A stretch of 64,000 nucleotides of DNA. Origin: Myxococcus stipitatus DSM 14675. GTDB lineage: Bacteria; Myxococcota; Myxococcia; Myxococcales; Myxococcaceae. Positions 1 to 64,000 of the stretch are shown here, piece by piece. Location of the stretch: NCBI RefSeq assembly GCF_000331735.1, contig NC_020126.1, positions 1,984,001 to 2,048,000 on the forward strand, given 5' to 3'. The first letter of the stretch is position 1. The number at the start of each line of letters is the position of its first letter. Position numbers and translations under genes: made by a program. Under the pieces are notes generated by a model. It worked only from the letters and a program-made list of their open reading frames with translations, was not told the DNA's origin and did not search any database.

Positions 1-75
1 AATCACGGGCGGCGATTCCGCCAGCGCGGGTACGGCCCACAGCATCAACACCATCACCCCACGGTGCAGCAGCAT
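1..75 (-). CDS. Start of a secreted protein, truncated by the window edge
   Basis: Reading the minus strand from an ATG at 75 gives 25 codons with no stop before the left edge. The peptide begins MLLHRGVMVLML and continues to WAVPALAESPPVI. This is a typical Sec signal peptide: one Arg, a hydrophobic core, and an Ala-Leu-Ala cleavage site. A GGGAG ribosome-binding sequence ends six bases upstream of the ATG. Nothing of the mature domain is visible, so no function can be given. Confidence 0.7.
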   Translation of the reverse strand, partial: MLLHRGVMVLMLWAVPALAESPPVI

Positions 76-282
76 CGAGTCTCCCAGCGGCGGCGTCCTT
101 CGGGACGAAAAAGCAGCGTCACGCGGCCTGAACACCCATCGGGGCTGCCTATTTCTCACTCCTGCTTGTCCTGGGGGCGTCGGTCGGGTCCACCGGTCAG
201 CGCAGGCCCGTCGCGTCAGGGCGTGAGTGGACTCGGTGCGCGTGCGGCCGCGATGAGCGGACGCACGGGTGTGAGAGAGGGA

Positions 283-353
283 AGCGGGTGACGGGATTCG
301 AATCCACGCCACCCGCTCGAGATGCGGATGCTCTTCCCCTGGGCTACGGAGGC
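283..353 (-). ncRNA. Decayed tRNA-like sequence (anticodon position CUC)
   Basis: On the minus strand a D arm, an anticodon arm with a 5-bp stem and loop AUCUCGA (CUC at 34-36), and a T arm around the palindrome at 292-303 occur in normal tRNA order. The acceptor strands do not pair: GCCUCCG faces CACCCGC and only three positions match. The T stem has two wobble pairs and an A-C mismatch, and no CCA is encoded. The 3' portion resembles a bacterial tRNA-Gly 3' end. I read it as a tRNA-derived relic or tRNA mimic, not a working tRNA. It shares the string ACACGCC at its 5' side with the Y-RNA-like elements elsewhere in the window, but lacks their 3' motif. Confidence 0.45.
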
Positions 354-611
354 GTGTTGTCTGCCATTTCCGCTGAGCGCGGCGGACCTCGTGCCGTCAG
401 GGGGACGCTGTGCGTTGAATCCAGCGGGCCCTGAAGGGCTCGGGCTCTCCAGGCCCGTGCGTCTTCCTTCTTCAGGGTGCAGCGCAGGAGGCGGTGCGAG
501 TGCGGGGCCGCGGGTCGTTCTCCTCCGCGTGGAGGCACCAGCGGCGGAACGAAGTGGCCGGCCGGGTTCTGGGCATGACGTGATGACCCGAATGGGGGAG
601 AGTTCGTTGTC

Positions 612-980
612 ATGCGCAACGTCTCGATGCCCGCCCTGCTTCTCTCGATACTTGCCGTGGGCATCACCATGGCCGTGGCTGGAGCGTGGGGAATGGGAAT
701 GACGCGCGTCCGCGTCATCAATGCGTCCGAACGTGAGCTGCGGAGCTTGGAGGTGAAGTTCCCGGGACGCGTATGCCATTACGAGAAGGTCGCCCTTCAA
801 GCCGAAGTCCGGTGCGAGGGGCGGGCGGACCGGGATGGGTACGTCGAGGTCTCGTATCGTCTGGGGGAAGGGGCAGCGCAGCACGTCGTTTCGAAGGAGT
901 ACGTCAGTCCCTCGATGGGATGGCGAGGCTCCCTGCTGCTGCGGCCCGATGGAAGCCTCGACGCCACCGAGTCTCGGTAG
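612..980 (+). CDS. Small membrane-anchored or exported hypothetical protein
   Basis: 122 residues. An N-terminal hydrophobic segment at about 7-28 looks like a signal anchor or uncleaved signal peptide. A soluble region follows that reads as beta-rich (VRVINASERELRSLEVKF, then VEVSYRLGEG). There are two cysteines, near residues 55 and 68. A GGGGGAGAG sequence ends about ten bases before the ATG. No family recognised. The neighbouring genes do not suggest a pathway. Confidence 0.6.
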   Translation: MRNVSMPALLLSILAVGITMAVAGAWGMGMTRVRVINASERELRSLEVKFPGRVCHYEKVALQAEVRCEGRADRDGYVEVSYRLGEGAAQHVVSKEYVSPSMGWRGSLLLRPDGSLDATESR

Positions 981-1172
981 CTCCCGCGCGACCCTCTCCC
1001 CTCGGAGACTCTCGAGCCACGCGCTGCGCTCTTGAACGCGCAGGACGAACCGTGTGCGAGACATCCCCACGCGTGTGGCCTGCTCACCGACGGCCCCGAT
1101 TCGAGCGGCCTTGCTTCTTCTGGTCGCTGTCATAGGACGTCAACCCCACCGCTGACGAAGAAGGACTCAACC

Positions 1173-1478
1173 ATGGTCGTGGAGTACATCCGTTATGACG
1201 TCCCCACCGAGCGGGCCGGAGCGTTTCTCGAGGCCTACCACCACGCGGGGGAGCATCTGCGCGCCTCACCTCATTGCCTGCGCTACGAAGTGAGCCGAGG
1301 CGTCGAGGAGCCGCACCACTTCATCGTCCGCATCGAGTGGGACTCCGAAGAGGGACACCTCCAGGGGTTTCGTCGGAGCCTCGAGTTCCGGAAGTTCTTC
1401 GAGCTCGTGAAGCCCTTCGTCTCCGACATCCAGGAGATGAAGCACTATCGCGTCGAGAGCGCATGGGGCCGCCCCTGA
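1173..1478 (+). CDS. ABM-domain protein (antibiotic biosynthesis monooxygenase-like)
   Basis: 101 residues from an ATG preceded by GAAGAAGGACTC. The start lies inside a longer frame, but only the part from here reads as a domain. The pattern EYIRYDVP..RAGAFLEAYHHAGEHLRASPHC, then HHFIVRIEWDS, then FRKFF fits the ferredoxin-like dimeric alpha/beta barrel of the ABM superfamily. That family includes small quinol monooxygenases and heme-degrading or unknown-substrate members. Catalysis in this family does not require a cofactor, and the substrate cannot be inferred. It stands alone, with a lipoprotein gene downstream. Confidence 0.7.
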   Translation: MVVEYIRYDVPTERAGAFLEAYHHAGEHLRASPHCLRYEVSRGVEEPHHFIVRIEWDSEEGHLQGFRRSLEFRKFFELVKPFVSDIQEMKHYRVESAWGRP

Positions 1479-1614
1479 GCACCCCGCCTCCGTTGGATTG
1501 ACCTGCTTTTTGTGAGGCATATATCGTCGCTTCTCCGGCGGCCCGGCATCCCCGGAGAAGCTCGCGTGAGGGGATGCGACCTGCCGTGTCCACGGCGACA
1601 GCGAGGAGGGGGCG

Positions 1615-3561
1615 ATGCATCCGAGCCGTTCCAGTGCAGGTGCCCTCGCGGCCACGCTCGCGCTCATCTGCGTCGCCTGTTCGAGCGAACCGCCCGAGCG
1701 CCCGCCCTCGAGACCGCCGAGCCTGATGGCCATCGGCCCGCCCCCCGCGCCCGCGCCACCTCCTCCTGAGCCCGCCACACCCGCCCCACCGACGCCGGCC
1801 GCGCAGGTGCCTCCTCCCGCGTCAGCGCCCGAGCCCTCGCTGCTGCTCTCCGACCCCGCGGAGCTCATCCTCCTGGAGCAGCAGGGGCTGTCCTTCGGCC
1901 AGCAGCTCGGCGCACCCGCCGAAGATGCACAGCGTCTCCTCGACTCGCCACGGTATGCGTCCTTCGTCTCCGTCATCGAGCGAGACCTCGCGGAGCTCTC
2001 CAGTCGAGACGGCATCGCTCCCAGCCAGTTCCCGCTCGACCCCCAGCGCCTGAACTATGTCTTTGATGCGCGGTGGCTGCGCTCACCTCGCGCGCGCTTC
2101 CAGTTGGTGGGCGTGGTCAACCGGCTCGACATGCGGTTCTCGACGCCCAAGGAGTGTGGCCAGCTCCGGCTGATCTACCGCCTCTCGCTGCAGCCGGAAG
2201 GCCGCCCCGTCGTCCGACTGCCAATGACTGTCAACGTCATCCGGCCGGTGCCCCTGGCTCCAGGGGGAGGTTGCAGGGCGATGGCCCAGCAGTGGCGCGC
2301 ACTGCCCTCGACCGCCTCCGAGCGAGTCGCCGCGGTGAGGCGCCTGGTGACCCAGCTGCCGCCCATGAGCGGCCTCGAGACGAACTTCCAGAACCTGCAC
2401 GGGCCGGGAACCCCCGACGCGGATGACCATGCGGAGTACGTCCTCAGGTCCTTCGATGTGCGGCGGGAGCGACTCGTCCCTCGGCCACTCCTCAACACGC
2501 CTCGGGCGGACCTCAACGCGGCGGAGCGGAAAGCGCTGGTGGGCTGGATCGTGAAGAGCTTCATGGACATCGACGCCGGGCGCTCCGTTCTTCCGGAGCG
2601 GTTCCTGGCCACGCGGGCCATCTCGGTGAGCCCCCGAGGGCTCTCCCGCCCCGCCAATCGCGTCTTCAGCTCCCTCCTCGACGCGGAGCTCGACTCCCGG
2701 GTGTTCGCGGAGCTTCCCTATGGCAAGGCGAAGCAGGTTCGCTCCCCTCGGGGCCTGTTGAGACGGCTGGATGGCTTCACGTGCACGGGGTGCCATCAAA
2801 GCCGCGCCGTCGCGGGCTTCCACCTCCCTGGCGAGGAGCGAGACCCGGACCAGACGTTCAACGCCCTCGCGGTCGGTGTCTCGCCGCATCTGCATGAGGA
2901 GCTCGGCTGGCGGGGACGGATGCTCGCCAGCGTCGCGGAGGGGACATCCTTCGTTGAGCCGAGACCCTTCCCCGAGCGCGCCACCTCCGCCGGTATCTAT
3001 GGCTCACATTGTGGTCTCGGTGACCCGAGCTTCGCGGACTGGACGTGCCAGGCGGGGCTCGAGTGCCGCGACAGTCACCACGACGAAGTCGGGTTCTGCG
3101 CGCCAGCCATCCCGTCCTCCGGTGACGCGTGCGAGAACGCGCGGGTGGTCGCACGTCCCGGTGCGAGCGGTGACCAGCTCGTCGCGGACCCTCCCGAGGT
3201 GTGTCAGGGGCAGCCTCCGGACAGCATTCCGTGCATCACCAATCGCTACGGGTTCCCGCTCGGGTCTTGCTCCGTGGCGTGTGCCCAGCCAGGCACGCGC
3301 ACGGGCTCCTCGGTGTGCGCGATGATGCTCGTCTCCGGCTATGAGCAGGTCTGCTTCCCTCGGGAGGAGCCGATCGAAGACTGCGTCCGGAAGCAAGGGC
3401 TCACGGCCGCCATGACCACGCGCGCCTGCTCCGTCGACGAGCCCTGTCGCGATGACTACGGCTGCAGCCGCTACCCAGGCAGCGCCCCCGGAACCGGGGC
3501 CTGCGTACCGCCCTACTTCTTGTTCGACTTCCGGGTCGATGGCCCCAGGCTCGACCGCTGA
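1615..3561 (+). CDS. Large lipoprotein with one c-type heme motif
   Basis: 648 residues. The N terminus is a lipoprotein signal (MHPSRSSAGALAATLA, lipobox Val-Ala-Cys near residue 22), followed by a proline-rich linker to about residue 75. A single CxxCH motif (CTGCHQSR, about residue 395) indicates possible covalent heme c binding in the periplasm or at the surface. The C-terminal ~180 residues are cysteine-rich and probably disulfide-bonded. Start chosen at an ATG with GAGGAGGGGGCG just upstream. A hairpin follows the stop. It resembles uncharacterised myxobacterial exported proteins. An electron-transfer or cytochrome-peroxidase-like role is only a guess. Confidence 0.75.
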   Translation: MHPSRSSAGALAATLALICVACSSEPPERPPSRPPSLMAIGPPPAPAPPPPEPATPAPPTPAAQVPPPASAPEPSLLLSDPAELILLEQQGLSFGQQLGAPAEDAQRLLDSPRYASFVSVIERDLAELSSRDGIAPSQFPLDPQRLNYVFDARWLRSPRARFQLVGVVNRLDMRFSTPKECGQLRLIYRLSLQPEGRPVVRLPMTVNVIRPVPLAPGGGCRAMAQQWRALPSTASERVAAVRRLVTQLPPMSGLETNFQNLHGPGTPDADDHAEYVLRSFDVRRERLVPRPLLNTPRADLNAAERKALVGWIVKSFMDIDAGRSVLPERFLATRAISVSPRGLSRPANRVFSSLLDAELDSRVFAELPYGKAKQVRSPRGLLRRLDGFTCTGCHQSRAVAGFHLPGEERDPDQTFNALAVGVSPHLHEELGWRGRMLASVAEGTSFVEPRPFPERATSAGIYGSHCGLGDPSFADWTCQAGLECRDSHHDEVGFCAPAIPSSGDACENARVVARPGASGDQLVADPPEVCQGQPPDSIPCITNRYGFPLGSCSVACAQPGTRTGSSVCAMMLVSGYEQVCFPREEPIEDCVRKQGLTAAMTTRACSVDEPCRDDYGCSRYPGSAPGTGACVPPYFLFDFRVDGPRLDR

Positions 3562-3595
3562 CGGGCTGCTGATTCGGCAGGGACGGATGCATCTG

Positions 3596-3624
3596 CACGG
3601 CGGAAGGGAATCCCCTCCGCCGTG
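3596..3624 (+). terminator. Hairpin after the heme lipoprotein gene
   Basis: A 9-bp perfect stem (CACGGCGGA paired with TCCGCCGTG) encloses an inner GGGA/TCCC pair. It lies 35 bases after the stop codon at 3561. No long T run follows, so termination strength is uncertain. Confidence 0.5.
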
Positions 3625-4058
3625 TCTTCAAGAGATACCCTCCACCGCGCAACAAACTCGGAGGCGTTGCGTCGTGACTCTTGACGCAGACGCACCACGG
3701 CGGCATTTTCGTTCAACAGCGCATTGTTTCACCGGGCTTCGCCCCTCGCGTGTTCGCGGGTGAGCGCGACCCCAGGGTCAATGGCTGATGGAAAGACACC
3801 ACTGTCCGAAACGGGAACGCTCGCGCGCGTGAGACAAAACCGCTTTCAGGGCACCGCTTTAAGCCCTCGGGTGTCACGTCTCTTTACGCCCCCGGTGATG
3901 AGACATGGAGTGCCGGTGCTCCAGGTAATCCATCGAATGCCGGCTATTCCATTCTATCGGACTGTGTGGCCCGACTGTTGCTCCATGCCTGAGCACGTTG
4001 ACCGCGGCTGACGGGAAGTCAGGCGGCGGCGTAACCCCCTGAACCAGAGGAAACGGAA
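3625..4058. other. Gene-poor gap of about 430 bases
   Basis: Short frames here lack codon-usage character and ribosome-binding sites. Local A+T is somewhat higher than in the flanks, for instance around 3700-3730 and 3940-3960. It probably carries the promoter and leader of the downstream metalloprotease. I see no clear promoter hexamers, RNA gene or repeat. Confidence 0.4.
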
Positions 4059-4826
4059 ATGCTCAAGCAGGCGGCAGTCCTCGTGGTGAGCTGTGGTGCC
4101 CTGATGGTTGGCTGCGGTACCGACATGGAGGACAAGAACCAGGAGATCGTCTCCAATCTGGTCAAGGCGGGCTACCCGGCCAACGACATCATGGTCGTCG
4201 ACGGCGAGGTGTTCGTGGGTCAGGACGCCCACGTGACGCTCGAGGCCTCCCGCGAGATGATCGCGACGGGCGAGGAGACCGAGGAGCACTACCGGACGAC
4301 GAACCTGGTGAGCTCCTCCGTCCGGAAGATCTGCATCAACCCCACGGCCGGCTTCAACAGCTACAGCCGCCTCAGCCAGGGCCTCGACCTGGCCATCGCG
4401 AACTACAACGCCCTGGGGCTCAGCTTCACCCTGGCGCGCGGCCCGACGACGGGCTGCAACGCGAACATCACCGCGACGACCATGTCCGGCGCCGGTGGCT
4501 CCGCGGGCTTCCCCTCGGGCGGCCTGCCCTACGGGACCATCAACATCGGCACGGGCCTGCAGAGCTACAGCGTGGACGTGAACGAGCACGTCATCACGCA
4601 CGAGATTGGCCACTGCATCGGCTTCCGTCACTCTGACTACTACAACCGCTCCATCAGCTGCGGCAGCGGCGGCAACGAGGGCGCCGCGGGCGTGGGTGCC
4701 ATCCTCATCAACGGCACGCCGGCCACCGCCACGGTGGGCGGTTCCATCATGAACTCCTGCTTCCGCTCGACGGAGTCCGGTGAGTGGACCAGCACGGACA
4801 TCACCGCGCTGAACGTCCTCTACTAA
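4059..4826 (+). CDS. HEIGH-type zinc metalloprotease lipoprotein (M57-like)
   Basis: 255 residues. Lipoprotein signal with lipobox Val-Gly-Cys near residue 19. The extended zinc motif HEIGHCIGFRH (HExxHxxGxxH) is at 181-191, followed by a Met-turn-like SIMNSC near residue 230. This is the metzincin-like arrangement of the dual-action HEIGH/M57 peptidases common in myxobacteria and Bacteroidetes. The segment between signal and catalytic domain may act as a propeptide. AGAGGAAACGG precedes the ATG. Lipidation suggests membrane attachment, with possible outer-membrane or vesicle localisation. Confidence 0.85.
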   Translation: MLKQAAVLVVSCGALMVGCGTDMEDKNQEIVSNLVKAGYPANDIMVVDGEVFVGQDAHVTLEASREMIATGEETEEHYRTTNLVSSSVRKICINPTAGFNSYSRLSQGLDLAIANYNALGLSFTLARGPTTGCNANITATTMSGAGGSAGFPSGGLPYGTINIGTGLQSYSVDVNEHVITHEIGHCIGFRHSDYYNRSISCGSGGNEGAAGVGAILINGTPATATVGGSIMNSCFRSTESGEWTSTDITALNVLY

Positions 4827-4837
4827 GACGTCTCGTG

Positions 4838-4875
4838 CCTGCCCCCTCGTCTGGTCATTCGTTCGAGGGGGCAGG
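4838..4875 (+). terminator. Strong hairpin terminator after the metalloprotease
   Basis: A 12-bp perfect stem, CCTGCCCCCTCG with CGAGGGGGCAGG, closes a 14-base loop and begins 11 bases after the stop codon. No T tract follows, as is common in GC-rich genomes. Confidence 0.6.
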
Positions 4876-5244
4876 TGCAACACGTGGGCGCCGCGTTCCT
4901 GGGCATTCTGGCCCGTGGGGATGCTCGACGAGCGAGGCTTCCAAGGCCCGTGCTTCGACAACGCGGAGGGCCTCGAGGCCGTGTGTGTCTCGGCCTTCCT
5001 CGGGCGGCCCTCGCTTCAACTTCGCTCGAATGATGGAAGCTCTCCGCTAGGAGGCGGGCAAGGACCCTCAGCCGCGCATCGAGGTAGTCCACCCGCCGCT
5101 GTCGAGCCAGGGCCCCTCTCGGTGAACACCATCGACATGCCCGTCTGACTTGCCTCAGCAGATGCCAGACCCCGGGTATTGCCGCAAGCCCCCCTCCGCG
5201 TGCTCCACCCTTGCCCGTTTCATCCCAGAAGCGGGAGGACCGGC
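4876..5244. other. Gap of about 370 bases without a convincing gene
   Basis: Frames crossing this gap have no start with a ribosome-binding site and no protein-like pattern. It lies between a terminator and the flavin monooxygenase gene, so the latter's promoter is probably in its right half. Confidence 0.4.
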
Positions 5245-6711
5245 ATGGTGACACAGCATGCAGTGGTGATTGCGGGAGGGGGCCCGACCGGGCTGATGCT
5301 GGCCGCGGAGCTGGCGTTGGCGCGGGTGGAGGTGGCCATCGTCGAGCGGCGTGCCAGTCAGGAGCTCGTCGGTTCACGCTCGCGTGGCCTTCACGCGCGG
5401 AGTCTGGAGGTGCTGGCTCAGCGCGGGGTCGTCGAGCGCTTCACCTCGCAAGGGCAAGCGGTCCAGAACGTCGCGTTCGGTCAGACGCTCCTGGACCTCA
5501 GCGACTTCCCGACGCGTCACAACCACGGGCTCGCGCTCATGCAGGAGCGCTTCGAGCGCATCCTGGCGGACTGGGTGGGGGAGCTGGCGGTGCCGCTCTA
5601 CCGGGGCTGCGAGGTGACGGCCTTCACGCAGGACGACACGGGCGTCGAGGTCGTGCTGTCCGACGGCCGAGGGCTCCGGGCGCAATACCTGGTCGGGTGC
5701 GACGGAGGGCGCAGTCTCGTCCGCAAGTCAGCGGGCATCGACTTCCCGGGGTGGGACGCGTCGATCAGCTACCTCATCGCCGAAGTGGAGATGACGGAAG
5801 CGCCCGCGTTCGGCATCCGCCGGGACGAGAAGGGCACCTACGCCATGGGCAAGCTGGAGGACGGGCGTGTGGGGGTCGTGCTGAGAGAGGAGCAGGTTGG
5901 AACGGGGGACGCGCCGACCCTCGAGGGGCTGCGCGCGGGGCTCATCGCGCTCTACGGGACGGACTATGGCCTGCGCGGCGCCACGCACGTCTCGCGGTTC
6001 ACCGACATGACGAGGCAGGCGGCGTCCTACCGGGACCGACGGGTGCTCCTGGCGGGTGACGCGGCCCACGTGCACTCACCCATGGGGGGACAGGGGCTCA
6101 ACCTTGGCGTGCAGGATGCCGTGAACCTCGGGTGGAAGCTGGCGCAGGTCGTGCGCGGCGTCTCGCCGGAGAGCCTGCTCGACACGTATCAGGCGGAGCG
6201 GCACCCGGTCGCGGCCCGTGCGCTGCGGAAGACGATGGCGCAGACCGCGCTCAGCCGAGGCGACGCGCGGATGGAGGCCGTGCGCGAGACGCTGGCCGAG
6301 CTGCTTCGGATGGACGAGCCCCGCAAGCAGTACGCGGCGATGATGTCGGGGCTGGACGTCCACTACGACCTGGGCACCGGACACCCGCTGCTCGGGCGCC
6401 GCATGCCGGACCTCGACCTGGTCACCGCCGAGGGGCCTCGGCGCGTGTTCCACCTGTTGCACGACGCGCGGCCCGTGCTGCTCGACCTGGGTGAGCGCGG
6501 TGCTCTCGACATCACACCGTGGGAGGACCGGGTTCGGAGAGTCGCTGCTCGCTATCAGGGGACGTGGGAGCTGCCGGTGCTCGGCGCTGTCGCCGCGCCC
6601 GTCGCGGTGCTGATTCGACCGGACGGGCACGTCGCGTGGGTCGGGGAGGGGACGGACCAGGGGCTGCATGAGGCCCTGGCCCGGTGGTTCGGGGCACCGC
6701 GGGTCGCGTAG
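5245..6711 (+). CDS. FAD-dependent aromatic monooxygenase (PheA/TfdB family)
   Basis: 488 residues from an ATG preceded by GGGAGGACCGGC. The Rossmann motif GGGPTGLML lies near residue 12. A GCDGGRSLVRKSAG segment near 155 matches the DG motif, and LLAGDAAHVHSPMGGQGLN near 270 is the flavin-ribityl GD motif. The C-terminal ~110 residues form the thioredoxin-like domain typical of phenol hydroxylase-type enzymes. The family uses NAD(P)H and O2 to hydroxylate aromatics or polyketides. The substrate is unknown. Convergent with the FAD oxidase gene downstream. Confidence 0.85.
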   Translation: MVTQHAVVIAGGGPTGLMLAAELALARVEVAIVERRASQELVGSRSRGLHARSLEVLAQRGVVERFTSQGQAVQNVAFGQTLLDLSDFPTRHNHGLALMQERFERILADWVGELAVPLYRGCEVTAFTQDDTGVEVVLSDGRGLRAQYLVGCDGGRSLVRKSAGIDFPGWDASISYLIAEVEMTEAPAFGIRRDEKGTYAMGKLEDGRVGVVLREEQVGTGDAPTLEGLRAGLIALYGTDYGLRGATHVSRFTDMTRQAASYRDRRVLLAGDAAHVHSPMGGQGLNLGVQDAVNLGWKLAQVVRGVSPESLLDTYQAERHPVAARALRKTMAQTALSRGDARMEAVRETLAELLRMDEPRKQYAAMMSGLDVHYDLGTGHPLLGRRMPDLDLVTAEGPRRVFHLLHDARPVLLDLGERGALDITPWEDRVRRVAARYQGTWELPVLGAVAAPVAVLIRPDGHVAWVGEGTDQGLHEALARWFGAPRVA

Positions 6712-6736
6712 GGCGGCCCGCTTCAACGGGGGCTGC

Positions 6737-8185
6737 TCAGAAGATGCCCTGTCCCGGCGTGAGGATGTGGTCCGGGTCGTAGCGCCGCTTCGCGTGCTCG
6801 AACCGCTCCCAGCTCGGGTGGAAGTGGCGGCGCCAATCGGCGGGGCTCAGCGACACGGCGTCGACGGGGTAGATCTTCCCGCCGACGGCCGTGAGCCGGT
6901 CGAAGATGGCGCGGTTCTTCTCCAGGAGGGCCGCGACATTCTCCGGCGTCGGCGGGATGGCGGTGCGCAGCAGCGAGAAGAGGAAGACGTGTCTGTCGTT
7001 GGGCGTGCGCAGGAAGGGCGTGGTCAGCGCCGAGGAGCGGAAGGGGTAGATGAGGATGGGCCCCTGCCCCATGTCGGCCTCGGTGGTCTGTGAGAGGACC
7101 TCCTGGACGAAGGCCTCGGCGGACCGGGCGGGGACGAACATGTCCAGCCACGGGTGCGGGAAACTCCAGACACCGAGCTGCTTGAGCAACTCAATCAGCG
7201 GCGCGAGCCGGTTGACGAAGTCGAAGTAGCTGCCATCGCTCACCTGGAGCGTTCCCGGCAGGAAGCCCAGGCCCGCGAGCAGTCGCGAGTCCTCCGGCTC
7301 CGAGCCCGGGGTGAAGTACTTCACGACCTCGAGCTGATACGCCCAGCCCCCGTTGGAGGGGGAGGCGGAGCCCTCGACGTAGTCGAAGCGGCCGTCCTCG
7401 ATGAGTCGGCGCTGGTCCTCCATGAAGCGGTGGAGGTCGTCGTACCGCGCGAGGTAGGTGCGCGCGCGGGGAGGGACCGCGACGAGCCGCACCCGCGCTC
7501 GCACGATGATGCCGAACTGGCCCAGGCCCGAGCGCACGGCGTCGAACAGGGGCCGCTCACGCCAGCGCGAGCAGCGCACGAGCTCACCCCGGCCCGTGAC
7601 GACATCCAGCTCCAGGACGTTGTCCACCTGGAGGCCGTGGCGGAACGCCTGCCCGCCGATTCCTCCCGCCGACAGCGTTCCTCCGATGCTCAGCTCGATG
7701 TAGTCGGTCAGCACGGGCGGGCTCTTGCCGCTGGGGAGCGAGGCCTGGAGCAACTCGTGCCACCGGACACCCGCATCCACCCACGCGCTGTCCTCGCCCA
7801 CCTCGTGGATGGTCGCCAGCGCGGACATGTCGATGACGATGCCCGCCGGCACCTGGGACTGGCCGAAGGTGCTGTGGCTCTCACCCAAGCCGCGAGAGGC
7901 GGCAATCTTCAATCCCTGGCGCCGCGCGAAGCGGACCATGGCCACGATGTCCTTCACCGAGCCGGGGACGAGCACCGCCCATGGCGTGCGGTGGATGATG
8001 TGACCGAAGTCCTCCGTGGCCGCGGTCCGCGACGCCGCATCCATCAGCAGCTCGCCCGCGAGTGGGGGCAGGGGAACCGCGTCAGCCTCCATCGTGGAAG
8101 CCCAGCTTCGGCTCAGGGGATTGAAGGCCACTGCCACCAACGCACCTTGAAGCAACGTTCTCCGGGAGACGGTTCGACTCGACAT
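6737..8185 (-). CDS. Tat-exported FAD-binding oxidase, cytokinin-dehydrogenase-like
   Basis: 482 residues. A twin-arginine signal (SRRTLLQG, residues 7-14) predicts export with flavin already bound. The PCMH/FAD_binding_4 domain runs from about residue 60 to 245 (RGLGESHSTFGQSQ, then GGTLSAGGIGGQAFRHG). A C-terminal substrate domain ends in the characteristic YDPDHILTPGQGIF. The GxGxSH-type motif contains a His that in cytokinin dehydrogenases carries FAD covalently. The substrate may be an amine or alcohol rather than a cytokinin. Alone in its orientation, convergent with 5245-6711. Confidence 0.8.
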   Translation of the reverse strand: MSSRTVSRRTLLQGALVAVAFNPLSRSWASTMEADAVPLPPLAGELLMDAASRTAATEDFGHIIHRTPWAVLVPGSVKDIVAMVRFARRQGLKIAASRGLGESHSTFGQSQVPAGIVIDMSALATIHEVGEDSAWVDAGVRWHELLQASLPSGKSPPVLTDYIELSIGGTLSAGGIGGQAFRHGLQVDNVLELDVVTGRGELVRCSRWRERPLFDAVRSGLGQFGIIVRARVRLVAVPPRARTYLARYDDLHRFMEDQRRLIEDGRFDYVEGSASPSNGGWAYQLEVVKYFTPGSEPEDSRLLAGLGFLPGTLQVSDGSYFDFVNRLAPLIELLKQLGVWSFPHPWLDMFVPARSAEAFVQEVLSQTTEADMGQGPILIYPFRSSALTTPFLRTPNDRHVFLFSLLRTAIPPTPENVAALLEKNRAIFDRLTAVGGKIYPVDAVSLSPADWRRHFHPSWERFEHAKRRYDPDHILTPGQGIF

Positions 8186-8348
8186 TCACTCCTCCTTCGA
8201 CGTCGGAGATTTCTAGCCCGAGGCCGCGCTCTCAACAATTGCCCCTCGTGGGGGGCAGGCTCCTCCACGAGCGCCTCGTGACAATGGGTGTCCCGCTCGT
8301 CAGGTCGGCGTGGTACGAGGTCCGCCTCCACGTCGGACAGGCATGCAC

Positions 8349-9026
8349 ATGAGACATCTCAAACGGTGGGTCCTCGCGGCGACATTCCTGCTCACTGGCT
8401 TCATGTCCTCCACGGCTTCGGCCGGTGGGAAGGTGGGATGGCACCTGCTCGGAAAGTTCTTGGTGGTGTCGGGACAGATGCGGGTGAGCGACCCCTGGTA
8501 CGAGAAGGCGCCCCCGGGCAGCGTTTTCGACCTGTCCCGGGTGCTGGCCGTGAAGAACGGGCAGTGGCAGGCCGCGGCGCATCTCACGGACGAGGGGCCC
8601 AACGGGATTCGGGTGGCGGAGCTCGTCGCGCTTCACGTCACGACCCCGACGAAGTCGCTGAAGTGGAGTCCGGACGTGCTGACCGTGAGCGTCGACTCCG
8701 GCATGGCGGGCTTCTGCGATGACAAGTATTTCCGCGATGTGAGCCAGGTGCCCCCTGGGTATGTGCCCCAGCGGCTCGGGCGCAAGCCGAAGGTCGGCGA
8801 TGTCTGGTCTGACTACGTCACGGAGGCGCTGATTTCGGAGCGTCAAGCGAAGATCATCCCGTTCGGAGTGCTGTCCCGTACGGGGGACGGAGATGGAACG
8901 TATGAGGTTCACGTTGCTCGCGGAGCGGACGGAAGCATTGATGGCGTCCGGCTCATCTATCTGAAAGGCGAAGACCCGAAGAGGCTCCGCACGTCATTGC
9001 AGGTCCTCTTCGGGCAGACGAAGTAG
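8349..9026 (+). CDS. Exported hypothetical protein (DUF4241-like)
   Basis: 225 residues using the ATG at 8349, which has GGACAGG at proper spacing. An ATG six bases earlier is also possible. A signal peptide spans about residues 1-26. The central pattern LTVSVDSGMAGFCDDKYF recalls proteins of the DUF4241 type, which carry a VDSG-AGF-D motif. No enzymatic residues can be assigned. A hairpin at 9031-9050 separates it from the convergent hydrolase. Confidence 0.6.
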   Translation: MRHLKRWVLAATFLLTGFMSSTASAGGKVGWHLLGKFLVVSGQMRVSDPWYEKAPPGSVFDLSRVLAVKNGQWQAAAHLTDEGPNGIRVAELVALHVTTPTKSLKWSPDVLTVSVDSGMAGFCDDKYFRDVSQVPPGYVPQRLGRKPKVGDVWSDYVTEALISERQAKIIPFGVLSRTGDGDGTYEVHVARGADGSIDGVRLIYLKGEDPKRLRTSLQVLFGQTK

Positions 9027-9030
9027 GGGT

Positions 9031-9050
9031 GGGCCCCTTCAGGGGGCCTT
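9031..9050. terminator. Convergent hairpin
   Basis: GGCCCC-TTCA-GGGGCC stem-loop lies between the stop at 9026 and the convergent gene's stop at 9039-9041. It overlaps the end of the minus-strand gene and could terminate both directions. Confidence 0.45.
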
Positions 9051-10019
9051 CCACAGCCGGAGCGCTTCCTCCGCGATGATGTCCGGGTTCTCCTCCTGGA
9101 AGAACAGCTTCCCTCCCGGCACGAAGCGAATCCCCCGGGAGCCAGGGAGCGTGCGGTCGAGGTAGTGCGCGTCCTCGTTCGGGAAGATGTCGTCGCTCTG
9201 GCCCCAGACGATGCGCACCGGAACGTTCGTGCGAAGCAGCTTCGCCTCGATTCCCGCCAGCGGGTTGGGGACAAACGCCGTGTGGAAGGCGTGGTACTGC
9301 GCTTGCCGCTTCGGCGTGCTCACCAGGGGCGCGGCATAGGTCTCGATGACCTCGTCGGTGAGGATGGCGGGGTTCTGGAAGGCCGCATTCCCGAGCGTCG
9401 AGCGGGCCAGGTCCGGGTCCGTGAGCCACGCCGCGGTGGCCGCCGCGAGCGTCCCAGCACGCGCCAGCTCGATGACCGGCATGACCTTGGGCGGAGGGCT
9501 GTTGGGCTCGGTGTCGCAGTTCGTCAGCAGGAGCGTCCGGACCCGCTGCGGGAACTTGACCAGGAAGAGCTGGGCGACGGCGCCGCCGCTGTCGCTCGCG
9601 ACGATGTCGACCTGGGAGACGCCGAGCGAGTCGAGCAGCGCCGCGAGCATGTCCGCCTGCGCGGCGGCGTCGAGCGGCTGGGCCTCGGGGACGTCCGAGT
9701 AGCCGAGCCCCATGAAGTCGGGCGCGATGCAGCGCCGCACGTCGCACAGCCGATCAAACGCTCCGCGCCACTGGAAGCCATTGAGCGGCGCGCCATGGAG
9801 GAACAAGGCCGCGTCACCCGCGCCACGCTCCACGTAGGCAATCCTTCCGAACGAGAGCGAGGCGAAGCGCCGCGCCGCGCTCCAGGCCGCCGCGTCCGTC
9901 CCGTGGGGCGCCGTGAGGCCCGCCAGGGGGGTGTGGGATTCAGGGTGTGAGGCACAGGCGCCGAGCGTGCTGGCCGCGAGGGCGAGGCCCGCGAACTCGA
10001 GGAAGAATCGATGTTTCAA
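9039..10019 (-). CDS. Lipoprotein alpha/beta hydrolase with Asp nucleophile (dehalogenase-like)
   Basis: I choose the TTG at 10019 (326 residues). It sits 8 bases after GGAG and begins a good lipoprotein signal (LKHRFFLEFAGL, lipobox Leu-Gly-Ala-Cys). An ATG at 10142 gives a 41-residue extension without signal character that would crowd the divergent promoter. The hydrolase fold shows the oxyanion HGAP motif and a nucleophile elbow reading Ala-Ser-Asp-Ser-Gly, so the nucleophile is Asp, as in haloalkane/haloacetate dehalogenases and epoxide hydrolases. DFMGLGYSD and VWGQSDDIFP fit the same family. Divergent from the AraC gene. Confidence 0.75.
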   Translation of the reverse strand: MKHRFFLEFAGLALAASTLGACASHPESHTPLAGLTAPHGTDAAAWSAARRFASLSFGRIAYVERGAGDAALFLHGAPLNGFQWRGAFDRLCDVRRCIAPDFMGLGYSDVPEAQPLDAAAQADMLAALLDSLGVSQVDIVASDSGGAVAQLFLVKFPQRVRTLLLTNCDTEPNSPPPKVMPVIELARAGTLAAATAAWLTDPDLARSTLGNAAFQNPAILTDEVIETYAAPLVSTPKRQAQYHAFHTAFVPNPLAGIEAKLLRTNVPVRIVWGQSDDIFPNEDAHYLDRTLPGSRGIRFVPGGKLFFQEENPDIIAEEALRLWKAP

Positions 10020-10158
10020 GAGGAGCGCTCCAGTGGGAGGGAACGCGCCAAGGATTGCAGCGGGCCCTTTTCCGCGCGCACACACCCGGCCGTTCTCGGG
10101 CACAAACGGATGATCTTCCGTGTTGCGGTCGGGCCGCCCCAAGAGGAAGGTTCCCGCG

Positions 10159-11076
10159 ATGACGGATAGACCCTCGTGCTACCCGAGCCTTCCGCCCGCG
10201 CTGCTGAAGAGCCTGGGCCCGGGGCGCATGCCGTTGCTCGACGTGCTCACGTCTCCAGTCCCCTCCGGGCGGTTCGACTCACCCGTGGATGACCGTCACG
10301 TCCTCTGCCTGCACGTCGGGGAGCCGGTGCCGGTGACGTACCGTGTGGGCAAGGCCGAGCGTCAGGGCGCGCGCCTCCACGGTCAGTTCTGCGTGGTTCC
10401 AGCGGGGTCGAGCACGCGGTGGACATTGTCGAGCCCCGCGCGCTCACTGCTCCTGCGGATGACGCCCGAGCTGATGCGAGAGGTGTCGGAGTCCATGGGG
10501 GTGGGGACACGAGGCGCGGCACTGGACCCGGCCATTCACATCCGGGACGCGCAGGTCGAGCGCATCGGCTGGATGATGCAGTCCGAGGACCACGAGGGAT
10601 ATCCGGGCGGGAGGCTCTTCGTGGACAGCCTGGCGACGGCGCTCGCCGCCCGGCTGTTCGCGTTGCAGTCACACACGGAGGCCCCGGCGCCCAGGCGTCG
10701 CCACGCATTGCCGGCGTGGCGGCTGCGGCAGGTGGTCGAGTACATCGAGGCACACCTGGACCAGGACCTGTCGCTGGCGGAGTTGGCCAACGTAGCGGGG
10801 TTCAGCCTGTCCCACTTCAAGCCGCTCTTCAAACAAGCCACGGGGCTGCCGGTTCATCGGTTCGTGCTGGAGCGCCGCGTGGAGCGCGCCCGGCTGCGCC
10901 TGGTGGAGGGGCGCAAGGGCCTGATGGAGATTGCGATGGAGGCGGGCTTCTCCCACCCCAGTCACATGGCCCGCTGCCTGCGCCGCTTCCTGGGGATGAG
11001 CCCGACGGAGCTTGCCCGGGCGTCGCAGGAGCGTCACTCCGGCGAGGCGAGCAGCGCCTCCAGTCGCCGCGCGTAG
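10159..11076 (+). CDS. AraC-family transcriptional regulator
   Basis: 305 residues. The N-terminal ~190 residues form a cupin-like effector domain. The C-terminal ~100 residues carry two helix-turn-helix units (DLSLAELANVAGFSLSHFKPLF, then GLMEIAMEAGFSHPSHMARCLRR) with the usual AraC signature. The ATG at 10159 follows AAGAGGAAGG. It probably acts on the divergent hydrolase or itself. Its last 43 bases overlap the 3' end of the convergent thioredoxin-like gene. Confidence 0.9.
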   Translation: MTDRPSCYPSLPPALLKSLGPGRMPLLDVLTSPVPSGRFDSPVDDRHVLCLHVGEPVPVTYRVGKAERQGARLHGQFCVVPAGSSTRWTLSSPARSLLLRMTPELMREVSESMGVGTRGAALDPAIHIRDAQVERIGWMMQSEDHEGYPGGRLFVDSLATALAARLFALQSHTEAPAPRRRHALPAWRLRQVVEYIEAHLDQDLSLAELANVAGFSLSHFKPLFKQATGLPVHRFVLERRVERARLRLVEGRKGLMEIAMEAGFSHPSHMARCLRRFLGMSPTELARASQERHSGEASSASSRRA

Positions 11077-11531
11077 AACTCACGGGAGCGCTCGCCGCTG
11101 ACGGCCGCCACCACCACGCCCTTCCGGTTGATGAAGACGGTGGCGGGCACGGTGGAGATGCGCAGCGGGCCCAGCACCTCGCCCTTCGCCGTGGCCACGG
11201 TCATGTGCACCCCCAGCCTGGCCGCCGTCTGACGGTTTCGCTCCTCACTGGGATTGAGCGAGAGCGCGAGGAAGCCGACGCCGCGCGCCTCGTACTCACT
11301 CCTCAGGGCTTCGAGCTCGGGCAACTCCCGAGCACAGGCGTGTCAGCCTGGGGCCCACACGTTGATGACCCAGGGGCGGCCCAGCAGCGCCTCCCGGTCG
11401 ATGCGCACGCCCTCCAGTGTCTCGGCCCGCAGGGTCTCCGGCACCGGGATGCCCGGGCGGTCGTAGCGCTCACACGCGCTCAGCACGAGGGTGAGCGCGA
11501 GCAGGAGCGGGAAGGCGGGAAGACGGCGCAT
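11034..11531 (-). CDS. TlpA-like thioredoxin lipoprotein with in-frame UGA at the first active-site Cys (candidate selenoprotein)
   Basis: One continuous frame of 165 codons is interrupted only by a TGA at 11345-11343. Before it: a lipoprotein signal (MRRLPAFPLLLA, lipobox Leu-Ser-Ala-Cys) and WVINVWAPG. After it: HACARELPELEAL, then STVPATVFINRKG with the cis-Pro loop. Aligned to TlpA/ResA proteins (W-A-x-x-C-x-x-C-x-x-E-x-P), the TGA falls exactly on the first redox cysteine, giving UGA-His-Ala-Cys. Nine bases after the UGA comes a perfect 7-bp hairpin (11333-11315) with an AGUUG loop; its GU lies 17 bases past the UGA. That geometry is expected of a bacterial SECIS. I infer a periplasmic selenocysteine thiol-disulfide oxidoreductase. 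A nonsense mutation or sequencing error is the alternative. Confidence 0.7.
11315..11333 (-). promoter_or_regulatory. SECIS-like hairpin for UGA recoding
   Basis: On the transcript, GCUCGGG pairs with CCCGAGC around the loop AGUUG. It starts nine bases after the in-frame UGA of the thioredoxin-like gene and lies within the coding sequence. Bacterial SECIS elements need a short stem with GU in the apical loop about 16-37 bases downstream of UGA. Both conditions are met. Confidence 0.6.
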
Positions 11532-11703
11532 GGGCCCTTATATGCACACGAAAGCACGCCCTCGCAGCTTCTTCGCGCGCTCGGGGATGCGTGAAGGCTC
11601 TCCCGCAGGGGCTCCAGCGCATGCGGGGGGCGGCAGGCGCGTCGAAGAGGGGAGGGCTATGCTGGAAAGGCCGTGAACGGCGGCAAGCAACATGGGGGTG
11701 CAC

Positions 11704-11976
11704 ATGCAACGAATCACCTGGAGTGTCCTGTGGGCGGTGGGCCTGGCGCTCGGCTGTGGAGGCGTCGGCGATGACGGCCTCGCGGACGATGCAATGGACA
11801 GACAGGAGAGTGCCTTGGCCCCAAGCTGTCAGCCGGGAGAGACCTCGCGCAGGTACTCACTCTGCGGAGCCTGTGGTCCTCTCAAGGGCAACTACAAGGA
11901 ACTCATGTGCCGCAGGCTCGATGGCACCTGGTACAGCGCGGGAATCATCAGCCAGGACTGCAACACCTGCCTCTGA
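11704..11976 (+). CDS. Small Cys-rich lipoprotein
   Basis: 90 residues from the ATG at 11704, which is preceded by GGGGGTGCAC. An ATG 12 bases earlier is less well placed. Lipoprotein signal with lipobox Leu-Gly-Cys near residue 18. The mature part has seven cysteines (for example SLCGACGPLK and QDCNTCL) and is likely disulfide-stabilised. Such short extracellular Cys-rich lipoproteins are frequent in myxobacteria. No function is assigned. Confidence 0.65.
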   Translation: MQRITWSVLWAVGLALGCGGVGDDGLADDAMDRQESALAPSCQPGETSRRYSLCGACGPLKGNYKELMCRRLDGTWYSAGIISQDCNTCL

Positions 11977-12188
11977 GCCAGTGGCGCGGACCGGGCAGCG
12001 CCCTTCGTCGGGCCGCTTGGGAGACCTGTTGTGCCTCGGGGGCGGTGCGCCAGGTCTCCTCATACCCCCCGGGGGCGGCGTCAGGTCGGGTGACTCGTTT
12101 GCCGCTGCGACTTGCGCCACCGGGCCTCGTTATGGGGGCAGCACCCCACCGGATTTCGCGGAAGGGGGGCTTCTTTCTCTGAGGGGGC

Positions 12189-15100
12189 TTGGTGAAGCAT
12201 CAACTTGTGGGTTCGTACTCGGGTCTTTCCGCCACACGGAGGTCGAAGCTTGGGGCCGTCCTCCTTGTCGCCGTGGCGCTCGCCGCATGTCGGGGAGAGG
12301 AGAAGCCTCCTCCGGTTCCGACCAACGAAGCCCCGTCCGCGGTCGATGACCTGGTGACGACCGACGAGGACGCCAGCGTGGTCATTCCGGGCACCTCGCT
12401 CGCCTCCAACGACCTCGACTCGGACCGCGATGGGCTCAGGGTCGTCTCCGTGGGCTCGGCGACCCATGGCAGCGTGTCGATGCGGTCCGACGACACCATC
12501 GTCTTCACCCCGGAGGCGGACTTCTCCGGCACCGCGACGTTCGAGTACGTGGTGGGGGATGGGCGCCTGACTGACACCGGGAAGGTGGTCGTCGTGGTCA
12601 GTCCCCTCCCCGATGCCCCCACGGCGGTCGCCGATTCCCTGTCCATGCAAGAGGACTCCATGCTGGTCCTCCCGGGCACCCTGCTTCTCGCCAACGACAC
12701 GGATGCCGACGGCGATACCCTCAGCGTGACGTCCGTCAGAGGGCCGGCTCAGGGCTACTTCGAGTGGGCCGGCGGCAACATCACCTTCACTCCCGACGCG
12801 AACTTCTTCGGGACGGTGACGTTCGAGTACATGGTCGGCGATGGGATGCGCAGCAGCATCGCCCCGGTGACCATCACGGTCACCCCCGTGAATGATGCGC
12901 CCTCCGTGCTGAAGGATGACGTGAGCATGGAGGAGGATGCCGTGAGGGTCATCCCGACGGCCACGCTCCTCGCCAACGACACCGATATCGAAGGCGATGC
13001 TCTCACGGTGACGAGCGTCGGCTCGGCGACCCATGGCACCGTGGCGCTGTCGGACGGCAACGTCACCTTCACCCCGGACGAGAACTACTTCGGGGATGCG
13101 AGCTTCGAGTACACGGCCAGCGACGGGAACAGCTCCCGCTCTGCGCTGGTGGCGCTCACGGTCAACTCCGTGAGTGATGCTCCCGTTGCCGTTGCGGATA
13201 CCGTGTACGCAATCAGGAATTCCTGGCAGCTCATCCGGAGAAGCGCTCTCACGGAGAACGACGTCAATATTGATGGCGGCTCTCTCAATATCATCACAAC
13301 CCGCAATGCGACCCATTGCAGCGTGAAGATCGTCGGTGGCGACATCGACTTCGTCCCGGAGGCGAACTTCAGCGGAAGGGCGACGTTCGAGTACATCGCC
13401 AGGAACTGGACCGGTGGTACCAGCACCGCGCTGGTGACAGTCATCGTGACCGAGCCCCCTGTTGCCGTCGACGATACCGTGAGCACGGACGAGGACACCG
13501 TGCTGGTCATTCCGGTCGCCACGCTCGTCGCCAACGACACGGATGCCGACGGTGATGACCTCTTCGTGGAGGCTGTCCTTCCGGCCACGCATGGCAGCGT
13601 CACGCTGGCCCACGGCAACATCACCTTCACCCCGGAGGAGAACTACTTCGGACCGGCGGTGTTCGACTACCGGGTCAGCGACGGGCGCTACACCCATGCC
13701 GCGAAGGTGACGGTCACCGTCCGCCCCGTGAATGACGCGCCCCGGGGCATCGCGGATTCAGCGGTCGCCAGCAGGGAGGTCGAGCTGCGCATCCCGGTGT
13801 CGACGCTCCTCTTCAATGACCGGGACCAGGAAGGGGACTCGATGACGGTGAGCCGGGTCGCGAATGCCCATGACGGCACGGTCGTGCTCGACGGCCTCCA
13901 CGTGCGGTTCACTCCGGCGCCTGGCTTCGTGGGCACCACGAGCTTCGAGTACCACGTGTCGGACGTCCACGGTGCGACCGGGATTGGCTCCGTCTCCGTG
14001 CGGGTCCGTGACCATGCCTTGCAGTCGGTCTCCGCCGGGGGGCGGCACACCTGCACGCTCTTCACGGATGGACGCGTGAAGTGCTGGGGGGAGAATACCG
14101 AGGGACAGCTCGGGCTCGAGGACACGCGTGATCGCGGCTACGGCAGCGACCCGCAGATGGGCGGCTTCCTCCCCTTCGTCCAACTTGGCGCGGGGCAGCG
14201 CGTGAAGGCGCTGAGCCCCGGTGGGCACTTCTCCTGTGCGCTGTTCGAGAGTGGCGGCGTCAAGTGCTGGGGTGAGAACCGATATGGCCAGCTCGGGCTC
14301 GGAGACACGTCGCGGCGCGGAGATGCGCCGGGGGAGATGGGGGATTCGCTGCCTTGGGTGGACCTCGGCACGGGTCGGACCACGAAGACACTCGCCAGTG
14401 GTCCTGACCATGCGTGCGCCATCCTCGACAATGGCGAGGTGAAGTGCTGGGGCGCCAATTTCCTGGGTGGGCTCGGGCTCGGCGATAGGGCGGATCGAGG
14501 AGATGGTCCGGGGGAGATGGGCGATGCGCTGCCCTCCGTGAGCCTCGGCACGGGGCGGACCGCGAAGGCGCTCGTCGCGGGGGCGGCGCATACGTGCGCG
14601 CTCCTGGATGATGACTCCGTCAAGTGCTGGGGGGACAACCAATATGGCCAGCTCGGGCTCGGAGACAGGGTGCGGCACGGAGATGTTCCAGGAGGGATGG
14701 GGGACGCGCTGCCTTCGGTGAACCTCGGCACGGGGCGGACCCCGAAGGCACTCGCCACCAGTGGGAGCTCCACGTGTGCGCTCCTCGATGATGGCTCCAT
14801 CAAGTGCTGGGGGCTCAATATGTGTGGCCAGCTCGGACTTGGCGAGCAATCGAACCGCGGAGACGCGCCAGGGGAGATGGGGGACGGACTGCCTGCCGTC
14901 CAGCTGGGGACGGGGCGGACCGCGCTGGCGATCACCGGCGGGGCGGACTCCAAATGTGCGCTCCTGGATGACGGCTCCGTCAAGTGCTGGGGTTGCAACA
15001 CCTGGGGCCAGCTGGGGCTCGGCCATACGCTGCATCAGGGACTCGTGCCGAGCCAGATGGGCGACGGGCTGCCTCGGCTCAGCCTGGGGACGGGCCGTAC

Positions 15101-15269
15101 CGTGAGCGCTCTCGTGGCAGGCGAGTCTCAGGTATGCGCCACCTTCGACGACCGCGGCGTCAAGTGCTGGGGCGCCAACTTCTTTGGTCAGCTCGGGCTC
15201 GGCGATAGGGAGCCTCGGGGAGACAACCCGGGGGAGATGGGCGAGGCCCTCCCCCTCGTCGATTTCTAG
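12189..15269 (+). CDS. Surface lipoprotein with six cadherin-like (Tandem-95) and seven RCC1-like repeats
   Basis: 1026 residues from TTG at 12189 (GTG at 12192 also possible) after GAGGGGG. Lipobox Leu-Ala-Ala-Cys is near residue 34. Residues ~48-610 are six tandem Ig/cadherin-like units of about 93 residues. Each has the pattern AxDDxxxxxED..IP...LxANDxDxDGD, THG, FTPxxNFxGxxxFEY, SDG; the Asp-rich turns suggest calcium binding. Residues ~612-1026 are seven RCC1/beta-propeller units, each with a CALLDDGSVKCWGxNxxGQLGLGD-type core. A seven-bladed propeller is therefore likely. It is probably an adhesin or matrix protein exposed at the surface. Repeat 4 (about residues 330-418) is the most diverged, having lost the ED..IP signature. 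A strong hairpin follows the stop. Confidence 0.85.
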   Translation: MVKHQLVGSYSGLSATRRSKLGAVLLVAVALAACRGEEKPPPVPTNEAPSAVDDLVTTDEDASVVIPGTSLASNDLDSDRDGLRVVSVGSATHGSVSMRSDDTIVFTPEADFSGTATFEYVVGDGRLTDTGKVVVVVSPLPDAPTAVADSLSMQEDSMLVLPGTLLLANDTDADGDTLSVTSVRGPAQGYFEWAGGNITFTPDANFFGTVTFEYMVGDGMRSSIAPVTITVTPVNDAPSVLKDDVSMEEDAVRVIPTATLLANDTDIEGDALTVTSVGSATHGTVALSDGNVTFTPDENYFGDASFEYTASDGNSSRSALVALTVNSVSDAPVAVADTVYAIRNSWQLIRRSALTENDVNIDGGSLNIITTRNATHCSVKIVGGDIDFVPEANFSGRATFEYIARNWTGGTSTALVTVIVTEPPVAVDDTVSTDEDTVLVIPVATLVANDTDADGDDLFVEAVLPATHGSVTLAHGNITFTPEENYFGPAVFDYRVSDGRYTHAAKVTVTVRPVNDAPRGIADSAVASREVELRIPVSTLLFNDRDQEGDSMTVSRVANAHDGTVVLDGLHVRFTPAPGFVGTTSFEYHVSDVHGATGIGSVSVRVRDHALQSVSAGGRHTCTLFTDGRVKCWGENTEGQLGLEDTRDRGYGSDPQMGGFLPFVQLGAGQRVKALSPGGHFSCALFESGGVKCWGENRYGQLGLGDTSRRGDAPGEMGDSLPWVDLGTGRTTKTLASGPDHACAILDNGEVKCWGANFLGGLGLGDRADRGDGPGEMGDALPSVSLGTGRTAKALVAGAAHTCALLDDDSVKCWGDNQYGQLGLGDRVRHGDVPGGMGDALPSVNLGTGRTPKALATSGSSTCALLDDGSIKCWGLNMCGQLGLGEQSNRGDAPGEMGDGLPAVQLGTGRTALAITGGADSKCALLDDGSVKCWGCNTWGQLGLGHTLHQGLVPSQMGDGLPRLSLGTGRTVSALVAGESQVCATFDDRGVKCWGANFFGQLGLGDREPRGDNPGEMGEALPLVDF

Positions 15270-15277
15270 AACGGGGT

Positions 15278-15309
15278 GACGGAGCCGGCCTCGAGACACC
15301 GGCTCCGTC
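15278..15309. terminator. Bidirectional hairpin between convergent genes
   Basis: Perfect 11-bp stem GACGGAGCCGG / CCGGCTCCGTC with a 10-base loop. It lies between the stop of the repeat lipoprotein and the stop of the convergent hydrolase, placed to serve both. Confidence 0.65.
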
Positions 15310-15320
15310 CACACTCGAGC

Positions 15321-16334
15321 CTAGCGCTCCGCACGCTTCTTCGTCGGATGACGGGCGAGGAAGTCGCGGATGAGCTCGGCCATCTGCTGGCCATGCGTCT
15401 CGAGCGCGAAGTGGCCCGTGTCCAGCAGGTGGACCTCCGCCTTCGGATTGTCACGCACGTAGGGGGCCGCACCGGCCGCGACGAAGATCTCGTCGTTCTT
15501 GCCCCACATCACGAGCGTCGGCGGACGGTGGTTGCGGAAGTACTCCTGCCACTGCGGATACAGGGGCGGGTTGGTGCGGTAGTCGTAGAAGAGGTCCAGC
15601 TGGATGTCGGAGTTGCCCGGCCGGTCCAGCAGGGCCTGGTCGTGCGTCCACGCATCAGGGCTCACCAGCGACGTGTCGGGCACGCCGTTCGTGTACTGCC
15701 ACTTCGTGGCCTTCGAGGACGTCAGCCAGCGCAGCGCCTCGCGGTTCGCCGGAGTGGGCTCGCGCCAGTAGGACTTGATGGGGTCCCAGAAGCCCGCGAG
15801 GCCCTCGTCGTAGGCGTTGCCGTTCTGGACAATCAGCGCGGTGACCCGCTCGGGATGCCGGGTCGCGACGCGGAAGCCCACGGGCGCGCCGTAGTCCATG
15901 ACGTAGAGCGCGTATCGCTGCACGCCCAACTGCTCGGTCAGCTTCTCCACGAGAGTGGCGTAGCGGTCGAACGTGTAGTCGAAGGTTCCCCGCTGCGGGG
16001 CCGCGCTCTGGCCGAAGCCCGGGTAGTCCGGCGCGATGACGCGGTACCGGTCGGCGAGTGCGGGGATGAGGTTGCGGAACATGTGGCTGGACGTGGGGAA
16101 GCCGTGGAGCAGCAGCAGCGCCGGCGCGTCCTTGGGGCCCGCCTCCCGGTAGAAGACGTCCACGCCATCGATGGCCACCGTGCGGTAGCGCACCTGGACG
16201 TCCGCACGCCGCTTCTCGGCGGTGGGCGCGGCGGGCGCGGCCTGCGCGGAGGAGAGCGAGGCCAGGGAGAGGGCGGCCGCGGTCAGCAGGCCGAAGGAAC
16301 GACGCGTCGGGAGAACACTCTGCGAGGAAGACAT
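15321..16334 (-). CDS. Exported alpha/beta hydrolase with Asp nucleophile (epoxide hydrolase/dehalogenase type)
   Basis: 337 residues from the ATG at 16334, which has CGGAG seven bases upstream. The N-terminal segment [13 protein letters not shown] is a twin-arginine-like signal ending [15 protein letters not shown] carries the oxyanion HGxP, DYPGFGQS follows, and the nucleophile elbow is Val-Met-Asp-Tyr-Gly. The partner acid lies near WGKNDEIF, and the histidine is in DTGHFALE. Asp as nucleophile indicates an epoxide hydrolase or haloalkane dehalogenase mechanism. It is divergent from a TetR gene with two palindromes between them, so it is probably that repressor's target. Confidence 0.8.
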
Positions 16335-16358
16335 GGTCAACTCCGGGGGAAGCTCATT

Positions 16359-16378
16359 GTACCGAGCGTTCGGTTCAT
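16359..16378. promoter_or_regulatory. Operator-like palindrome A for the TetR regulator
   Basis: TGTACCGA - GCGT - TCGGTTCA is an 8-4-8 inverted repeat with one mismatch. It lies 25 bases upstream of the hydrolase start. It shares the TGTACC half-site with palindrome B, which supports binding by the same repressor. Confidence 0.55.
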
Positions 16379-16450
16379 AAAGACCCCGAATTTCCGCCGC
16401 AATACTCACGGGAGAATGTCCCTTGAGCGCCGGGTGTTGGGGCGTTAGTT

Positions 16451-16466
16451 TGTACCGAAAGGTACA
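16451..16466. promoter_or_regulatory. Operator-like palindrome B for the TetR regulator
   Basis: TGTACC - GAAA - GGTACA is a perfect 6-4-6 inverted repeat ending 13 bases before the TetR start codon. It is placed for autoregulation. Confidence 0.6.
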
Positions 16467-16478
16467 GAGAGGTCACCC

Positions 16479-17057
16479 ATGCCAGCTCCACTCATGTCCC
16501 GTGAGGAGATTGTCGCGCGGCTGCTCGAGATCTTCCGCGAGCGCGGCTACGACGGCGCGAGCCTGTCGGATGTGTCGGCCGCCACCGGCCTCGGCAAGTC
16601 GAGCCTCTACCACCACTTCCCCGGCGGAAAGCAGGACATGGGGGCGGCGGTGCTCGAGCAGGCGGGGGTCTGGCTCGAGCGCGACATCGTCGGTGCGCTG
16701 AGCGCGGAGCGTCCTCCCCTGCGTCGCCTCGACGCCATGTTCGCGGCCGTGCGCTCCTTCTATGGCGGAGGCACCCGGCCCTGCATCCTCGGGGCGCTGG
16801 TGACGGGGAGCGCGCGCAAGGTGTTCCAGCCCGAGCTGACCCAGCGCTTCCGGAGGTGGATGCAGGCGCTCGCGGGCATGCTGACGGAGGCGGGGGTCGC
16901 GTCGGCCACCGCGCGCGAACTCGCCGAGGACCTGGTGGTTTCAGTGCAGGGCGCGCTCATCGTCTCGCGCGGCACCGATGACGCGGACGTCTTCGGAGAC
17001 ACGCTGCGGCGCCAGCAGGCGCGTCTGAAGGCCGCCCTGGAGGCTGTGCAGCGCTGA
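16479..17057 (+). CDS. TetR-family repressor
   Basis: 192 residues. The helix-turn-helix at about 12-55 reads IVARLLEIFRERGYDGASLSDVSAATGLGKSSLYHHFPGGK in broken segments, a classic TetR_N pattern. The C-terminal ligand domain resembles the YxaF/LmrA-type repressors of small organic ligands. AGAGAGG lies 8 bases upstream of the ATG. Together with palindromes A and B it most likely controls the divergent exported hydrolase. Confidence 0.9.
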   Translation: MPAPLMSREEIVARLLEIFRERGYDGASLSDVSAATGLGKSSLYHHFPGGKQDMGAAVLEQAGVWLERDIVGALSAERPPLRRLDAMFAAVRSFYGGGTRPCILGALVTGSARKVFQPELTQRFRRWMQALAGMLTEAGVASATARELAEDLVVSVQGALIVSRGTDDADVFGDTLRRQQARLKAALEAVQR

Positions 17058-17124
17058 GGCGTGGAACCGAGCGACTCCAGGGCCCGCGCTGGGGCTATCC
17101 TGGCGGGGCAGTCCACAGGGCCCG

Positions 17125-18201
17125 ATGCCCCGTCGCGAGGACGGGGGCCTGGTGCTCGAGCGAGGGCAGACCGTGGAGCTCCGACGCCTCTCCGTACCCG
17201 CCTGGTCGGCGTTCACCGCCTGGCTGCTCAAGCTGAGTGGTGTCCCCGTCGCCCGTCTCCGCTGCTGACGGGCGGCTGTCCGATGGAAGGAGCTGCCCGC
17301 GCTCGCGAAGGAGCTCGAGCGCGTGCGGGCCGACTTCCAGAAGCGCCCCCATGAAGTCTCCGCCCCCGCGGACGAGCGTCTCCGGGCGGACTACACGGCG
17401 CTCGGAGTGCCCTGGTCCGCGTGGGGTGAGGTGGCGCGCGAGGTCCAGCGCGACTTGAAGCGCAAGCGGTATGCGCGTTGGGCAGGGGTGGATGCCCTCG
17501 AGTTCCCCCAGGGACCTTCCACCGAGGACCTGGTGACGCTCGTGCTGTTTGGAGGCGTGGAGCAGGCACGCCCCCATCTGCTGTGCCGCGCGACGCTCGC
17601 GGCGGGCTCGCTGGAGGCGCTGTGGTGCCGCTGGCTCGCGGGTGAGTCCCTCGAACCCGAGACGCTGCGCGCGTTCGCGGGTGCGCCGGAGCGACTCGCC
17701 GAGCCTCTCTACACGCCAGGGCTCGAGGAGGTGCTGCCGCTGTTCTTCGTCGAGCCCGACCCCGCGCGTGCCGAGCGGGCGCTGGAGGTCGTCTCTGCCC
17801 GATGGGGGCCCTCCCGCTCCCAACCGTGGCTGGACTTCCTGCGCGCCCTGCTCGGCCTGTGGCGCGAGGACACTTCGGTGGAGGCGGTGAGGGCGCGCTT
17901 CGAGAGCAGTGTCGCGGCCACTCCGCCTTCCGCGGTCCATCAGCTGCTCGCACCCGCCTATCTGTGGGGTCGATACATCGAGGCACTTCCTCCGCACGTG
18001 CTGCTGGAGCGGATGGGGTCGAGTCTCGGGCGCATCACCGCGCCCGCGCGGGTTGCCGATGTCCAGCCCGTCATGGAGGTCCTCGGCGCGCTCGACGTGC
18101 TGACGGCGATGGGGAGGGGCCTGCGCGTGGAGCAGGCACCTGGGAGTGTCGTCCTCTCCGCGCAGGCGCCGGAGGCCGGGGGCACGGACGAGTTCCTGTA
18201 G
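17125..18201 (+). CDS. Hypothetical protein interrupted by an in-frame UGA
   Basis: From ATG 17125, 47 codons end at TGA 17266-17268. The same frame then continues open to 18201, giving 358 codons in all. If translation instead restarts at GTG 17323, which has AAGGAG nearby, the product is 292 residues. The protein-like sequence on both sides of the stop (GVPVARLRC | RAAVRWKELPALAKELERV) suggests one gene. A nine-pair imperfect hairpin begins right after the UGA, but its GU is too close for a standard SECIS. It reads as a mostly helical, tryptophan-containing soluble protein of unknown family. Nonsense mutation, recoding and two separate genes are all possible. Confidence 0.5.
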
Positions 18202-18252
18202 CGCCGTCAATGGGGTGATGCTGCCCGTCGGTCTCTGATTGAGGAGTGTGCC

Positions 18253-18906
18253 ATGACCATCACCATCACCGCCTTTGAAAGCTCGCCTGACCGTGGCAGA
18301 GGACTGGCTCGGGACATGCGGGTGCGCTGGGCGTTGGAAGAAGTGGGCCAGCCCTACGAGGTCCGCCTGCTGTCTTTCGAGGCGATGAAGGAGCCCGCGC
18401 ACAAGGCGCTGCAGCCGTTCGGCCAGATACCGACCTACGAGGAGGGCGAGCTCACCCTGTTCGAGTCCGGCGCCATCATCTTCTACATCGCGGAGCGACA
18501 TGCCGGCCTGCTGCCAGACGATGCGAATGGTCGCGCGCGCGTGGTCTCATGGATGTTCGCGTCGCTCAACACGGTCGAGCCGCCCATCTTCGACCGGAGT
18601 CTGGTGACGATTCTCGAGCGCGACCAGCCTTGGTACGAGCATCGCCTGCGCGCGCTGGACGGGCTCATCCGGAAGCGGCTGGGGGACCTCTCCGCGCGTC
18701 TCGGTGATGCAGACTGGCTCGAGGGTGCCTTCAGCGCTGCCGACATCCTCATGGTGACGGTCCTGCGCAGGATTCAAGGAGTGGGCATTCTCGAGGCGCA
18801 TCCGAACCTCGTCGCCTATGTCGCCCGCGCCGAAGCGCGGCCTGCCTACCAGCGCGCGTTCGCCGCGCAGCTCGCGGTGTTCAACGCCGCCTCATCGACC
18901 GCGTGA
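18253..18906 (+). CDS. Glutathione S-transferase family protein
   Basis: 217 residues. The N-terminal thioredoxin-like domain contains the conserved GQIPTYEEGELTLFESGAI stretch (cis-Pro followed by Glu-Ser for glutathione contact). The C-terminal helical domain has FSAADILMVTVLRR, matching the GST N-capping box. GAGGAGTGTGCC precedes the ATG. Close in organisation to the next GST gene (19085), suggesting an old duplication. Detoxifying conjugation or reduction in the cytoplasm is likely; the substrate is unknown. Confidence 0.88.
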   Translation: MTITITAFESSPDRGRGLARDMRVRWALEEVGQPYEVRLLSFEAMKEPAHKALQPFGQIPTYEEGELTLFESGAIIFYIAERHAGLLPDDANGRARVVSWMFASLNTVEPPIFDRSLVTILERDQPWYEHRLRALDGLIRKRLGDLSARLGDADWLEGAFSAADILMVTVLRRIQGVGILEAHPNLVAYVARAEARPAYQRAFAAQLAVFNAASSTA

Positions 18907-19084
18907 CGAGGCGTGGACAGGGACGCAACGGCCTCACGCGCACCGCGGTGGGCTCGAGCGTTCGTGAAGTCGGGTGAGGCCGTGAGCGACACGACAAGGC
19001 GTGAGACGCAGGGGCCCGGGCCTGCGTCGGAGTCGAGGGGGCGCGGCCCTCGACGGCACGGTGGGGAGCGCCAATACTGCTGGA

Positions 19085-19747
19085 ATGCTCACGCTCTACG
19101 GCTTTGGTCGCGTCAACTCGAAGGTGGTGGGGTTCACTCGTGACTTGCGCGTCCTGTGGGCGCTGGAGGAGCTGGGCCTGCCCTATCAGGTGCGCGGGAT
19201 GGATCATCCCTCGGGGGAGCTCCGGAGCGAGGAGTTCCTGCGGCTGAATCCCTTCGCCCAGTTGCCGGTGCTCGACGATGACGGCTTCGTGCTCACCGAG
19301 TCAGCGGCCATCCTCCTGTACCTGGCGGAGAAGGCGGGGCGGTTGACTCCCACGGACTTCCAAGGCCGCGCCCAGGTGACGCGCTGGTGCTTCGCCGCGC
19401 TCAGCAGCGTCGAGCTCCCACTGGCCCAGTTGCTGATGGTTGACCTGCTCGGCGCCTCGGACCCCACTGGAGCGCAGCGGCGTCCTGGGCTGGTCAAGTA
19501 TTCCGAGCGGGTGCTGGGCGCGCTGGAGTCCTGGCTGGAGGACCGTGCGTATCTCGTCGGCGAGGAGTTCACCGTCGCGGACATCCTGATGGCCACGGTG
19601 CTGCGTGAGGTTCGTCACGCGGGAGTGCTGGAGGGCTTCCCGAAGATCGCCGCCTATCGCGCGCGCTGTGAGGAGCGGCCCGCATGGGTGCGGACGCTGG
19701 ATGCCTATGTGAAGCGTCTCGGAGCCCCCGAGGAGAGCGTGCGATAG
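19085..19747 (+). CDS. Glutathione S-transferase family protein, second copy
   Basis: 220 residues. The ATG at 19085 begins the domain (LTLYGFGRVNSKVV); upstream extensions of the frame do not look like protein. It has NPFAQLPVLDDDGFVLTESAAILLYLAEK and FTVADILMATVLREV. Parallels to the preceding GST in both motifs indicate paralogy. The 178-base space between the two genes is not otherwise occupied. Confidence 0.88.
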   Translation: MLTLYGFGRVNSKVVGFTRDLRVLWALEELGLPYQVRGMDHPSGELRSEEFLRLNPFAQLPVLDDDGFVLTESAAILLYLAEKAGRLTPTDFQGRAQVTRWCFAALSSVELPLAQLLMVDLLGASDPTGAQRRPGLVKYSERVLGALESWLEDRAYLVGEEFTVADILMATVLREVRHAGVLEGFPKIAAYRARCEERPAWVRTLDAYVKRLGAPEESVR

Positions 19748-19817
19748 CGCGAGCCGCACGCTCGGACGGGATCAGGGGGGACGGGCTCTCCCCGCTGCCT
19801 CTCGGTCGAGGGCGGAC

Positions 19818-20765
19818 CTAGGTCCGCATGTGGGCGGGACTCGGGCCACGGGTCTGAGGTCGCTTCGCGAGCCGCGCCTCGAGTCCGTCGAGCCACACGC
19901 GAAGGCCCTGCTCGAACAGCTCATCGAAGTCCAGGTCGAAGCCCGTGGGGAGGTCGGTGAGCACCTTCGCGAAGTGCGGGAAGCGCCCCGACATCGCGAC
20001 CTGTCGGAAGAGGGACTGGGACTGCCGCATGAACTCCTCGTCGTTCATGCCCGTCTGCGCGATGGCGTCGGCCTCGGACTCGAGGTTGACCGCGATGCCC
20101 TGGACGAAGGTGTGGAGCAGGATGTGGACGTGCATCATCTCCCGCGCCGGGAGCCGAGTCTCCTGGAGCGCCCGCATCACCCAGTCCGCGAAGGCGAGTG
20201 CCCCGGGCTGGGGTTGAGGCCGCGTGAGGTTCACCACGCGGGCAAGCCACGGGTGGCGCTTGAAGACCCGCCACTCCAGCCGAGCCGCCAGCTCCAGCTG
20301 CGCGCGCCAGCCCGGTGGGGGTTCTCGTGGCAGCTTCTCATCGGCGAAGGCCGCCTCCGCCATCATCACGAGCAGCACCTCCTTGCTGGCGACGTACCGG
20401 TAGAGCGACATCACCGGCATTCCCAGCTTGGACGCGACACCGCGAATCGACAACGCGGGCAGGCCTTCGTCATCGGCCATGGCGATGGCCGCGCGCACGA
20501 TGCGCTCGCGTGTGGAGTCCGCCGTGGCGCGCGTCGCCCCTGCTCGCGACGAGCCCCCCGCGACCACGGTGCCCACTCGCGGCAGCGCCTTCACCACCCC
20601 TTCTTGTGCGAGCACCTTCAGGGCATGCGACGCCGTCGCGAGCGCGACCTTCCACTGCTTCGCGAGCTCCCGGGTGGACGGCAACCGGTCGCCGGGCTGG
20701 AGCGCTCCGGTGTGGAGCTGCCGCTTCACGTCTTCGACGATGCGCTGGTAGGGGGCTGTTCCCAT
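19818..20765 (-). CDS. Regulator fusing a GntR winged helix to a TetR domain
   Basis: 315 residues from the ATG at 20765. Residues ~5-72 are a GntR-type winged helix (YQRIVEDVKRQLHTG, then LPSTRELAKQWKVA, then GTVVAGG). From ~90 a second helix-turn-helix of TetR type follows (RIVRAAIAMADDEG, then IRGVASKLGMPVMSLYRYVASKE) with a TetR_C ligand domain of the kind found in tetracycline repressors. The double DNA-binding head is a known but uncommon architecture. It is divergent from a TetX-like monooxygenase and has a perfect palindrome in the shared promoter. Confidence 0.85.
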   Translation of the reverse strand: MGTAPYQRIVEDVKRQLHTGALQPGDRLPSTRELAKQWKVALATASHALKVLAQEGVVKALPRVGTVVAGGSSRAGATRATADSTRERIVRAAIAMADDEGLPALSIRGVASKLGMPVMSLYRYVASKEVLLVMMAEAAFADEKLPREPPPGWRAQLELAARLEWRVFKRHPWLARVVNLTRPQPQPGALAFADWVMRALQETRLPAREMMHVHILLHTFVQGIAVNLESEADAIAQTGMNDEEFMRQSQSLFRQVAMSGRFPHFAKVLTDLPTGFDLDFDELFEQGLRVWLDGLEARLAKRPQTRGPSPAHMRT

Positions 20766-20770
20766 GCAAT

Positions 20771-20784
20771 CTGTACTAGTACAG
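20771..20784. promoter_or_regulatory. Perfect 14-bp operator palindrome
   Basis: CTGTACTAGTACAG is its own reverse complement. It lies five bases upstream of the GntR-TetR start codon, in the promoter shared with the flavin monooxygenase. The GTAC-rich core is typical of GntR/TetR sites. Confidence 0.65.
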
Positions 20785-20896
20785 GTCGCTGAGTTTCCGC
20801 ACGCCCCGATGCACGCTTCCATCTGAGCTAGGACACCCGGAAACATCGGGGGAGGCCACATTGCGACGGGCCCCTCGTGCGTGCACCGTACGCATC

Positions 20897-22144
20897 ATGT
20901 CCCGACCTCACGTCCTCATCGTTGGAGCAGGAATCGCAGGCCCGTCACTCGCCGGATGGCTCACGAGCCAGGGGTGGCGAGTCACCATCGTCGAACGCGC
21001 CCGCGCGCTGCGCACCGGAGGGCAGGCCGTGGACTTCCGAGGCCCCGTGCACCGGAAGGTGCTCGAGCGCATGGGACTGTGGGAGGCGATTCACGAACGG
21101 CGAACGCGGTTGGGGAAGCAGTCGCTCCTCGATGCCTCGGGCAGGAGCGTGGTGGAGCTGCCCGCGTTGATGATGAGCGGCGACGTCGAGCTTCATCGCG
21201 GAGACCTCTGCGAGCTGCTCTTCGAGCGCACGCGAGAGGCGGCGGAGTATCGCTTCGGAGACGCCCCCACCGCGCTGCGCGAGACCCCGGAGGGCGTGGA
21301 GGTGGAGTTCGAGCGACATGCTCCTCAGCGCTTCGACCTGGTGGTGGGCGCGGATGGACTTCGCTCGAGCGTGCGCTCACTGCTCTTCGGCGCCGCGGGC
21401 GACCCGCTGCGGCACCACGGCTATCGCGTCGTGGGCTGCACCCTGCGAAACACGCTGGGGCTGAGGCAGCGCGGCGTCATCTACAGCGAGCCGGGGCGAG
21501 GAGTGAGTGTCACCAGCGCGCATGACGAGGAGTGGGTCCGCGCGCTGTTCGTCTTCACCGGGGGCCCCTTGGGTCCTCACGAGCGTTCTCCGGACTCCGC
21601 GCGCGAAGCCGTCTCGGCGGTCTTCGCGGGCGCGGGGTGGGAGACGCGGCAGCTCGTGGCGGGGCTTCGTGAGGCGGACGACGTCTACTTCGATGCCGTC
21701 GGCTCCGTCCAACTCGCGCGGTACTCCCAGGGGCGTGTGGTGCTGCTCGGGGACGCGGCGTGGGGCGGCACGCTCGGTGGACAGGGCACGCCCCTCGCGA
21801 TGGTGGGAGCCTTTGTGCTCGCGGGGGAGCTGCTCGCGAGCCCGGACTCACCTCAGGAGGCCTTCGCGCGCTTCGAGGCCCGGATGCGACCCTATGCGAC
21901 ACCCGCGCAGGACGGCGCGAAGCGGGTGGGGGGCTTCTTCGCCCCGCGCACCCGGTTCGGGTTGCTCCTGCGCAATCGGCTCTACCGGATGCTCACGTCG
22001 AAGCCACTCGAGCGTGTGTTCGAGAAGCTCGTCACCCACGCTGCCTGTGCGTTCGAACTCCCCGAGCAGGGGGGCGCTTTCGCTTGGCCTCGGCACCGGC
22101 TCGGCGGAGACTTCCCGGATGCTCCTTCGCGACGTCACGGATGA
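20897..22144 (+). CDS. FAD-dependent monooxygenase, TetX-like
   Basis: 415 residues from ATG 20897. The Rossmann motif VGAGIAGPSLAGWL is near residue 8 and ERARALRTGGQAVDFRG follows. GADGLRSSVRS is near 150 and LLGDAAWGGTLGGQGTPLAMVGAFVLA near 290. The pattern resembles the TetX/aklavinone-hydroxylase group of class A flavin monooxygenases. Pairing with a repressor carrying a tetracycline-repressor-like ligand domain suggests inactivation of a polyketide-type antibiotic, but that is inference. The acetyltransferase gene downstream overlaps it by 26 bases. Confidence 0.85.
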   Translation: MSRPHVLIVGAGIAGPSLAGWLTSQGWRVTIVERARALRTGGQAVDFRGPVHRKVLERMGLWEAIHERRTRLGKQSLLDASGRSVVELPALMMSGDVELHRGDLCELLFERTREAAEYRFGDAPTALRETPEGVEVEFERHAPQRFDLVVGADGLRSSVRSLLFGAAGDPLRHHGYRVVGCTLRNTLGLRQRGVIYSEPGRGVSVTSAHDEEWVRALFVFTGGPLGPHERSPDSAREAVSAVFAGAGWETRQLVAGLREADDVYFDAVGSVQLARYSQGRVVLLGDAAWGGTLGGQGTPLAMVGAFVLAGELLASPDSPQEAFARFEARMRPYATPAQDGAKRVGGFFAPRTRFGLLLRNRLYRMLTSKPLERVFEKLVTHAACAFELPEQGGAFAWPRHRLGGDFPDAPSRRHG

Positions 22145-22571
22145 CGACCTCTCCCACTTCTTCGAGCACCAGCGCGACCCGGAAGCGCTGCGCATGGCCG
22201 CGTTCCCTTCTCGGGAGCGCGATGCCTTCCTGTCTCACTGGCGCACGCGGGTCCTTCTCCCGGAGAACGTGACCCGGACCATCGTCATGGACGGGCAGGT
22301 CGTCGGGTACGTCGGCAGCTGGACGCAGGAAGGCAAGCGCCTCGTGGCGTATTGGGTGGGACGTGAGCACTGGGGGAAGGGCGTCGCGACGCGAGCGCTC
22401 TCGGAGTTCCTGGTGCACGAGCCGGTTCGTCCGCTCCATGCGTGGGTCGCGGCCCACAACGTCGGCTCGGTCCGCGTCCTCGCGAAGTGTGGTTTCCGCG
22501 AGGTGCCCCATGAGAGCGAGCCGACCGAGGACGGCGTGGTGGAGCTCCTCATGATGCTGGGGGCGAACTAG
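22119..22571 (+). CDS. GNAT acetyltransferase
   Basis: 150 residues. RimJ/RimL-like: MLLRDVTDDDLSHFFEHQRDPEA at the start, WVGREHWGKGVATRAL (acetyl-CoA loop, Q/RxxGxG/A form) near 75, and NVGSVRVLAKCGFRE near 115. It begins inside the end of the flavin monooxygenase gene, implying translational coupling and a shared role, perhaps modification of the same toxic compound. Confidence 0.85.
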   Translation: MLLRDVTDDDLSHFFEHQRDPEALRMAAFPSRERDAFLSHWRTRVLLPENVTRTIVMDGQVVGYVGSWTQEGKRLVAYWVGREHWGKGVATRALSEFLVHEPVRPLHAWVAAHNVGSVRVLAKCGFREVPHESEPTEDGVVELLMMLGAN

Positions 22572-22629
22572 GCCGCGGCAGGTGCGCCCCCTCGGCGCGC
22601 CGAGCTGACGCCGCGGCTCGGGCCCGGCG

Positions 22630-23211
22630 TCAGACGCCCGAGGTGGGCATCACGGAGGACAGGTTCACCAGCGCGTCCCTCCGGTTCCCGTGCCTGGCGA
22701 AGTCCTGCACGCTCCGGGCGAGCGTGGCGGCCAGCAGGCCCAGCAAGGGCAGATGCGCGCCCCCCTCGCAGGTGGCCTGCCCGACGGTCTCCTCCGCGTC
22801 GGGCGTGAACCGCTCATCCCAGCGCACGAGGCCGAAGGTCCCATCCGCGCTCACCGCGCCATGGAGGAGCGGCTTGCCGGCCCGGCGAGCGAACTCACTC
22901 AGCAGCACGCGACTGTCCTGGTTGTCGAAGCAGTCGACCAGGAGGTCCGCGCTTCCACACAGCGCCTCCACGTTGTCGCGCGTGACGCGCACGCCGAACG
23001 ACTCCGTCTTCACGCCGTGCAGGTTGAGGAACTGGAGCTTGAGCGCCTCGGCCTTGTTCTTCCCCACGGAGGGCTTCACGTAGGCCTGCGCGAGCAGGTT
23101 CTTGGACTCCACCCGGTCGAAGTCGATGAACACCAGCGAGGCCGCCAGGTTGCGGCACAGCACCGCGGCCTGCGAGCCGATGGCCCCCACCCCACAAAAG
23201 ACGATGCGCAT
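22630..23211 (-). CDS. E1-like ThiF/MoeB-family adenylating enzyme
   Basis: 193 residues. The nucleotide loop FCGVGAIGSQA is at residues 5-15. The E1 signature follows: IDFDRVESKNLLAQAYV, then VGKNKAEALK. A cysteine-containing loop VGQATCEGGAH (about 143-153) could supply the thioester cysteine. It is shorter than MoeB/ThiF and lacks a rhodanese or extra zinc domain. GAGGTGAG precedes the ATG. Eight bases separate it from the upstream gene for a ubiquitin-like protein, so the two form an operon in which the E1 would adenylate that protein's C terminus. No E2-like gene was recognised. Confidence 0.8.
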   Translation of the reverse strand: MRIVFCGVGAIGSQAAVLCRNLAASLVFIDFDRVESKNLLAQAYVKPSVGKNKAEALKLQFLNLHGVKTESFGVRVTRDNVEALCGSADLLVDCFDNQDSRVLLSEFARRAGKPLLHGAVSADGTFGLVRWDERFTPDAEETVGQATCEGGAHLPLLGLLAATLARSVQDFARHGNRRDALVNLSSVMPTSGV

Positions 23212-23219
23212 GACTCACC

Positions 23220-23468
23220 TCACCGGGCGCCGAAAGGAACCTTGGGGCGCAGGTAGATGCGCTCCTCGCCCCGGGGACCTCGGAACCGGTCGACCACGAA
23301 GTACCGAAAGGTCTCGTGGCTCAGTCCGGACAGGTGCATGCCGGGGACACCTCCCGAGCGGACCAGCTCCGTGGCGATGCGGCGCACATCGTCGTCCGTC
23401 ACGGGGCGCTCCAGCGCCACCGGCACATCCGCGGACATCCCGTCATAGGTGATGTTGAGCGTGGCCAT
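23220..23468 (-). CDS. Small ubiquitin-like (beta-grasp) protein
   Basis: 82 residues. The order strand-turn-strand-helix (LNITYDGMSADVPVAL, then TDDDVRRIATELVRSG) and later strands (FRYFVVDRF, then ERIYLRPKV) suggest a beta-grasp fold of ubiquitin size. It ends Pro-Phe-Gly-Ala-Arg, not Gly-Gly, so trimming after Gly by a JAMM peptidase might be needed before activation; a JAMM gene lies about 7 kb away. GAGGAGG precedes the ATG by seven bases. Assignment rests on size, predicted pattern and operonic pairing with an E1. Confidence 0.6.
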   Translation of the reverse strand: MATLNITYDGMSADVPVALERPVTDDDVRRIATELVRSGGVPGMHLSGLSHETFRYFVVDRFRGPRGEERIYLRPKVPFGAR

Positions 23469-23589
23469 GTCGTTGCCTCCTCAGAGGGCCCGTGACGGGA
23501 CGCGGAGTGCGGCCGCAGGGCTGCTCGCGGGACGCCCCCCGGCAGGGCTTCCTGACCGGTGGCGACAGGGAACCCCGTTCCTGGAAAGA

Positions 23590-23629
23590 CGAGGGCCGGG
23601 CTCCGCCAGGTGACGGAGTCCGGCCCTCG
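23590..23629. terminator. Long hairpin downstream of the subtilisin gene
   Basis: CGAGGGCCGG(G)CTCCG and CGGAG(T)CCGGCCCTCG form a 15-pair stem with one internal mismatch and an 8-base loop. It is placed between the subtilisin stop and the promoter of the ubiquitin-like gene on the same strand, followed on that strand by CGTCTTTCC. Confidence 0.65.
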
Positions 23630-23670
23630 GTGGCCGCGAGGGGGAGGGTCCTCGCGGCCGGACGCTGACT

Positions 23671-24963
23671 TCAATGCTGTGCGGCGGAGGGCGCCGGCTG
23701 CTCCGGGGGCTCCGTGCTCACGGTGGGCAGCACCGGCACGGCGCCGATGAAGCCCGAGTACGCCATCCGGTTGGGAGAGCACTCGCCCGGGCTGCGCACC
23801 TTGTCGGGCGTGGCGTTCTCGAACAGCGCCGAGGCGACGGCTTCAGGGGATGCGGAGGGGTTCAGCTCCAGCCAGAGCGCCGCCACGCCCGCCACGTGCG
23901 GCGAGGCCATGGACGTTCCGCTCTGCTCCCGCGTCTCCTTGTCGTTGTAGTGCCACGCGGAGGTGATTTGATTTCCGGGCGCGAAGACGTCCACGCAGTC
24001 GCCGTAGTTGGAGAAGTGGGTGCGCTTGTCCTTGGTGTCGGTGGCGGCCACGGTGATGGCCTCCAGCGTCCGGGCCGGCGTGTGCTTGCAGGCATCCGTG
24101 GACTCGTTGCCCGCGGCGACCACGTACGTGACGCCCGCGGCGACGGAGCGGCGGACCGCGTCGTCCGTCGCCTGGTCCGGGTCTCCGCCCAGGCTCATGT
24201 TGGCCACGGCGGGGGACTGGTGGTTCTTCGTCACCCAGTCGATGCCCGCGATGACGCCGGAGCTGGAGCCCGAGCCGTTGCAGCCCAGCACCCGGACGGA
24301 GTGCACCTGGGCGTTCTTGGCCAGGCCATACGTCTTCCCCGCCACCGTGCCCGCCACGTGGGTGCCATGGCCGTGGCAATCATTGCCCTTCATGCTGTCG
24401 CCAATGGCGTCGAAGCCGACGGAGGCGCGCCCCTCGAACTCGCGGTGGGAGAAGCGCACGCCCGTGTCGAGGATGTAGACATGCACCCCCAGGCCCGTGG
24501 CGTTGTACATGTAGAGCTTGTCCAAAGGCAGGTTGCGCTGGTCCACCCGGTCGATGCCCCAGGTGGGCCGAGGCTGGCTCTCGAGGATGGACATCACGCC
24601 ATCCTCCTGGACGTAGGCGACGGCGGGGTCCGCGGAGAGCGCTCGGGCCTGCTCCTCGGTCATCCGGGTGGCGAAGCCTCGCAGCGCATGCTCGTACAGG
24701 GCGAAGGTGTCGCCCCCGTACTTCGCGGTGAGGCTCTCTGTCGCCTCGCTGACAGCCAGCGGCTGCAGCCCGGCCTCGGGCGCCTTGAGCACGACCACGT
24801 ACTGTCCTGGCACCTTCTTCTTCACCGAGAGGAACTTCTCGGTGGGGCGCGCGAGCAGCGCGGCGGTGGTGCTCGGGTCCCGGCAGACAGTCCGGCTCGA
24901 ACATGCGCCCAACAGCGCCAGGCCACCCAGGGCGAGGGTCAGCTTTGTCATCCGTCGATTCAT
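23671..24963 (-). CDS. Subtilisin-family serine protease lipoprotein (S8, proteinase K/aqualysin-like)
   Basis: 430 residues. Lipoprotein signal with lipobox Leu-Gly-Ala-Cys near 20. An inhibitor I9 propeptide spans about 52-127 ([11 protein letters not shown] to VAYVQEDG). Catalytic Asp is in YILDTGV, His in [10 protein letters not shown], oxyanion Asn in VVAAGNES, and Ser in [12 protein letters not shown]. The C terminus is Pro-rich. Myxobacteria secrete many such proteases for predation and protein turnover. It is monocistronic, with a strong hairpin downstream. Confidence 0.92.
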
Positions 24964-25103
24964 GTTTCATTCCCCCGGTGCTGGGTTCCCCTGAATGATA
25001 CGAATCGACATTAAAAACGGCTTATTCCTGATTTTGCCCCGGAGGACGAGACAGCGGTTGGTCATTGAACGAAGACCGCTCCGCCGACATGGAGGCCCAT
25101 GCC

Positions 25104-26207
25104 CTACCAGGGGCGCGCGGTGGTTCCCCACCAGTACAGCGCGGCCTCGAGTGGGTGTCGGTGTGGCTTTTCGAGCAGGGGGCGGATGCCCATCTCCCGT
25201 GCGGAATTGACCAGGTCCCGGTGCCACGATTGATAGTCATTGGACAGGTGGGTGGCGGCCAGGGCCAGGGTGCTGGCGCCCACGGAGTAACCGCCTTGCA
25301 TCAGCGGGCCGCTGGCGGAGTCCTCGGGCCCGTCCACGCCGCGAGGCCACTCCCGGCACGCGGCGAAGGGGAGGAGGTCTCCCCCGGGGCGGTCGCAGTA
25401 GCCCTTCACCAGTGTGGTGGTGAACGTTGCCGCGGTGGGGTGTGCGCCCAGGGAGAGAAAAGCCCCAGTCCACGCGAGGGTGGTGGCGCGCGGTGTGGCC
25501 TCCACGGGGTGGCCCTTCGCGTTGACGCGGGTGGGAAACCCCGTGGGGAGGGCCGCCAGCTCCGCGAGCTTCGCGGTGAGCCGCTCGCCCATCGCCTGTG
25601 ACAAGGCATTGCCGCGAAGGCGCCCGTGGAGGAGGAGGCCCGCCGCGGCGGGCGCGCTGTCGCAGGGCCAGATGGACCGGGTGAAGGAGGGGAGCAGGAG
25701 CTGCCGCGAGAGGGCACTCTCGAGGCTCGTGGCCAGGGCATCGAAGAGCGCGGTGGACTCCGCGTCCGCCATCCCCGCGCGCTCCATCCCCGCGAGCATC
25801 AGCAGGACATAGCCCTTGTAGAGGACGCTGTCGGGAAGGGTGTGCCCCCGCACGCGGGTGGTGGGGCCCTTCAGGAAGGGGCCGCGTCCCCGCGTCAGCG
25901 CATCCGCGAGCAGTGCCTTCAGGCGCCGGGGAGACTCCGGCAGGGGCGCGCCATCGAGCGCGAGCTGGACGAGGATGAAGGAGAGGTGCGCATCACACAG
26001 GAGCTGCGACTCGACGAAGCGGCGACGCGAGTCCCCCAGAAGCCGAGGCGCGCAGCCGCCTCCCAGGATCTGCCGCTCCAATTCCTCCAGGGCCCGCGGC
26101 GTGGGCGCCAGCGAGGAGGGCTCTTCTCCTGCGAGAGCGGGTGCCCCGAGTCCGCCCATGAGCAGGGCCAGGAGCGGCGACAGGAGGCGGATGGGCGCAC
26201 GGGGCAT
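25104..26207 (-). CDS. Secreted hypothetical protein, possibly alpha/alpha-barrel
   Basis: 367 residues with a cleavable signal peptide (MPRAPIRLLSPLLAL to APALAGEE). Repeated helix-rich blocks with conserved aromatic and Cys positions (SIWPCDSAPAAAG, then REWPRGVDGPEDSASGPLMQGGYSVGAS) recall alpha/alpha-toroid proteins such as the linalool dehydratase-like fold. That match is weak. It is the last gene of a three-gene run (28736 down to 25104), all secreted or membrane-anchored, suggesting a shared envelope process. Confidence 0.6.
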   Translation of the reverse strand: MPRAPIRLLSPLLALLMGGLGAPALAGEEPSSLAPTPRALEELERQILGGGCAPRLLGDSRRRFVESQLLCDAHLSFILVQLALDGAPLPESPRRLKALLADALTRGRGPFLKGPTTRVRGHTLPDSVLYKGYVLLMLAGMERAGMADAESTALFDALATSLESALSRQLLLPSFTRSIWPCDSAPAAAGLLLHGRLRGNALSQAMGERLTAKLAELAALPTGFPTRVNAKGHPVEATPRATTLAWTGAFLSLGAHPTAATFTTTLVKGYCDRPGGDLLPFAACREWPRGVDGPEDSASGPLMQGGYSVGASTLALAATHLSNDYQSWHRDLVNSAREMGIRPLLEKPHRHPLEAALYWWGTTARPW

Positions 26208-26307
26208 GAGGCCTGGAACAGCAGCACAGGCCCGCGGCTCGTGAGGTCGCGTCGAGCCCGGTGGTCGCCGTCCCGGTGGGAGTGGTCGTTCCCACCGGGT
26301 GGGCGGC

Positions 26308-27666
26308 TCACGGTGTCTCGCGTTGCGCCTTCAAGTCGTTGAAGCGTCCTTCCCGCTCCAGGCGCCAGAGGTCTTCATCCGTGACGAAGGTCTGTCCCAG
26401 CAGCTCGCGCGCGCGTTTGACCTTGGCGAGCAGGAGCGGGTCCGTGACGGGCCGGCTGTTCTCACGGGTGGGCCGAGGGGGCGGACGCATCACGGAGAAG
26501 GTTCCTCGCGCGGGGTGCCCCTCCGCGGTTCTCCCCTCCAGCATGTAGGTGACATGCGTCACCCCGGAGTCGGAGCGCGTGTCCAGGGACACGGGGATGT
26601 CCACACCGGGGCCTTCCGGGATGATGGCCACGCCCAGGCTCACGGTGTCCGAGTCCTCGGGCATGGGCGGCGCCTCGGGCTCGGGCGTTCGGGTGCGCAG
26701 GGCCGTCACGCGCTCCAGCCGCACGGGCCCCTTCCAGCGGTGCGACACGCGGAAGGTCTGCCGGACCACGCCCTGGGCATCCTCCGAAGGGAAGCGGGGC
26801 GTGCCCACCGCCAGCAGCGTGACGATGCCCTTCTTGTCGAAGTTCTCGAACGTGGTGTCCAGGAGCTGGAGCGAGGAGCGGCCCACGGCCTTCTTGCCGG
26901 AGGCATCGGACACCTCCACCCGGACGAGGTGCTGCGCGTACATGGCCCGAGGGCGCGATGGGTCGGGGCTCAAGCTCCGCGTCACGATGGGCGTCTGGGT
27001 CGTGACGGGGGGCTGGCCATCGAAGGTCCAGACGAACTTCACGGGCGTGAAGGAGGCCCGCGGGGGCGCGTCCTTGCGGGGGCGCTCGAGAATCCGCGCG
27101 AGGAACTCGAACTCCTCCTCGGTGTTGGGGACGCGGCGGGAGAAGACCTCGACGAGGCGCTCCGGCTCGCAGTCCTTCACGGTGTACGAGGGGACGCGCA
27201 CGGTGGTGGAGACGTTGTTCTTTCCGAACACCGTCACGGTGGGCAGCTCATAGGTGCCATCGGCCTCCCGCCAGACGCGCAGGGGGACGCGCATGCCCGT
27301 GCCCGCGCCGATGGTGGTGTGGAGATAGGCGTCATTGCCGTCGGGAGAGTGGGCTCGGACGCTGACGAGGTTGTCCTCGCCGGAGCAGACCTCCCGCTTC
27401 TCCACGCTCACCTCGTCGATGATGGGCGCAGGAGCGGGAGGGGGCGTGGGCCTGATGGCGCGCGCGACTCCGGTGGGGAGCACCGGAGCGACCTGGACCG
27501 TCGTGGGAGGCGGGCTGCTCTCCGTGAGAGAGGACGGCGCGGCTTCGGGAGGAGGCGAGGACTCCAGGTCCAGCGAGAGGAGGACGCCGGCCACCAGGGC
27601 GGCGATTCCAAGGCCGAGCATGAAGGTCAGTCGCCGTCGCCACCAGGGCGGTTCCGGGGTCATCAT
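26308..27666 (-). CDS. Membrane-anchored periplasmic hypothetical protein
   Basis: 452 residues. A short cytoplasmic N terminus (MMTPEPPWWRRR) is followed by one transmembrane helix (about 13-33), a Pro-rich linker to about 82, then a large beta-rich domain with PKD/Ig-like flavour (VKFVWTFDGQPPVTT, then LVRVEVSDASGKK). The C-terminal ~50 residues are charged and helical. Middle gene of the secreted trio: 35 bases after its upstream neighbour and 100 before the downstream one. Confidence 0.65.
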   Translation of the reverse strand: MMTPEPPWWRRRLTFMLGLGIAALVAGVLLSLDLESSPPPEAAPSSLTESSPPPTTVQVAPVLPTGVARAIRPTPPPAPAPIIDEVSVEKREVCSGEDNLVSVRAHSPDGNDAYLHTTIGAGTGMRVPLRVWREADGTYELPTVTVFGKNNVSTTVRVPSYTVKDCEPERLVEVFSRRVPNTEEEFEFLARILERPRKDAPPRASFTPVKFVWTFDGQPPVTTQTPIVTRSLSPDPSRPRAMYAQHLVRVEVSDASGKKAVGRSSLQLLDTTFENFDKKGIVTLLAVGTPRFPSEDAQGVVRQTFRVSHRWKGPVRLERVTALRTRTPEPEAPPMPEDSDTVSLGVAIIPEGPGVDIPVSLDTRSDSGVTHVTYMLEGRTAEGHPARGTFSVMRPPPRPTRENSRPVTDPLLLAKVKRARELLGQTFVTDEDLWRLEREGRFNDLKAQRETP

Positions 27667-27701
27667 CCGAGCTCTCCTGGGTGTTCAACCTGGGGGGAGG
27701 G

Positions 27702-28736
27702 TTACTGCCAGCAGCCGTAGACGTTGCCGCCGGAGTTCCACTGGAGCTGGTGGGAGTAGTCGCCGGCCCAGAGGGTGGTGTTGACGGGGTGCACGCTCCA
27801 GCCGCCAATCCGGTCCGGGCTGATGGAGGTGGCGGTGGTGTTGGGGTCGTCGCGAACGCGCTTCCAGATGACGCTGCTGCTCGTGTCGCAGCGATTGGCG
27901 GCCATGCAGTTGGCCACCTGGTTGCCGGCGTTCGTGCACACGTTCCAGAAGATGGGGCAGATGATGCTCAGCGCGGCGTTCTCGAACCAGCCGAGGGAGG
28001 CCTTGCACTGGCCATGGACCCCCCAGTGCACCGCGTTGGAGGCATTGGCGATGACCTCATGCGGATAGGTGTACTCGGTGACGACGCCCTTGCCCGCGTA
28101 GACGTGGGCGTAGGCGAGGAAGGTGGAGCACACCATGCCGTTGTTGGCGGCGCCGCCGGGGATGTGGTGGGCCGTCTCCAGGTCCTTGTACTGATACAGG
28201 GAATAGGGGACACGCTCGCCGTTCCACAGGGGCCGGTCGATGAGCTGACTGTTGTCCGCGCGGGAGACATCGGAGACGTACGCGTGGTTGAACCAGAGGT
28301 TGTCCGCGATGGTGGCCGCGCCGGCCGCGTCACCCAGCTGCCACGCCGTCCACTCCGGGCCTCCCTGCCCATTGTCGTCGTAGTAGTAGTGGTAGGCGCC
28401 GCCTTGATTGATTTGCTCCAGGCCTGGGTAGCCGTGCTGGAGCTGGCCCGCGTTGAGCGGTGTTCCACAGACCTTGGGCCAGTCATTCTGGTTCGGGTCC
28501 GTCATGGTGGCGTGCGTCACTCCTCCCGTCGGGCCATGGGAGAGCATGGAGTGGGTGCGGAACTCGCCAATGGCATCAATCACGTCGCGGATGGGGCCAT
28601 CCTCGCTCCGGCTGAACACCACCGCGCCGTTGGGGGCATTCCATCCAGCGGACGTGTAGCCACATTCCGAAGCCGTGGCGGGAAAGGCGACCGCGAGCGC
28701 GGACACCGCGAGACAGCCTGTGAGGACTCGACGCAT
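27702..28736 (-). CDS. Secreted protein, possibly permuted papain-like peptidase
   Basis: 344 residues with signal peptide (MRRVLTGCLAVSALAVAF, cleavage near ATAS). An early His in RTHSMLSHGPTGGVTHATM and a later Cys in NNGMVCSTFLAYAH occur in the His-then-Cys order of circularly permuted NlpC/P60 or YiiX-type enzymes, so amidase or peptidase activity is possible. About ten cysteines suggest disulfides. First gene of the three-gene envelope run. The family call is tentative. Confidence 0.6.
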   Translation of the reverse strand: MRRVLTGCLAVSALAVAFPATASECGYTSAGWNAPNGAVVFSRSEDGPIRDVIDAIGEFRTHSMLSHGPTGGVTHATMTDPNQNDWPKVCGTPLNAGQLQHGYPGLEQINQGGAYHYYYDDNGQGGPEWTAWQLGDAAGAATIADNLWFNHAYVSDVSRADNSQLIDRPLWNGERVPYSLYQYKDLETAHHIPGGAANNGMVCSTFLAYAHVYAGKGVVTEYTYPHEVIANASNAVHWGVHGQCKASLGWFENAALSIICPIFWNVCTNAGNQVANCMAANRCDTSSSVIWKRVRDDPNTTATSISPDRIGGWSVHPVNTTLWAGDYSHQLQWNSGGNVYGCWQ

Positions 28737-29033
28737 CAGTTACTCCCGGACATGCGGCGCTCCCTGGGTCCGGCCCCTCTGGTGACCCAGGCGTGACTCG
28801 GAAGCGGTCCTTGGGAGCGGATTCACCGGCGCCTGGGCGCGCTCAGGGTACGCATGGGGTCCCAGCATTCCAGTCCGGACCTGGAGGGCAGTGAGACAGG
28901 GGACACGTGGTCAGCCCTCGAGGGAGGTGAGAGCGTTTGCTGTCACACGGTGTGGGGGCACATCGACGCCGAGCGGGGTTGCACTGAACAGGTGGAGCCA
29001 CAGAGTCCAGGTCCGTCAGGAGGCGGGGCGCAC
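28737..29033. other. Divergent intergenic region
   Basis: About 300 bases between the start of the secreted trio and the endonuclease V start. It must carry both promoters. The open frame upstream of the endonuclease V ATG (from 28854) lacks a ribosome-binding site and protein character. Confidence 0.4.
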
Positions 29034-29735
29034 ATGGAGCTTCAGGTGGGATGGCATCGCTGGGACGTCACGCCGAAGGAGGCGGTGGAGATTCAGCGTG
29101 AGCTGCGGTCGAAGGTGGTGCTCCAGCCGCCTCCTGGGTTGAAGGTGGAGCGAATCGCGGGCGCGGATGTGTCCACCGAGAAGGGGCGGGACACCGGCTA
29201 TGGCGGCATCGTGGTGTTGGACGCGGGCTCGCTGACGCCCGTGGCGCAGGCGGGCTCGGCGGTGCCCCTGCGGTTTCCGTATGTGCCTGGGCTGTTGTCG
29301 TTTCGCGAGCTGCCGGTGGTGGCGGAGGCCTGGGCGCGGCTCGAGGTGCGGCCGGATGTGCTCATCTTCGACGGACACGGCATCGCGCATCCGAGGCGGC
29401 TGGGCATCGCGTGTCATGGCGGCTTGTTGTTGGGGGTGCCGTCCATCGGCTGCGCCAAGTCCCTGCTCGTGGGGAAGCACGGCCGGTTGGGAGCGGCGCG
29501 AGGCTCCACGTCGCCCATCCTCCACAAGGACGAGGTCGTGGGGATGGCCGTCCGCACGCGCAAGTCGGTGCAGCCCGTCTACGTGTCACCGGGCCACTTG
29601 ATGGACCTGCCCACGGCGGTGGAGTGGGTGCTGCGCGCGAGCCCGAAGTACCGGGAGCCGGAGACGACACGTCACGCGCATCGGATGGTGAATGCCTTGC
29701 GGCGCGCGGATGGTGAGGCCGCGGAGCTGGAGTGA
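29034..29735 (+). CDS. nfi: Endonuclease V
   Basis: 233 residues from the ATG at 29034, preceded by AGGAGG; this start begins the conserved domain. Signature segments: GADVST (metal-binding Asp), YVPGLLSFREL (substrate-strand wedge PYVP), and DGHGIAHPRRLGIACHGG. Endonuclease V cleaves near deoxyinosine in DNA, and homologues cut inosine-containing RNA, including tRNA. It lies at the left edge of a region rich in RNA-maintenance genes. The RNA link is inference from position. Confidence 0.92.
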   Translation: MELQVGWHRWDVTPKEAVEIQRELRSKVVLQPPPGLKVERIAGADVSTEKGRDTGYGGIVVLDAGSLTPVAQAGSAVPLRFPYVPGLLSFRELPVVAEAWARLEVRPDVLIFDGHGIAHPRRLGIACHGGLLLGVPSIGCAKSLLVGKHGRLGAARGSTSPILHKDEVVGMAVRTRKSVQPVYVSPGHLMDLPTAVEWVLRASPKYREPETTRHAHRMVNALRRADGEAAELE

Positions 29736-29838
29736 GGGGGCGGACAGCCAGCCGCCCGTCCTTCGTGCCGCGTCGTGGTGCTCCCGGCGTGGGCCATGGG
29801 CACCCTGAGTTCACGACTGCACATCGGGAGGGCATGCC

Positions 29839-30333
29839 ATGGCGGACAAGCGGGAGCAGGAGGGCCAGGACACGCCGCGCGGCACCACGCGCGAGCTGCC
29901 CATCGAAGTCCGCCGCGCGCGGAGGAGCGCCGCGCACGCGAGCCAGACCTATGCGGCCTTCCTCCAGCATCTGTGCGAGCGGGGAGGCATGTCGCCTGCG
30001 GTCGCCGAGCGGGCGGCGGTGTCCGTGCTCTGCGCGGTGGAGCAGCGAATCTCCAGCGGAGAGACACGGGACCTGGAGGCGCAGCTTCCGCGCAAGCTGT
30101 CGGAGCTGTTGCACCGCTGTGAGCGCCACGAGGCCGCGATGCCCGGCGGCTTCGGGCGCGAGGCGCTGCTCGAGCACGTGGGCTCGGACCTGTCGCTCCA
30201 CCCGGACGCCGTGGCGCCCGTCGTGCGAGCGGTGCTCAACGCGGTGAGGGATCAGATCTCCGAGGGCGAGGCCGAGGACGTCATGGACCAGCTCCCCGAG
30301 GACTTGAAGGAGCTGTGGCGTCGCCCGAGCTGA
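29839..30333 (+). CDS. DUF2267-like helical protein
   Basis: 164 residues. Two related halves of about 65 residues each contain a helix pair ending in a box of the form EDxxxQLPxxLxELWxR (DLEAQLPRKLSELLHRC and DVMDQLPEDLKELWRRPS). This matches DUF2267, a small helical family often near stress or envelope genes. The first 45 residues are polar and Arg-rich. Its 3' end overlaps the end of the convergent JAMM gene by 53 bases. Confidence 0.75.
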   Translation: MADKREQEGQDTPRGTTRELPIEVRRARRSAAHASQTYAAFLQHLCERGGMSPAVAERAAVSVLCAVEQRISSGETRDLEAQLPRKLSELLHRCERHEAAMPGGFGREALLEHVGSDLSLHPDAVAPVVRAVLNAVRDQISEGEAEDVMDQLPEDLKELWRRPS

Positions 30334-30697
30334 GCGGCCGACCCGCTGGGCACATCCCGGAGGCCTCGCGCAGGGGCTCCGTCCACCACGGCTCGTCGGG
30401 GACATGCACGTCCTGCCCCTCGACGCGAGCGACCATGCCCTCCGGTGCCACGACGGAGAAGCGCGGCGCGCGTCCGAGCGCCTGCGTCAGCGCGGCCATC
30501 GTGGTCTCATCCTCGGAGGAGAAGCCCAGCGGGCCCTCGGGGTGGCTGTGCGCCACTTCGACGAGCTCGTGCCGCCAGCGCCAGATGGCTTCCCACCGCG
30601 CGCGTGAGTCCGGAAGCAGGACGGGGCTGTCGGAGGCATCGCACCACAGCACCGTCTCGTCCCGGCCGATGAGCAGACACACCTCTTGCTTCGACAT
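30281..30697 (-). CDS. JAMM/MPN metallopeptidase (deubiquitinase-like)
   Basis: 138 residues from the ATG at 30697, preceded by GGAGGAGAGG. The JAMM motif is complete: an upstream Glu (LVEVAHSH), HSHPEGPLGFSSED giving His-x-His and Ser-x-x-Asp. This is the zinc site of JAB1/MPN+ isopeptidases that trim or remove ubiquitin-like proteins. The C-terminal ~30 residues are disordered. It sits 19 bases after the 324-residue unknown gene and ends the rsr operon, linking the Ro60-like protein with possible ubiquitin-like processing. Confidence 0.8.
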   Translation of the reverse strand: MSKQEVCLLIGRDETVLWCDASDSPVLLPDSRARWEAIWRWRHELVEVAHSHPEGPLGFSSEDETTMAALTQALGRAPRFSVVAPEGMVARVEGQDVHVPDEPWWTEPLREASGMCPAGRPLSSGDATAPSSPRGAGP

Positions 30698-30716
30698 GGC
30701 CTCTCCTCCCCACACC

Positions 30717-31691
30717 TCACCCATGCCGGGTGACGACCAGGACTCCCGTGTCGATGGCCTCGCGGATGACGGACGGAAGACTCTCCAACGTCACCTCGCT
30801 GTCCGCTCCCGCGAGACACAGCCCCGCGTCGACCACCTGGAGCGTGTTCGCATCGACGATGGAGATGAAGCGCTCCTCCATGAAGGCATACGTCACCTCC
30901 AGCTGGTTTCCGCCCAGCTGGCGATGGTTCAGCAGCCGCGCCCCCGCCCGGTGCAAGGCGGCCTCCGCTCGGGACATGTCGTCGGGCCGCGTCCTCGGTC
31001 GATGCGAGAGGTACTCTGACTCCACCCGCTCGCGAGGCTGGACGACCCGCGCCGCGTGGCGCTCGAGCTCCCGCCGGGCCACGAGCGCGCGTTGATGGGC
31101 CTCCCGCTCGCGCAGCAGCGTGTGGAGATACGCCTCCGCCTCGGCCCGCCCTCGCTCGGCGATTCCCAGCACCCGGGTGCGAGCCTCCGCGGGCACGAAC
31201 CGGATGCCCGACGCTCGCGAGGCCACCTCCAGCAGCACATAGCCGAAGGCCGCTCGCAGCGGCGCGCCCACGCCCTTCACCGAGGAGAGCGGCTGGCCCT
31301 CCTCCAGGGCACGCCGGGCCAGGTCCTCCGCCTCGCCCTCGAACTCCACACCGTCGAACAGCAGGGTGCCGTCATGCCAGCGCCGCGCGCTCACGGGCGC
31401 GAGCACGGGCGGCTGCTCCTCCGGCATCAACTCCAGGGGCTCGGCCACCGCGCCCTCGCGCACCAGCCGGGTTCCCCACAGGTGGCCTCGCACGCGAGGA
31501 AGCGTGTCCAGGCCCTCGGGTCCGGCCGGCTCACGCGCGGTGGCGTCGCGGCCTCGGAGCTCGAAGCGCCACCACCCTGGCGCAACAGGGGGCGTGACCC
31601 GGAGGCGTCGCGTGGCGGTGTCCACGGTGCCGCTGCCCAGGTATGGCAGCACCACCGACTCCGTCTTGCCGAGGAACTTCCGGTAGTCCAC
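30717..31691 (-). CDS. Unknown protein encoded between rsr and the JAMM peptidase
   Basis: 324 residues from GTG 31691, preceded by GAGGAGG at six bases. The N-terminal ~140 residues are beta-rich with conserved Trp and Pro (VAPGWWRFELRGRD, then VRGHLWGTRLV). The middle (~165-265) is an Arg/Glu-rich coiled-coil-like helix region. The C-terminal ~60 residues form a compact domain (EVTYAFMEERFISIVDANTLQVVDAGLCLAG) with the only cysteine. I do not recognise the family. Its place 34 bases downstream of rsr and 19 upstream of the JAMM gene makes it a probable partner of both, perhaps an adaptor or a diverged ligase component. Confidence 0.65.
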   Translation of the reverse strand: MDYRKFLGKTESVVLPYLGSGTVDTATRRLRVTPPVAPGWWRFELRGRDATAREPAGPEGLDTLPRVRGHLWGTRLVREGAVAEPLELMPEEQPPVLAPVSARRWHDGTLLFDGVEFEGEAEDLARRALEEGQPLSSVKGVGAPLRAAFGYVLLEVASRASGIRFVPAEARTRVLGIAERGRAEAEAYLHTLLREREAHQRALVARRELERHAARVVQPRERVESEYLSHRPRTRPDDMSRAEAALHRAGARLLNHRQLGGNQLEVTYAFMEERFISIVDANTLQVVDAGLCLAGADSEVTLESLPSVIREAIDTGVLVVTRHG

Positions 31692-31725
31692 GACGCCTCC
31701 TCACTTCACCGCGATGACTTCGGGT

Positions 31726-33489
31726 TCACGCCACCTTCAGCAGCGGCGTGCGCATCACCCGCTCCACCCAGCCGGACTGGCTGGCGCCGGGAAGCGTCGG
31801 CGCATCCATCAGCGCCTTGAGCACCCGAGGGACCTGGTAGGGGTCCGAGAACTGGTCCACGTTGACCTCGCTGAAGGGCACGCGCAGCTGGCTCGAGCAC
31901 GTGCGGACCGTGCTTCCACGGGCCCCCGCGACACTCACCAGCAACGCCAGCGCCGCCACCGAGTAGCCGCAGTCACGGAAGACACGGGCGAACTGGTCAC
32001 CCGCCTCACCCGCCTCGTCGCCCACCACGATGACCACCAGCTTCGCCCCCTCCGGCACCTTCACGCCGCTGCGGTGCAGCGCGAGCACGCCGGCCGCATG
32101 CGCCGTGCCTCCCGACGCCTTCAGCCCCGCGAGCATGTGCTGGACCGCCGTGCGGTTGGACGCCTTGGGCTTGAGGACGGTGCCCGTCGTGTCGAACGCC
32201 GCGATGTGCAGCTTCTCCATCGGGAAGCCCGCGAGGATGCGCGCGAGCGCCTCCTTCGAGTTCTCGATGGCCCCCTCCATGGAGCCCGACTTGTCGATGA
32301 GGAACATCACTCGCACGTCGGTCTCCGCCGTCGCCTCCTCCACCGCCTTGCGGGCGGCGTTGTCGCTGGCCTCCTCGAGCTTCTGGCGCAGCACGTCGCT
32401 GCGCACGTTCTTCGCGATGTTCAACGCCCGCTGGTCCGTCGCCGTCTGGATGGCCTTCTCCCAGCGCGTGCGGACCGTGGGCTCCGCCAGCAGGCCCAGC
32501 TCCTCGAGCGTGGGCGTCATCAGCCGCAAGTCGCGGTCCGACAGCGAGGGCAGGAGCGCCGCCATGATGGCCGGAGTCATCCCCAGGTCCTGAGGCAGTC
32601 GTCCCACGACCTCCTTGTAGGAGAGCCGCTCGTGCTCGATCCACTCGCAGATCTCCGCCTCCGACAGCCCGTCGAAGCGCTCGCGCTTGACCAGCGTCAG
32701 CCCGTTGAGGCCCACCGTGCGGTGCCCGCTCTCGGCCTGCTTCTGCTTCCAGCCGAGCACCTCGAAGAAGCCCTGCGCGCGCGGCTTGTACCCCGCCTTG
32801 CGAGCCAGCTTCTTCAGCGTCTCCTTGTAGCCCGCCTTCACGAGGCCCTGGAGCATCGACACGTTGGCCTCACGCGCCGCGAGCCAGCGGGCCGCCACGC
32901 GCTTCCAGCGGCCCAGGGGCGGCTTGCGCGACGCCGGGTCACCGAAGCCCGCCTCGCGGTTGAGGCGAGCAATCTCCGGCTGCTCGAGCAGCTCCGCGAC
33001 GCGCAGCACCGCCTTGGGCGTGAGCATGCGCGTGGACTTGCGCTCGTAGTGCAGCACCATGGCCTCGCCGATGGCGCGCCAGTCGTCGTCGTGGAACGCG
33101 ACCTCGCCGCCGTCACCCTTCACGGGCAGGCCGGCGTGGCTCTGCACCAGCATCAGGGCGCACGTGGCCACCTTCAGGTCACGCCAGTCCGTCTGCGTCA
33201 GCGCGTACGACGCGAAGTGCGCCATCAGCACCGAGTTGAGCTGGTAGATGTCCAGGAGCTGCCGGTAGAGCTTCACGGCCGCGGGCACGAAGAGGCCGGG
33301 CTTCACCGGCTTGCCGACCGTGCGCTGCGCCGGCGTGGCGTAGGCGGCGGCGACCCAGGTGCCATTCACATCCAGGCCCGGCCGGTTGTGCCACAGATGC
33401 GCGGAGCCGCTGAGCACCAGGTCCAGCAGTCGCTCCGCGGGGCCTCGCTGCGTCTCGGGAATCAGGGTGGTGTTCTGGGGCGTCGACAT
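31726..33489 (-). CDS. rsr: Ro60-like TROVE/vWA protein (Rsr)
   Basis: 587 residues from the ATG at 33489, preceded by AAGGGGG. The N-terminal ~385 residues are helical repeats consistent with a TROVE/HEAT ring (LKVATCALMLVQSHAG, then YKEVVGRLPQDLGMTPAIMAALLPSLSD). The C-terminal von Willebrand A domain carries a full MIDAS: DKSGSM at 399-404, a Thr in GGTAHAAG, and an Asp in VVGDEAG. Ro60 orthologues are ring-shaped RNA-binding proteins that bind misfolded RNA and Y RNAs and can work with exonucleases. The call is strengthened by a Y-RNA-like element ending 150 bases upstream and another beyond the next gene. An unrelated vWA scaffold is the alternative. Confidence 0.75.
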   Translation of the reverse strand: MSTPQNTTLIPETQRGPAERLLDLVLSGSAHLWHNRPGLDVNGTWVAAAYATPAQRTVGKPVKPGLFVPAAVKLYRQLLDIYQLNSVLMAHFASYALTQTDWRDLKVATCALMLVQSHAGLPVKGDGGEVAFHDDDWRAIGEAMVLHYERKSTRMLTPKAVLRVAELLEQPEIARLNREAGFGDPASRKPPLGRWKRVAARWLAAREANVSMLQGLVKAGYKETLKKLARKAGYKPRAQGFFEVLGWKQKQAESGHRTVGLNGLTLVKRERFDGLSEAEICEWIEHERLSYKEVVGRLPQDLGMTPAIMAALLPSLSDRDLRLMTPTLEELGLLAEPTVRTRWEKAIQTATDQRALNIAKNVRSDVLRQKLEEASDNAARKAVEEATAETDVRVMFLIDKSGSMEGAIENSKEALARILAGFPMEKLHIAAFDTTGTVLKPKASNRTAVQHMLAGLKASGGTAHAAGVLALHRSGVKVPEGAKLVVIVVGDEAGEAGDQFARVFRDCGYSVAALALLVSVAGARGSTVRTCSSQLRVPFSEVNVDQFSDPYQVPRVLKALMDAPTLPGASQSGWVERVMRTPLLKVA

Positions 33490-33639
33490 GGGAGTCCCCC
33501 TTTCGGGACGTGCGGCGGGTCAGGCGCGGGGCGGACCCCTGGCATCCGGTGCCAGGGGAGTGCACCGCGCGTGGAACGCACGGGGGCCTGGGCGTGCTCG
33601 AGGCACGGCCACCCGCGCGAAGCTGTGAGGTGAGAGGAG

Positions 33640-33767
33640 AAAAAATGCGCCCGAGTGACGAGGCCGATGTTGCTTGGATTAACGGTCCAGTGTTCTGCCG
33701 ATTGAACTACGGGACCTGACGGTCCCGGCGGGAGTCGAACCCGCATCTCTCAGGCGTGTCTGGCCCC
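33640..33767 (-). ncRNA. Y-RNA-like ncRNA 1: permuted tRNA-Asn mimic
   Basis: Minus-strand order: 5' box GCCAGACACGCC; T arm 33744-33728 (GCGGG, loop TTCGACT, CCCGC); 3' acceptor strand CGGGACC; tetraloop GUCA; 5' acceptor strand GGUCCCG (perfect 7-bp acceptor); D arm with GG in the loop; anticodon arm with loop CCGUUAA (anticodon GUU, but U33 is C); then the 3' motif ACTCGGGCGC. The outer flanks pair as CGCCUGAG (33756-33749) with CUCGGGCG (33655-33648), 8 bp including one G-U. A run of six T on this strand (33645-33640) follows directly, a plausible 3' end. The tRNA is opened between variable region and T stem, so it cannot be processed as a normal tRNA. It is located between the phosphatase gene and rsr on the same strand. 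Confidence 0.75.
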
Positions 33768-33824
33768 GTCGGCCGGGCGCGAATCCGTGGGATTCGAGGC
33801 GGTGACTTCAGCGGACGCGGACGT

Positions 33825-34532
33825 CTAGGAGTAGACGCACACGTCGCCGTGAATCGGGAACTTCGCCACGTCCTTGCCGCCCCGGTAGGTCTTCCGTGCG
33901 GGGACGGAGACCAGCTCCCAGGTCGGGAGCACCACCGCGGTCAATGAGCGGCCGTACACGCAGCCGGTGTCGATGCCCACCGCGTACTCGGTGACGAGGG
34001 GCTTGTCGAAGACGGTGTGCCCGAAGATGACCCGCTCCGGCCCTTGCCAGTAGTGGGTCCAGAACTTCCAGTCCGCCGGTGCCTTGGAGGGCCAGTAGCT
34101 CTTCTTCGTCGGTGGCTGGATGCACTGCGCATGGAGCAGGTGGTACGGGTCCTGCGCCTCGACGGGGCGGCCGGGCATCATGCCGGCGTGCACGACGATG
34201 GCGTTGTGCTCCGGCAGCCGGAGGTAGTGGGGCAGCCGGGCCATCCACTCGAAGTGCTCGGGCTCCAGCACCTGACGGGTCTCCAGGTGGTCCGGAGTGA
34301 GGCGCTCCGCGGCGCGGTGGCGCTGCTGGAGCTGGGTCTCCTCGTGGTTGCCGAGGACGGCCTCGTGCCGCATGGCCAGCTCCACGCACTCGCGCCGCTT
34401 CGGGCCCCGGTCGACCAGGTCTCCGGCGAAGATGACGCGGTCGCTGGAGGTGGCGCCCACCTTGGCGAGCAGCTCCAGGGCCTCGTCATGGCAGCCATGG
34501 AGGTCTCCGATGACGATGGTGCGGGGGGACAT
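33825..34532 (-). CDS. Calcineurin-like metallophosphatase, Pnkp/PrpE-like
   Basis: 235 residues with all metallophosphoesterase motifs: GDLHG (9-13), GDLVDRGP (about 36-43), GNHEE (about 61-65), HAGM (about 115), GHTVF (about 171). The order and size match the group that includes the phosphatase domain of bacterial Pnkp (polynucleotide 2',3'-phosphatase) and PrpE/ApaH-type diadenosine hydrolases. AAGGAA precedes the ATG. It lies between two Y-RNA-like elements and upstream of rsr on the same strand, so removal of RNA-end phosphates is an attractive inference. A 6-bp hairpin overlaps its stop codon. Confidence 0.8.
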   Translation of the reverse strand: MSPRTIVIGDLHGCHDEALELLAKVGATSSDRVIFAGDLVDRGPKRRECVELAMRHEAVLGNHEETQLQQRHRAAERLTPDHLETRQVLEPEHFEWMARLPHYLRLPEHNAIVVHAGMMPGRPVEAQDPYHLLHAQCIQPPTKKSYWPSKAPADWKFWTHYWQGPERVIFGHTVFDKPLVTEYAVGIDTGCVYGRSLTAVVLPTWELVSVPARKTYRGGKDVAKFPIHGDVCVYS

Positions 34533-34546
34533 GACACGGTTCCTTG

Positions 34547-34665
34547 GAAAGAAGATGAGCGCCCGAGTTGGGAGGCCGGAGGGCTGAATTATCAGTTCAG
34601 TGCCGGACCACCGGCGGAACCCCCGGGAGGGGGGCTTGGAATCGAACCAAGGCTTGTGGGGCCTT
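34547..34665 (-). ncRNA. Y-RNA-like ncRNA 2: permuted tRNA-Ile mimic
   Basis: Same architecture as element 1. 5' box GGCCCCACAAGCC (34663-34651); T arm 34651-34635 with perfect 5-bp stem CTTGG/CCAAG and loop TTCGATT; a C-run then loop then GGGGG giving five acceptor-like G-C pairs; D arm GCCG-GUGGUC-CGGC; anticodon arm 34600-34584 with stem CUGAA/UUCAG and loop CUGAUAA, identical to a tRNA-Ile(GAU) loop including U33. The conserved 3' motif AACTCGGGCGC is at 34569-34559. The acceptor helix is imperfect (five of seven pairs). It ends about 15-25 bases before the phosphatase start codon, so it may be processed from that mRNA leader. Confidence 0.7.
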
Positions 34666-34955
34666 CCTGCCGGACGCTCGAAAGCAGTGCGGCCAGGGAC
34701 GCGGACTCCCGGGTTTCCTGACGGGCCATTCCCGGCTCCCCCGCCCGCCCTCTTCTATAGGGTGGTTTGTCAGGAAACCGGCGCCGACCGGGTCGGGGCT
34801 CCTGGAGGCCTTGCTGTCCGGTTGTCCGGGCGGCCATGGCCTCCTGCTCCACTCGGAGGCTGCCTGCGGATGCCAACGTGGTACCTTGCCGCGCCACATC
34901 CCTGTAATTCCATCTCCCGGGGCGGTTCTCCGGGCACAGCCCTCAGGTCCTTCCG

Positions 34956-35627
34956 GTGTACGAGCAGCTCTCGGATGACGAATTGTTCGCGGAGGTCGTG
35001 CGACGCCGCGCCACGGGTGAGCCCATTGGAGGCCCACTCGGTACGTTGGTTCAACGATGGGGCCGGCCTGCCCGGTACGTCATCAGCAAGATTCAGTCGA
35101 GCTACGGCCGAGGGTCCCCCGCGGACGCGGACGAGCTCTACCAAGACGCGGTCGGCAAGTTCATCGACCGTGGGCTGGACCAGTTTCGGGGTGTCTCCGA
35201 GCAGATGCCGGGCCGGAGTGCGTCTCCCAAGACGTTCTTCCTGCGCATCGTCAAGCACGTGGCCATCGACTTCTACCGGCGGCACCGCGAAGAGCTCGCG
35301 GCGCCTCCGTCAGACCCCGATGACGCCATGGAAGAGCCGCCTTCCGAGCGGGCTCGCGCGATGGAGATGGGCCGAAGGACCGAGGAGCGGGCGGACGCCC
35401 AGGAGCTGTACTGGGCCGCGTTCGCACGACTCCAGCAGGAGCACCCCAAGGAAGCCTCGGCATGGGAGCTGTACCACCACGAGGACGTAGAGGACCACGA
35501 GGAATGCGCCCGTCGCCTGAACATCACCGTGGTCAACTCGTACAAGCGCGTCAGCCGCGCCCAGGCCTACTTGAAGCTCTACCTGCTGGATCTCCAGCGC
35601 GAGTCACCACGCGGGGAGGAAGCGTGA
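34956..35627 (+). CDS. ECF-like sigma factor
   Basis: 223 residues from GTG 34956. Region 2-like segment DELYQDAVGKFIDRGLDQF, then TFFLRIVKHVAIDFYRRHREE (promoter-melting helix), and a C-terminal region 4-like helix-turn-helix (EECARRLNITVVNSYKRVSRAQAYLK). The linker is unusually long and acidic. It is 46 bases upstream of a protein with two anti-sigma-type zinc motifs, its probable partner. The ribosome-binding site is weak. Confidence 0.75.
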   Translation: MYEQLSDDELFAEVVRRRATGEPIGGPLGTLVQRWGRPARYVISKIQSSYGRGSPADADELYQDAVGKFIDRGLDQFRGVSEQMPGRSASPKTFFLRIVKHVAIDFYRRHREELAAPPSDPDDAMEEPPSERARAMEMGRRTEERADAQELYWAAFARLQQEHPKEASAWELYHHEDVEDHEECARRLNITVVNSYKRVSRAQAYLKLYLLDLQRESPRGEEA

Positions 35628-35673
35628 GCCTCCTTCCCGGCAGCACCTCGGGGTTTTCAGGAGGAATGAACTC

Positions 35674-36861
35674 ATGAACATCGATGCCATGTCTCGCTAC
35701 GCCACCCGTCGCGCTCAGCTCTCCGAGGCGGCGACCCCTCCAGGAGCCGTCCTCGAAGCAGCGGGGGACCTGTTGAGGCGGGCGACCCGGATGGGGACCG
35801 AAGGTGTGGAGGCGGCCCTGCGGGGCCTCGGTCGAACGGCGGTCGAGACATGGCTTCAAGCGCAGAAACCCCAGGCTCTCCAGCCGGTGCTGTTGAGAGC
35901 GGCGGAAGAAGCGATGGAAGTGGTGCTGGACGGCGGGGAGGAGGCCGAGGTGTGGCGGGCCTCCGCGCTGGACGGACTGGCGGCCCGGGACCGTGCCGCC
36001 TCCGCGGCGGTGGCCCTGGCCGCCTGGGAAGGTCTCCACGGTTCCCTCCAAGGTGACGCGGCCCGGAGTCGCGACGCATTTCTGGCGGCGCTCGGGAGCC
36101 TGGATTCGTTGCTTCGCCCACGGGCGCGCTGGTTCATCCCGCTCAATCCGCAGCGCCGGCAGGAGCTGGACCTCCTCGAGCCCGCCGAGCAGGAGACGTC
36201 CTGGTGGTTCTCGTCGCGAGCGGGCTGCGATGACCTGGTGGCCACGTGGACGGGCGGGCCGCAGACGTCTTCTTCGCATCTCCAGGGCTGTGTCGAGTGC
36301 CGGGCGGACATCGCGGATGCCGCGCCCGTGGACGCTCCACCCCGCCGCCACCTCACGCAGGATGACCTGTGGCGCTTCGACATGGGCCTGATGTCCACCG
36401 ATGAGCGCGAGCGCGTGGACGCGCACACCGCGCGCTGTGGCGAGTGCGCCCAGGCGGTGCTGGCCTTGGGCGAAGGTGATGATGCGATGGAGGAGGCCCT
36501 GGAGATGGAGGAGGGCGAGGCGGGCGTGACGCGTGCCGCGCGTTCTTCCCGCGCCCCGGTGTCGCAGCGCCCGTCCGCGGCGCGCCATCCGGAGTCGCGC
36601 GAGGTGTTGGAGGAGCGCCGGGACTTTCGCGTGGTGCTCGTTCGCGAGCGTCAGCGTGTTCGCCTGGTGGTGCAGCCCCTGTCCGGCCGGACGGTGACGG
36701 CCGCCGTGTTCCTCAGTCCGGGCCGCCCTTCGCTCAAGCCCACGTCGGGCCCGGAGGGGCTCGCGTTCGACCTCTCGTCCGCGTCCTCCACGGGCGCGCG
36801 CTCCGCTCACCTCACGGTGCAGGCTGGAACCGAGACGCTGGAGCGGGACTTCGCCTTCTGA
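35674..36861 (+). CDS. Putative anti-sigma/zinc-finger partner protein
   Basis: 395 residues after AGGAGGAATGAACTC. Two zf-HC2-like H-x3-C-x2-C motifs are present: HLQGCVEC (about 205) and HTARCGEC (about 250). The second follows LTQDDLWRFDMGLMSTDERERVDAH, the classic anti-sigma ZAS pattern. N-terminal ~190 residues are helical. The C-terminal ~100 residues form a beta-rich domain resembling effector-sensing parts of myxobacterial sigma partners. No transmembrane helix is evident, so it may act as a cytoplasmic sensor binding the upstream sigma factor. Confidence 0.65.
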   Translation: MNIDAMSRYATRRAQLSEAATPPGAVLEAAGDLLRRATRMGTEGVEAALRGLGRTAVETWLQAQKPQALQPVLLRAAEEAMEVVLDGGEEAEVWRASALDGLAARDRAASAAVALAAWEGLHGSLQGDAARSRDAFLAALGSLDSLLRPRARWFIPLNPQRRQELDLLEPAEQETSWWFSSRAGCDDLVATWTGGPQTSSSHLQGCVECRADIADAAPVDAPPRRHLTQDDLWRFDMGLMSTDERERVDAHTARCGECAQAVLALGEGDDAMEEALEMEEGEAGVTRAARSSRAPVSQRPSAARHPESREVLEERRDFRVVLVRERQRVRLVVQPLSGRTVTAAVFLSPGRPSLKPTSGPEGLAFDLSSASSTGARSAHLTVQAGTETLERDFAF

Positions 36862-36878
36862 AGTCACCTCGCGGGACC

Positions 36879-36905
36879 GGGCCCTCGCGCCGAGCGCGGG
36901 GCCCC
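36879..36905. terminator. Convergent hairpin
   Basis: GGGCCC-CGCGC around a CGA loop with GCGCG-GGCCC (one unpaired base per arm) lies between the stops of the two facing operons. Probably terminates both. Confidence 0.5.
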
Positions 36906-36928
36906 TGGGTCTTCCGCGAGTGCGGCGT

Positions 36929-38095
36929 CTAGTCCTTGGGCGTGAGCGCGCGCTGCGTCTCGAGCGCCTCGCGGCTGAGCACGGGCGGCCGCGGGATGGG
37001 GAAGCTGCCCGGAGGGACGCTGGCGCGGAAGCCGTTGGCCAGGAAGCTCAGGACGAGCTGCGCGGGCGGCGGCCGGGTTCCCAAGGCGGCGCCACAGAGG
37101 TCGACCCGGTCCATGACGCGCGGACCGTCGTGGCGCTCGTACCGGTTGCAACTGCTGTCCACCGGGGCGCTCCGGTCCCGCTTCAGCTCGCGCGTCAGCC
37201 GGCCCCACTTCATGGTGAGCTCCCCGGGCGTGATGCTGATGGCGACGGGGTCGCTTCCCCAGACACCTTCGATGATGGTCCGCGCGCCGCCCGCCCTGAC
37301 CTTCAGCTCCAACGGGCGCTGGCCGAAGGTGCCCGTCACCTCGATGCCGTGCTCGTAGACCTCTTCGGAGAGGATGCTCACCCAGACGCCATCGGCCCGC
37401 TGGGTGTAGGGCTTGTCGGCCGCGACGCGCCCGTTGTTGAACCAGACATCGCCCACGCGGCCGATCGGCACCTGGCTGTTCTTGGACACGGCCGTTGCTT
37501 CATCGAGGCCGGAGGGGCCCGTGCTGGCGACGAGGGGCCGTGAGGCGAGCAGGTCCGTCACCGCGACGGAGGCGTCCACGACGTCGAAGCGCACGCCATC
37601 CAGCCACGCCTGGCCGGTGCCGCTCATGATGAGGCCCGCCATGATGGTGGTGGCCTCCTTGGGAACATCCAGCACGACTTCGTAGCGCTTGCACCCGCGC
37701 GAGCCGACGAGCGCGCGCGACTGCATGTTGTCGAAGGCGAGGGGCTGCTTCGGGTCGGGCCCTTCCACCCGCATCCAGAGCCCCGCCCAGCCATTCACGT
37801 CCTTGACGCGCATGGCGGCGGAGAAGCGCAGCCGCTTGCCGCGGTAGTCCTGCGCGCCGAAGGCCTGCATGAAGGTGCCGTAGCCGGCCTCGTCCGGCGA
37901 CAGCGAGCGGAGGTAGGCGCTGCGGCTGCCCTCGCAGGGCGAGGCGGTGTCCACGCCCGCCTCGTAGCGCTTGGGCGCGCTCTCGGTGACGTACCAGCCC
38001 ACCGGCAGCTTCGGGGCGCCGCCAGGCGACTGCGCCGCGGCCACCGGGGCGGCCAGGGCGAGCAGCAGGGCGGCGAGTCTCTTCCGGAAGTCCAT
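36929..38095 (-). CDS. Secreted hypothetical protein in a sigma-factor operon
   Basis: 388 residues from the ATG at 38095, which starts a signal peptide (MDFRKRLAALLLALAAPVAAAQ). The frame upstream has no protein character. The mature part is a beta-sandwich-like domain (GWYVTESAPKRYEAGVD, then KRLRFSAAMRVKDVNGWAGLWMRVEG) similar to carbohydrate-binding-type modules fused to regulators in other bacteria. A second beta domain follows. It is 11 bases downstream of the anti-sigma gene, so it is likely a regulated or sensory periplasmic partner. Confidence 0.65.
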   Translation of the reverse strand: MDFRKRLAALLLALAAPVAAAQSPGGAPKLPVGWYVTESAPKRYEAGVDTASPCEGSRSAYLRSLSPDEAGYGTFMQAFGAQDYRGKRLRFSAAMRVKDVNGWAGLWMRVEGPDPKQPLAFDNMQSRALVGSRGCKRYEVVLDVPKEATTIMAGLIMSGTGQAWLDGVRFDVVDASVAVTDLLASRPLVASTGPSGLDEATAVSKNSQVPIGRVGDVWFNNGRVAADKPYTQRADGVWVSILSEEVYEHGIEVTGTFGQRPLELKVRAGGARTIIEGVWGSDPVAISITPGELTMKWGRLTRELKRDRSAPVDSSCNRYERHDGPRVMDRVDLCGAALGTRPPPAQLVLSFLANGFRASVPPGSFPIPRPPVLSREALETQRALTPKD

Positions 38096-38106
38096 GGGGG
38101 GCGTCC

Positions 38107-38652
38107 TCACAGCGACACGGGCCCGCGGGCATTGAACGCGCCCTCGGGGAGGCCGGTATGGGCCTCGTAACGGGGAACCTCGGCGATGCCTCCGGGGTTC
38201 ATGACCAGATACCCTCGCTCTGTTGCCTTCCGTGTGCAGTCGTCCTGCGTGGCCAGGTCGGGGCAGGCCACGACGTGGGTGGGTGCATCGTCCTGGTCCA
38301 GCTCCAGCGCCACGGAAGGCGCCGTCGCATCCAGGGGCTTCGTGGGAGCGCTCCCCCGCGGGTTCTTGCTGGGGAGCATCACCAGCGCGAGGGAGGCCGC
38401 GATGGCCGCGATGGCCGCGCTCGTCATCGTCTTGCGCCCGCTCCATGCGGCGGGACGCAGGACGCGCTCCCTCGGGGGGATGCTGCTGGCGACTTCGGCG
38501 AGCTGCTCCGACAGCATCGCCTCTTCCTGAAGCAGCACGGCGCAAGGCTCACACTCCAGGGTGTGGGCCTCCAATGCCGCCGCCTTCTCCGGGGCCAAGG
38601 CGCCCAGGATGTATTGCTCCGCGGAGTCGCGGGTCAGGTGGGGCTTAAGCAT
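38107..38652 (-). CDS. Membrane anti-sigma factor with zinc-finger
   Basis: 181 residues after GAGGAGGAGACCC. ZAS-type motif HTLECEPC near residue 30 for sigma binding. One transmembrane helix is at about 76-92 (TSAAIAAIAASLALVML). A periplasmic domain of about 85 residues has a Cys pair (VACPDLATQDDC). Its start overlaps the sigma factor's end by eight bases, the usual coupling of ECF sigma and anti-sigma genes. Confidence 0.8.
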   Translation of the reverse strand: MLKPHLTRDSAEQYILGALAPEKAAALEAHTLECEPCAVLLQEEAMLSEQLAEVASSIPPRERVLRPAAWSGRKTMTSAAIAAIAASLALVMLPSKNPRGSAPTKPLDATAPSVALELDQDDAPTHVVACPDLATQDDCTRKATERGYLVMNPGGIAEVPRYEAHTGLPEGAFNARGPVSL

Positions 38653-39289
38653 GGGTCTCCTCCTCGAGCGCGGTCCGCAGCTTCTTGCGCACCTCGCACA
38701 GGATCTGCCGCACGCGTTGGACGGACAGTCCGACCCGGGCGGCGACTTCGGCATGGGGTAGCTCCTGGCCATCACAGGCCAGGAGAAACACGCTCCGCGC
38801 GCTCGGCGACACCTGGGCGAGCGCGGCGTGGGCGCGGGACAACTGCTCTTCGGAAAGCAATCGACGCTCGGCGGACACGGAAGGGTCCACGGGGTGCTGC
38901 CGCTCGGGCAGCTCCTCCACCGCACCGGAGATGGACTCGCGCCGGACGCGGCGGGCGTCGTCCGCGGCCAGGAAGGCCGCCTGGGTGAGGGCGAGGTTGG
39001 GCAGGCGCAGCTCCGTCAGCAGTCCGCGTTGCTGTTGTTGGATGAGCCGCGCCCACGTCTCCTGGGCCAGCTCATGCGCCCGGTCCACCCGGACGCCTCG
39101 GGCCAGGAGCGATACCACGACGCGGCGGTGGTGGCGCGCAACCAGTGCGTCCCACGCCGCCCGGTCGCCGGCCAAGGCCTTGCGCGCCAGGGCGTCCTCG
39201 TCGGACCCCCGCTCCGCCTCTTGCGGCTCTTCGGCATCCCTCGACAGTCGAAGCGTCGTCATCCGCAGGCCCTGCACGGCTGCACTCAT
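38645..39289 (-). CDS. ECF-type sigma factor
   Basis: 214 residues from ATG 39289. Region 2 runs around AAWDALVARHHRRVVVSLLARGVRVDRAHELAQETWARLIQQ in broken segments, and region 4 around QVSPSARSVFLLACDGQELPHAEVAARVGLSVQRVRQILCEVRKKL. It heads a three-gene operon with a membrane anti-sigma factor and a secreted protein, a typical envelope-stress module. Confidence 0.85.
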   Translation of the reverse strand: MSAAVQGLRMTTLRLSRDAEEPQEAERGSDEDALARKALAGDRAAWDALVARHHRRVVVSLLARGVRVDRAHELAQETWARLIQQQQRGLLTELRLPNLALTQAAFLAADDARRVRRESISGAVEELPERQHPVDPSVSAERRLLSEEQLSRAHAALAQVSPSARSVFLLACDGQELPHAEVAARVGLSVQRVRQILCEVRKKLRTALEEETHA

Positions 39290-39412
39290 GCCGTCTTCCC
39301 GTCGCTCTGAATCGTAGCCGGGGTGCGGCCGCTCCCCGGTGTCCCGGTAACGTGTGTCCGTGGCGGACATATCGCCGGAGACTCCGAAGATGTGCGGAGG
39401 GGTAGGCAAGGG

Positions 39413-39901
39413 TCAGTTCGTTGCGGGGCTTTCGCCTGAGGCCCAGGGGAGGTTGGAGAGTCGGACCACACCCTGGCAGCGCCCACAGACGCGGTCCTGG
39501 GCATCGTAGACGCGGGCGGTGGCGAAGAGGAGGGTGAGGCCCTGGCTGTCGATTTCGGACTCCACGCGGAGGCGATCACCGGTGACGGGGCGCTCGAAGC
39601 TCATGGAGAGCTGGACGGTGGCGCAGCGCCGGGTGGGGTCCACCAGGGCGCCGCTGGTGCCGATGGCGAGGTCGAAGAGGGCGGCGAGGATGCCCCCGTT
39701 GACGGCCAGGGCGCTGCCCACGCCTCCCCGGTGCTCGGGGCGCAGTTCGGGGAGGGTGACGACGACCTTGTTGCGGCCCTCCGGGAAGGAGAGCCGGGCG
39801 CCGAAGTGACGCAGCGTGAGGCTCTGGTTGAAGAGCTCTGCGTAGCGGTCCAGGGCGGCCTGGGTGGGGCGCGTGGGAGGACCCGAGGAGGAGTCGGACA
39901 T
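39413..39901 (-). CDS. PaaI-type hotdog thioesterase
   Basis: 162 residues from ATG 39901. The hotdog core shows HRGGVGSALAVNGGILAALFDLAIGTSG, equivalent to the HGG/NGG...D helix of PaaI/YbgC-like acyl-CoA thioesterases, then VQLSMSFERPVTGDRLRVESEI. It probably hydrolyses an acyl- or aryl-CoA in the cytoplasm. Divergent from the helicase gene. Confidence 0.8.
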   Translation of the reverse strand: MSDSSSGPPTRPTQAALDRYAELFNQSLTLRHFGARLSFPEGRNKVVVTLPELRPEHRGGVGSALAVNGGILAALFDLAIGTSGALVDPTRRCATVQLSMSFERPVTGDRLRVESEIDSQGLTLLFATARVYDAQDRVCGRCQGVVRLSNLPWASGESPATN

Positions 39902-40026
39902 GGCGTTGCGCCCTATATAGCCGAGCGCGAAAAGCCAGGGGACCGGGCGACCGGACGGGGATGGTGGAAGGACGCCCACCCGGCGGCGAAAGACGTTAGA
40001 AGCAGAGGTTCCCTCGAGAGTCTCCC

Positions 40027-42336
40027 GTGAACGCCCACGAATCCGCCCTCCTCGAAGACCTGAATCCCCCCCAGCGTGAGGCCGTGCTGCACATCGGCGG
40101 TCCGCTGCTCGTCCTGTCGGGCGCCGGCAGCGGCAAGACGCGCGTCATCACCCGCCGGGTGGCGTACCTGGTGAAGGTCCACGAGGTCTTCCCGTGGCGC
40201 ATCCTGGCCGTGACGTTCACCAACAAGGCCGCGAGGGAGATGCGCGAGCGCCTGGTGCAGTTGCTCGGGCGCCAGGCGAATGACCTGGTGGTGAGCACGT
40301 TCCACTCGGCGGCGGCCATGATCCTGCGCCGCGAGGCGGAGCACGTGGGGCTCACCCGCTCGTTCGTCATCTACGACGACGGGGACCAGCTCAACGTGGT
40401 GAAGCGGGCCATGCGGGAGGCGGGCCTGGAGCAGTCCATGCAGCCCCGCGACATCCTGAGCCGCATCGACCAGGAGAAGAACGCGGCGCGCCTCCCCGAG
40501 GACATGGAGGTGGAGCCCGGTGACGAGCGCGGCATGCTGGTGCGCAAGGTGTATCACGCGTACCAGGAGCGCCTGCGCGCGGCCAACGCCGTGGACTTCG
40601 GCGACCTGCTGCTCCTCCTGGTGTCGCTGTTCCGCAAGCGGCCGGAGGTGTTGGAGAACTACCGGCGCCGCTTCCACCACGTGCTGGTGGACGAGTTCCA
40701 GGACACCAACCCCGTGCAGTACGCGCTCCTGAAGCAGCTGGCCCCGCCGCCGTCGGCGAACCTCGTCGTGGTGGGCGACGACGACCAGTCCATCTACCGC
40801 TGGCGCGGCGCGGACGTGGACAACATCCTCAACTTCCCGCGCCAGTACCCCGGCGCGAAGGTGGTCAAGCTCGAGCAGAACTACCGCTCGGACCGCAACA
40901 TCCTGGATGCCGCCTACGAGGTCATCCGGAAGAACACGCGCCGGATGGACAAGAAGCTGTGGTCCGACCGGCCCGCGGGCCAGACGCTGCAGCTGATGCT
41001 CAACCGCGACGAGCGGATGGAGGCGCAGGAGGTGGCGAGGCAGATTCTCGCCCTCCAGCGCGAGGGCTTCATCAAGTTCTCCAGCATGGCGGTCTTCTAC
41101 CGGGTGAACGCGCAGAGCCGCGTGCTGGAAGAGGGGCTGCGGCTGGCGCGAGTCCCCTACACGCTGGTGAGCGGACGCAGCTTCTACGACCGCGCGGAAG
41201 TGCGCGACGCCTCCGCGTATCTGCGGTTGATGGTGAATCCGCGCTCGGACGCGGACCTCTTGCGCATCATCAACACGCCGGCGCGAGGCATTGGCGACAC
41301 CACGGTGGAGCGGCTGACGGACCACGCCAACACCCAGGCGAAGAGCCTGTTCGAGGTGCTCTCCGAGCCCGAGCGAGTCCCCGCGCTGAACAGCACTGCG
41401 GTGAAGCGGCTGCGCACGTTCCACGGGCTGCTGAAGACGCTGCACGACTTCGCCCAGGGCACGACGGACGCGGCCAGCGCGGTGGACGAGATGCTTCGCG
41501 AGACGAAGCTCGTCGAGACGCTGGTCGCGGAAGGCAGCGACGAGTCGAACACGCGCGCGGAGAACCTTCGCGAGTTCCTGGGCGCGGCGCAGGAGTTCGA
41601 CTTGAACCGCGCGGCGGCGGCGGTGGCCGCGGCGTCGCAGCCCCGTGAGGAGGTCCCCCCGGAGGTGGATGCCGCTCCGTTGTCGGCGGACACCCCGCCG
41701 CTTCAGGCCTTCCTCGAGCAGATCTCCCTGGTCGGCGACGCGGACGCCGAAGTGGGGGAGGGCCGCGTGGCGCTGATGACCCTCCACGCCGCCAAGGGCT
41801 TGGAGTTCGACGCGGTGTTCCTCACGGGCCTGGAGGACGGCGTCTTCCCGCACTCGCGAGCGCTCAAGGGGGAGGACCCGGACAACGGCGAGGAGATGGC
41901 CGAGGAGCGACGCCTCTGCTACGTGGGCTTCACGCGCGCGCGCAAGCGGCTCTTCGTGAGCCTGGCGCAGTGCCGCTCGCTGTTCGGTGAGCTGCGCTAC
42001 AACCCGCCCAGCCGCTTCCTGCGGGACGTGCCTCCCGCGTTGTTCGGCATCAGCGAGCAGGACGTGCCGGAGCCTCCCCGCGCCGTGGCGACGCCGCCGC
42101 GCAAGCGCACGTGGGATGACGACGACGGGCCTCGCATCGACCGCTCCTACTCCCAGACGTCGGACATGGACTCGGTGAGCGGAGACGTGCGCGGCATGCG
42201 CGTGCGTCACGAGCAGTTCGGCGTGGGCCGCATCGTCGCCACGGATGGGACGGGACCCAACGCCAAGGTGACGGTGGAGTTCGGAGGCGCCGTGGGCCTC
42301 AAGCGCGTCATCGCCCGCTTCTTGATGCCGGGCTAG
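40027..42336 (+). CDS. uvrD: UvrD/PcrA-like superfamily 1 DNA helicase
   Basis: 769 residues from GTG 40027. Motif I GAGSGKTR (about 37-44), Ia TFTNKAAREMRER, II VDEFQDTNPVQ (about 222), III GDDDQSIYRWRGA, IV NYRSDRNIL, V MTLHAAKGLEFDAVFLTG (about 590) and VI CYVGFTRARKRL (about 635) are all present. A C-terminal Tudor-like tail (EQFGVGRIVATDG...VEFGGAVGLKRV) matches PcrA-type RNA-polymerase-binding ends. ATP-dependent 3'-5' unwinding in repair and replication is expected. Whether it is the sole copy cannot be told. Confidence 0.93.
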   Translation: MNAHESALLEDLNPPQREAVLHIGGPLLVLSGAGSGKTRVITRRVAYLVKVHEVFPWRILAVTFTNKAAREMRERLVQLLGRQANDLVVSTFHSAAAMILRREAEHVGLTRSFVIYDDGDQLNVVKRAMREAGLEQSMQPRDILSRIDQEKNAARLPEDMEVEPGDERGMLVRKVYHAYQERLRAANAVDFGDLLLLLVSLFRKRPEVLENYRRRFHHVLVDEFQDTNPVQYALLKQLAPPPSANLVVVGDDDQSIYRWRGADVDNILNFPRQYPGAKVVKLEQNYRSDRNILDAAYEVIRKNTRRMDKKLWSDRPAGQTLQLMLNRDERMEAQEVARQILALQREGFIKFSSMAVFYRVNAQSRVLEEGLRLARVPYTLVSGRSFYDRAEVRDASAYLRLMVNPRSDADLLRIINTPARGIGDTTVERLTDHANTQAKSLFEVLSEPERVPALNSTAVKRLRTFHGLLKTLHDFAQGTTDAASAVDEMLRETKLVETLVAEGSDESNTRAENLREFLGAAQEFDLNRAAAAVAAASQPREEVPPEVDAAPLSADTPPLQAFLEQISLVGDADAEVGEGRVALMTLHAAKGLEFDAVFLTGLEDGVFPHSRALKGEDPDNGEEMAEERRLCYVGFTRARKRLFVSLAQCRSLFGELRYNPPSRFLRDVPPALFGISEQDVPEPPRAVATPPRKRTWDDDDGPRIDRSYSQTSDMDSVSGDVRGMRVRHEQFGVGRIVATDGTGPNAKVTVEFGGAVGLKRVIARFLMPG

Positions 42337-42344
42337 CGACGCAG

Positions 42345-42487
42345 GGGAAAGGGAGTCCGCACCCGAGTGAGAAAGCCAGCAGGGAACCTGCCAGATTCAT
42401 GTCTGGTGCCTTTGACCACTCGGCCATCCCTCCACAGTGGCGGAGGGAGCTGGATTCGAACCAGCGAAGTTGGGGCGTGTAGGGCTT
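42345..42487 (-). ncRNA. Y-RNA-like ncRNA 3: permuted tRNA-Ser(UGA) mimic with encoded CCA
   Basis: Minus-strand order: 5' box GCCCTACACGCC (42485-42474); T arm 42465-42449 with perfect GCUGG/CCAGC and loop UUCGAAU; 3' acceptor UCCCUCC; then GCCA (discriminator G plus CCA); linker CUGU; 5' acceptor GGAGGGA (perfect 7-bp match); class II D arm with GG; anticodon arm 42406-42391 (CCAGA/UCUGG, six-base loop CAUGAA holding UGA); a long variable arm GCAGG-UUC-CCUGC; then 3' motif CTCACTCGGGTGC. Every element of a class II serine tRNA is present but circularly permuted. The outer helix CGCCC/GGGUG keeps the register of element 1, with G-U replacing G-C. It lies downstream of the beta-propeller lipoprotein gene, convergent with uvrD. 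Confidence 0.75.
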
Positions 42488-42574
42488 CTTCTGCCGGGTG
42501 CGGATGCGGGAAATGACGGCGTGCGCTGAAGAAGCCTGACGGCGTGGCTCGCGAAGCCCAGGCTCGAGGAGCCG

Positions 42575-43675
42575 TCAGGGCCGCTCTGGTGGGCGCAGCT
42601 TCCACGAGAGGATGCGCCCGTCCCTGCCCAGCACGAACACCTGGTCCCCGATGACGACGGGCTGGGAGCGCAGGGCGGTGTCCGTGCGCAGGGAGAAGGC
42701 TCGCTCCCACGTGGGCCGCTTCAGCGCTACCAGCCGCCCCTGTCGGCCTTGGGTCGGGACCAGCAGCACGTCGCCGTGGACCTCCGCGACGGCGGTGGTG
42801 AGCCGGTCGGGCAGCTCCACCCGGGCCACTTCCTGCCCGGTGGCCAGGTCGAGCCCCAGCAGCACTGGCGACTCCTCCTTGCTCGCGCCCACCCACAGCA
42901 CGCCCAGCGCGGACGACGGCGGTCCGGTGAGCTCCTCCGAGAACCCCTTCTCCCACAGCGGAGTCCCGTCCTTCGCCTGAAGGGCCCAGACGCGCTGGTC
43001 CCGCGTGCTGGCGTAGAGGACGTCGCCCCGCGCCGCGAGGCCCAGCACGTTCCGGAGCTCCCGCTGCCAGGCGAGTCCTCCATCCTCCAGGGACAGGGCC
43101 CTCAGTCCCGCGTCGCCGAGCGCCACGACGAGCCGCCCTCCCGCGAGGACGGGGGAGGGGAGTCCTCGTCGGGTGTCCAGGTGGGCCTCGTCGGGCTTGG
43201 GCGGCGCAACCCTCCAGCGGACCTTTCCCGTGTCCACCGCGAGGGCTCGCACCGCTCCGTCGGGAGCCACCACGTACACGGCGGTCCCCCCCGGAGCCAT
43301 CACGAGGGGGGTGAGGACGGGGGGCTCACCGGTGAGCCGCCACTGCTCCGTGCCAGTCGAGAGGGCCAGTCGCACCAAGTCCCCGGCGACGGTGCCGGCG
43401 ATGACGCTGTCTCCCGCCACCACGGGCCGGGTGGCCACCTCTCTTCCCAGGGCGACCCTCCAGACGATGCCGCCGCTGGGGTCCAGGCGCACCACGGCGC
43501 CGGCCTCGTTGCCGGTGAGGACCCCGTCCGGCAGGGGCGTCAGCCCGGCCCGGGAGGAGGCATCGGTGGAGGTCCGGAAGGCCGTCTCCGCGGGCTCCCG
43601 GCATCCCACGGCCATCACCAGTGTCAGGGCGAGCGCGAGGAGGGGGGGCCTGCATGGACACGTACGGGGCGACAT
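42575..43675 (-). CDS. PQQ-like beta-propeller lipoprotein
   Basis: 366 residues. Lipoprotein signal (MSPRTCPCRPPLLALALTL, lipobox Ala-Val-Gly-Cys). Seven or so blades follow, each with the W-motif pattern of PQQ/BamB repeats (GIVWRVALGRE, TEQWRLTGEPP, GKVRWRVAPP, GLAWQRELRNV, GTPLWEKGFS). BamB is an outer-membrane assembly lipoprotein with this architecture, and this could be a BamB-like factor. The role is not proven by context. Confidence 0.8.
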   Translation of the reverse strand: MSPRTCPCRPPLLALALTLVMAVGCREPAETAFRTSTDASSRAGLTPLPDGVLTGNEAGAVVRLDPSGGIVWRVALGREVATRPVVAGDSVIAGTVAGDLVRLALSTGTEQWRLTGEPPVLTPLVMAPGGTAVYVVAPDGAVRALAVDTGKVRWRVAPPKPDEAHLDTRRGLPSPVLAGGRLVVALGDAGLRALSLEDGGLAWQRELRNVLGLAARGDVLYASTRDQRVWALQAKDGTPLWEKGFSEELTGPPSSALGVLWVGASKEESPVLLGLDLATGQEVARVELPDRLTTAVAEVHGDVLLVPTQGRQGRLVALKRPTWERAFSLRTDTALRSQPVVIGDQVFVLGRDGRILSWKLRPPERP

Positions 43676-43710
43676 GGTTTGGAGGATGGCGTAAGGAAGG
43701 AGATTCGACC

Positions 43711-44874
43711 ATGCCCACGATTCGCGACGACGAGATTCCCAACGCCACCGGCATCCCCTCCGGGGCCCGGCGGACGGACCTGGTTCCGCCTCCCACGCTG
43801 GCGGTGACCGAAGAGCTGCTCCACGCCCTTCCCAAGACGGACCTGCATTGCCACCTGGATGGCTCGATGCGGCTGAAGACCATCCTCGAGCTCGCCGAGC
43901 AGCAGAAGGTCAAGCTGCTCGCCGACACCGAGGACGGCCTCGCCAAGGCCATCCACATGGGCGAGGTCTGCAAGAGCCTGGAGGAGTACCTCGTCGCGTT
44001 CGATGTGACGCTCTCCGTGCTCCAGACGGCGGACGCCCTCTACCGCGCGGCCTATGAGCTGGCGGTGGACGCGGCGGCGGAGAACGTGCGCTGGCTGGAG
44101 GTGCGCTACTCGCCCGCGCTGCACCTGCAGAAGGGCCTGAAGATGACGACGGTCATCGACTCGGTGCTCGAGGGCCTGCGCGTCGCCAAGCGCGAGACGG
44201 GCATCAAGTGCGGCGTCATCGTCTGCGGCATCCGCCACATCAACCCGCAGACGTCCATGCGGCTGGCGGAGCTGGCGGTGGCGTACAAGAACCGGGGCGT
44301 CATCGGCTTCGACCTCGCGGGCGCCGAGGCCAGCTTCCCCGCGAAGGACCACAAGGACGCCTTCCAGCTCATCCTCAAGAACAACGTCAACTGCACCGCC
44401 CACGCGGGCGAGGCGTACGGCCCCGAGTCCATCTCCCAGGCCATCCACAACCTGGGCTCGCACCGCATCGGCCACGGCACGCGGCTGCGCGAGGACGGGG
44501 ACCTGCTCAACTACGTCAACGACCACCGGATTCCGCTGGAGGTCTGCCCCACGTCCAACGTGCAGACGGGCGCGGTGTCCAGCCTCGCGGCGCACCCGCT
44601 GAAGTTCTACTTCGACTACGGCCTGCGGGTGACCATCAACACCGACAACCGCCTCATCACCGACACCACGGTGACGAAGGAGCTCTGGATCGCGCACAAG
44701 GAGCTGGGCCTGTCGCTGGATGACCTGACCACCATCATCGTCTCCGGCTTCAAGAGCGCCTTCCTCCCGTTCCGCGAGAAGCAGGACGTGCTGCACGCGG
44801 TGAACGAGGAGATCTCCAAGACGCTGGCGGCCTTCGACAAGAAGCGCCACGTGTCGGTGATGCAGCCCGGGTGA
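43711..44874 (+). CDS. add: Adenosine deaminase
   Basis: 387 residues from ATG 43711, preceded by AAGGAAGGAG. Zinc and catalytic motifs: DLHCHLDGS (two His), a His in CTAHAGEAYGPES with catalytic Glu, SHRIGHGTRL, CPTSNVQTGA, and VTINTDNRLI (metal Asp). It deaminates adenosine to inosine in purine salvage; adenine or related specificities exist in the family. A strong hairpin follows. Presence near endonuclease V (inosine-specific) and RNA-repair genes may be coincidental. Confidence 0.9.
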   Translation: MPTIRDDEIPNATGIPSGARRTDLVPPPTLAVTEELLHALPKTDLHCHLDGSMRLKTILELAEQQKVKLLADTEDGLAKAIHMGEVCKSLEEYLVAFDVTLSVLQTADALYRAAYELAVDAAAENVRWLEVRYSPALHLQKGLKMTTVIDSVLEGLRVAKRETGIKCGVIVCGIRHINPQTSMRLAELAVAYKNRGVIGFDLAGAEASFPAKDHKDAFQLILKNNVNCTAHAGEAYGPESISQAIHNLGSHRIGHGTRLREDGDLLNYVNDHRIPLEVCPTSNVQTGAVSSLAAHPLKFYFDYGLRVTINTDNRLITDTTVTKELWIAHKELGLSLDDLTTIIVSGFKSAFLPFREKQDVLHAVNEEISKTLAAFDKKRHVSVMQPG

Positions 44875-44893
44875 TGGCGTAGCCCTCGCTTCG

Positions 44894-44924
44894 AGCGGCG
44901 CGGCCTCATCGGCTCCGCGCCGCT
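44894..44924 (+). terminator. Hairpin terminator after the deaminase gene
   Basis: AGCGGCGCGG pairs with CCGCGCCGCT (10 bp perfect) around an 11-base loop, 20 bases past the stop codon. Confidence 0.6.
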
Positions 44925-44984
44925 AGGTGTGCCAGGGACGCTCGCAAGGGCGTCCCGGGTGTCTTGGTCCGGAGGGTGGCGCAC

Positions 44985-45764
44985 ATGGACTTGGAGTTGA
45001 GCGGCAAGGTGGTGCTGGTGACGGGCAGCTCGGACGGGCTGGGCGCGGCGGTGGCCCGGCGGCTGGTTCGAGAAGGGGCCCGGGTCGCCCTCTGTGCCCG
45101 AGGCGCGGAGCGGCTGGAGGCGACCGCGGCGGCGCTGCGGGCCGACGGTGGCGACGTGCTCGCGATGCCGGCGGACGTGTCCAAGGCCTACGAGCTGGAG
45201 CACTTCGTGGACGCCGCGCAGGCGCGGTGGGGCAGGGTGGACGGGCTCGTGAACAACGCGGGCTCGGCGGCGGGAAAGCCCTTCGCCTCGGTGACGGACG
45301 CGGAGTGGGAAGCGGACCTGCAGCTCAAGTTGTTCGCGGCGGTGCGCGCGGCCCGCCATGTGCTGCCTCACCTGAGTGCGTCCGGCGGCGGGTCCATCGT
45401 CAACGTGCTGTCGATTCGCGCGAAGGAGCCCGGGGCGCAGTCCACGCCGTCCTCGGTGACGCGTGCGGCGGGCATGGCGCTCATGAAGGCGCTGTCGAAG
45501 GAGCTGGGGCCGCGCGATATCCGCGTGAACGCCGTGCTCGTGGGCATGATTGAGAGCGGCCAGTGGGAGAAGCGGGCTCAGAAAGCCGGCAAGCCGCTGG
45601 CGGAGCTTCAGGCGGAGCTGGCGCGCAACGCGGGTGTCCCCCTGGGGCGCATCGGCAAGCCGGAGGAGTTCGCGGACGTGGTGGCCTTCCTGTTGTCGCC
45701 TCGCGCGGGCTACATCAGCGGCACGGCCATCAACGTCGATGGTGGGTTGTCCGGCGCGGTGTAG
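44985..45764 (+). CDS. Short-chain dehydrogenase/reductase with altered catalytic residues
   Basis: 259 residues from ATG 44985. The cofactor motif TGSSDGLG (about 14-21), NNAG near 90, and a C-terminal GYISGTAINVDGG are classic SDR. The Ser of the active site is in VNVLSIRA, but the YxxxK motif is replaced: the aligned segment reads TPSSVTRAAG, giving Ser for Tyr and Arg for Lys. It may have lost reductase activity, act as a dehydratase/isomerase-like or binding protein, or use another residue. Confidence 0.8.
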   Translation: MDLELSGKVVLVTGSSDGLGAAVARRLVREGARVALCARGAERLEATAAALRADGGDVLAMPADVSKAYELEHFVDAAQARWGRVDGLVNNAGSAAGKPFASVTDAEWEADLQLKLFAAVRAARHVLPHLSASGGGSIVNVLSIRAKEPGAQSTPSSVTRAAGMALMKALSKELGPRDIRVNAVLVGMIESGQWEKRAQKAGKPLAELQAELARNAGVPLGRIGKPEEFADVVAFLLSPRAGYISGTAINVDGGLSGAV

Positions 45765-45954
45765 TCCGCCGGCGAGCGCGCTGAGAAAGGCGCCCGGCGT
45801 CGTCAGGCCCGGGTGTGCCTGTCGTCCCTGCGCGTCGAGGACGGGCTTCACGCCGTCCGGCGACCGCGGCTGCTGACCCAAGGTCCACCATCTCTTCCGC
45901 CACGTCCCCCCGGGACGCTCGCATGCGAGCACCGGGGCATTCCTGAGCTGGGTC

Positions 45955-47379
45955 ATGCAGCCGAAACTGAATCGGCTCCTGCGGGCGCTTGCCCGTGAGG
46001 GGCTCGAGGTGACCTATGACGGTCGCCTCTACTCCGTGCGCCTCCAGGCCGACGCGAACGCGCCGCCCGCCGAGGTGCTTCTTCCCCCGGACCTGCCCGT
46101 CGAGGGCAAGGCCTTCCAACAACTCGCGCACCTCGCGGCCCTGCGGCACCCCAGCGGTGGCGAGGTCCTCCGTGTGCGCGCCACGCCCGACTTCCACCCT
46201 GGTGACTCCGGTGTGGCCATCGGCTCGGTGCTCCACACGCGAGGGCTCGTCGTCCCTGGCGCCGTGGGCACCGACATCAACTGTGGCATGCGCCTGCACG
46301 TCGCCGACCTGTCCGTCGACGACTTCCTGGCTCGACGTGATGCCTTCGTCGAGCGCATGAAGGGCCATTACTTCTTCGGAACGCGGGACGTGGCCATGTC
46401 CTCGCGCGCTTCCACGGCGCTGCTGCGCGACGGCATCCCGGGCTGGCTCCTGGAGACGCTGGATGCTCCCCTGGGGTGTGCTCGCGCCGCGGACTTGAAG
46501 CAGCTCGACGCGGAGGTGGAGCGCATCCACCTGGGCGGCGTGCTGCGAGGCAACCCGGACTGGGCTCCCGAGGCACTCACCCGTGAAGGCGTGGTGCGTG
46601 ACGCGGGCCTGGCCACCATCGGCGGAGGCAATCACTTCGTCGAGGTGCAGCGTGTGGAGGCCGTGGAGGACCGGGCGCGAGCCTGGGCCTGGGGTGTTCG
46701 CGAAGGGCAGCTCGCCTTCATGATTCACTCCGGCAGTCGGGACGTGGGCAAGCACGTGGGCGTGGCGTGGAAGGACAGGGCTCGCAAGGCCTGGCCTCAG
46801 GGGGCCCCGTTCCCCGACAGCGGCATCCTTCCCCTGGCGGACGAGACCCTCGTCTCCCAGTACCTGGAGGCCGAGGCCACCGCCGCCAACTACGCCTTCC
46901 TCAACCGCCTGCTGCTCGCGGAACTCTTGCGCCAGACGCTGCGCGAGCTGTTCGGCGACGTGGAGGCGCCCCTCGTCTACGACGTGCCCCACAACATCAC
47001 CCTCCCGCACGAGGGCGGCTTCCTGGCGCGCAAGGGGGCGTGCCCGGCGGCCGCGGAGCAGCCCGTCATCATCCCGGGCTCCATGGGCGCCACCTCCTTC
47101 CTCATGGTGGGATGTGGCGACGCGCGGGCGCTGGAGTCCGCGTCCCATGGCGCGGGTCGGGCGCGCTCCCGCTTCTCCCTGGCCCGCGCGGGTGCGGACC
47201 AGAGCGAGGCGGCGCTGGGCTTGAAGGGCGTGGACTGCATCTCCCTGCGCGAGGAGCGCCGGGTGGAGGAGGCCCCCGCCGCCTACAAGCCCATCCGCCC
47301 GGTGGTGGACTCGCAGGTGGAGGCCGGCATCGTGCGCGAGGTGGCTCGGCTGTCCCCGCTGCTCACCTTCAAGGCCTGA
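45955..47379 (+). CDS. rtcB: RtcB RNA ligase
   Basis: 474 residues. Metal and guanylylation motifs are complete: TDINCG (106-111), GGGNHF (223-228), IHSGSR (257-262), PHNI (345-348), PGSMG (374-378), and HGAGR (398-402) with the His that takes GMP. RtcB joins 2',3'-cyclic phosphate or 3'-phosphate RNA ends to 5'-OH ends, repairing cleaved tRNA. In several bacteria rtcB is next to rsr and Y RNA genes; here it is 12 kb from rsr and 3.5 kb from Y-RNA-like element 3. No rtcA or archease was seen nearby. The start is the ATG at 45955; the sequence aligns from its first residues. Confidence 0.95.
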   Translation: MQPKLNRLLRALAREGLEVTYDGRLYSVRLQADANAPPAEVLLPPDLPVEGKAFQQLAHLAALRHPSGGEVLRVRATPDFHPGDSGVAIGSVLHTRGLVVPGAVGTDINCGMRLHVADLSVDDFLARRDAFVERMKGHYFFGTRDVAMSSRASTALLRDGIPGWLLETLDAPLGCARAADLKQLDAEVERIHLGGVLRGNPDWAPEALTREGVVRDAGLATIGGGNHFVEVQRVEAVEDRARAWAWGVREGQLAFMIHSGSRDVGKHVGVAWKDRARKAWPQGAPFPDSGILPLADETLVSQYLEAEATAANYAFLNRLLLAELLRQTLRELFGDVEAPLVYDVPHNITLPHEGGFLARKGACPAAAEQPVIIPGSMGATSFLMVGCGDARALESASHGAGRARSRFSLARAGADQSEAALGLKGVDCISLREERRVEEAPAAYKPIRPVVDSQVEAGIVREVARLSPLLTFKA

Positions 47380-47476
47380 GGGGGCCGAGCGCTGGAGGAC
47401 GGTGCCGCATCATTCTTCTTGGTGCGTGCACCGTCCCCTGGTTGGAATGCGCGCAGACGCGTCACGGGAGGGGAAC

Positions 47477-47944
47477 ATGGAGAACCACTTCGGAGCGCCC
47501 GCGGGGAATGAGCTTCCCCAGACGAATCCCCAGCAGGAAGTGTCCCTGCCGGCCATCCTCCTGATGGTCGCCTCGGCGCTGACGGCCCTGTGGGGGCTCA
47601 TGTACGTCGTGCAGACGGTGAGCCCCGCGGAGCTGGACCAGCTCTACACCGACCCCGCCATGGCCCCTTACCGGGACATGCTCGAGGAGAACCGGGGCCT
47701 CGTCGAGATCATGACCTCGACGGCCAAGCGCGTGATGATTTTCGGTCCCATCGTCGTGCTCAATGCCCTGGTCTTCGCGGGGGCCTGGCGGATGCGCCAG
47801 CTCAAGAGCCGGGGGCTGGCCATCGCCGGTGCCATCGCGTCACTGGTGCCCTGCTATGGCACCTGCTGCTGCATGGCGGCGCCCATCGGCATCTGGGCCC
47901 TGGTCGTCCTCTTCAAGCCCGAGGTGAAGGCCGCCTTCAGGTAG
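47477..47944 (+). CDS. Small integral membrane protein
   Basis: 155 residues from ATG 47477, preceded by GGGAGGGGAAC. A Pro/Gln-rich N terminus is followed by helices at about 24-45, 88-107 and 113-147. The last contains a run of four cysteines with Met (TCCCMAAP). Resembles DUF4190-type small membrane proteins. Function unknown. It overlaps the convergent GNAT gene by eight bases. Confidence 0.65.
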   Translation: MENHFGAPAGNELPQTNPQQEVSLPAILLMVASALTALWGLMYVVQTVSPAELDQLYTDPAMAPYRDMLEENRGLVEIMTSTAKRVMIFGPIVVLNALVFAGAWRMRQLKSRGLAIAGAIASLVPCYGTCCCMAAPIGIWALVVLFKPEVKAAFR

Positions 47945-48470
47945 GCGTCATCGCTCCGGCGGCCGGCTCCTGGCGCGACGCCGTCACGGGCCGCCGCTTC
48001 TGCATCCGCACACAGGCCAGCTGCACCCGCGCCGTCAGGGGCCTCCGGGCCGGGTGCAGCGAGACGTAGCCTCGGTGGCGATAGAAGTTCTCCGCGTTGA
48101 GGCTCGCATCCAGCCCCAACAGCGGCGTGCCGTCTCCCCACGCCACCGACTCCAGCGCGGCCAGCAATTGGGAGCCCACGCCTCGGCCCACCTCATCCGG
48201 CACCACGTAGAGGGCCTCCAGCTCTCCCTGCCGCGTGTCGAGCTGTCCGAAGCCCACCATGCGACGGCCGCGCTCCGCCACCAGCACCGTGCGCGGCCGG
48301 TCCGGGCGCAGGTAGCCCTCCGGCCGCAGCAGGCTCACCCAGGTGTTGAGCTCGTCGGGGGCATAGACACCCTGGCAGAGCGTCTCCACCGCCTCGGTGT
48401 GGATGCGCCACAGCGCGCGCCGGTCCGAGTCGCGCGCTGGCCTGAGGTGGAGGCCCCCCGACGCGCCCAT
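47937..48470 (-). CDS. GNAT acetyltransferase
   Basis: 177 residues. LHLRPARDSDRRALWRIHTEAV at the start, LEALYVVPDEVGRGVGSQLLAALE (acetyl-CoA binding loop) near 90, and SLNAENFYRHRGYVS near 125. The last ~35 residues look disordered. Eight bases after glgC on the same strand, so possibly cotranscribed. Substrate unknown. Confidence 0.8.
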   Translation of the reverse strand: MGASGGLHLRPARDSDRRALWRIHTEAVETLCQGVYAPDELNTWVSLLRPEGYLRPDRPRTVLVAERGRRMVGFGQLDTRQGELEALYVVPDEVGRGVGSQLLAALESVAWGDGTPLLGLDASLNAENFYRHRGYVSLHPARRPLTARVQLACVRMQKRRPVTASRQEPAAGAMTPT

Positions 48471-48477
48471 GGTCCCC

Positions 48478-49707
48478 TCAGGTGACCTTCATGCCCTTGG
48501 GGATGACCACCACTCCATCCGGCGTCACGTGGAAGCGCCGCTTGTCCTCCACCGGGTCGTAGCCGATGGTCGTCCCCGGCGGAATCTCCACGTTCTTGTC
48601 GATGATGGCCTTCCGCACGCGACTGCGGCGGCCGATGGTGACGTTCTCGAAGAGGATGGACGCCTCCACCTCCGAGTAGGAGTTGACGCGCACCTTCGGG
48701 GACAGCACGGACCGGTTCACGTGCCCGCCGGAGATGATGCAACCCTCGGACACCAGTGAGTCCGTTGCATGTCCCACGCGCGAGTTCTCCGCGTCCGCGA
48801 AGACGAACTTGGCCGGCGGGTAGTTGTGGGACTGCGTGTGGATGGGCCAGCGGTCGTTGTAGAGGTTGAAGATGGGGTCCACCTCCACCAGCTCCATGTT
48901 GGACTGGTAGTAGATGTCGATGTTCCCCACGTCCCGCCAGTAGCCGCGCTCCTTGGACTCCTGGCCGGCAATCTCGTTCTGCGCGAAGTCGTACACGTAG
49001 ACGGGCGCGTTCTTGTACAGCTCGCTGATGATGGACTTGCCGAAGTCGTGTGCGCTCGTCTCGTTGGCCGCGTCGCGCACCACCTCCTGCACCAGCACCT
49101 CGGTGGTGAAGAGGTAGTTGCCCATGGAGGCCAGGCACATCTTCGGGTTGCCCGGCATGGGCGGCGGGTTCTGGGGCTTCTCCAGGAACTGGCGCATGCG
49201 CCCGTCCGGCCCCACGTCGATGATGCCGAACTCGCGCCCCTGCTCGATGGGCACGGGGATGGCCGCCACGGTGCACGCCGCCCGCTTCGCGATGTGGAAG
49301 TCGAGCATCTGCCGCGTGTCCATCCGGTACACGTGGTCCGCGCCGAAGACGAAGATGAAGTCGGGCTCCTCGTCCGTGATGATGTTGAGGTTCTGGTAGA
49401 TGGCGTCGGCGCTGCCCTTGTACCAGTCCACCCCCGTCCGCATCTGCGCCGGCACCGCCTCCACGTAGTGCCCCAGGAAGGCGGACATCCGCCACGCGCG
49501 AGACAGGTGGTTGTTGAGCGAGTCGCTCTTGTACTGGGTGAGCACCTTCACCCGGTACACCCCCGAGTTGGTGAAGTTGGAGAGGGCGAAATCGATGATG
49601 CGATAGCGCCCCCCGAAGGGGACGGCGGGCTTGGCCCGCTCGCGCGTGAGCGGCTCCAGACGCGTGCCCGCGCCTCCCGCAAGAATCATCGCCAGGACCT
49701 TGGACAT
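48478..49707 (-). CDS. glgC: Glucose-1-phosphate adenylyltransferase
   Basis: 409 residues from ATG 49707, preceded by [30 protein letters not shown] is the nucleotidyl-transfer signature. DHVYRMD binds metal and sugar, EFGIIDV and FLEKP follow, and the C-terminal left-handed beta-helix has repeats such as [21 protein letters not shown]. It makes ADP-glucose for glycogen, and with treY and glgX at the window's end suggests glycogen-to-trehalose metabolism. Confidence 0.93.
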
Positions 49708-49934
49708 AGAACCTTCGGACGTTAGTCCGGCAACCTCGCCCCACAAGGCCGCCGAGGTTCCGCCGTCCGCCTTCGTTGAGTGTCCAACCGCGCCCGCCAC
49801 GTCCTCCCCACCCCAGGGGACTCGCCAGATGTGGGATATGGGCGCCATCCGAGGGGAGCCGGGCGTGCTGGATGCTCGGTTCCTGCAGGGGTTGCTTGGC
49901 TTCCGAAAACAGGGTCGTGCTAGCCTCGCGGGCG

Positions 49935-50816
<882 letters not shown>

Positions 50817-50818
50817 TC

Positions 50819-50974
50819 ATGTCGGAGCAAGCGGCCGGGCCCTCCGTGCTCGCGAGGCTGGTGCTCGTGCTGCTGGGCCTGAGCTTCCTGGGCGCCGCGT
50901 GGGTGTGGCGCCACCGCTCCGAGCCGTGGGCCGGCCCCCTGGTGGACCGCGCCCGCCAGACAGTGGGCCGGTAG
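50819..50974 (+). CDS. Small single-pass membrane protein
   Basis: 51 residues beginning two bases after the stop of the diguanylate cyclase. A short polar N terminus, one helix (LARLVLVLLGLSFLGAAWVW) and a basic tail. Tight spacing suggests cotranscription and a partner role for the cyclase, but no family is recognised. Confidence 0.5.
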   Translation: MSEQAAGPSVLARLVLVLLGLSFLGAAWVWRHRSEPWAGPLVDRARQTVGR

Positions 50975-50992
50975 CTCCGGCCCACTCACGCG

Positions 50993-52021
50993 TCAGGTGC
51001 CCTGGCGCAGGTCTCCGAGCCGACCCTTCGTCCCAGGCAGGCTCCCGGGCGGCAGCTTCCCGTAGATGTGCTTCACGGTGTCGGCCAGCGTCTCCTGCGC
51101 GTCGCGCGCGCGGAAGCCCAGCTCGGCCTCCGCCTTGGCGGCGTCCAGCCAGAAGTAGTGCTCGCCAATCTCCACTTCCTGCGGATCCAACGGCGCGGGC
51201 GTCCCACGCAGCTTCGCCCAGCGCTCCAGCAGCTGGCTGCCCAGGATGTTCACCTGCGAGGGCAGCTTGAGCCGAGGCGCCGCCACGCCGGTGAGGCGCT
51301 CCAGACGATGGAAGAACTCCGTCATCGTCATGTTCACGCCCATCAGGTGGCGCCCGTACACCTCGCCCCGCGTGAGCGCGCTGTGGAACGCATCCGCCGC
51401 GTCGCGCACGTCCACGAAGGACATGCCGCCGCCGGGCATCGCGGGAAGCTCCCGGTTGAGGAACTTCACCACCATCCACGTCGAGGAGAGCCGGTCATCC
51501 CCCGGGCCCATGAGCAGGCTCGGGTTGAGGACGACGAGCGGGATGGAGTGCTTGCGGCAGTACTCCAGCGACAGCTTCTCTTCGTAGATTTTCGAGAGGT
51601 AGTACGGCCAGCGGGACACCACCGAGAGCGGGTAGTCGGCGGACTCGTCCAGCACCGCGGGGTCCTTGGACACCGCCGTGGTGCCGGAGGTGGAGGCCAG
51701 CACGACGCGCTGGACACCCGCCTCGCGCACGTCGCGCAAGAGCTCACGCGTGCAGTCCACGTGCAGCTCGAACATCTTCCGCCCGTCCTTGGGCTGGAAG
51801 GAGACGAGCCCCGCCAGGTGGTAGACGCCCTCCACGCCCTCCAGCGAGCGGCGCACCACGTCCCGGTCCTTCAAGTCTCCCGCGACGTACTCCGTGCCCG
51901 CGTAGGCTGGACCCGTGGGCCGCGTGCGGCCGATGAGGCGCACCGTGTGCCCGGCCGCCACCAGCTTGGGCACCAGATGCGCGCCCAGGAACCCCGTGCC
52001 TCCCGTCACCAGCAGCTTCAC
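50993..52021 (-). CDS. Extended SDR (NAD-dependent epimerase/dehydratase or dihydroflavonol-reductase-like)
   Basis: 342 residues. TGGTGFLGAHLV near residue 6, YHLAGLVSFQP near 68, and YYLSKIYEEKL with the YxxxK motif near 150. This group includes 3-beta-hydroxysteroid and dihydroflavonol reductase-like enzymes. The ATG overlaps the TGA of the ElbD-like gene (52018-52021), so it is the last gene of the lipid operon and probably reduces or oxidises a lipid intermediate. Confidence 0.85.
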   Translation of the reverse strand: MKLLVTGGTGFLGAHLVPKLVAAGHTVRLIGRTRPTGPAYAGTEYVAGDLKDRDVVRRSLEGVEGVYHLAGLVSFQPKDGRKMFELHVDCTRELLRDVREAGVQRVVLASTSGTTAVSKDPAVLDESADYPLSVVSRWPYYLSKIYEEKLSLEYCRKHSIPLVVLNPSLLMGPGDDRLSSTWMVVKFLNRELPAMPGGGMSFVDVRDAADAFHSALTRGEVYGRHLMGVNMTMTEFFHRLERLTGVAAPRLKLPSQVNILGSQLLERWAKLRGTPAPLDPQEVEIGEHYFWLDAAKAEAELGFRARDAQETLADTVKHIYGKLPPGSLPGTKGRLGDLRQGT

Positions 52022-55000
52022 GACTGAGACCCTCCCGAAGGCGTGTGCTGGGGCATGACGCTGACCTCCACCGACGGCGGGTTGCCCAGGTGCAGCACGC
52101 GGCCGTCGCGCAGCTCGCGCACCGCGTCCTCGGCGATGCGCGTGGCGTAGCGGTAGCTCTCCGAGCGCGCCATGCCCTGCGTGCGCGCGCGAAGCGCCTC
52201 GTGTCCGAGCGCCGGTCCGATGCTGACCTTGAGGTCCTTCGACTTGGGGAACACGCTGCCCTTGGGCAGCGCCTCGAAGGCGCCGTGGATGTAGAGCGGC
52301 AGCACGTCCACCCGGTACGTCAGCGCCAGGTAGCCCAGCGTGGACTTGAACTCCTGCAGCTCCCCGGTGGGCGAGCGCGTGCCCTCCGGGAAGATGAGGA
52401 CGTTGTAGCCCTGGCGCAGCGCCTCACCGGCCTGACGCAGCGACTCGCGCAGCGAGCCGTGCCGCTCGATGGGCACCAGGTTGGTGAAGTTCTCGAACCA
52501 CGCGCGCTTGAGCGGCGTGTCGAAGAAGTAGTCGCGCGCGGCCAGCGAGATGAGCCGCTCTCCCTGCTCCTCCAGCACCACGCGCACCAGTCCCGCGTCC
52601 AGGTGGCTGGCGTGGTTGGCGATGACCAGGAAGTTGCGGTTCTGCGGGATGAAGGGACGGCCCGTCACCTTCACGTCGAACACGCCGCCGTAGAGGACCT
52701 TCTGGCCGAAGGACAAGAGCTGCCGGCCCACGTCCGCGACGACGTCCGGCACCGGAATCTCCACCTCCTCCGCCTTCACGTTCTGCTGGGAGATGTCCTT
52801 GGCCCGCGTCTCCGCGGAAGGCCGGCGGCCCGAGGCCATCACCACCTTGCGCAGGTCATCCACCGTCTGCACCTGCGTCAGGTCCTCGATGGCGGGCAGC
52901 GGCACCCCCGCCGCTTCCAGCGCGGAGGACAGCTCGGTGAGCATCAGCGAGTCGAAGCCCAAGTCTCCGGCGAGGTTGGTCTCCGGACGCACGTCCGCGA
53001 GCGGCCGGTGGCACACCTCGGCGATGAGCGGGAAGAGCCAGTCGGCCGCGCCGCCCGTGCCCTGCGCCGCCGTGGAGACCTTCTCGCGCGCCTTGGCGGT
53101 GCTCGCGGCCATGCGCTCCAGCCGCTGCAGCTCCTCCACCACCAGCTTGCGCTTCACCTTGCGCGTGGACGTGCGCGCCAGCTCCCCATCCCAGAAGCGC
53201 AGCACCTTCATGCGCCGGTAGTGGGGCATGCCCGCGCCCGTCTTGCGGAAGTGCTCCTCCAACTCGCGGCGGACCTCCTCGCGGGGCCGGTCGCGGTAGT
53301 CCGGCACGCACAGGCACGCCACCTTCTCGCCGCCCGCGTCGTCGGGCAGGCCGACGATGGACAGCTCCTTGATGTGCGGGTGCTCCTGGTACAGCTCCTC
53401 GAGCTCGTCCGGGTAGATGTTCTTCCCGTTGTGGTCGATGATGACGTCCTTGGCGCGGCCCACCAGGAACAGTCGGCCCTCCGCGTCCACGCGGCCCAGG
53501 TCGCCGGTGTGCAGCCAGCCCTCGCGCAGCACCGCCTGAGTGGCGTCGCCGTCGCCGAAGTAGCCCGCCATGACGTTGGGGCCCTTGGCCAGCACCTCGC
53601 CAATGCCGTCGTTGTCCGGGTGGAGGATGCGCACCTCGATGCCCGGCAGCGGCTTGCCCACCGAGCCCGGCGTGCGCTTGTTGCCCGGCTCCGCGACGGC
53701 GAGCACCGGCGCGGCCTCCGTCAGCCCGTAGCCTTCCGTGATGTTGAAGCCCAGCTCGTGGAAGGCCTTGTTCACTTCCTCGGGCAGCGCGGAGCCACCG
53801 GACACCAGCACCTTGAGGTTTCCGCCGAACTTGCGGTGCACCGGCCAGAACAGGAGCTTGCCCAGGTTGATGTTGGCCCGGTTGCGCAGCTCCCCGTGCG
53901 TGGCCATCAGCGCCTTGATGCCCTGCTCGATGATGGGCGGACGGCTGGAGAACTCCTGCGTCAGCTTGCGGTGCAACAACTGCCACAGCGCGGGCACGCC
54001 AATCATCGCGCTGATGCGGCCCGTCTCGAAGACCTCGCCCAGCCGGTCCGACGTGAGCTCGTCGATGTATGTGATTTCCGCGCCGCGCGAGAACGGCGTG
54101 AGGAAGCCCGCGGAGAACTCGAACGTGTGGTGCAGGGGCAGCACGGACAGCACGCCGTCGCCCACGCCCACGTCGAACACGCCGGCGAGCTTCGCCACCA
54201 GCGAGGTGAAGTTGCGGTGGGTGAGCATCACGCCCTTGGGCGTGCCCGTCGTGCCGGACGTGAAGATGAGGCTCGCGATATCATCCGGCGACGCGGACTT
54301 GCGCACCGGACCAATCCGGTCGTCCTTGGCCGCCGGGTCGCCCGTCATGGCCTCGGCGAGGCTGGCGATGACGACGTCGCTGCCCAGCGCGTCGAGCAGC
54401 CCCGGGAAGTCCTTCGCCGCCTCCTCGGAGAACAGGCACACGCGCGCCTGCGCCCGCTTGGCGATGTTGATGATCTCCGCCTCGCTCAGGCCGGGGTCCA
54501 CCGGAACCATGGTCCCGCCCGCGCGCAGGATGCCGAAGAAGCACGTGCCCCACTCGGGCCGGTTCTCGGACACCAGCAGCACGCGCTCACCGGGCTTCAG
54601 GCCCGCGCGCAGCAGGAAGCTGCCCACGCGCGCGGCATAGCGGTGCACCTCGCCGAAGGTGAAGCGCTCCTCCCGCTCGCCCGCGACCATGCGGAAGGCC
54701 ACCCGGTGCCGATAGGCGTGCACCGTGGCCTCGAACATCTCCAAGAGGTCCCTGTTCGCGGGGATGACGGTGCGCTTCTCGCGCTCCTCCTCCAGGCCGG
54801 GGAACACCCACTTCTCCAGGCCCGGCAGGTGCGTCTCCATGAAGTACGCACGCCAGTCGATGCGCTCCGGGTCCCACGGAATCTTCAGCCTGTCGCCGTG
54901 CGCCATGCGCTCGAAGACGGAGCGCGTGTTGTCGCAGCGGAAGACGTAGCGGTTCTCGTAGAGGAAGGGGAGGAACAGCTCCGTCAGCGCGATGAGGCCG

Positions 55001-56433
55001 ACGTTGCTCTCCTCCACCTCGTCGAGCGAGACCTTGGCCTTGTCCAGCATGGCCTGCACCGCGGGCGCGCCCCACGCGGGCCGCACCTCGTCGATGGTCT
55101 TCTTCAGGAAGCGGGCGCCCTTGACGAGCATGGGCGCGCTGAACAGCTCGAACTCGCGCTTGCTGACCGGCTGCGGCTCCAGCCGCGAGCGCAGGTGGTT
55201 GAGCAGCTTGTTGCCCGTCTCGCGGTTGCGGTAGTAGCGCCGCCGGTACAGGCCGACGAGCTCCACGGAGCGGCTGGCGTAGAACGGATTCACGTCGCCG
55301 GAGGCGAGCTGGTAGACGCGCCGCTCCTCCACCTGCATGGCGTGCGCGGTGATGCCGATGGTCGCGCCCGCCACCTGGTCCACCGGGATGATGTCCAGGA
55401 TGGTGTTCTCACCCGCGGGGATGCCACCGGGGCCCTTGATGCCGGCGAAGGCCAGCGGGGCGGACGTGGTGAAGCCCTCGTTCCATCCCGGGAACGGATA
55501 GTGCTTCGAGCTCTCCACGATGGAGGGCCGGACGATGGAGTAGCGAAGCCCCGGCGTGGCCGCCATGACCTGCTCACCCAGGGACTTGGTGTACGTGTAC
55601 GTGTTGGGCCAGCCCCAGTGCGCCGCGCGCTCCATGCCCGCGCGCACCAGCTCACCGCTCAGCCACAGCTTGCGCTCGCGGCCCACCGCCAGCCGCAGCG
55701 TCTTCTCGTCGTTGACGTCGCGGCCTTCCTCGGCCAGCCGGTCCAGCGCCTTCTTGCGGAAGGTGGACGTCAGCGCCCGGTCATCGGCCTGCTCGCGCAG
55801 CCGCGCGACGATGCGCTCGGCGTCCTTCAGCTCCTGCTCCAGGCTGAAGTCGCGCCCGTCCAGCTGGTCCTTCTTGGGGAAGTAGCCGCGGACCTCCTCG
55901 TCCTCGAACACGAGCCCGCTGCGGTTGCCCGCCACGAAGGACGTGGACATGTGGATGAGGGGCACGCCCCAGCGCAGCGCCAGCTCCACCGCGTACTTCA
56001 CGCCGTGGGTGTTGACGTTGAGCCCCACCTCCAGCGACGGGTTGAAGGACACCAGGCCCGCGCAGTTGATGAAGGCGTGGACCTGGCCGGTGAGCTCCGC
56101 CACCCGCGACTCTTCCAGACCCACCCACGGGTCCGTGATGTCGCCGTCCAGCACCTCGCACTTGGAGCGCAGGAACTCCAGCGCGCCGTCCTCGCCGTAG
56201 GCGTCGCGCAGCGGCTGGAAGGGCTCGCTGGTGGCCACCTTGTCGAAGAAGCGCCGCTCGGCGGAGGCCGCGCTGCCCTTGCGGACGAGCACGTACACGC
56301 GCTCCAGCTCCTGCCCATACCGGTGCAGCAGCATGGACAGCGTCACCTTGCCCACGAAGCCCGTGGCGCCGGCGAACAACACGCGCTTGCCAGAGAAGAC
56401 CTGGGAGACGTTCAGCTCGGGGGGCAGTGACAT
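52018..56433 (-). CDS. elbD: Multidomain ether-lipid synthase (ElbD-like): reductase, AMP-ligase, carrier, acyltransferase
   Basis: 1471 residues from ATG 56433. Domains in order: NAD(P)-binding fatty-acyl reductase (FAGATGFVGK near 20, YTYTKSLGEQ near 300, FAR C-terminal helices to about 550); AMP-binding ligase (~610-1090; TSGTTGTPKGV, GYGLTEAAPV, TGDLG); phosphopantetheine carrier (~1130-1205; GDLGFDSLML with the serine); PlsC acyltransferase (~1240-1440; NHASHLD and FPEGTRSPTG). This layout matches Myxococcus xanthus ElbD, reported to act in ether-lipid formation by reducing fatty acyl thioesters to alcohols. The 9-base gap to its upstream neighbour and overlap with the downstream gene show a tight operon. 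Confidence 0.88.
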   Translation of the reverse strand: MSLPPELNVSQVFSGKRVLFAGATGFVGKVTLSMLLHRYGQELERVYVLVRKGSAASAERRFFDKVATSEPFQPLRDAYGEDGALEFLRSKCEVLDGDITDPWVGLEESRVAELTGQVHAFINCAGLVSFNPSLEVGLNVNTHGVKYAVELALRWGVPLIHMSTSFVAGNRSGLVFEDEEVRGYFPKKDQLDGRDFSLEQELKDAERIVARLREQADDRALTSTFRKKALDRLAEEGRDVNDEKTLRLAVGRERKLWLSGELVRAGMERAAHWGWPNTYTYTKSLGEQVMAATPGLRYSIVRPSIVESSKHYPFPGWNEGFTTSAPLAFAGIKGPGGIPAGENTILDIIPVDQVAGATIGITAHAMQVEERRVYQLASGDVNPFYASRSVELVGLYRRRYYRNRETGNKLLNHLRSRLEPQPVSKREFELFSAPMLVKGARFLKKTIDEVRPAWGAPAVQAMLDKAKVSLDEVEESNVGLIALTELFLPFLYENRYVFRCDNTRSVFERMAHGDRLKIPWDPERIDWRAYFMETHLPGLEKWVFPGLEEEREKRTVIPANRDLLEMFEATVHAYRHRVAFRMVAGEREERFTFGEVHRYAARVGSFLLRAGLKPGERVLLVSENRPEWGTCFFGILRAGGTMVPVDPGLSEAEIINIAKRAQARVCLFSEEAAKDFPGLLDALGSDVVIASLAEAMTGDPAAKDDRIGPVRKSASPDDIASLIFTSGTTGTPKGVMLTHRNFTSLVAKLAGVFDVGVGDGVLSVLPLHHTFEFSAGFLTPFSRGAEITYIDELTSDRLGEVFETGRISAMIGVPALWQLLHRKLTQEFSSRPPIIEQGIKALMATHGELRNRANINLGKLLFWPVHRKFGGNLKVLVSGGSALPEEVNKAFHELGFNITEGYGLTEAAPVLAVAEPGNKRTPGSVGKPLPGIEVRILHPDNDGIGEVLAKGPNVMAGYFGDGDATQAVLREGWLHTGDLGRVDAEGRLFLVGRAKDVIIDHNGKNIYPDELEELYQEHPHIKELSIVGLPDDAGGEKVACLCVPDYRDRPREEVRRELEEHFRKTGAGMPHYRRMKVLRFWDGELARTSTRKVKRKLVVEELQRLERMAASTAKAREKVSTAAQGTGGAADWLFPLIAEVCHRPLADVRPETNLAGDLGFDSLMLTELSSALEAAGVPLPAIEDLTQVQTVDDLRKVVMASGRRPSAETRAKDISQQNVKAEEVEIPVPDVVADVGRQLLSFGQKVLYGGVFDVKVTGRPFIPQNRNFLVIANHASHLDAGLVRVVLEEQGERLISLAARDYFFDTPLKRAWFENFTNLVPIERHGSLRESLRQAGEALRQGYNVLIFPEGTRSPTGELQEFKSTLGYLALTYRVDVLPLYIHGAFEALPKGSVFPKSKDLKVSIGPALGHEALRARTQGMARSESYRYATRIAEDAVRELRDGRVLHLGNPPSVEVSVMPQHTPSGGSQS

Positions 56434-56441
56434 GTCCGTCC

Positions 56442-58052
56442 TCACTTCACATCCACCATCACCGTGGGGGCCACGCGCAGCAGGCTGATGGTGGCGGAGC
56501 GGCCCATGAAGCCGCGCGCCTCCTCGATGGCCTCGGTGAGCGTGTCGGTGCGGTCCCAGCCCATCAGCGCCGGGACGTGGTTGTTCTCCGCGCCCGCGAC
56601 AATGACCTTGCCCACGTGCTGGCGGCCATTCTCGCCCCAGTACCACATGTAGAACGGGTGCACGCCGTGGTAGGCGTTGTTCTTGCGGTACAGGTGCACG
56701 TAGCTGGGGTTCTCCGCGAACTCCTTCTCGTACTTGTGCTCCAGCTTCATGGAGTCCCGCGTCTCCGGCAGCAGCCGGTGGAAGAACTCGATGTAGCTGG
56801 GGTGGTGCTCCGGGTCGAACTCGTCGTAGGCCGGGTGCAGCAGGATGAGCACGCCGCCCTTCTTCACCAGCGGCACGCCGCGGTTGAGGTTGAAGAAGTA
56901 GCCCAGCCCCATCACCTGCACGAGCAGCGGGTTGAGGATGGAGTTGACGCTGTACGGCGAGATGAACGGGATGGGGAAGATGACGATGTCGCTCTGCCCC
57001 TCCACCGGCACCACGTACTGCTTCCAGCTGGTCTCCAACGTCTTGGCGTGCGTGGGCTCGGTGGCGCCGGCATACACGCCCGTGACGTCGTACGGCGCGG
57101 GGATGGCGTTGAGCACCTTGCGCGCCGCCGCGCGAGGCAGCTTGGACAGCGTGTAGCGCATGGCCTGGAACTTCAGCCGGTCCGCCTCGGTGTAGTCCTC
57201 TTCCTTCTTGGCGAGGAAGTCCGTGGGCGCGCTGAACATGCGGTTGTTCAGCGTGGTCTCGATGTGGAAGACCTTCAGGTGCTTGTCGATGTTGCGGCCA
57301 ATGCGCTCGTTGCTGCGATAGAGCGCGCTGGACTTCGGCTCCATGTAGCTTTCCGACTCGCGGATGGTCTTCGGATTGTGGTGGTGCCGCAGCGACTTGT
57401 AGTTGGAGACGCCGGTGCCCATGGACTTGTGCCCGCCGTTCATGGGCACGAAGTTCACGTTCACGTAGACGATGAGGTCGCTCTCCGCGACGCGGCGGTT
57501 GACGGAGACCTCCTCGCCGTGCCCGGTGCGCTCCAGGGCGACGATGCCGTCCGGGTCCTCCGCGTCGTGGTTGTAGTAGCGGTCCGGATAGTAGGCGTCG
57601 TAGATCTTCTGGCCCACCATCCGCTTCATCTCGCCCTCGGTCATGCGGCGGTGAAGCGCGTTGGCGATGACCAGGTGCACGTCATCCACGCCGCTGTCGG
57701 CGGCCAGCTCCAGCACCACCTCCAGGATGGACTGACGCACGTCGGGCGTCACCATGGGGGGCAGGGGCACGCTGATGTCGTCGATGACACACGTCAGGCG
57801 CATGCCCGGCTTGAGCAGGGCGTGCAGCGGGTCCATGCCCTCCGGGTGGTTGATGGCCCAGCGGATGGCGGCCTTGACGTTGGGGACGCCGGCCATGGGG
57901 GGCCGGGGGAAGATGACCCGGGTGCCCACGGGCAGATCTTCCTGGAGGAAGCCCTCACCGTAGAAGAGGGCGCGCGGGGGGCTGCCCTTCTCGGTGATGA
58001 CGACCTGGCTTTCCTCGTCGTACAGCTTCTGGAGCGTCTTGAACGGGCGCAT
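56442..58052 (-). CDS. LarA-like (lactate racemase domain, DUF2088) protein
   Basis: 536 residues. An N-terminal DUF2088 domain carries a conserved HRRMTEGEMKRMVG helix and NVNFVPMNGGHKSM, corresponding to LarA segments that hold the nickel-pincer cofactor and substrate. The family includes many members of unknown substrate. Located between a HAD phosphatase (15 bases) and elbD (8 bases) in the ether-lipid-type operon, so it likely isomerises a lipid or glycerol-derived intermediate. Its exact role is unknown. Confidence 0.82.
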   Translation of the reverse strand: MRPFKTLQKLYDEESQVVITEKGSPPRALFYGEGFLQEDLPVGTRVIFPRPPMAGVPNVKAAIRWAINHPEGMDPLHALLKPGMRLTCVIDDISVPLPPMVTPDVRQSILEVVLELAADSGVDDVHLVIANALHRRMTEGEMKRMVGQKIYDAYYPDRYYNHDAEDPDGIVALERTGHGEEVSVNRRVAESDLIVYVNVNFVPMNGGHKSMGTGVSNYKSLRHHHNPKTIRESESYMEPKSSALYRSNERIGRNIDKHLKVFHIETTLNNRMFSAPTDFLAKKEEDYTEADRLKFQAMRYTLSKLPRAAARKVLNAIPAPYDVTGVYAGATEPTHAKTLETSWKQYVVPVEGQSDIVIFPIPFISPYSVNSILNPLLVQVMGLGYFFNLNRGVPLVKKGGVLILLHPAYDEFDPEHHPSYIEFFHRLLPETRDSMKLEHKYEKEFAENPSYVHLYRKNNAYHGVHPFYMWYWGENGRQHVGKVIVAGAENNHVPALMGWDRTDTLTEAIEEARGFMGRSATISLLRVAPTVMVDVK

Positions 58053-58067
58053 GGGCGGAAGGGGGCC

Positions 58068-58733
58068 TTACTTGAGGTCGAGGATGGGCCAGTTGTAGGC
58101 GCGCGCGATGGAGCGCAGCCGCAGGTCCGGGTTCACCGCGGTGGGACGACCCACCACCGCGAGCATGGCGTAGTCAGAGGCGCTGTCGGAGTAGCCGTGG
58201 CACTTGTCCAGCGTCAGGCCCTCCTTGGTGCAGTAGGCGCGGATGGCGTTGGCCTTGTTGGCGCCCTCGATGATGGGCGGAATGACCTTGCCGGTGGCCT
58301 TGCCGCCCACGAACTGCATCTTGTTGGCGATCATGTCGTCGGCGCCCAGGTGCCGGGCGAGCGGACGCATGGTGAAGTCCAGCGCGCCGGTGACGAGCAC
58401 GACCTTGCACCCGCTGCGGCGCGCCTGGTCGATGAGGTCCTGGGACTGGGCGAAGAGCGCGGGCTTGAGCACGTCCTCGAACATGTCCTCGGCGATGGTG
58501 ATGAGCCGGTCCTCACTCAACCCCGCGTAGTAGCGGTAGAAGAACTCGTTGAACGTCTTGCGGTCCAACGTGTCCATGGCTCCGAAGAGCGGGATGCTCA
58601 GGGCGGTGCTCAGCGTCCGCCCCGCCATGCCCAACACGGAGCCCCGGTTCATCGCGTAGTACGCGTAGACGTGGACGACGTTCGTCTTCACGAGCGTCCC
58701 GTCGACATCGAAAAATGCGGCTTTCGAGGGCAT
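58068..58733 (-). CDS. HAD-family phosphatase (SerB/HAD-IB type)
   Basis: 221 residues from ATG 58733. DVDGTL (nucleophile Asp) near residue 9, VLVTGALDF (motif II Thr) near 112, a Lys in the TGKVIPP region, and GYSDSASDYAML (motif III/IV) near 180. First gene of the four-gene lipid operon. A phospholipid- or lysophosphatidate-phosphatase step would fit. Confidence 0.85.
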   Translation of the reverse strand: MPSKAAFFDVDGTLVKTNVVHVYAYYAMNRGSVLGMAGRTLSTALSIPLFGAMDTLDRKTFNEFFYRYYAGLSEDRLITIAEDMFEDVLKPALFAQSQDLIDQARRSGCKVVLVTGALDFTMRPLARHLGADDMIANKMQFVGGKATGKVIPPIIEGANKANAIRAYCTKEGLTLDKCHGYSDSASDYAMLAVVGRPTAVNPDLRLRSIARAYNWPILDLK

Positions 58734-58825
58734 GTGGCAGCGGGCTTCCTGACACTCCAAGGGGGGTGAGGTCAACGAACGACGCTAGGACGGGGGAGGA
58801 CTCCCTCCTACCCCTGCTAGCATGG

Positions 58826-59809
58826 CTAGAGCCAGCCGTGTTCGACGTACCAGAGGGCGCTGCGGCGGATGGAGTCCTCCAGGTCCCTTCGAGGGCGGAA
58901 CCCGAGGAGGCGCTCGGCCTTCGCGCCGGAGCAGGTCCAGGCGGGCGCGAGCAGCTGCCGCGCCAGCTTCCGGTTCAAGGGCAGCTTGCGGCCGGACACG
59001 CGGGAGAGGCCGTCCGCCGCGGAGGCGATGGCCTTCAGCACCCAGGGGCTGACGCGAGCCGTGCGGGGCTGGAGCCCCAGTGCCTGGGCGCACAGGTCCT
59101 GGACGCCCTCCAATGAGAGCGTCTTGCCGCCGGGGCCCGCGCAGAAGAAGGCCTCGCCCACGGCGCGCGGGTGCTCGGCCTGGAGGATGAGCGCGTCCAC
59201 CACGTCCTCCACGTCAATCATGGTGAGGGGACGAGGACCCCCTCCGAGCTCCAGGCGCAGGCCCTTCTTCACCAGGCGGAAGAAGGTGAGGTTCTCGCGG
59301 TCCCGAGGTCCCAGGATGCGAGGCGGGCGGGACACCGTCACCGGGAGCCGGTCTCCATAGGAGAAGGCGATGCGCTCGGCCTCCGCCTTGCTCTCGCCGT
59401 ACCACTCGTAGGGCTGGAAGGGGTCCTCCTCGACATGCGGGCGGGAGGCGGAGGAGGGGCCCATGGCCGCCAGCGAGCCCACCAGCACCATCCGAGGGCG
59501 GTGGCCCGCGGCCACCATGGCGTCGCACAGGTGGCGCGTGCCCTCGGCGTTGACGTGCATGAAGTCCTCGCGTGTCGCGCCGCGGCGAACCCCCGCGAGG
59601 TGGAAGACGACGTCCTGGCCCTCCACCGCGGGCCGCAGCGAGGCGGGGTCCGTGACATCTCCCTCCGCGCGGGTGTGGTCGATGCCGGAGAGGCCGGAGG
59701 CGTCCCCACCCGGGCGAAGCAGGCACGTCACGGTGTCTCCGCGCGCCGCGAGGGCTTGGGCCAGCCAGACTCCCAGGAAGCCACCCGCGCCGGTGATGAG
59801 GGCTCTCAT
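58826..59809 (-). CDS. NAD-dependent epimerase/dehydratase (extended SDR)
   Basis: 327 residues from ATG 59809; an ATG at 59821 adds four residues. TGAGGFLGVWLAQ near 6, VFHLAGVRRG near 70, YGESKAEAERI with YxxxK near 140, and SRPPRILGPRD. Sterol/nucleotide-sugar type SDR. It is 93 bases upstream of the lipid operon on the same strand, so a link to lipid reduction is possible but not shown. Confidence 0.83.
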   Translation of the reverse strand: MRALITGAGGFLGVWLAQALAARGDTVTCLLRPGGDASGLSGIDHTRAEGDVTDPASLRPAVEGQDVVFHLAGVRRGATREDFMHVNAEGTRHLCDAMVAAGHRPRMVLVGSLAAMGPSSASRPHVEEDPFQPYEWYGESKAEAERIAFSYGDRLPVTVSRPPRILGPRDRENLTFFRLVKKGLRLELGGGPRPLTMIDVEDVVDALILQAEHPRAVGEAFFCAGPGGKTLSLEGVQDLCAQALGLQPRTARVSPWVLKAIASAADGLSRVSGRKLPLNRKLARQLLAPAWTCSGAKAERLLGFRPRRDLEDSIRRSALWYVEHGWL

Positions 59810-59893
59810 GGGGCTTTTCATCCGAAAAAGTACACCCGGTCCGCAAGGGGAATCCCACGCCCGAGGGGGCCGAGTCTCCGACTCAGGACGATG

Positions 59894-60110
59894 CGCGGGG
59901 CCGCTTCCCCCGCCGCTGATCGCCCCGCGCCGAGGGGAGACAGGGCTCGGAGGCCGATTTTTCGGGCTCGGGACGCGTTGGAGGCGGGGCGCCGCCGAGC
60001 GAAAAGCGCGCTCCCGAGCCGGTTTCTCGGGCATGAAACGCGTTGCGTAGGGCGGTCCCCGAGGGAAAAACGCAGGAGAGGGCTGTTTTTCGGGCTTGGG
60101 CGTGCTACCT
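59894..60110. repeat. Degenerate ~64-bp tandem repeats upstream of the SWIB gene
   Basis: A core of the form TTTYTCGGGC followed by a G/A-rich stretch and CGCGTTG occurs at 59958, 60023 and 60086, spaced 65 and 63 bases. Each core is preceded by a CCGAG-GRAAA-CGC-like block, and a fourth preceding block is visible near 59920-59945. The spacing and the location before a strongly served gene suggest tandem protein-binding sites or duplicated promoters. Divergence of the third core (CGTGCTAC) fits decay. Confidence 0.5.
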
Positions 60111-60188
60111 AACGCCCCACCGGCACTGGCTTTGTACTCAAGCGAGGCCGCACAACGTCCCCTTCGGAGGGGAGGAGACTCAAGACGA

Positions 60189-60506
60189 ATGGCCGCCAAG
60201 AAAGCTGCTGCGAAGAAGGCCCCTGCTGCGAAGAAGGCTCCCGCCGCGAAGAAGCGCGCCCCGAACGCGTCGTTCATGAAGGAGATGACCCCTTCTGCCG
60301 CGCTGGCCGAGATTGTCGGTTCCAAGCCGCTGCCGCGCACCGAGGTCGTCAAGAAGCTCTGGGCTTACATCAAGAAGAACAACCTTCAGGATGCGAAGAA
60401 CAAGCGGCAGATCAACGCCGACGACAAGCTCAAGCCCATCTTTGGTGGCAAGAAGAACGTCACCATGTTCGAGATGACCGCGCTGGTGAACAAGCAGCTG
60501 AGCTGA
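60189..60506 (+). CDS. SWIB/MDM2-domain protein with histone-H1-like tail
   Basis: 105 residues after GGAGGGGAGGAG. Residues 1-32 are a Lys/Ala/Pro-rich tail (repeats of APAAKK), like eukaryotic H1 or bacterial nucleoid proteins. Residues ~33-105 are a SWIB domain (MTPSAALAEIVG, LPRTEVVKKLWAYIKKNNLQD, KRQINADDKLKPIFG). SWIB proteins of this form occur in myxobacteria and Chlamydia and are thought to act in DNA compaction. A very good rho-independent terminator follows. Confidence 0.9.
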   Translation: MAAKKAAAKKAPAAKKAPAAKKRAPNASFMKEMTPSAALAEIVGSKPLPRTEVVKKLWAYIKKNNLQDAKNKRQINADDKLKPIFGGKKNVTMFEMTALVNKQLS

Positions 60507-60540
60507 ACCTTCGCCGGGTCCTTCCCGGCTGATGCATCTC

Positions 60541-60580
60541 GAGGGCCCTCCGGAAGAATCGGCGGGCCCTCTGCTTTTTT
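60541..60580 (+). terminator. Rho-independent terminator of the SWIB gene
   Basis: GAGGGCCC and GGGCCCTC form an 8-bp stem with a partly paired loop (TCCG/CGGC), followed by TGCTTTTTT. The T tract is the best in the window. Confidence 0.85.
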
Positions 60581-60719
60581 CCCGGCGATGACTGGCCGAC
60601 AGATTCGTCGAGCCTCTCGCGCGGGACATGGCATTTCGAGCGCTTGGAGCGTTGGGTAGAGGGCGGATGCCCGGGGCCGCGCTGGCGCGAGGCGCCGGGG
60701 CGCCCTACCTCTGGTCTTC

Positions 60720-63700
60720 ATGCTGCTCGATGGATTGGAAGAAGAGGGGTGCGCCTCCGGAGGCGGGACGGGGGCCACGCTGAGCGCGGAGGCCTTGGCC
60801 GAGGACCTGTTCACCCGCGTGAAGGGGGACTTGGGCGCGCGTCCTCGCACGCCGCTGTCCACCTACCGGGTGCAGCTGCATCAAGGGTTCACGTTCCAGC
60901 AGGCGCGCGCGGTGGTGCCCTTCCTGGCGCGGCTGGGCGTGAGCGACTTGTACGCCTCGCCCTATCTCAAGGCCACGCCGGGCAGCACGCACGGCTACGA
61001 CTGCGTGGACCATCAGCACCTCAATCCGGAGGTGGGCTCGGCGGAGGACCACGCGGCCTTGTGCTCCACGCTGCGTGAGCACGGCCTGGGGCAGGTGCTG
61101 GACGTGGTGCCCAACCACATGGGCATCGAGCGCGGCAACCGGCTGTGGTTCGACGTGCTGGAGAACGGCCCGTCGTCCGTCCACGCGAAGTACTTCGACA
61201 TCGACTGGTCGCCGGTGAAGGAGGAGCTGCACGACAAGGTGCTGTTGCCCATCCTGGGAGACCAGTACGGCATCGTGTTGGAGCGCGGCGAGCTGAAGCT
61301 GTCCTTTCGCGACGGCGCCTTCTTCCTCCACTACTACGACCACCTCTTGCCGGTGGCGCCTCGGCAGTACGGCCGCATCCTTCGTCACGGCCTGGAGCGG
61401 CTGGAGGCGCGGCTGGGCACCGAGGCCGAGCCGATGGTGGAGCTGCTCTCCATCCTCACCGCCATCGAACACCTGCCGCTGCGCACCGAGGTCGAGCGCG
61501 CCAAGGTCATCGAGCGTCACCGCGAGAAGGAGGTCATCAAGCGCCGGCTCTCCGCGGTGGTGGCGTCGAGCCCGGACATCGCCGCGTATGTCGAGGACAA
61601 CGTCCGCGTCTTCAACGGCGAGCCGGGCAACCCGCGCTCGTTCGACCTGCTGGACGCGGTGCTGGCTTCGTGCAGCTACCGGCTGGCGCACTGGCGGGTG
61701 GCGGGCGAGGAGATCAACTACCGGCGCTTCTTCGACATCAACGGCCTGGCGGCCATCCGCGTGGAGGACCCGGAGGTCTTCCAGGAAGCCCACGCGCTCA
61801 TCTTCCACTGGCTGCGCGAGGGCTGCGTCACCGGGCTGCGCATCGACCACCCGGATGGCCTGTTCGACCCGACCGCGTACTTCCTGGACCTCCAGGAGGG
61901 CTACTTCATCGAACGCGCGCACGCGCTCTTCCTCCAGGAGCTGGCGGGAGAGGACACACGCTGGCCCGGCGTGGAGAGCTCGCTGCGAGAGCGCTGGCGC
62001 GCGGAGGTGACGGAGCAGCCCTCGAGCCCCCTGCGCAAGGCGCTGTATGTCGTGGTGGAGAAGATTCAGGGGGGCCGCGAGCGAATCCCGGAGGCGTGGG
62101 CGGTGCACGGCACCACCGGCTACCGCTTCGCCAACGCGGTGAGCGGCCTCTTCGTCCACCCCGCGGCCGAGGCCCACCTGACGGAGACGTACGCGCGGCT
62201 CACGGGGGAGGCGGGGGACTTCGCGGAGCTGGTGTACCAGAAGAAGCTCCTCATCATGCGCGTGTCCATGGCCAGCGAAATCAACGTGCTGGCGCATGAG
62301 CTCAACCGCATCTCCGAGATGAGCCGCCGAACGCGCGACTTCACGCTCAACTCGCTGCGGCGCGCGCTGGTGGAGTTCGTCGCGCTGTTCCCCGTGTACC
62401 GGACGTACGTGGACGGCTGGCGGCCGGGGTTGGATGCGCGCGACGTGCAGTACGTCGAGTGGACCATCCAGCGCGCCAAGGAGCGCAACGCCACCACCAA
62501 CGCGTCCATCTTCGACTTCCTGCGCGACATCCTCCTGCGCCGCTATCCGGAGCAGTCCGACGAGCGCGAGCGCGCGGAGATGCTGCGCTTCGCGATGAAG
62601 CTCCAGCAGGTGACGGGGCCCGTCATGGCCAAGGGCCTGGAGGACACCGTCTTCTACATCTACAACCGGCTGGTGAGCCTCAACGAGGTGGGCGGCGAGC
62701 CGGAGCGCTTCGGCGTGCGCGCCAACACCTTCCACCTGCGCAACCAGGAGCGCGCGGAGCGGTGGCCCTCGAGCCAGCTCACCTCCAGCACCCACGACAC
62801 CAAGCGAAGCGAGGACGTGCGCGCGCGCATCAACGTGCTGACGGAGGTGCCGGAGGACTGGCGCAAGCTGGCCCGGCGCTGGCTGCGCCTCACGGAGAAG
62901 TGGGCGGTGGCCCTGCCGTCGGGGCCCGCGCCCAGCGCGAACGACGTGTACCTCTTCCTCCAGACACTCGTGGGCGCCTGGCCCATGGGGGAGTCCCTGT
63001 CCGCCGAAGGGCACGCGGACTTCCACCGGCGGATGCGCGAGTACATGGCCAAGGCCATCAAGGAGGCGAAGGTCCGCACCTCGTGGACCAACCCGGACAG
63101 CGCCTATGACGAAGCGGTGGCGCGCTTCGTGGACGCGTGCTTCGAGCCGGACAAGGGCGCTTCGTTCCTGGAGGAGGTGCGGGTCTTCAAGCGGCGGCTG
63201 GAGCGCGCGGGGCAGCACAACGCCCTGGGACAGCTGCTCTTGAAGCTGGCCTCGCCCGGCGTGGTGGACACCTACCAGGGGACCGAGTTGTGGGACCTGT
63301 CGCTGGTGGACCCGGACAACCGGCGGCCGGTGGACTTCGAGGCCCGCTCGCGGCTGCTGGAGGCGCTGGACGCCCAGGCGGCGGAGGACCGGGCCGGGCT
63401 GTGCGCTCGGCTGGGCGCGGACATGGATGACGGCCGCGTGAAGCTCTTCCTGGTGTCGCAAGTGCTGCGGCTGCGCTTGCGCCTGGCGGAGCTGTTCCGC
63501 TCGGGCGCGTACCGGGCGCTGGAGCTGTCCGGGGCGCGGGCCCAGACGGCGGTGGCCTTCGCGCGCGAGCGGGAGGAGGCGGGCGTGGTGGTCTGCGCGC
63601 CGCGCTATGTCCTGTCCGCGCTGGAGTCGCCGGAGGGGCTCGCGGGGGCCTACGCCGGCACGTTCCTGGACCTTCCCGAGGCATATGCGGGCATGATGTT

Positions 63701-63821
63701 CCGTGATGTCTTCACCGGTCGGCAGGTGCGGCCCGAGCGTGGGGTGGGTGGCGTGGTGCTGCCCCTCGCGCCGCTCTTGTCGGGGTTCCCGGTGGTGCTG
63801 CTGGAGAGGAGCGCGGGATGA
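60720..63821 (+). CDS. treY: Maltooligosyl trehalose synthase
   Basis: 1033 residues. GH13 features: [39 protein letters not shown] at the start in broken segments, [37 protein letters not shown] (nucleophile Asp), a Glu in VVEKI, and [14 protein letters not shown]. The pattern and length fit TreY, which converts the reducing end of glucan chains to trehalose. The ribosome-binding site of the ATG at 60720 is weak. Its stop overlaps the next start (ATGA). Confidence 0.93.
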
Positions 63822-64000
63822 GGAGGGCCGAGGTGCTTCCAGGGAAGCCGTTCCCCCTGGGCGCCACGTACGACGGACACGGGGTCAACTTCGCCGTCTT
63901 CAGCGAGCACGCGAAGAAGGTGGAGGTCTGCCTCTACGATGCGCGGGAGCCCTCGCGGGAGACGCGCCGCTTTCCCCTGCTCGAGATGACGCACCAGGTC
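63818..64000 (+). CDS. glgX: Glycogen debranching enzyme, 5' part only
   Basis: 61 codons run to the window edge. The N terminus [21 protein letters not shown] with [13 protein letters not shown] is the CBM48 entry domain of GlgX/TreX-type debranching enzymes. It overlaps treY by four bases, so debranched glucan would feed TreY. TreZ is expected further right. Confidence 0.85.

What the first reader, a model, noticed from the sequence alone, without database searches (positions are those of the whole stretch)
33640..42487. Three circularly permuted tRNA mimics near a Ro60-like gene: a Y RNA family
Three minus-strand elements (33640-33767, 34547-34665, 42345-42487) each contain a complete or near-complete tRNA set of arms in the order T arm, acceptor 3' strand, 4-8 base loop, acceptor 5' strand, D arm, anticodon arm. 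Each is flanked by the same boxes (GCCNNACAMGCC before, ACTCGGGYGC after). They resemble three different tRNAs (Asn GUU, Ile GAU, Ser UGA). Known bacterial Y RNAs lie near Ro60 genes and include tRNA-like domains. Here the mimicry extends to anticodon arms and, in one case, a long variable arm and CCA. I infer each arose from a different tRNA captured into a common Y RNA frame. Several mimics of different identity per locus would be unusual.
Basis: partly seen in the sequence, partly recalled or inferred. Interest (0 to 1): 0.95.

Follow-up and report, generated by a model that had tools for sequence, protein, structure and literature searches.

The report
Permuted tRNA-mimic Y RNA family
Beside a gene for a protein predicted to fold like Ro60, this myxobacterium carries a family of likely RNA genes predicted to fold as rearranged transfer RNAs with fast-changing anticodon loops, which it likely switches on together with RNA-repair genes to protect its real transfer RNAs.

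Summary
The elements are real. A covariance model built from copy A and its orthologues finds relatives in 74 of 96 Myxococcaceae genomes, almost exactly those that carry the adjacent Ro60-fold gene (73 shared, 21 with neither). That permuted order is already in Rfam's YrlA model. New is a fourth, closed anticodon hairpin, supported by two-sided covariation. The triplets change rapidly between species, so the labels Asn, Ile and Ser are not conserved, and separate capture of three tRNAs is not supported. Most copies share an ECF-type promoter, GTCAGG-N15-17-CGTC. The same motif precedes the divergent ECF-type sigma gene, RtcB ligase genes and accessory tRNA arrays. I infer a tRNA-damage regulon in which Ro60-bound RNAs act as decoys for enzymes that attack anticodon loops. 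Transcription, Ro60 binding and decoy action are untested.

The parts
33647..33780 (-). Y RNA copy A (next to the Ro60-fold gene). Outer stem 33774-33780/33647-33653, T arm 33728-33744, acceptor 33721-33727/33710-33716 closed by GTCA, D arm 33692-33707, anticodon arm about 33673-33690, loop CCGTTAA
   Evidence: orthologues and pair counts
34559..34677 (-). Y RNA copy B (upstream of the phosphatase). T arm 34635-34651, anticodon arm 34584-34600, loop CTGATAA
   Evidence: orthologues and pair counts
42359..42501 (-). Y RNA copy C (stand-alone). T arm 42449-42465, anticodon arm 42391-42406 with 6-nt loop CATGAA, followed by a short variable-arm-like hairpin
   Evidence: orthologues and pair counts
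31726..33489 (-). Ro60-fold protein, 587 aa, VWA domain at 394-491
   Evidence: present in 74 of 96 family genomes
33825..34532 (-). Metallophosphatase between B and A, partly similar to the bacterial Pnkp phosphatase domain and PrpE/ApaH
   Evidence: all NCBIfam matches below their cut-offs; found in 30 of 30 fetched rsr loci
34956..35627 (+). ECF-type sigma factor, divergent from copy B; candidate regulator
   Evidence: Pfam Sigma70_r2; TIGR02937 40.5 bits, just under its cut-off 42.9; 86 of 96 family genomes
34698..34722 (-). ECF-type promoter GTCAGG-N15-CGTC of the B-phosphatase-A-rsr gene row
42515..42540 (-). ECF-type promoter GTCAGG-N16-CGTC of copy C
34769..34794 (+). Same motif (one mismatch, GGTC) on the strand of the sigma gene, upstream of it
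   Evidence: found in 19 of 20 loci, 16 exact, 3 with one mismatch
45802..45826 (+). Same motif upstream of RtcB
   Evidence: conserved in 30 of 30 fetched RtcB orthologues, 17 exact, 13 with one mismatch
45955..47379 (+). RtcB RNA ligase
   Evidence: PF01139, E 1.9e-89

Best explanation
The three elements are likely genes of a multi-copy YrlA-type Y RNA family whose RNAs are predicted to fold into a two-stem handle, likely bound by the neighbouring Ro60-fold protein, and a permuted tRNA-like domain with its own closed anticodon hairpin that would act as a decoy for enzymes attacking tRNA anticodon loops. Shown by sequence: the frame, the arm order, covariation of the stems including the anticodon stem, near-perfect co-occurrence with the Ro60-fold gene, and a shared ECF-type promoter motif that also precedes the sigma gene, RtcB ligases and accessory tRNA arrays. 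Inferred: the sigma factor (P0121) turns the set on when tRNAs are damaged or depleted; RtcB reseals cut tRNAs, accessory arrays replace lost ones, and the Ro60-bound mimics occupy or titrate the attacking nuclease (or hand it to decay). Fast turnover of the triplet inside a conserved loop would reflect changing attackers. My estimates: about 0.95 for Y RNA family identity, about 0.8 for the shared regulon, about 0.45 for the decoy role; the confidence below is for the whole chain.
For: Covariance model hits: 5 strong copies in the genome, 74 of 96 family genomes at E 0.001, 1 of the 99 other genomes of the phylum searched, at E 1e-4. Co-occurrence with the Ro60-fold gene 73/1/1/21, Fisher P 6e-19. 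Standard pairs: A 99.3%, B 92.1%, C-type 96.4%, X-type 97.5%. Anticodon stem: two-sided changes at 5 of 5 pairs in X, 2 of 5 in C, 1 of 5 in B, none in A. Loop: on the rsr tree, positions 33 and 38 of B change 1 and 0 times while 34-37 change 4, 6, 4, 6 times; the triplet of A changes 9, 3, 7 times against a four-fold-site mean of 1.87. Promoter motif (scanned in 110 nt upstream, spacing 14-18): exact in 77 of 111 collected copies and in 15 of 17 B copies, 0 of 22 A copies that lie behind the phosphatase gene, 1.3% of 5000 random windows; on the sigma strand in 19 of 20 loci; upstream of RtcB in 30 of 30 fetched orthologues; 7 of 44 genome-wide matches lie within 320 nt upstream of the 80 tRNA/Y RNA genes, 0.04 expected (two of the seven are Y RNAs B and C, which helped define the motif). 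PMC7790460 (passages read) describes activation of the Salmonella rsr-yrl-rtcBA operon along with tRNA fragments and suggests that YrlA may competitively inhibit the anticodon nuclease.
Against: No transcript, binding or nuclease data. Rfam YrlA scores 39.7 bits for A against a gathering score of 69. Pfam TROVE does not match the protein even at E 10. In A the acceptor-closing loop evolves nearly as fast as the triplet (9,3,3,2,6,6) and the acceptor stem and loop of B are fast too (means 2.9 and 2.7 against 4.7), so relaxed constraint could explain the triplets without an arms race. A's own anticodon stem shows no covariation. A copies often lack U33, C copies often have 6-nt loops. 28 of 152 copies are read as open-stem, without an anticodon hairpin. 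In the Salmonella study fragments of YrlA were not detected, so it was not a substrate of that nuclease (PMC7790460). Copies D and E in this genome have the promoter only with one mismatch. The sigma gene also occurs in 12 of 22 genomes without the Ro60-fold gene, and RtcB orthologues in only 54 of 96. 34 of the 44 exact promoter matches in the genome have no link that I know of.
Confidence: 0.5

Rival explanations
1. The same Y RNAs work as YrlA is thought to: the tRNA-like domain tethers or gates an effector (PNPase or another tRNA-binding enzyme) on Ro60 through its D, T and acceptor arms. The anticodon hairpin is only a structural cap that replaced the open stem, and its triplet drifts neutrally.
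For: Outer stems, T arm and D stem are among the most conserved parts; open-stem copies coexist with hairpin copies (28 against 107 of 152); the acceptor loop varies nearly as much as the triplet in A. The tether model is described for D. radiodurans and YrlA (PMC8394870, passages).
Against: Positions 33 and 38 are kept while 34-37 turn over in B, the pattern of an anticodon loop rather than of a free cap; triplets change faster than four-fold sites (P 0.002 in A, 0.005 in B); the promoter links the RNAs to tRNA supply and repair rather than to RNA decay.
Confidence: 0.33
2. They are permuted tRNA genes: the transcript is circularised and processed so that working tRNAs with new anticodons are made, with RtcB as ligase.
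For: Full set of arms; RtcB nearby with the same promoter motif; CCA-like letters in the acceptor loop of C.
Against: The acceptor loop has 8 nt or fewer in 101 of 107 closed-hairpin copies and 6 or fewer in 85 (A: GTCA), little room for a leader and a CCA end; both ends are held in two conserved stems; 11 of 88 seven-nt loops carry stop-reading or A34 triplets, which bacterial tRNAs rarely use (recalled), and 6-nt loops occur (14 of 107).
Confidence: 0.03
3. One reading: three separate tRNAs (Asn, Ile, Ser) were captured into one Y RNA frame.
For: C scores closer to type-II tRNAs (Tyr 66/79, Ser 64/81) than the median unrelated tRNA pair, within the background range.
Against: A and B are not closer to Asn or Ile than background; triplets differ between close species; copy A of L036 and L037 still has an open YrlA-type stem CCAG/CUGG where others have the hairpin CTGGA/TCCAG, which points to conversion in place.
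Confidence: 0.06
4. The variable loop is an antisense or guide element that pairs with other RNAs.
For: Hypervariable 3-5 nt in a presented loop.
Against: Few free bases; no target was sought here.
Confidence: 0.06
5. Chance or decayed tandem tRNA genes, which also bring T arm and acceptor strand next to the following tRNA's D and anticodon arms.
For: Real tandem tRNA arrays do match the model weakly (39.4 bits and less).
Against: The five copies score 50.6-144.7 bits, the two acceptor strands pair with each other and covary, and outer stems and promoter are shared.
Confidence: 0.01

Closest known systems
YrlA (Rfam RF02553), bacterial Y RNA with tRNA-like domain
   Same: Outer base-paired stem, then T arm, acceptor arm closed by a loop, D arm; gene near an rsr/Ro60 gene and RNA-repair genes; sub-threshold match over the full model, 39.7 bits, up to 49.1 bits as a partial match for an open-stem copy.
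   Different: In the Rfam consensus the stem corresponding to the anticodon stem encloses the domain and there is no anticodon loop. Here most copies carry a closed hairpin with a 6-8 nt loop (107 of 152), the outer frame differs, and dispersed paralogues exist.
Salmonella rsr-yrlBA-rtcBA RNA-repair operon
   Same: Ro60-like protein, tRNA-like Y RNA and RtcB under common control, activated along with tRNA fragments (PMC7790460 and PMC8394870, passages).
   Different: There the regulator is RtcR with sigma-54; here an ECF-type promoter motif and a divergent ECF-type sigma gene, dispersed Y RNA genes, and accessory tRNA arrays in the predicted regulon.
Circularly permuted tRNA genes of algae and archaea (recalled; PMC3978253 seen in a search listing only)
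   Same: 3' part of the tRNA precedes the 5' part with a linker between the acceptor strands.
   Different: Linker mostly too short for end processing, ends locked in stems, some triplets not usable; function as tRNA unlikely.
Ro60 (1yvp, 9nfa) and Deinococcus radiodurans Rsr (2nvo)
   Different: 12-16% sequence identity in these alignments; Pfam TROVE does not recognise it.

Membership tests
YrlA-type Y RNA | T arm, closed acceptor arm, D arm in this order inside a long terminal stem | tested here: met
YrlA-type Y RNA | Rfam RF02553 gathering score (69 bits) | tested here: not met
   39.7 bits in the window; 0 of 195 genomes of the phylum over the cut-off
YrlA-type Y RNA | Anticodon-equivalent stem is the enclosing stem, without an anticodon loop | tested here: not met
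   Not met in A, B and C (closed hairpin); met in copy E (TCTCG/CGAGA) and 27 other copies read as open-stem
YrlA-type Y RNA | Gene next to a Ro60/Rsr gene | tested here: met
   A lies between phosphatase and the Ro60-fold gene; co-occurrence in 73 of 75 genomes
YrlA-type Y RNA | RNA bound by Ro60/Rsr | not testable with these tools
   Needs immunoprecipitation
YrlA-type Y RNA | Substrate of tRNA-modifying enzymes (DusA, TruB) | not testable with these tools
   Reported for YrlA (PMC8394870, passages)
Ro60/Rsr protein | Helical-repeat ring plus VWA domain | tested here: met
   Predicted model only (pLDDT 77, pTM 0.52); Foldseek and VIA matches spanning residues 4-585
Ro60/Rsr protein | Pfam TROVE model | tested here: not met
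   No match at E up to 10
Permuted tRNA gene | Linker between acceptor strands long enough for leader and CCA end | tested here: not met
   8 nt or fewer in 101 of 107 closed-hairpin copies
Permuted tRNA gene | Conserved, usable anticodon | tested here: not met
   31 distinct triplets in 88 seven-nt loops, 11 of the 88 stop-reading or A34
ECF-type regulon | Sigma gene preceded by the promoter it is proposed to read | tested here: met
   Motif on the sigma strand in 19 of 20 loci, 16 exact; the loci end before the sigma gene, whose place is taken
ECF-type regulon | NCBIfam ECF superfamily model TIGR02937 over cut-off | tested here: not met
   40.5 against 42.9 bits; Pfam Sigma70_r2 is over its cut-off, 34.3 against 24

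The most novel reading that the evidence does not exclude
Myxococcaceae run a dedicated ECF-sigma tRNA-emergency regulon: RtcB ligases reseal cut tRNAs, accessory tRNA arrays replace them, and a family of Ro60-bound, permuted tRNA decoys with complete anticodon arms soaks up anticodon-loop nucleases, their triplets diversifying in an arms race with those nucleases.
Probability: 0.3. Interest if true: 0.93.

Novelty: new variant of a known kind. Interest (0 to 1): 0.8.

Why it matters
What the tRNA-like domain of bacterial Y RNAs is for is an open question. Here the mimicry goes further, to a full cloverleaf with an anticodon arm, in many paralogues and species, and is tied by promoter motif to RNA ligases and spare tRNAs. 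That makes the question testable in a genetically tractable genus: vary or delete the loop and ask what stops working. A predicted ECF regulon joining Ro60, RtcB and accessory tRNA arrays would also be a second, sigma-54-independent way of wiring an RNA-repair response.

Tried and rejected
Rejected: chance matches and decayed tandem tRNAs (covariation, shared outer frame); working permuted tRNAs (linker mostly too short, some unusable triplets); separate capture of Asn, Ile and Ser tRNAs (triplets of orthologues). A sigma-54 promoter upstream of B was considered and dropped (spacing wrong, by eye); the ECF-type motif was then seen. An automatic hairpin scan picked wrong helices and was replaced; 15 of 152 sequences stayed undecided, 2 had no readable T arm, and three of the 107 hairpin rows (copy A of L028, L029, L030) were read with a doubtful hairpin (CCGTT/AACGG or AATGG). 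Pfam on 20 proteins flanking copies in 11 loci gave no common partner (peptidases, dehydrogenases, ChaN and others); the one phosphatase belongs to a B copy. Sequence searches of the PDB with the Ro60-fold protein found VWA proteins only. Whether other phyla have Y RNAs with closed anticodon hairpins was not searched. Of the YrlA-like hits outside the frame family I read some by eye: L209, L210 and L212 have candidate enclosing stems and no hairpin, L226 and L227 I could not resolve, L235 is a plain tRNA array, L208 was not printed. Literature: the listings (2 of 2 papers; 20 of 93; 20 of 129; 20 of 173; 12 of 74; 8 of 22; 12 of 27) showed no paper on Y RNAs of myxobacteria or on Y RNAs with a closed anticodon arm; this covers open-licence PMC only, and the unlisted papers were not seen. 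Chen 2014, Wang 2018 and the Sim and Wolin reviews were not held; what I say of YrlA rests on Rfam, on passages of other papers or on recall.

Full report
What is there. The window lies in a complete 10.35 Mb genome (G000:C1:1984001-2048000); the closest named relatives of its Ro60-fold protein are from Myxococcus. The three minus-strand elements exist as described: T arm, acceptor 3' strand, short loop, acceptor 5' strand, D arm, anticodon arm. The outermost pairs GCGCCCG/CGGGCGC in A, GCGTCCG/CGGGCGC in B and GCACCCG/CGGGTGC in C. The second pairs, for example, GACGGGGCC/GGCCTCGTC in A. Between them and the T arm lies a conserved ACAMGC. Energies beat most shuffles (z -3.48, -2.92, -2.10).

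Family. A covariance model from 25 rsr-adjacent copies, 24 distinct (R1), finds five strong copies in the genome: A, B, C and two more at 5120762 (D) and 8649325 (E). True tandem tRNA arrays, the natural false positives, reach at most 39.4 bits. In the family, 74 of 96 genomes match at E 0.001. The Ro60-fold gene is in 74 of 96. By my comparison of the two tables 73 have both, G093 has only the gene, G008 only a marginal RNA match (E 7.2e-4), 21 neither (Fisher P 6e-19). In the phylum at E 1e-4 the model matches 73 of the 96 family genomes and one of the 99 others searched.

Structure. Pair counts on plain MAFFT alignments, with structures that I drew from one row each: A-type 99.3% standard pairs with 8 pairs changed on both sides; B-type 92.1% and 12 pairs; C-type 96.4% and 10 pairs; X-type, a dispersed group, 97.5% and 17 pairs. 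Shuffles and slid partners fall well below, except the number of further pair types in B (82 of 500 shuffles as high) and C (61 of 500). The anticodon stem covaries: innermost pair AU, UA or CG in B (17 of 17 paired), two pairs with two-sided changes in C, all five in X. In A it hardly varies and shows none. Of 152 distinct sequences my parser closed-hairpin, 28 open-stem in the manner of YrlA, 15 undecided, 2 unreadable; three of the 107 are doubtful. Copy E of this genome is open-stem. In some genomes the two kinds sit in tandem. Copy A of L036 and L037 has an open stem CCAG/CUGG where other species have the hairpin CTGGA-N7-TCCAG. I read this as conversion of one strand of the old enclosing stem into a hairpin.

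The loop. Among 88 seven-nt loops there are 61 different loops and 31 different triplets; U33 is kept in 64, and 11 triplets would read stops or begin with A. On the rsr tree, loop positions 32-38 of B change 4, 1, 4, 6, 4, 6, 0 times (four-fold sites of rsr: mean 1.53), and those of A change 0, 6, 9, 3, 7, 2, 3 times (mean 1.87). Triplet means exceed most random sets of three four-fold sites (P 0.002 and 0.005). Two cautions: the acceptor-closing loop is nearly as fast in A (9, 3, 3, 2, 6, 6) and the acceptor arm is fast in B (means 2.9 and 2.7 against 4.7), and four-fold sites in a GC-rich genome are constrained by codon bias. So the triplet is free to change, and possibly pushed, but an arms race is not proven. 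It follows that 'Asn, Ile, Ser' are transient labels. Compared with 75 distinct tRNAs of the genome, A and B show no special kinship; C leans to type-II tRNAs, within the range of unrelated pairs.

Regulation. Upstream of the copies I found a conserved ECF-like motif, GTCAGG-N15-17-CGTC: exact in 77 of 111 upstream regions of collected copies plus 7 with GTCAG, in 15 of 17 B copies (the other 2 with one mismatch), exact in 0 of 22 A copies (these lie behind the phosphatase gene), and in 1.3% of 5000 random windows. The window's own B is in both sets, and the 111 include second members of tandem pairs and operon-internal copies. D and E have it with one mismatch. A sigma gene stands divergent to B (34956-35627); it matches Sigma70_r2 over and the ECF model just under cut-off. 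The same motif lies on the sigma strand in 19 of 20 loci, 16 exact, as expected for an autoregulated sigma factor. It precedes the window's RtcB in 30 of 30 fetched orthologues (of 54 genomes with one), 17 exactly. In the whole genome the exact motif occurs 44 times (140 for the reversed control). Seven lie within 320 nt upstream of the 80 tRNA or Y RNA genes, 0.04 expected; two of these are Y RNAs that helped define the motif. Two further matches stand before other RtcB genes. That leaves 34 without a link known to me. Accessory tRNA arrays share a leader of about 300 nt that begins with this motif or a CGTA form, has a 51-52 codon ORF in four of five and ends in a terminator-like hairpin. 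The leader occurs in 29 of 96 genomes; of 20 fetched copies 19 carry the motif, and of the 19 outside this genome 18 have tRNA genes in the locus.

Mechanism. RtcB reseals RNAs with 2',3'-cyclic phosphate ends (recalled), and the Salmonella rsr-yrl-rtcBA operon is activated along with tRNA fragments; its authors propose that YrlA might inhibit an anticodon nuclease, and note that YrlA itself was not cut (PMC7790460, passages). Inference here: the ECF regulon answers tRNA loss; RtcB repairs, accessory arrays replace, and Ro60-held mimics decoy. The closed anticodon arm is what a decoy for an anticodon-loop nuclease would need, and the loop's turnover would fit. The main rival keeps the family and regulon but lets the domain act as an effector tether with a neutral cap.

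Verdict. A real, conserved variant of YrlA-type Y RNAs, for which the named searches listed no earlier report, in a predicted regulon of tRNA repair and supply. Family and covariation are well supported; the regulon is well supported by sequence; transcription, Ro60 binding and the decoy role are untested.

Noticed in passing
L243:164-470 (-), L244, L246, L239, L240 (genome 1884269, 1920906, 1896246, 499084, 510823): Accessory tRNA arrays (up to 16 tRNA genes on one strand of a 3.3-kb locus, L307) share a leader of about 300 nt: ECF-type promoter motif, ribosome-binding site, ORF of 51-52 codons in four of five, terminator-like hairpin, then the array. Looks like transcription attenuation of spare tRNAs; found in 29 of 96 family genomes.
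   Followed up: partly
window 23531-23556 (-): An exact copy of the promoter motif upstream of a small gene (23220-23468) and a gene whose start resembles ThiF/E1 proteins by eye (22630-23211); possible further regulon members.
   Followed up: no
genome 350149 (+) and 1569446 (-): Two of the four other RtcB genes also stand directly behind the promoter motif; the genome has five RtcB genes in all.
   Followed up: partly
L035:3282-3357 (-): A 76-nt copy of the frame that keeps only a hairpin with loop CTTTCAC and lacks T, acceptor and D arms.
   Followed up: no
G040:C29:18957-20720 and G043:C27:54450-56213: Second Ro60-fold paralogues with tandem Y RNAs just upstream.
   Followed up: no
L019:1387-1456, L018:1266-1336: Part of copy A scores as an ordinary tRNA in Rfam (30.8 and 29.2 bits, gathering 29), so such genes may be misannotated as tRNAs.
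   Followed up: partly
window 30717-31691 (-): Gene directly downstream of the Ro60-fold gene without a significant Pfam match, possibly in the same operon.
   Followed up: no
window 28854-29735 (+): Endonuclease V gene (PF04493) in the same neighbourhood.
   Followed up: no
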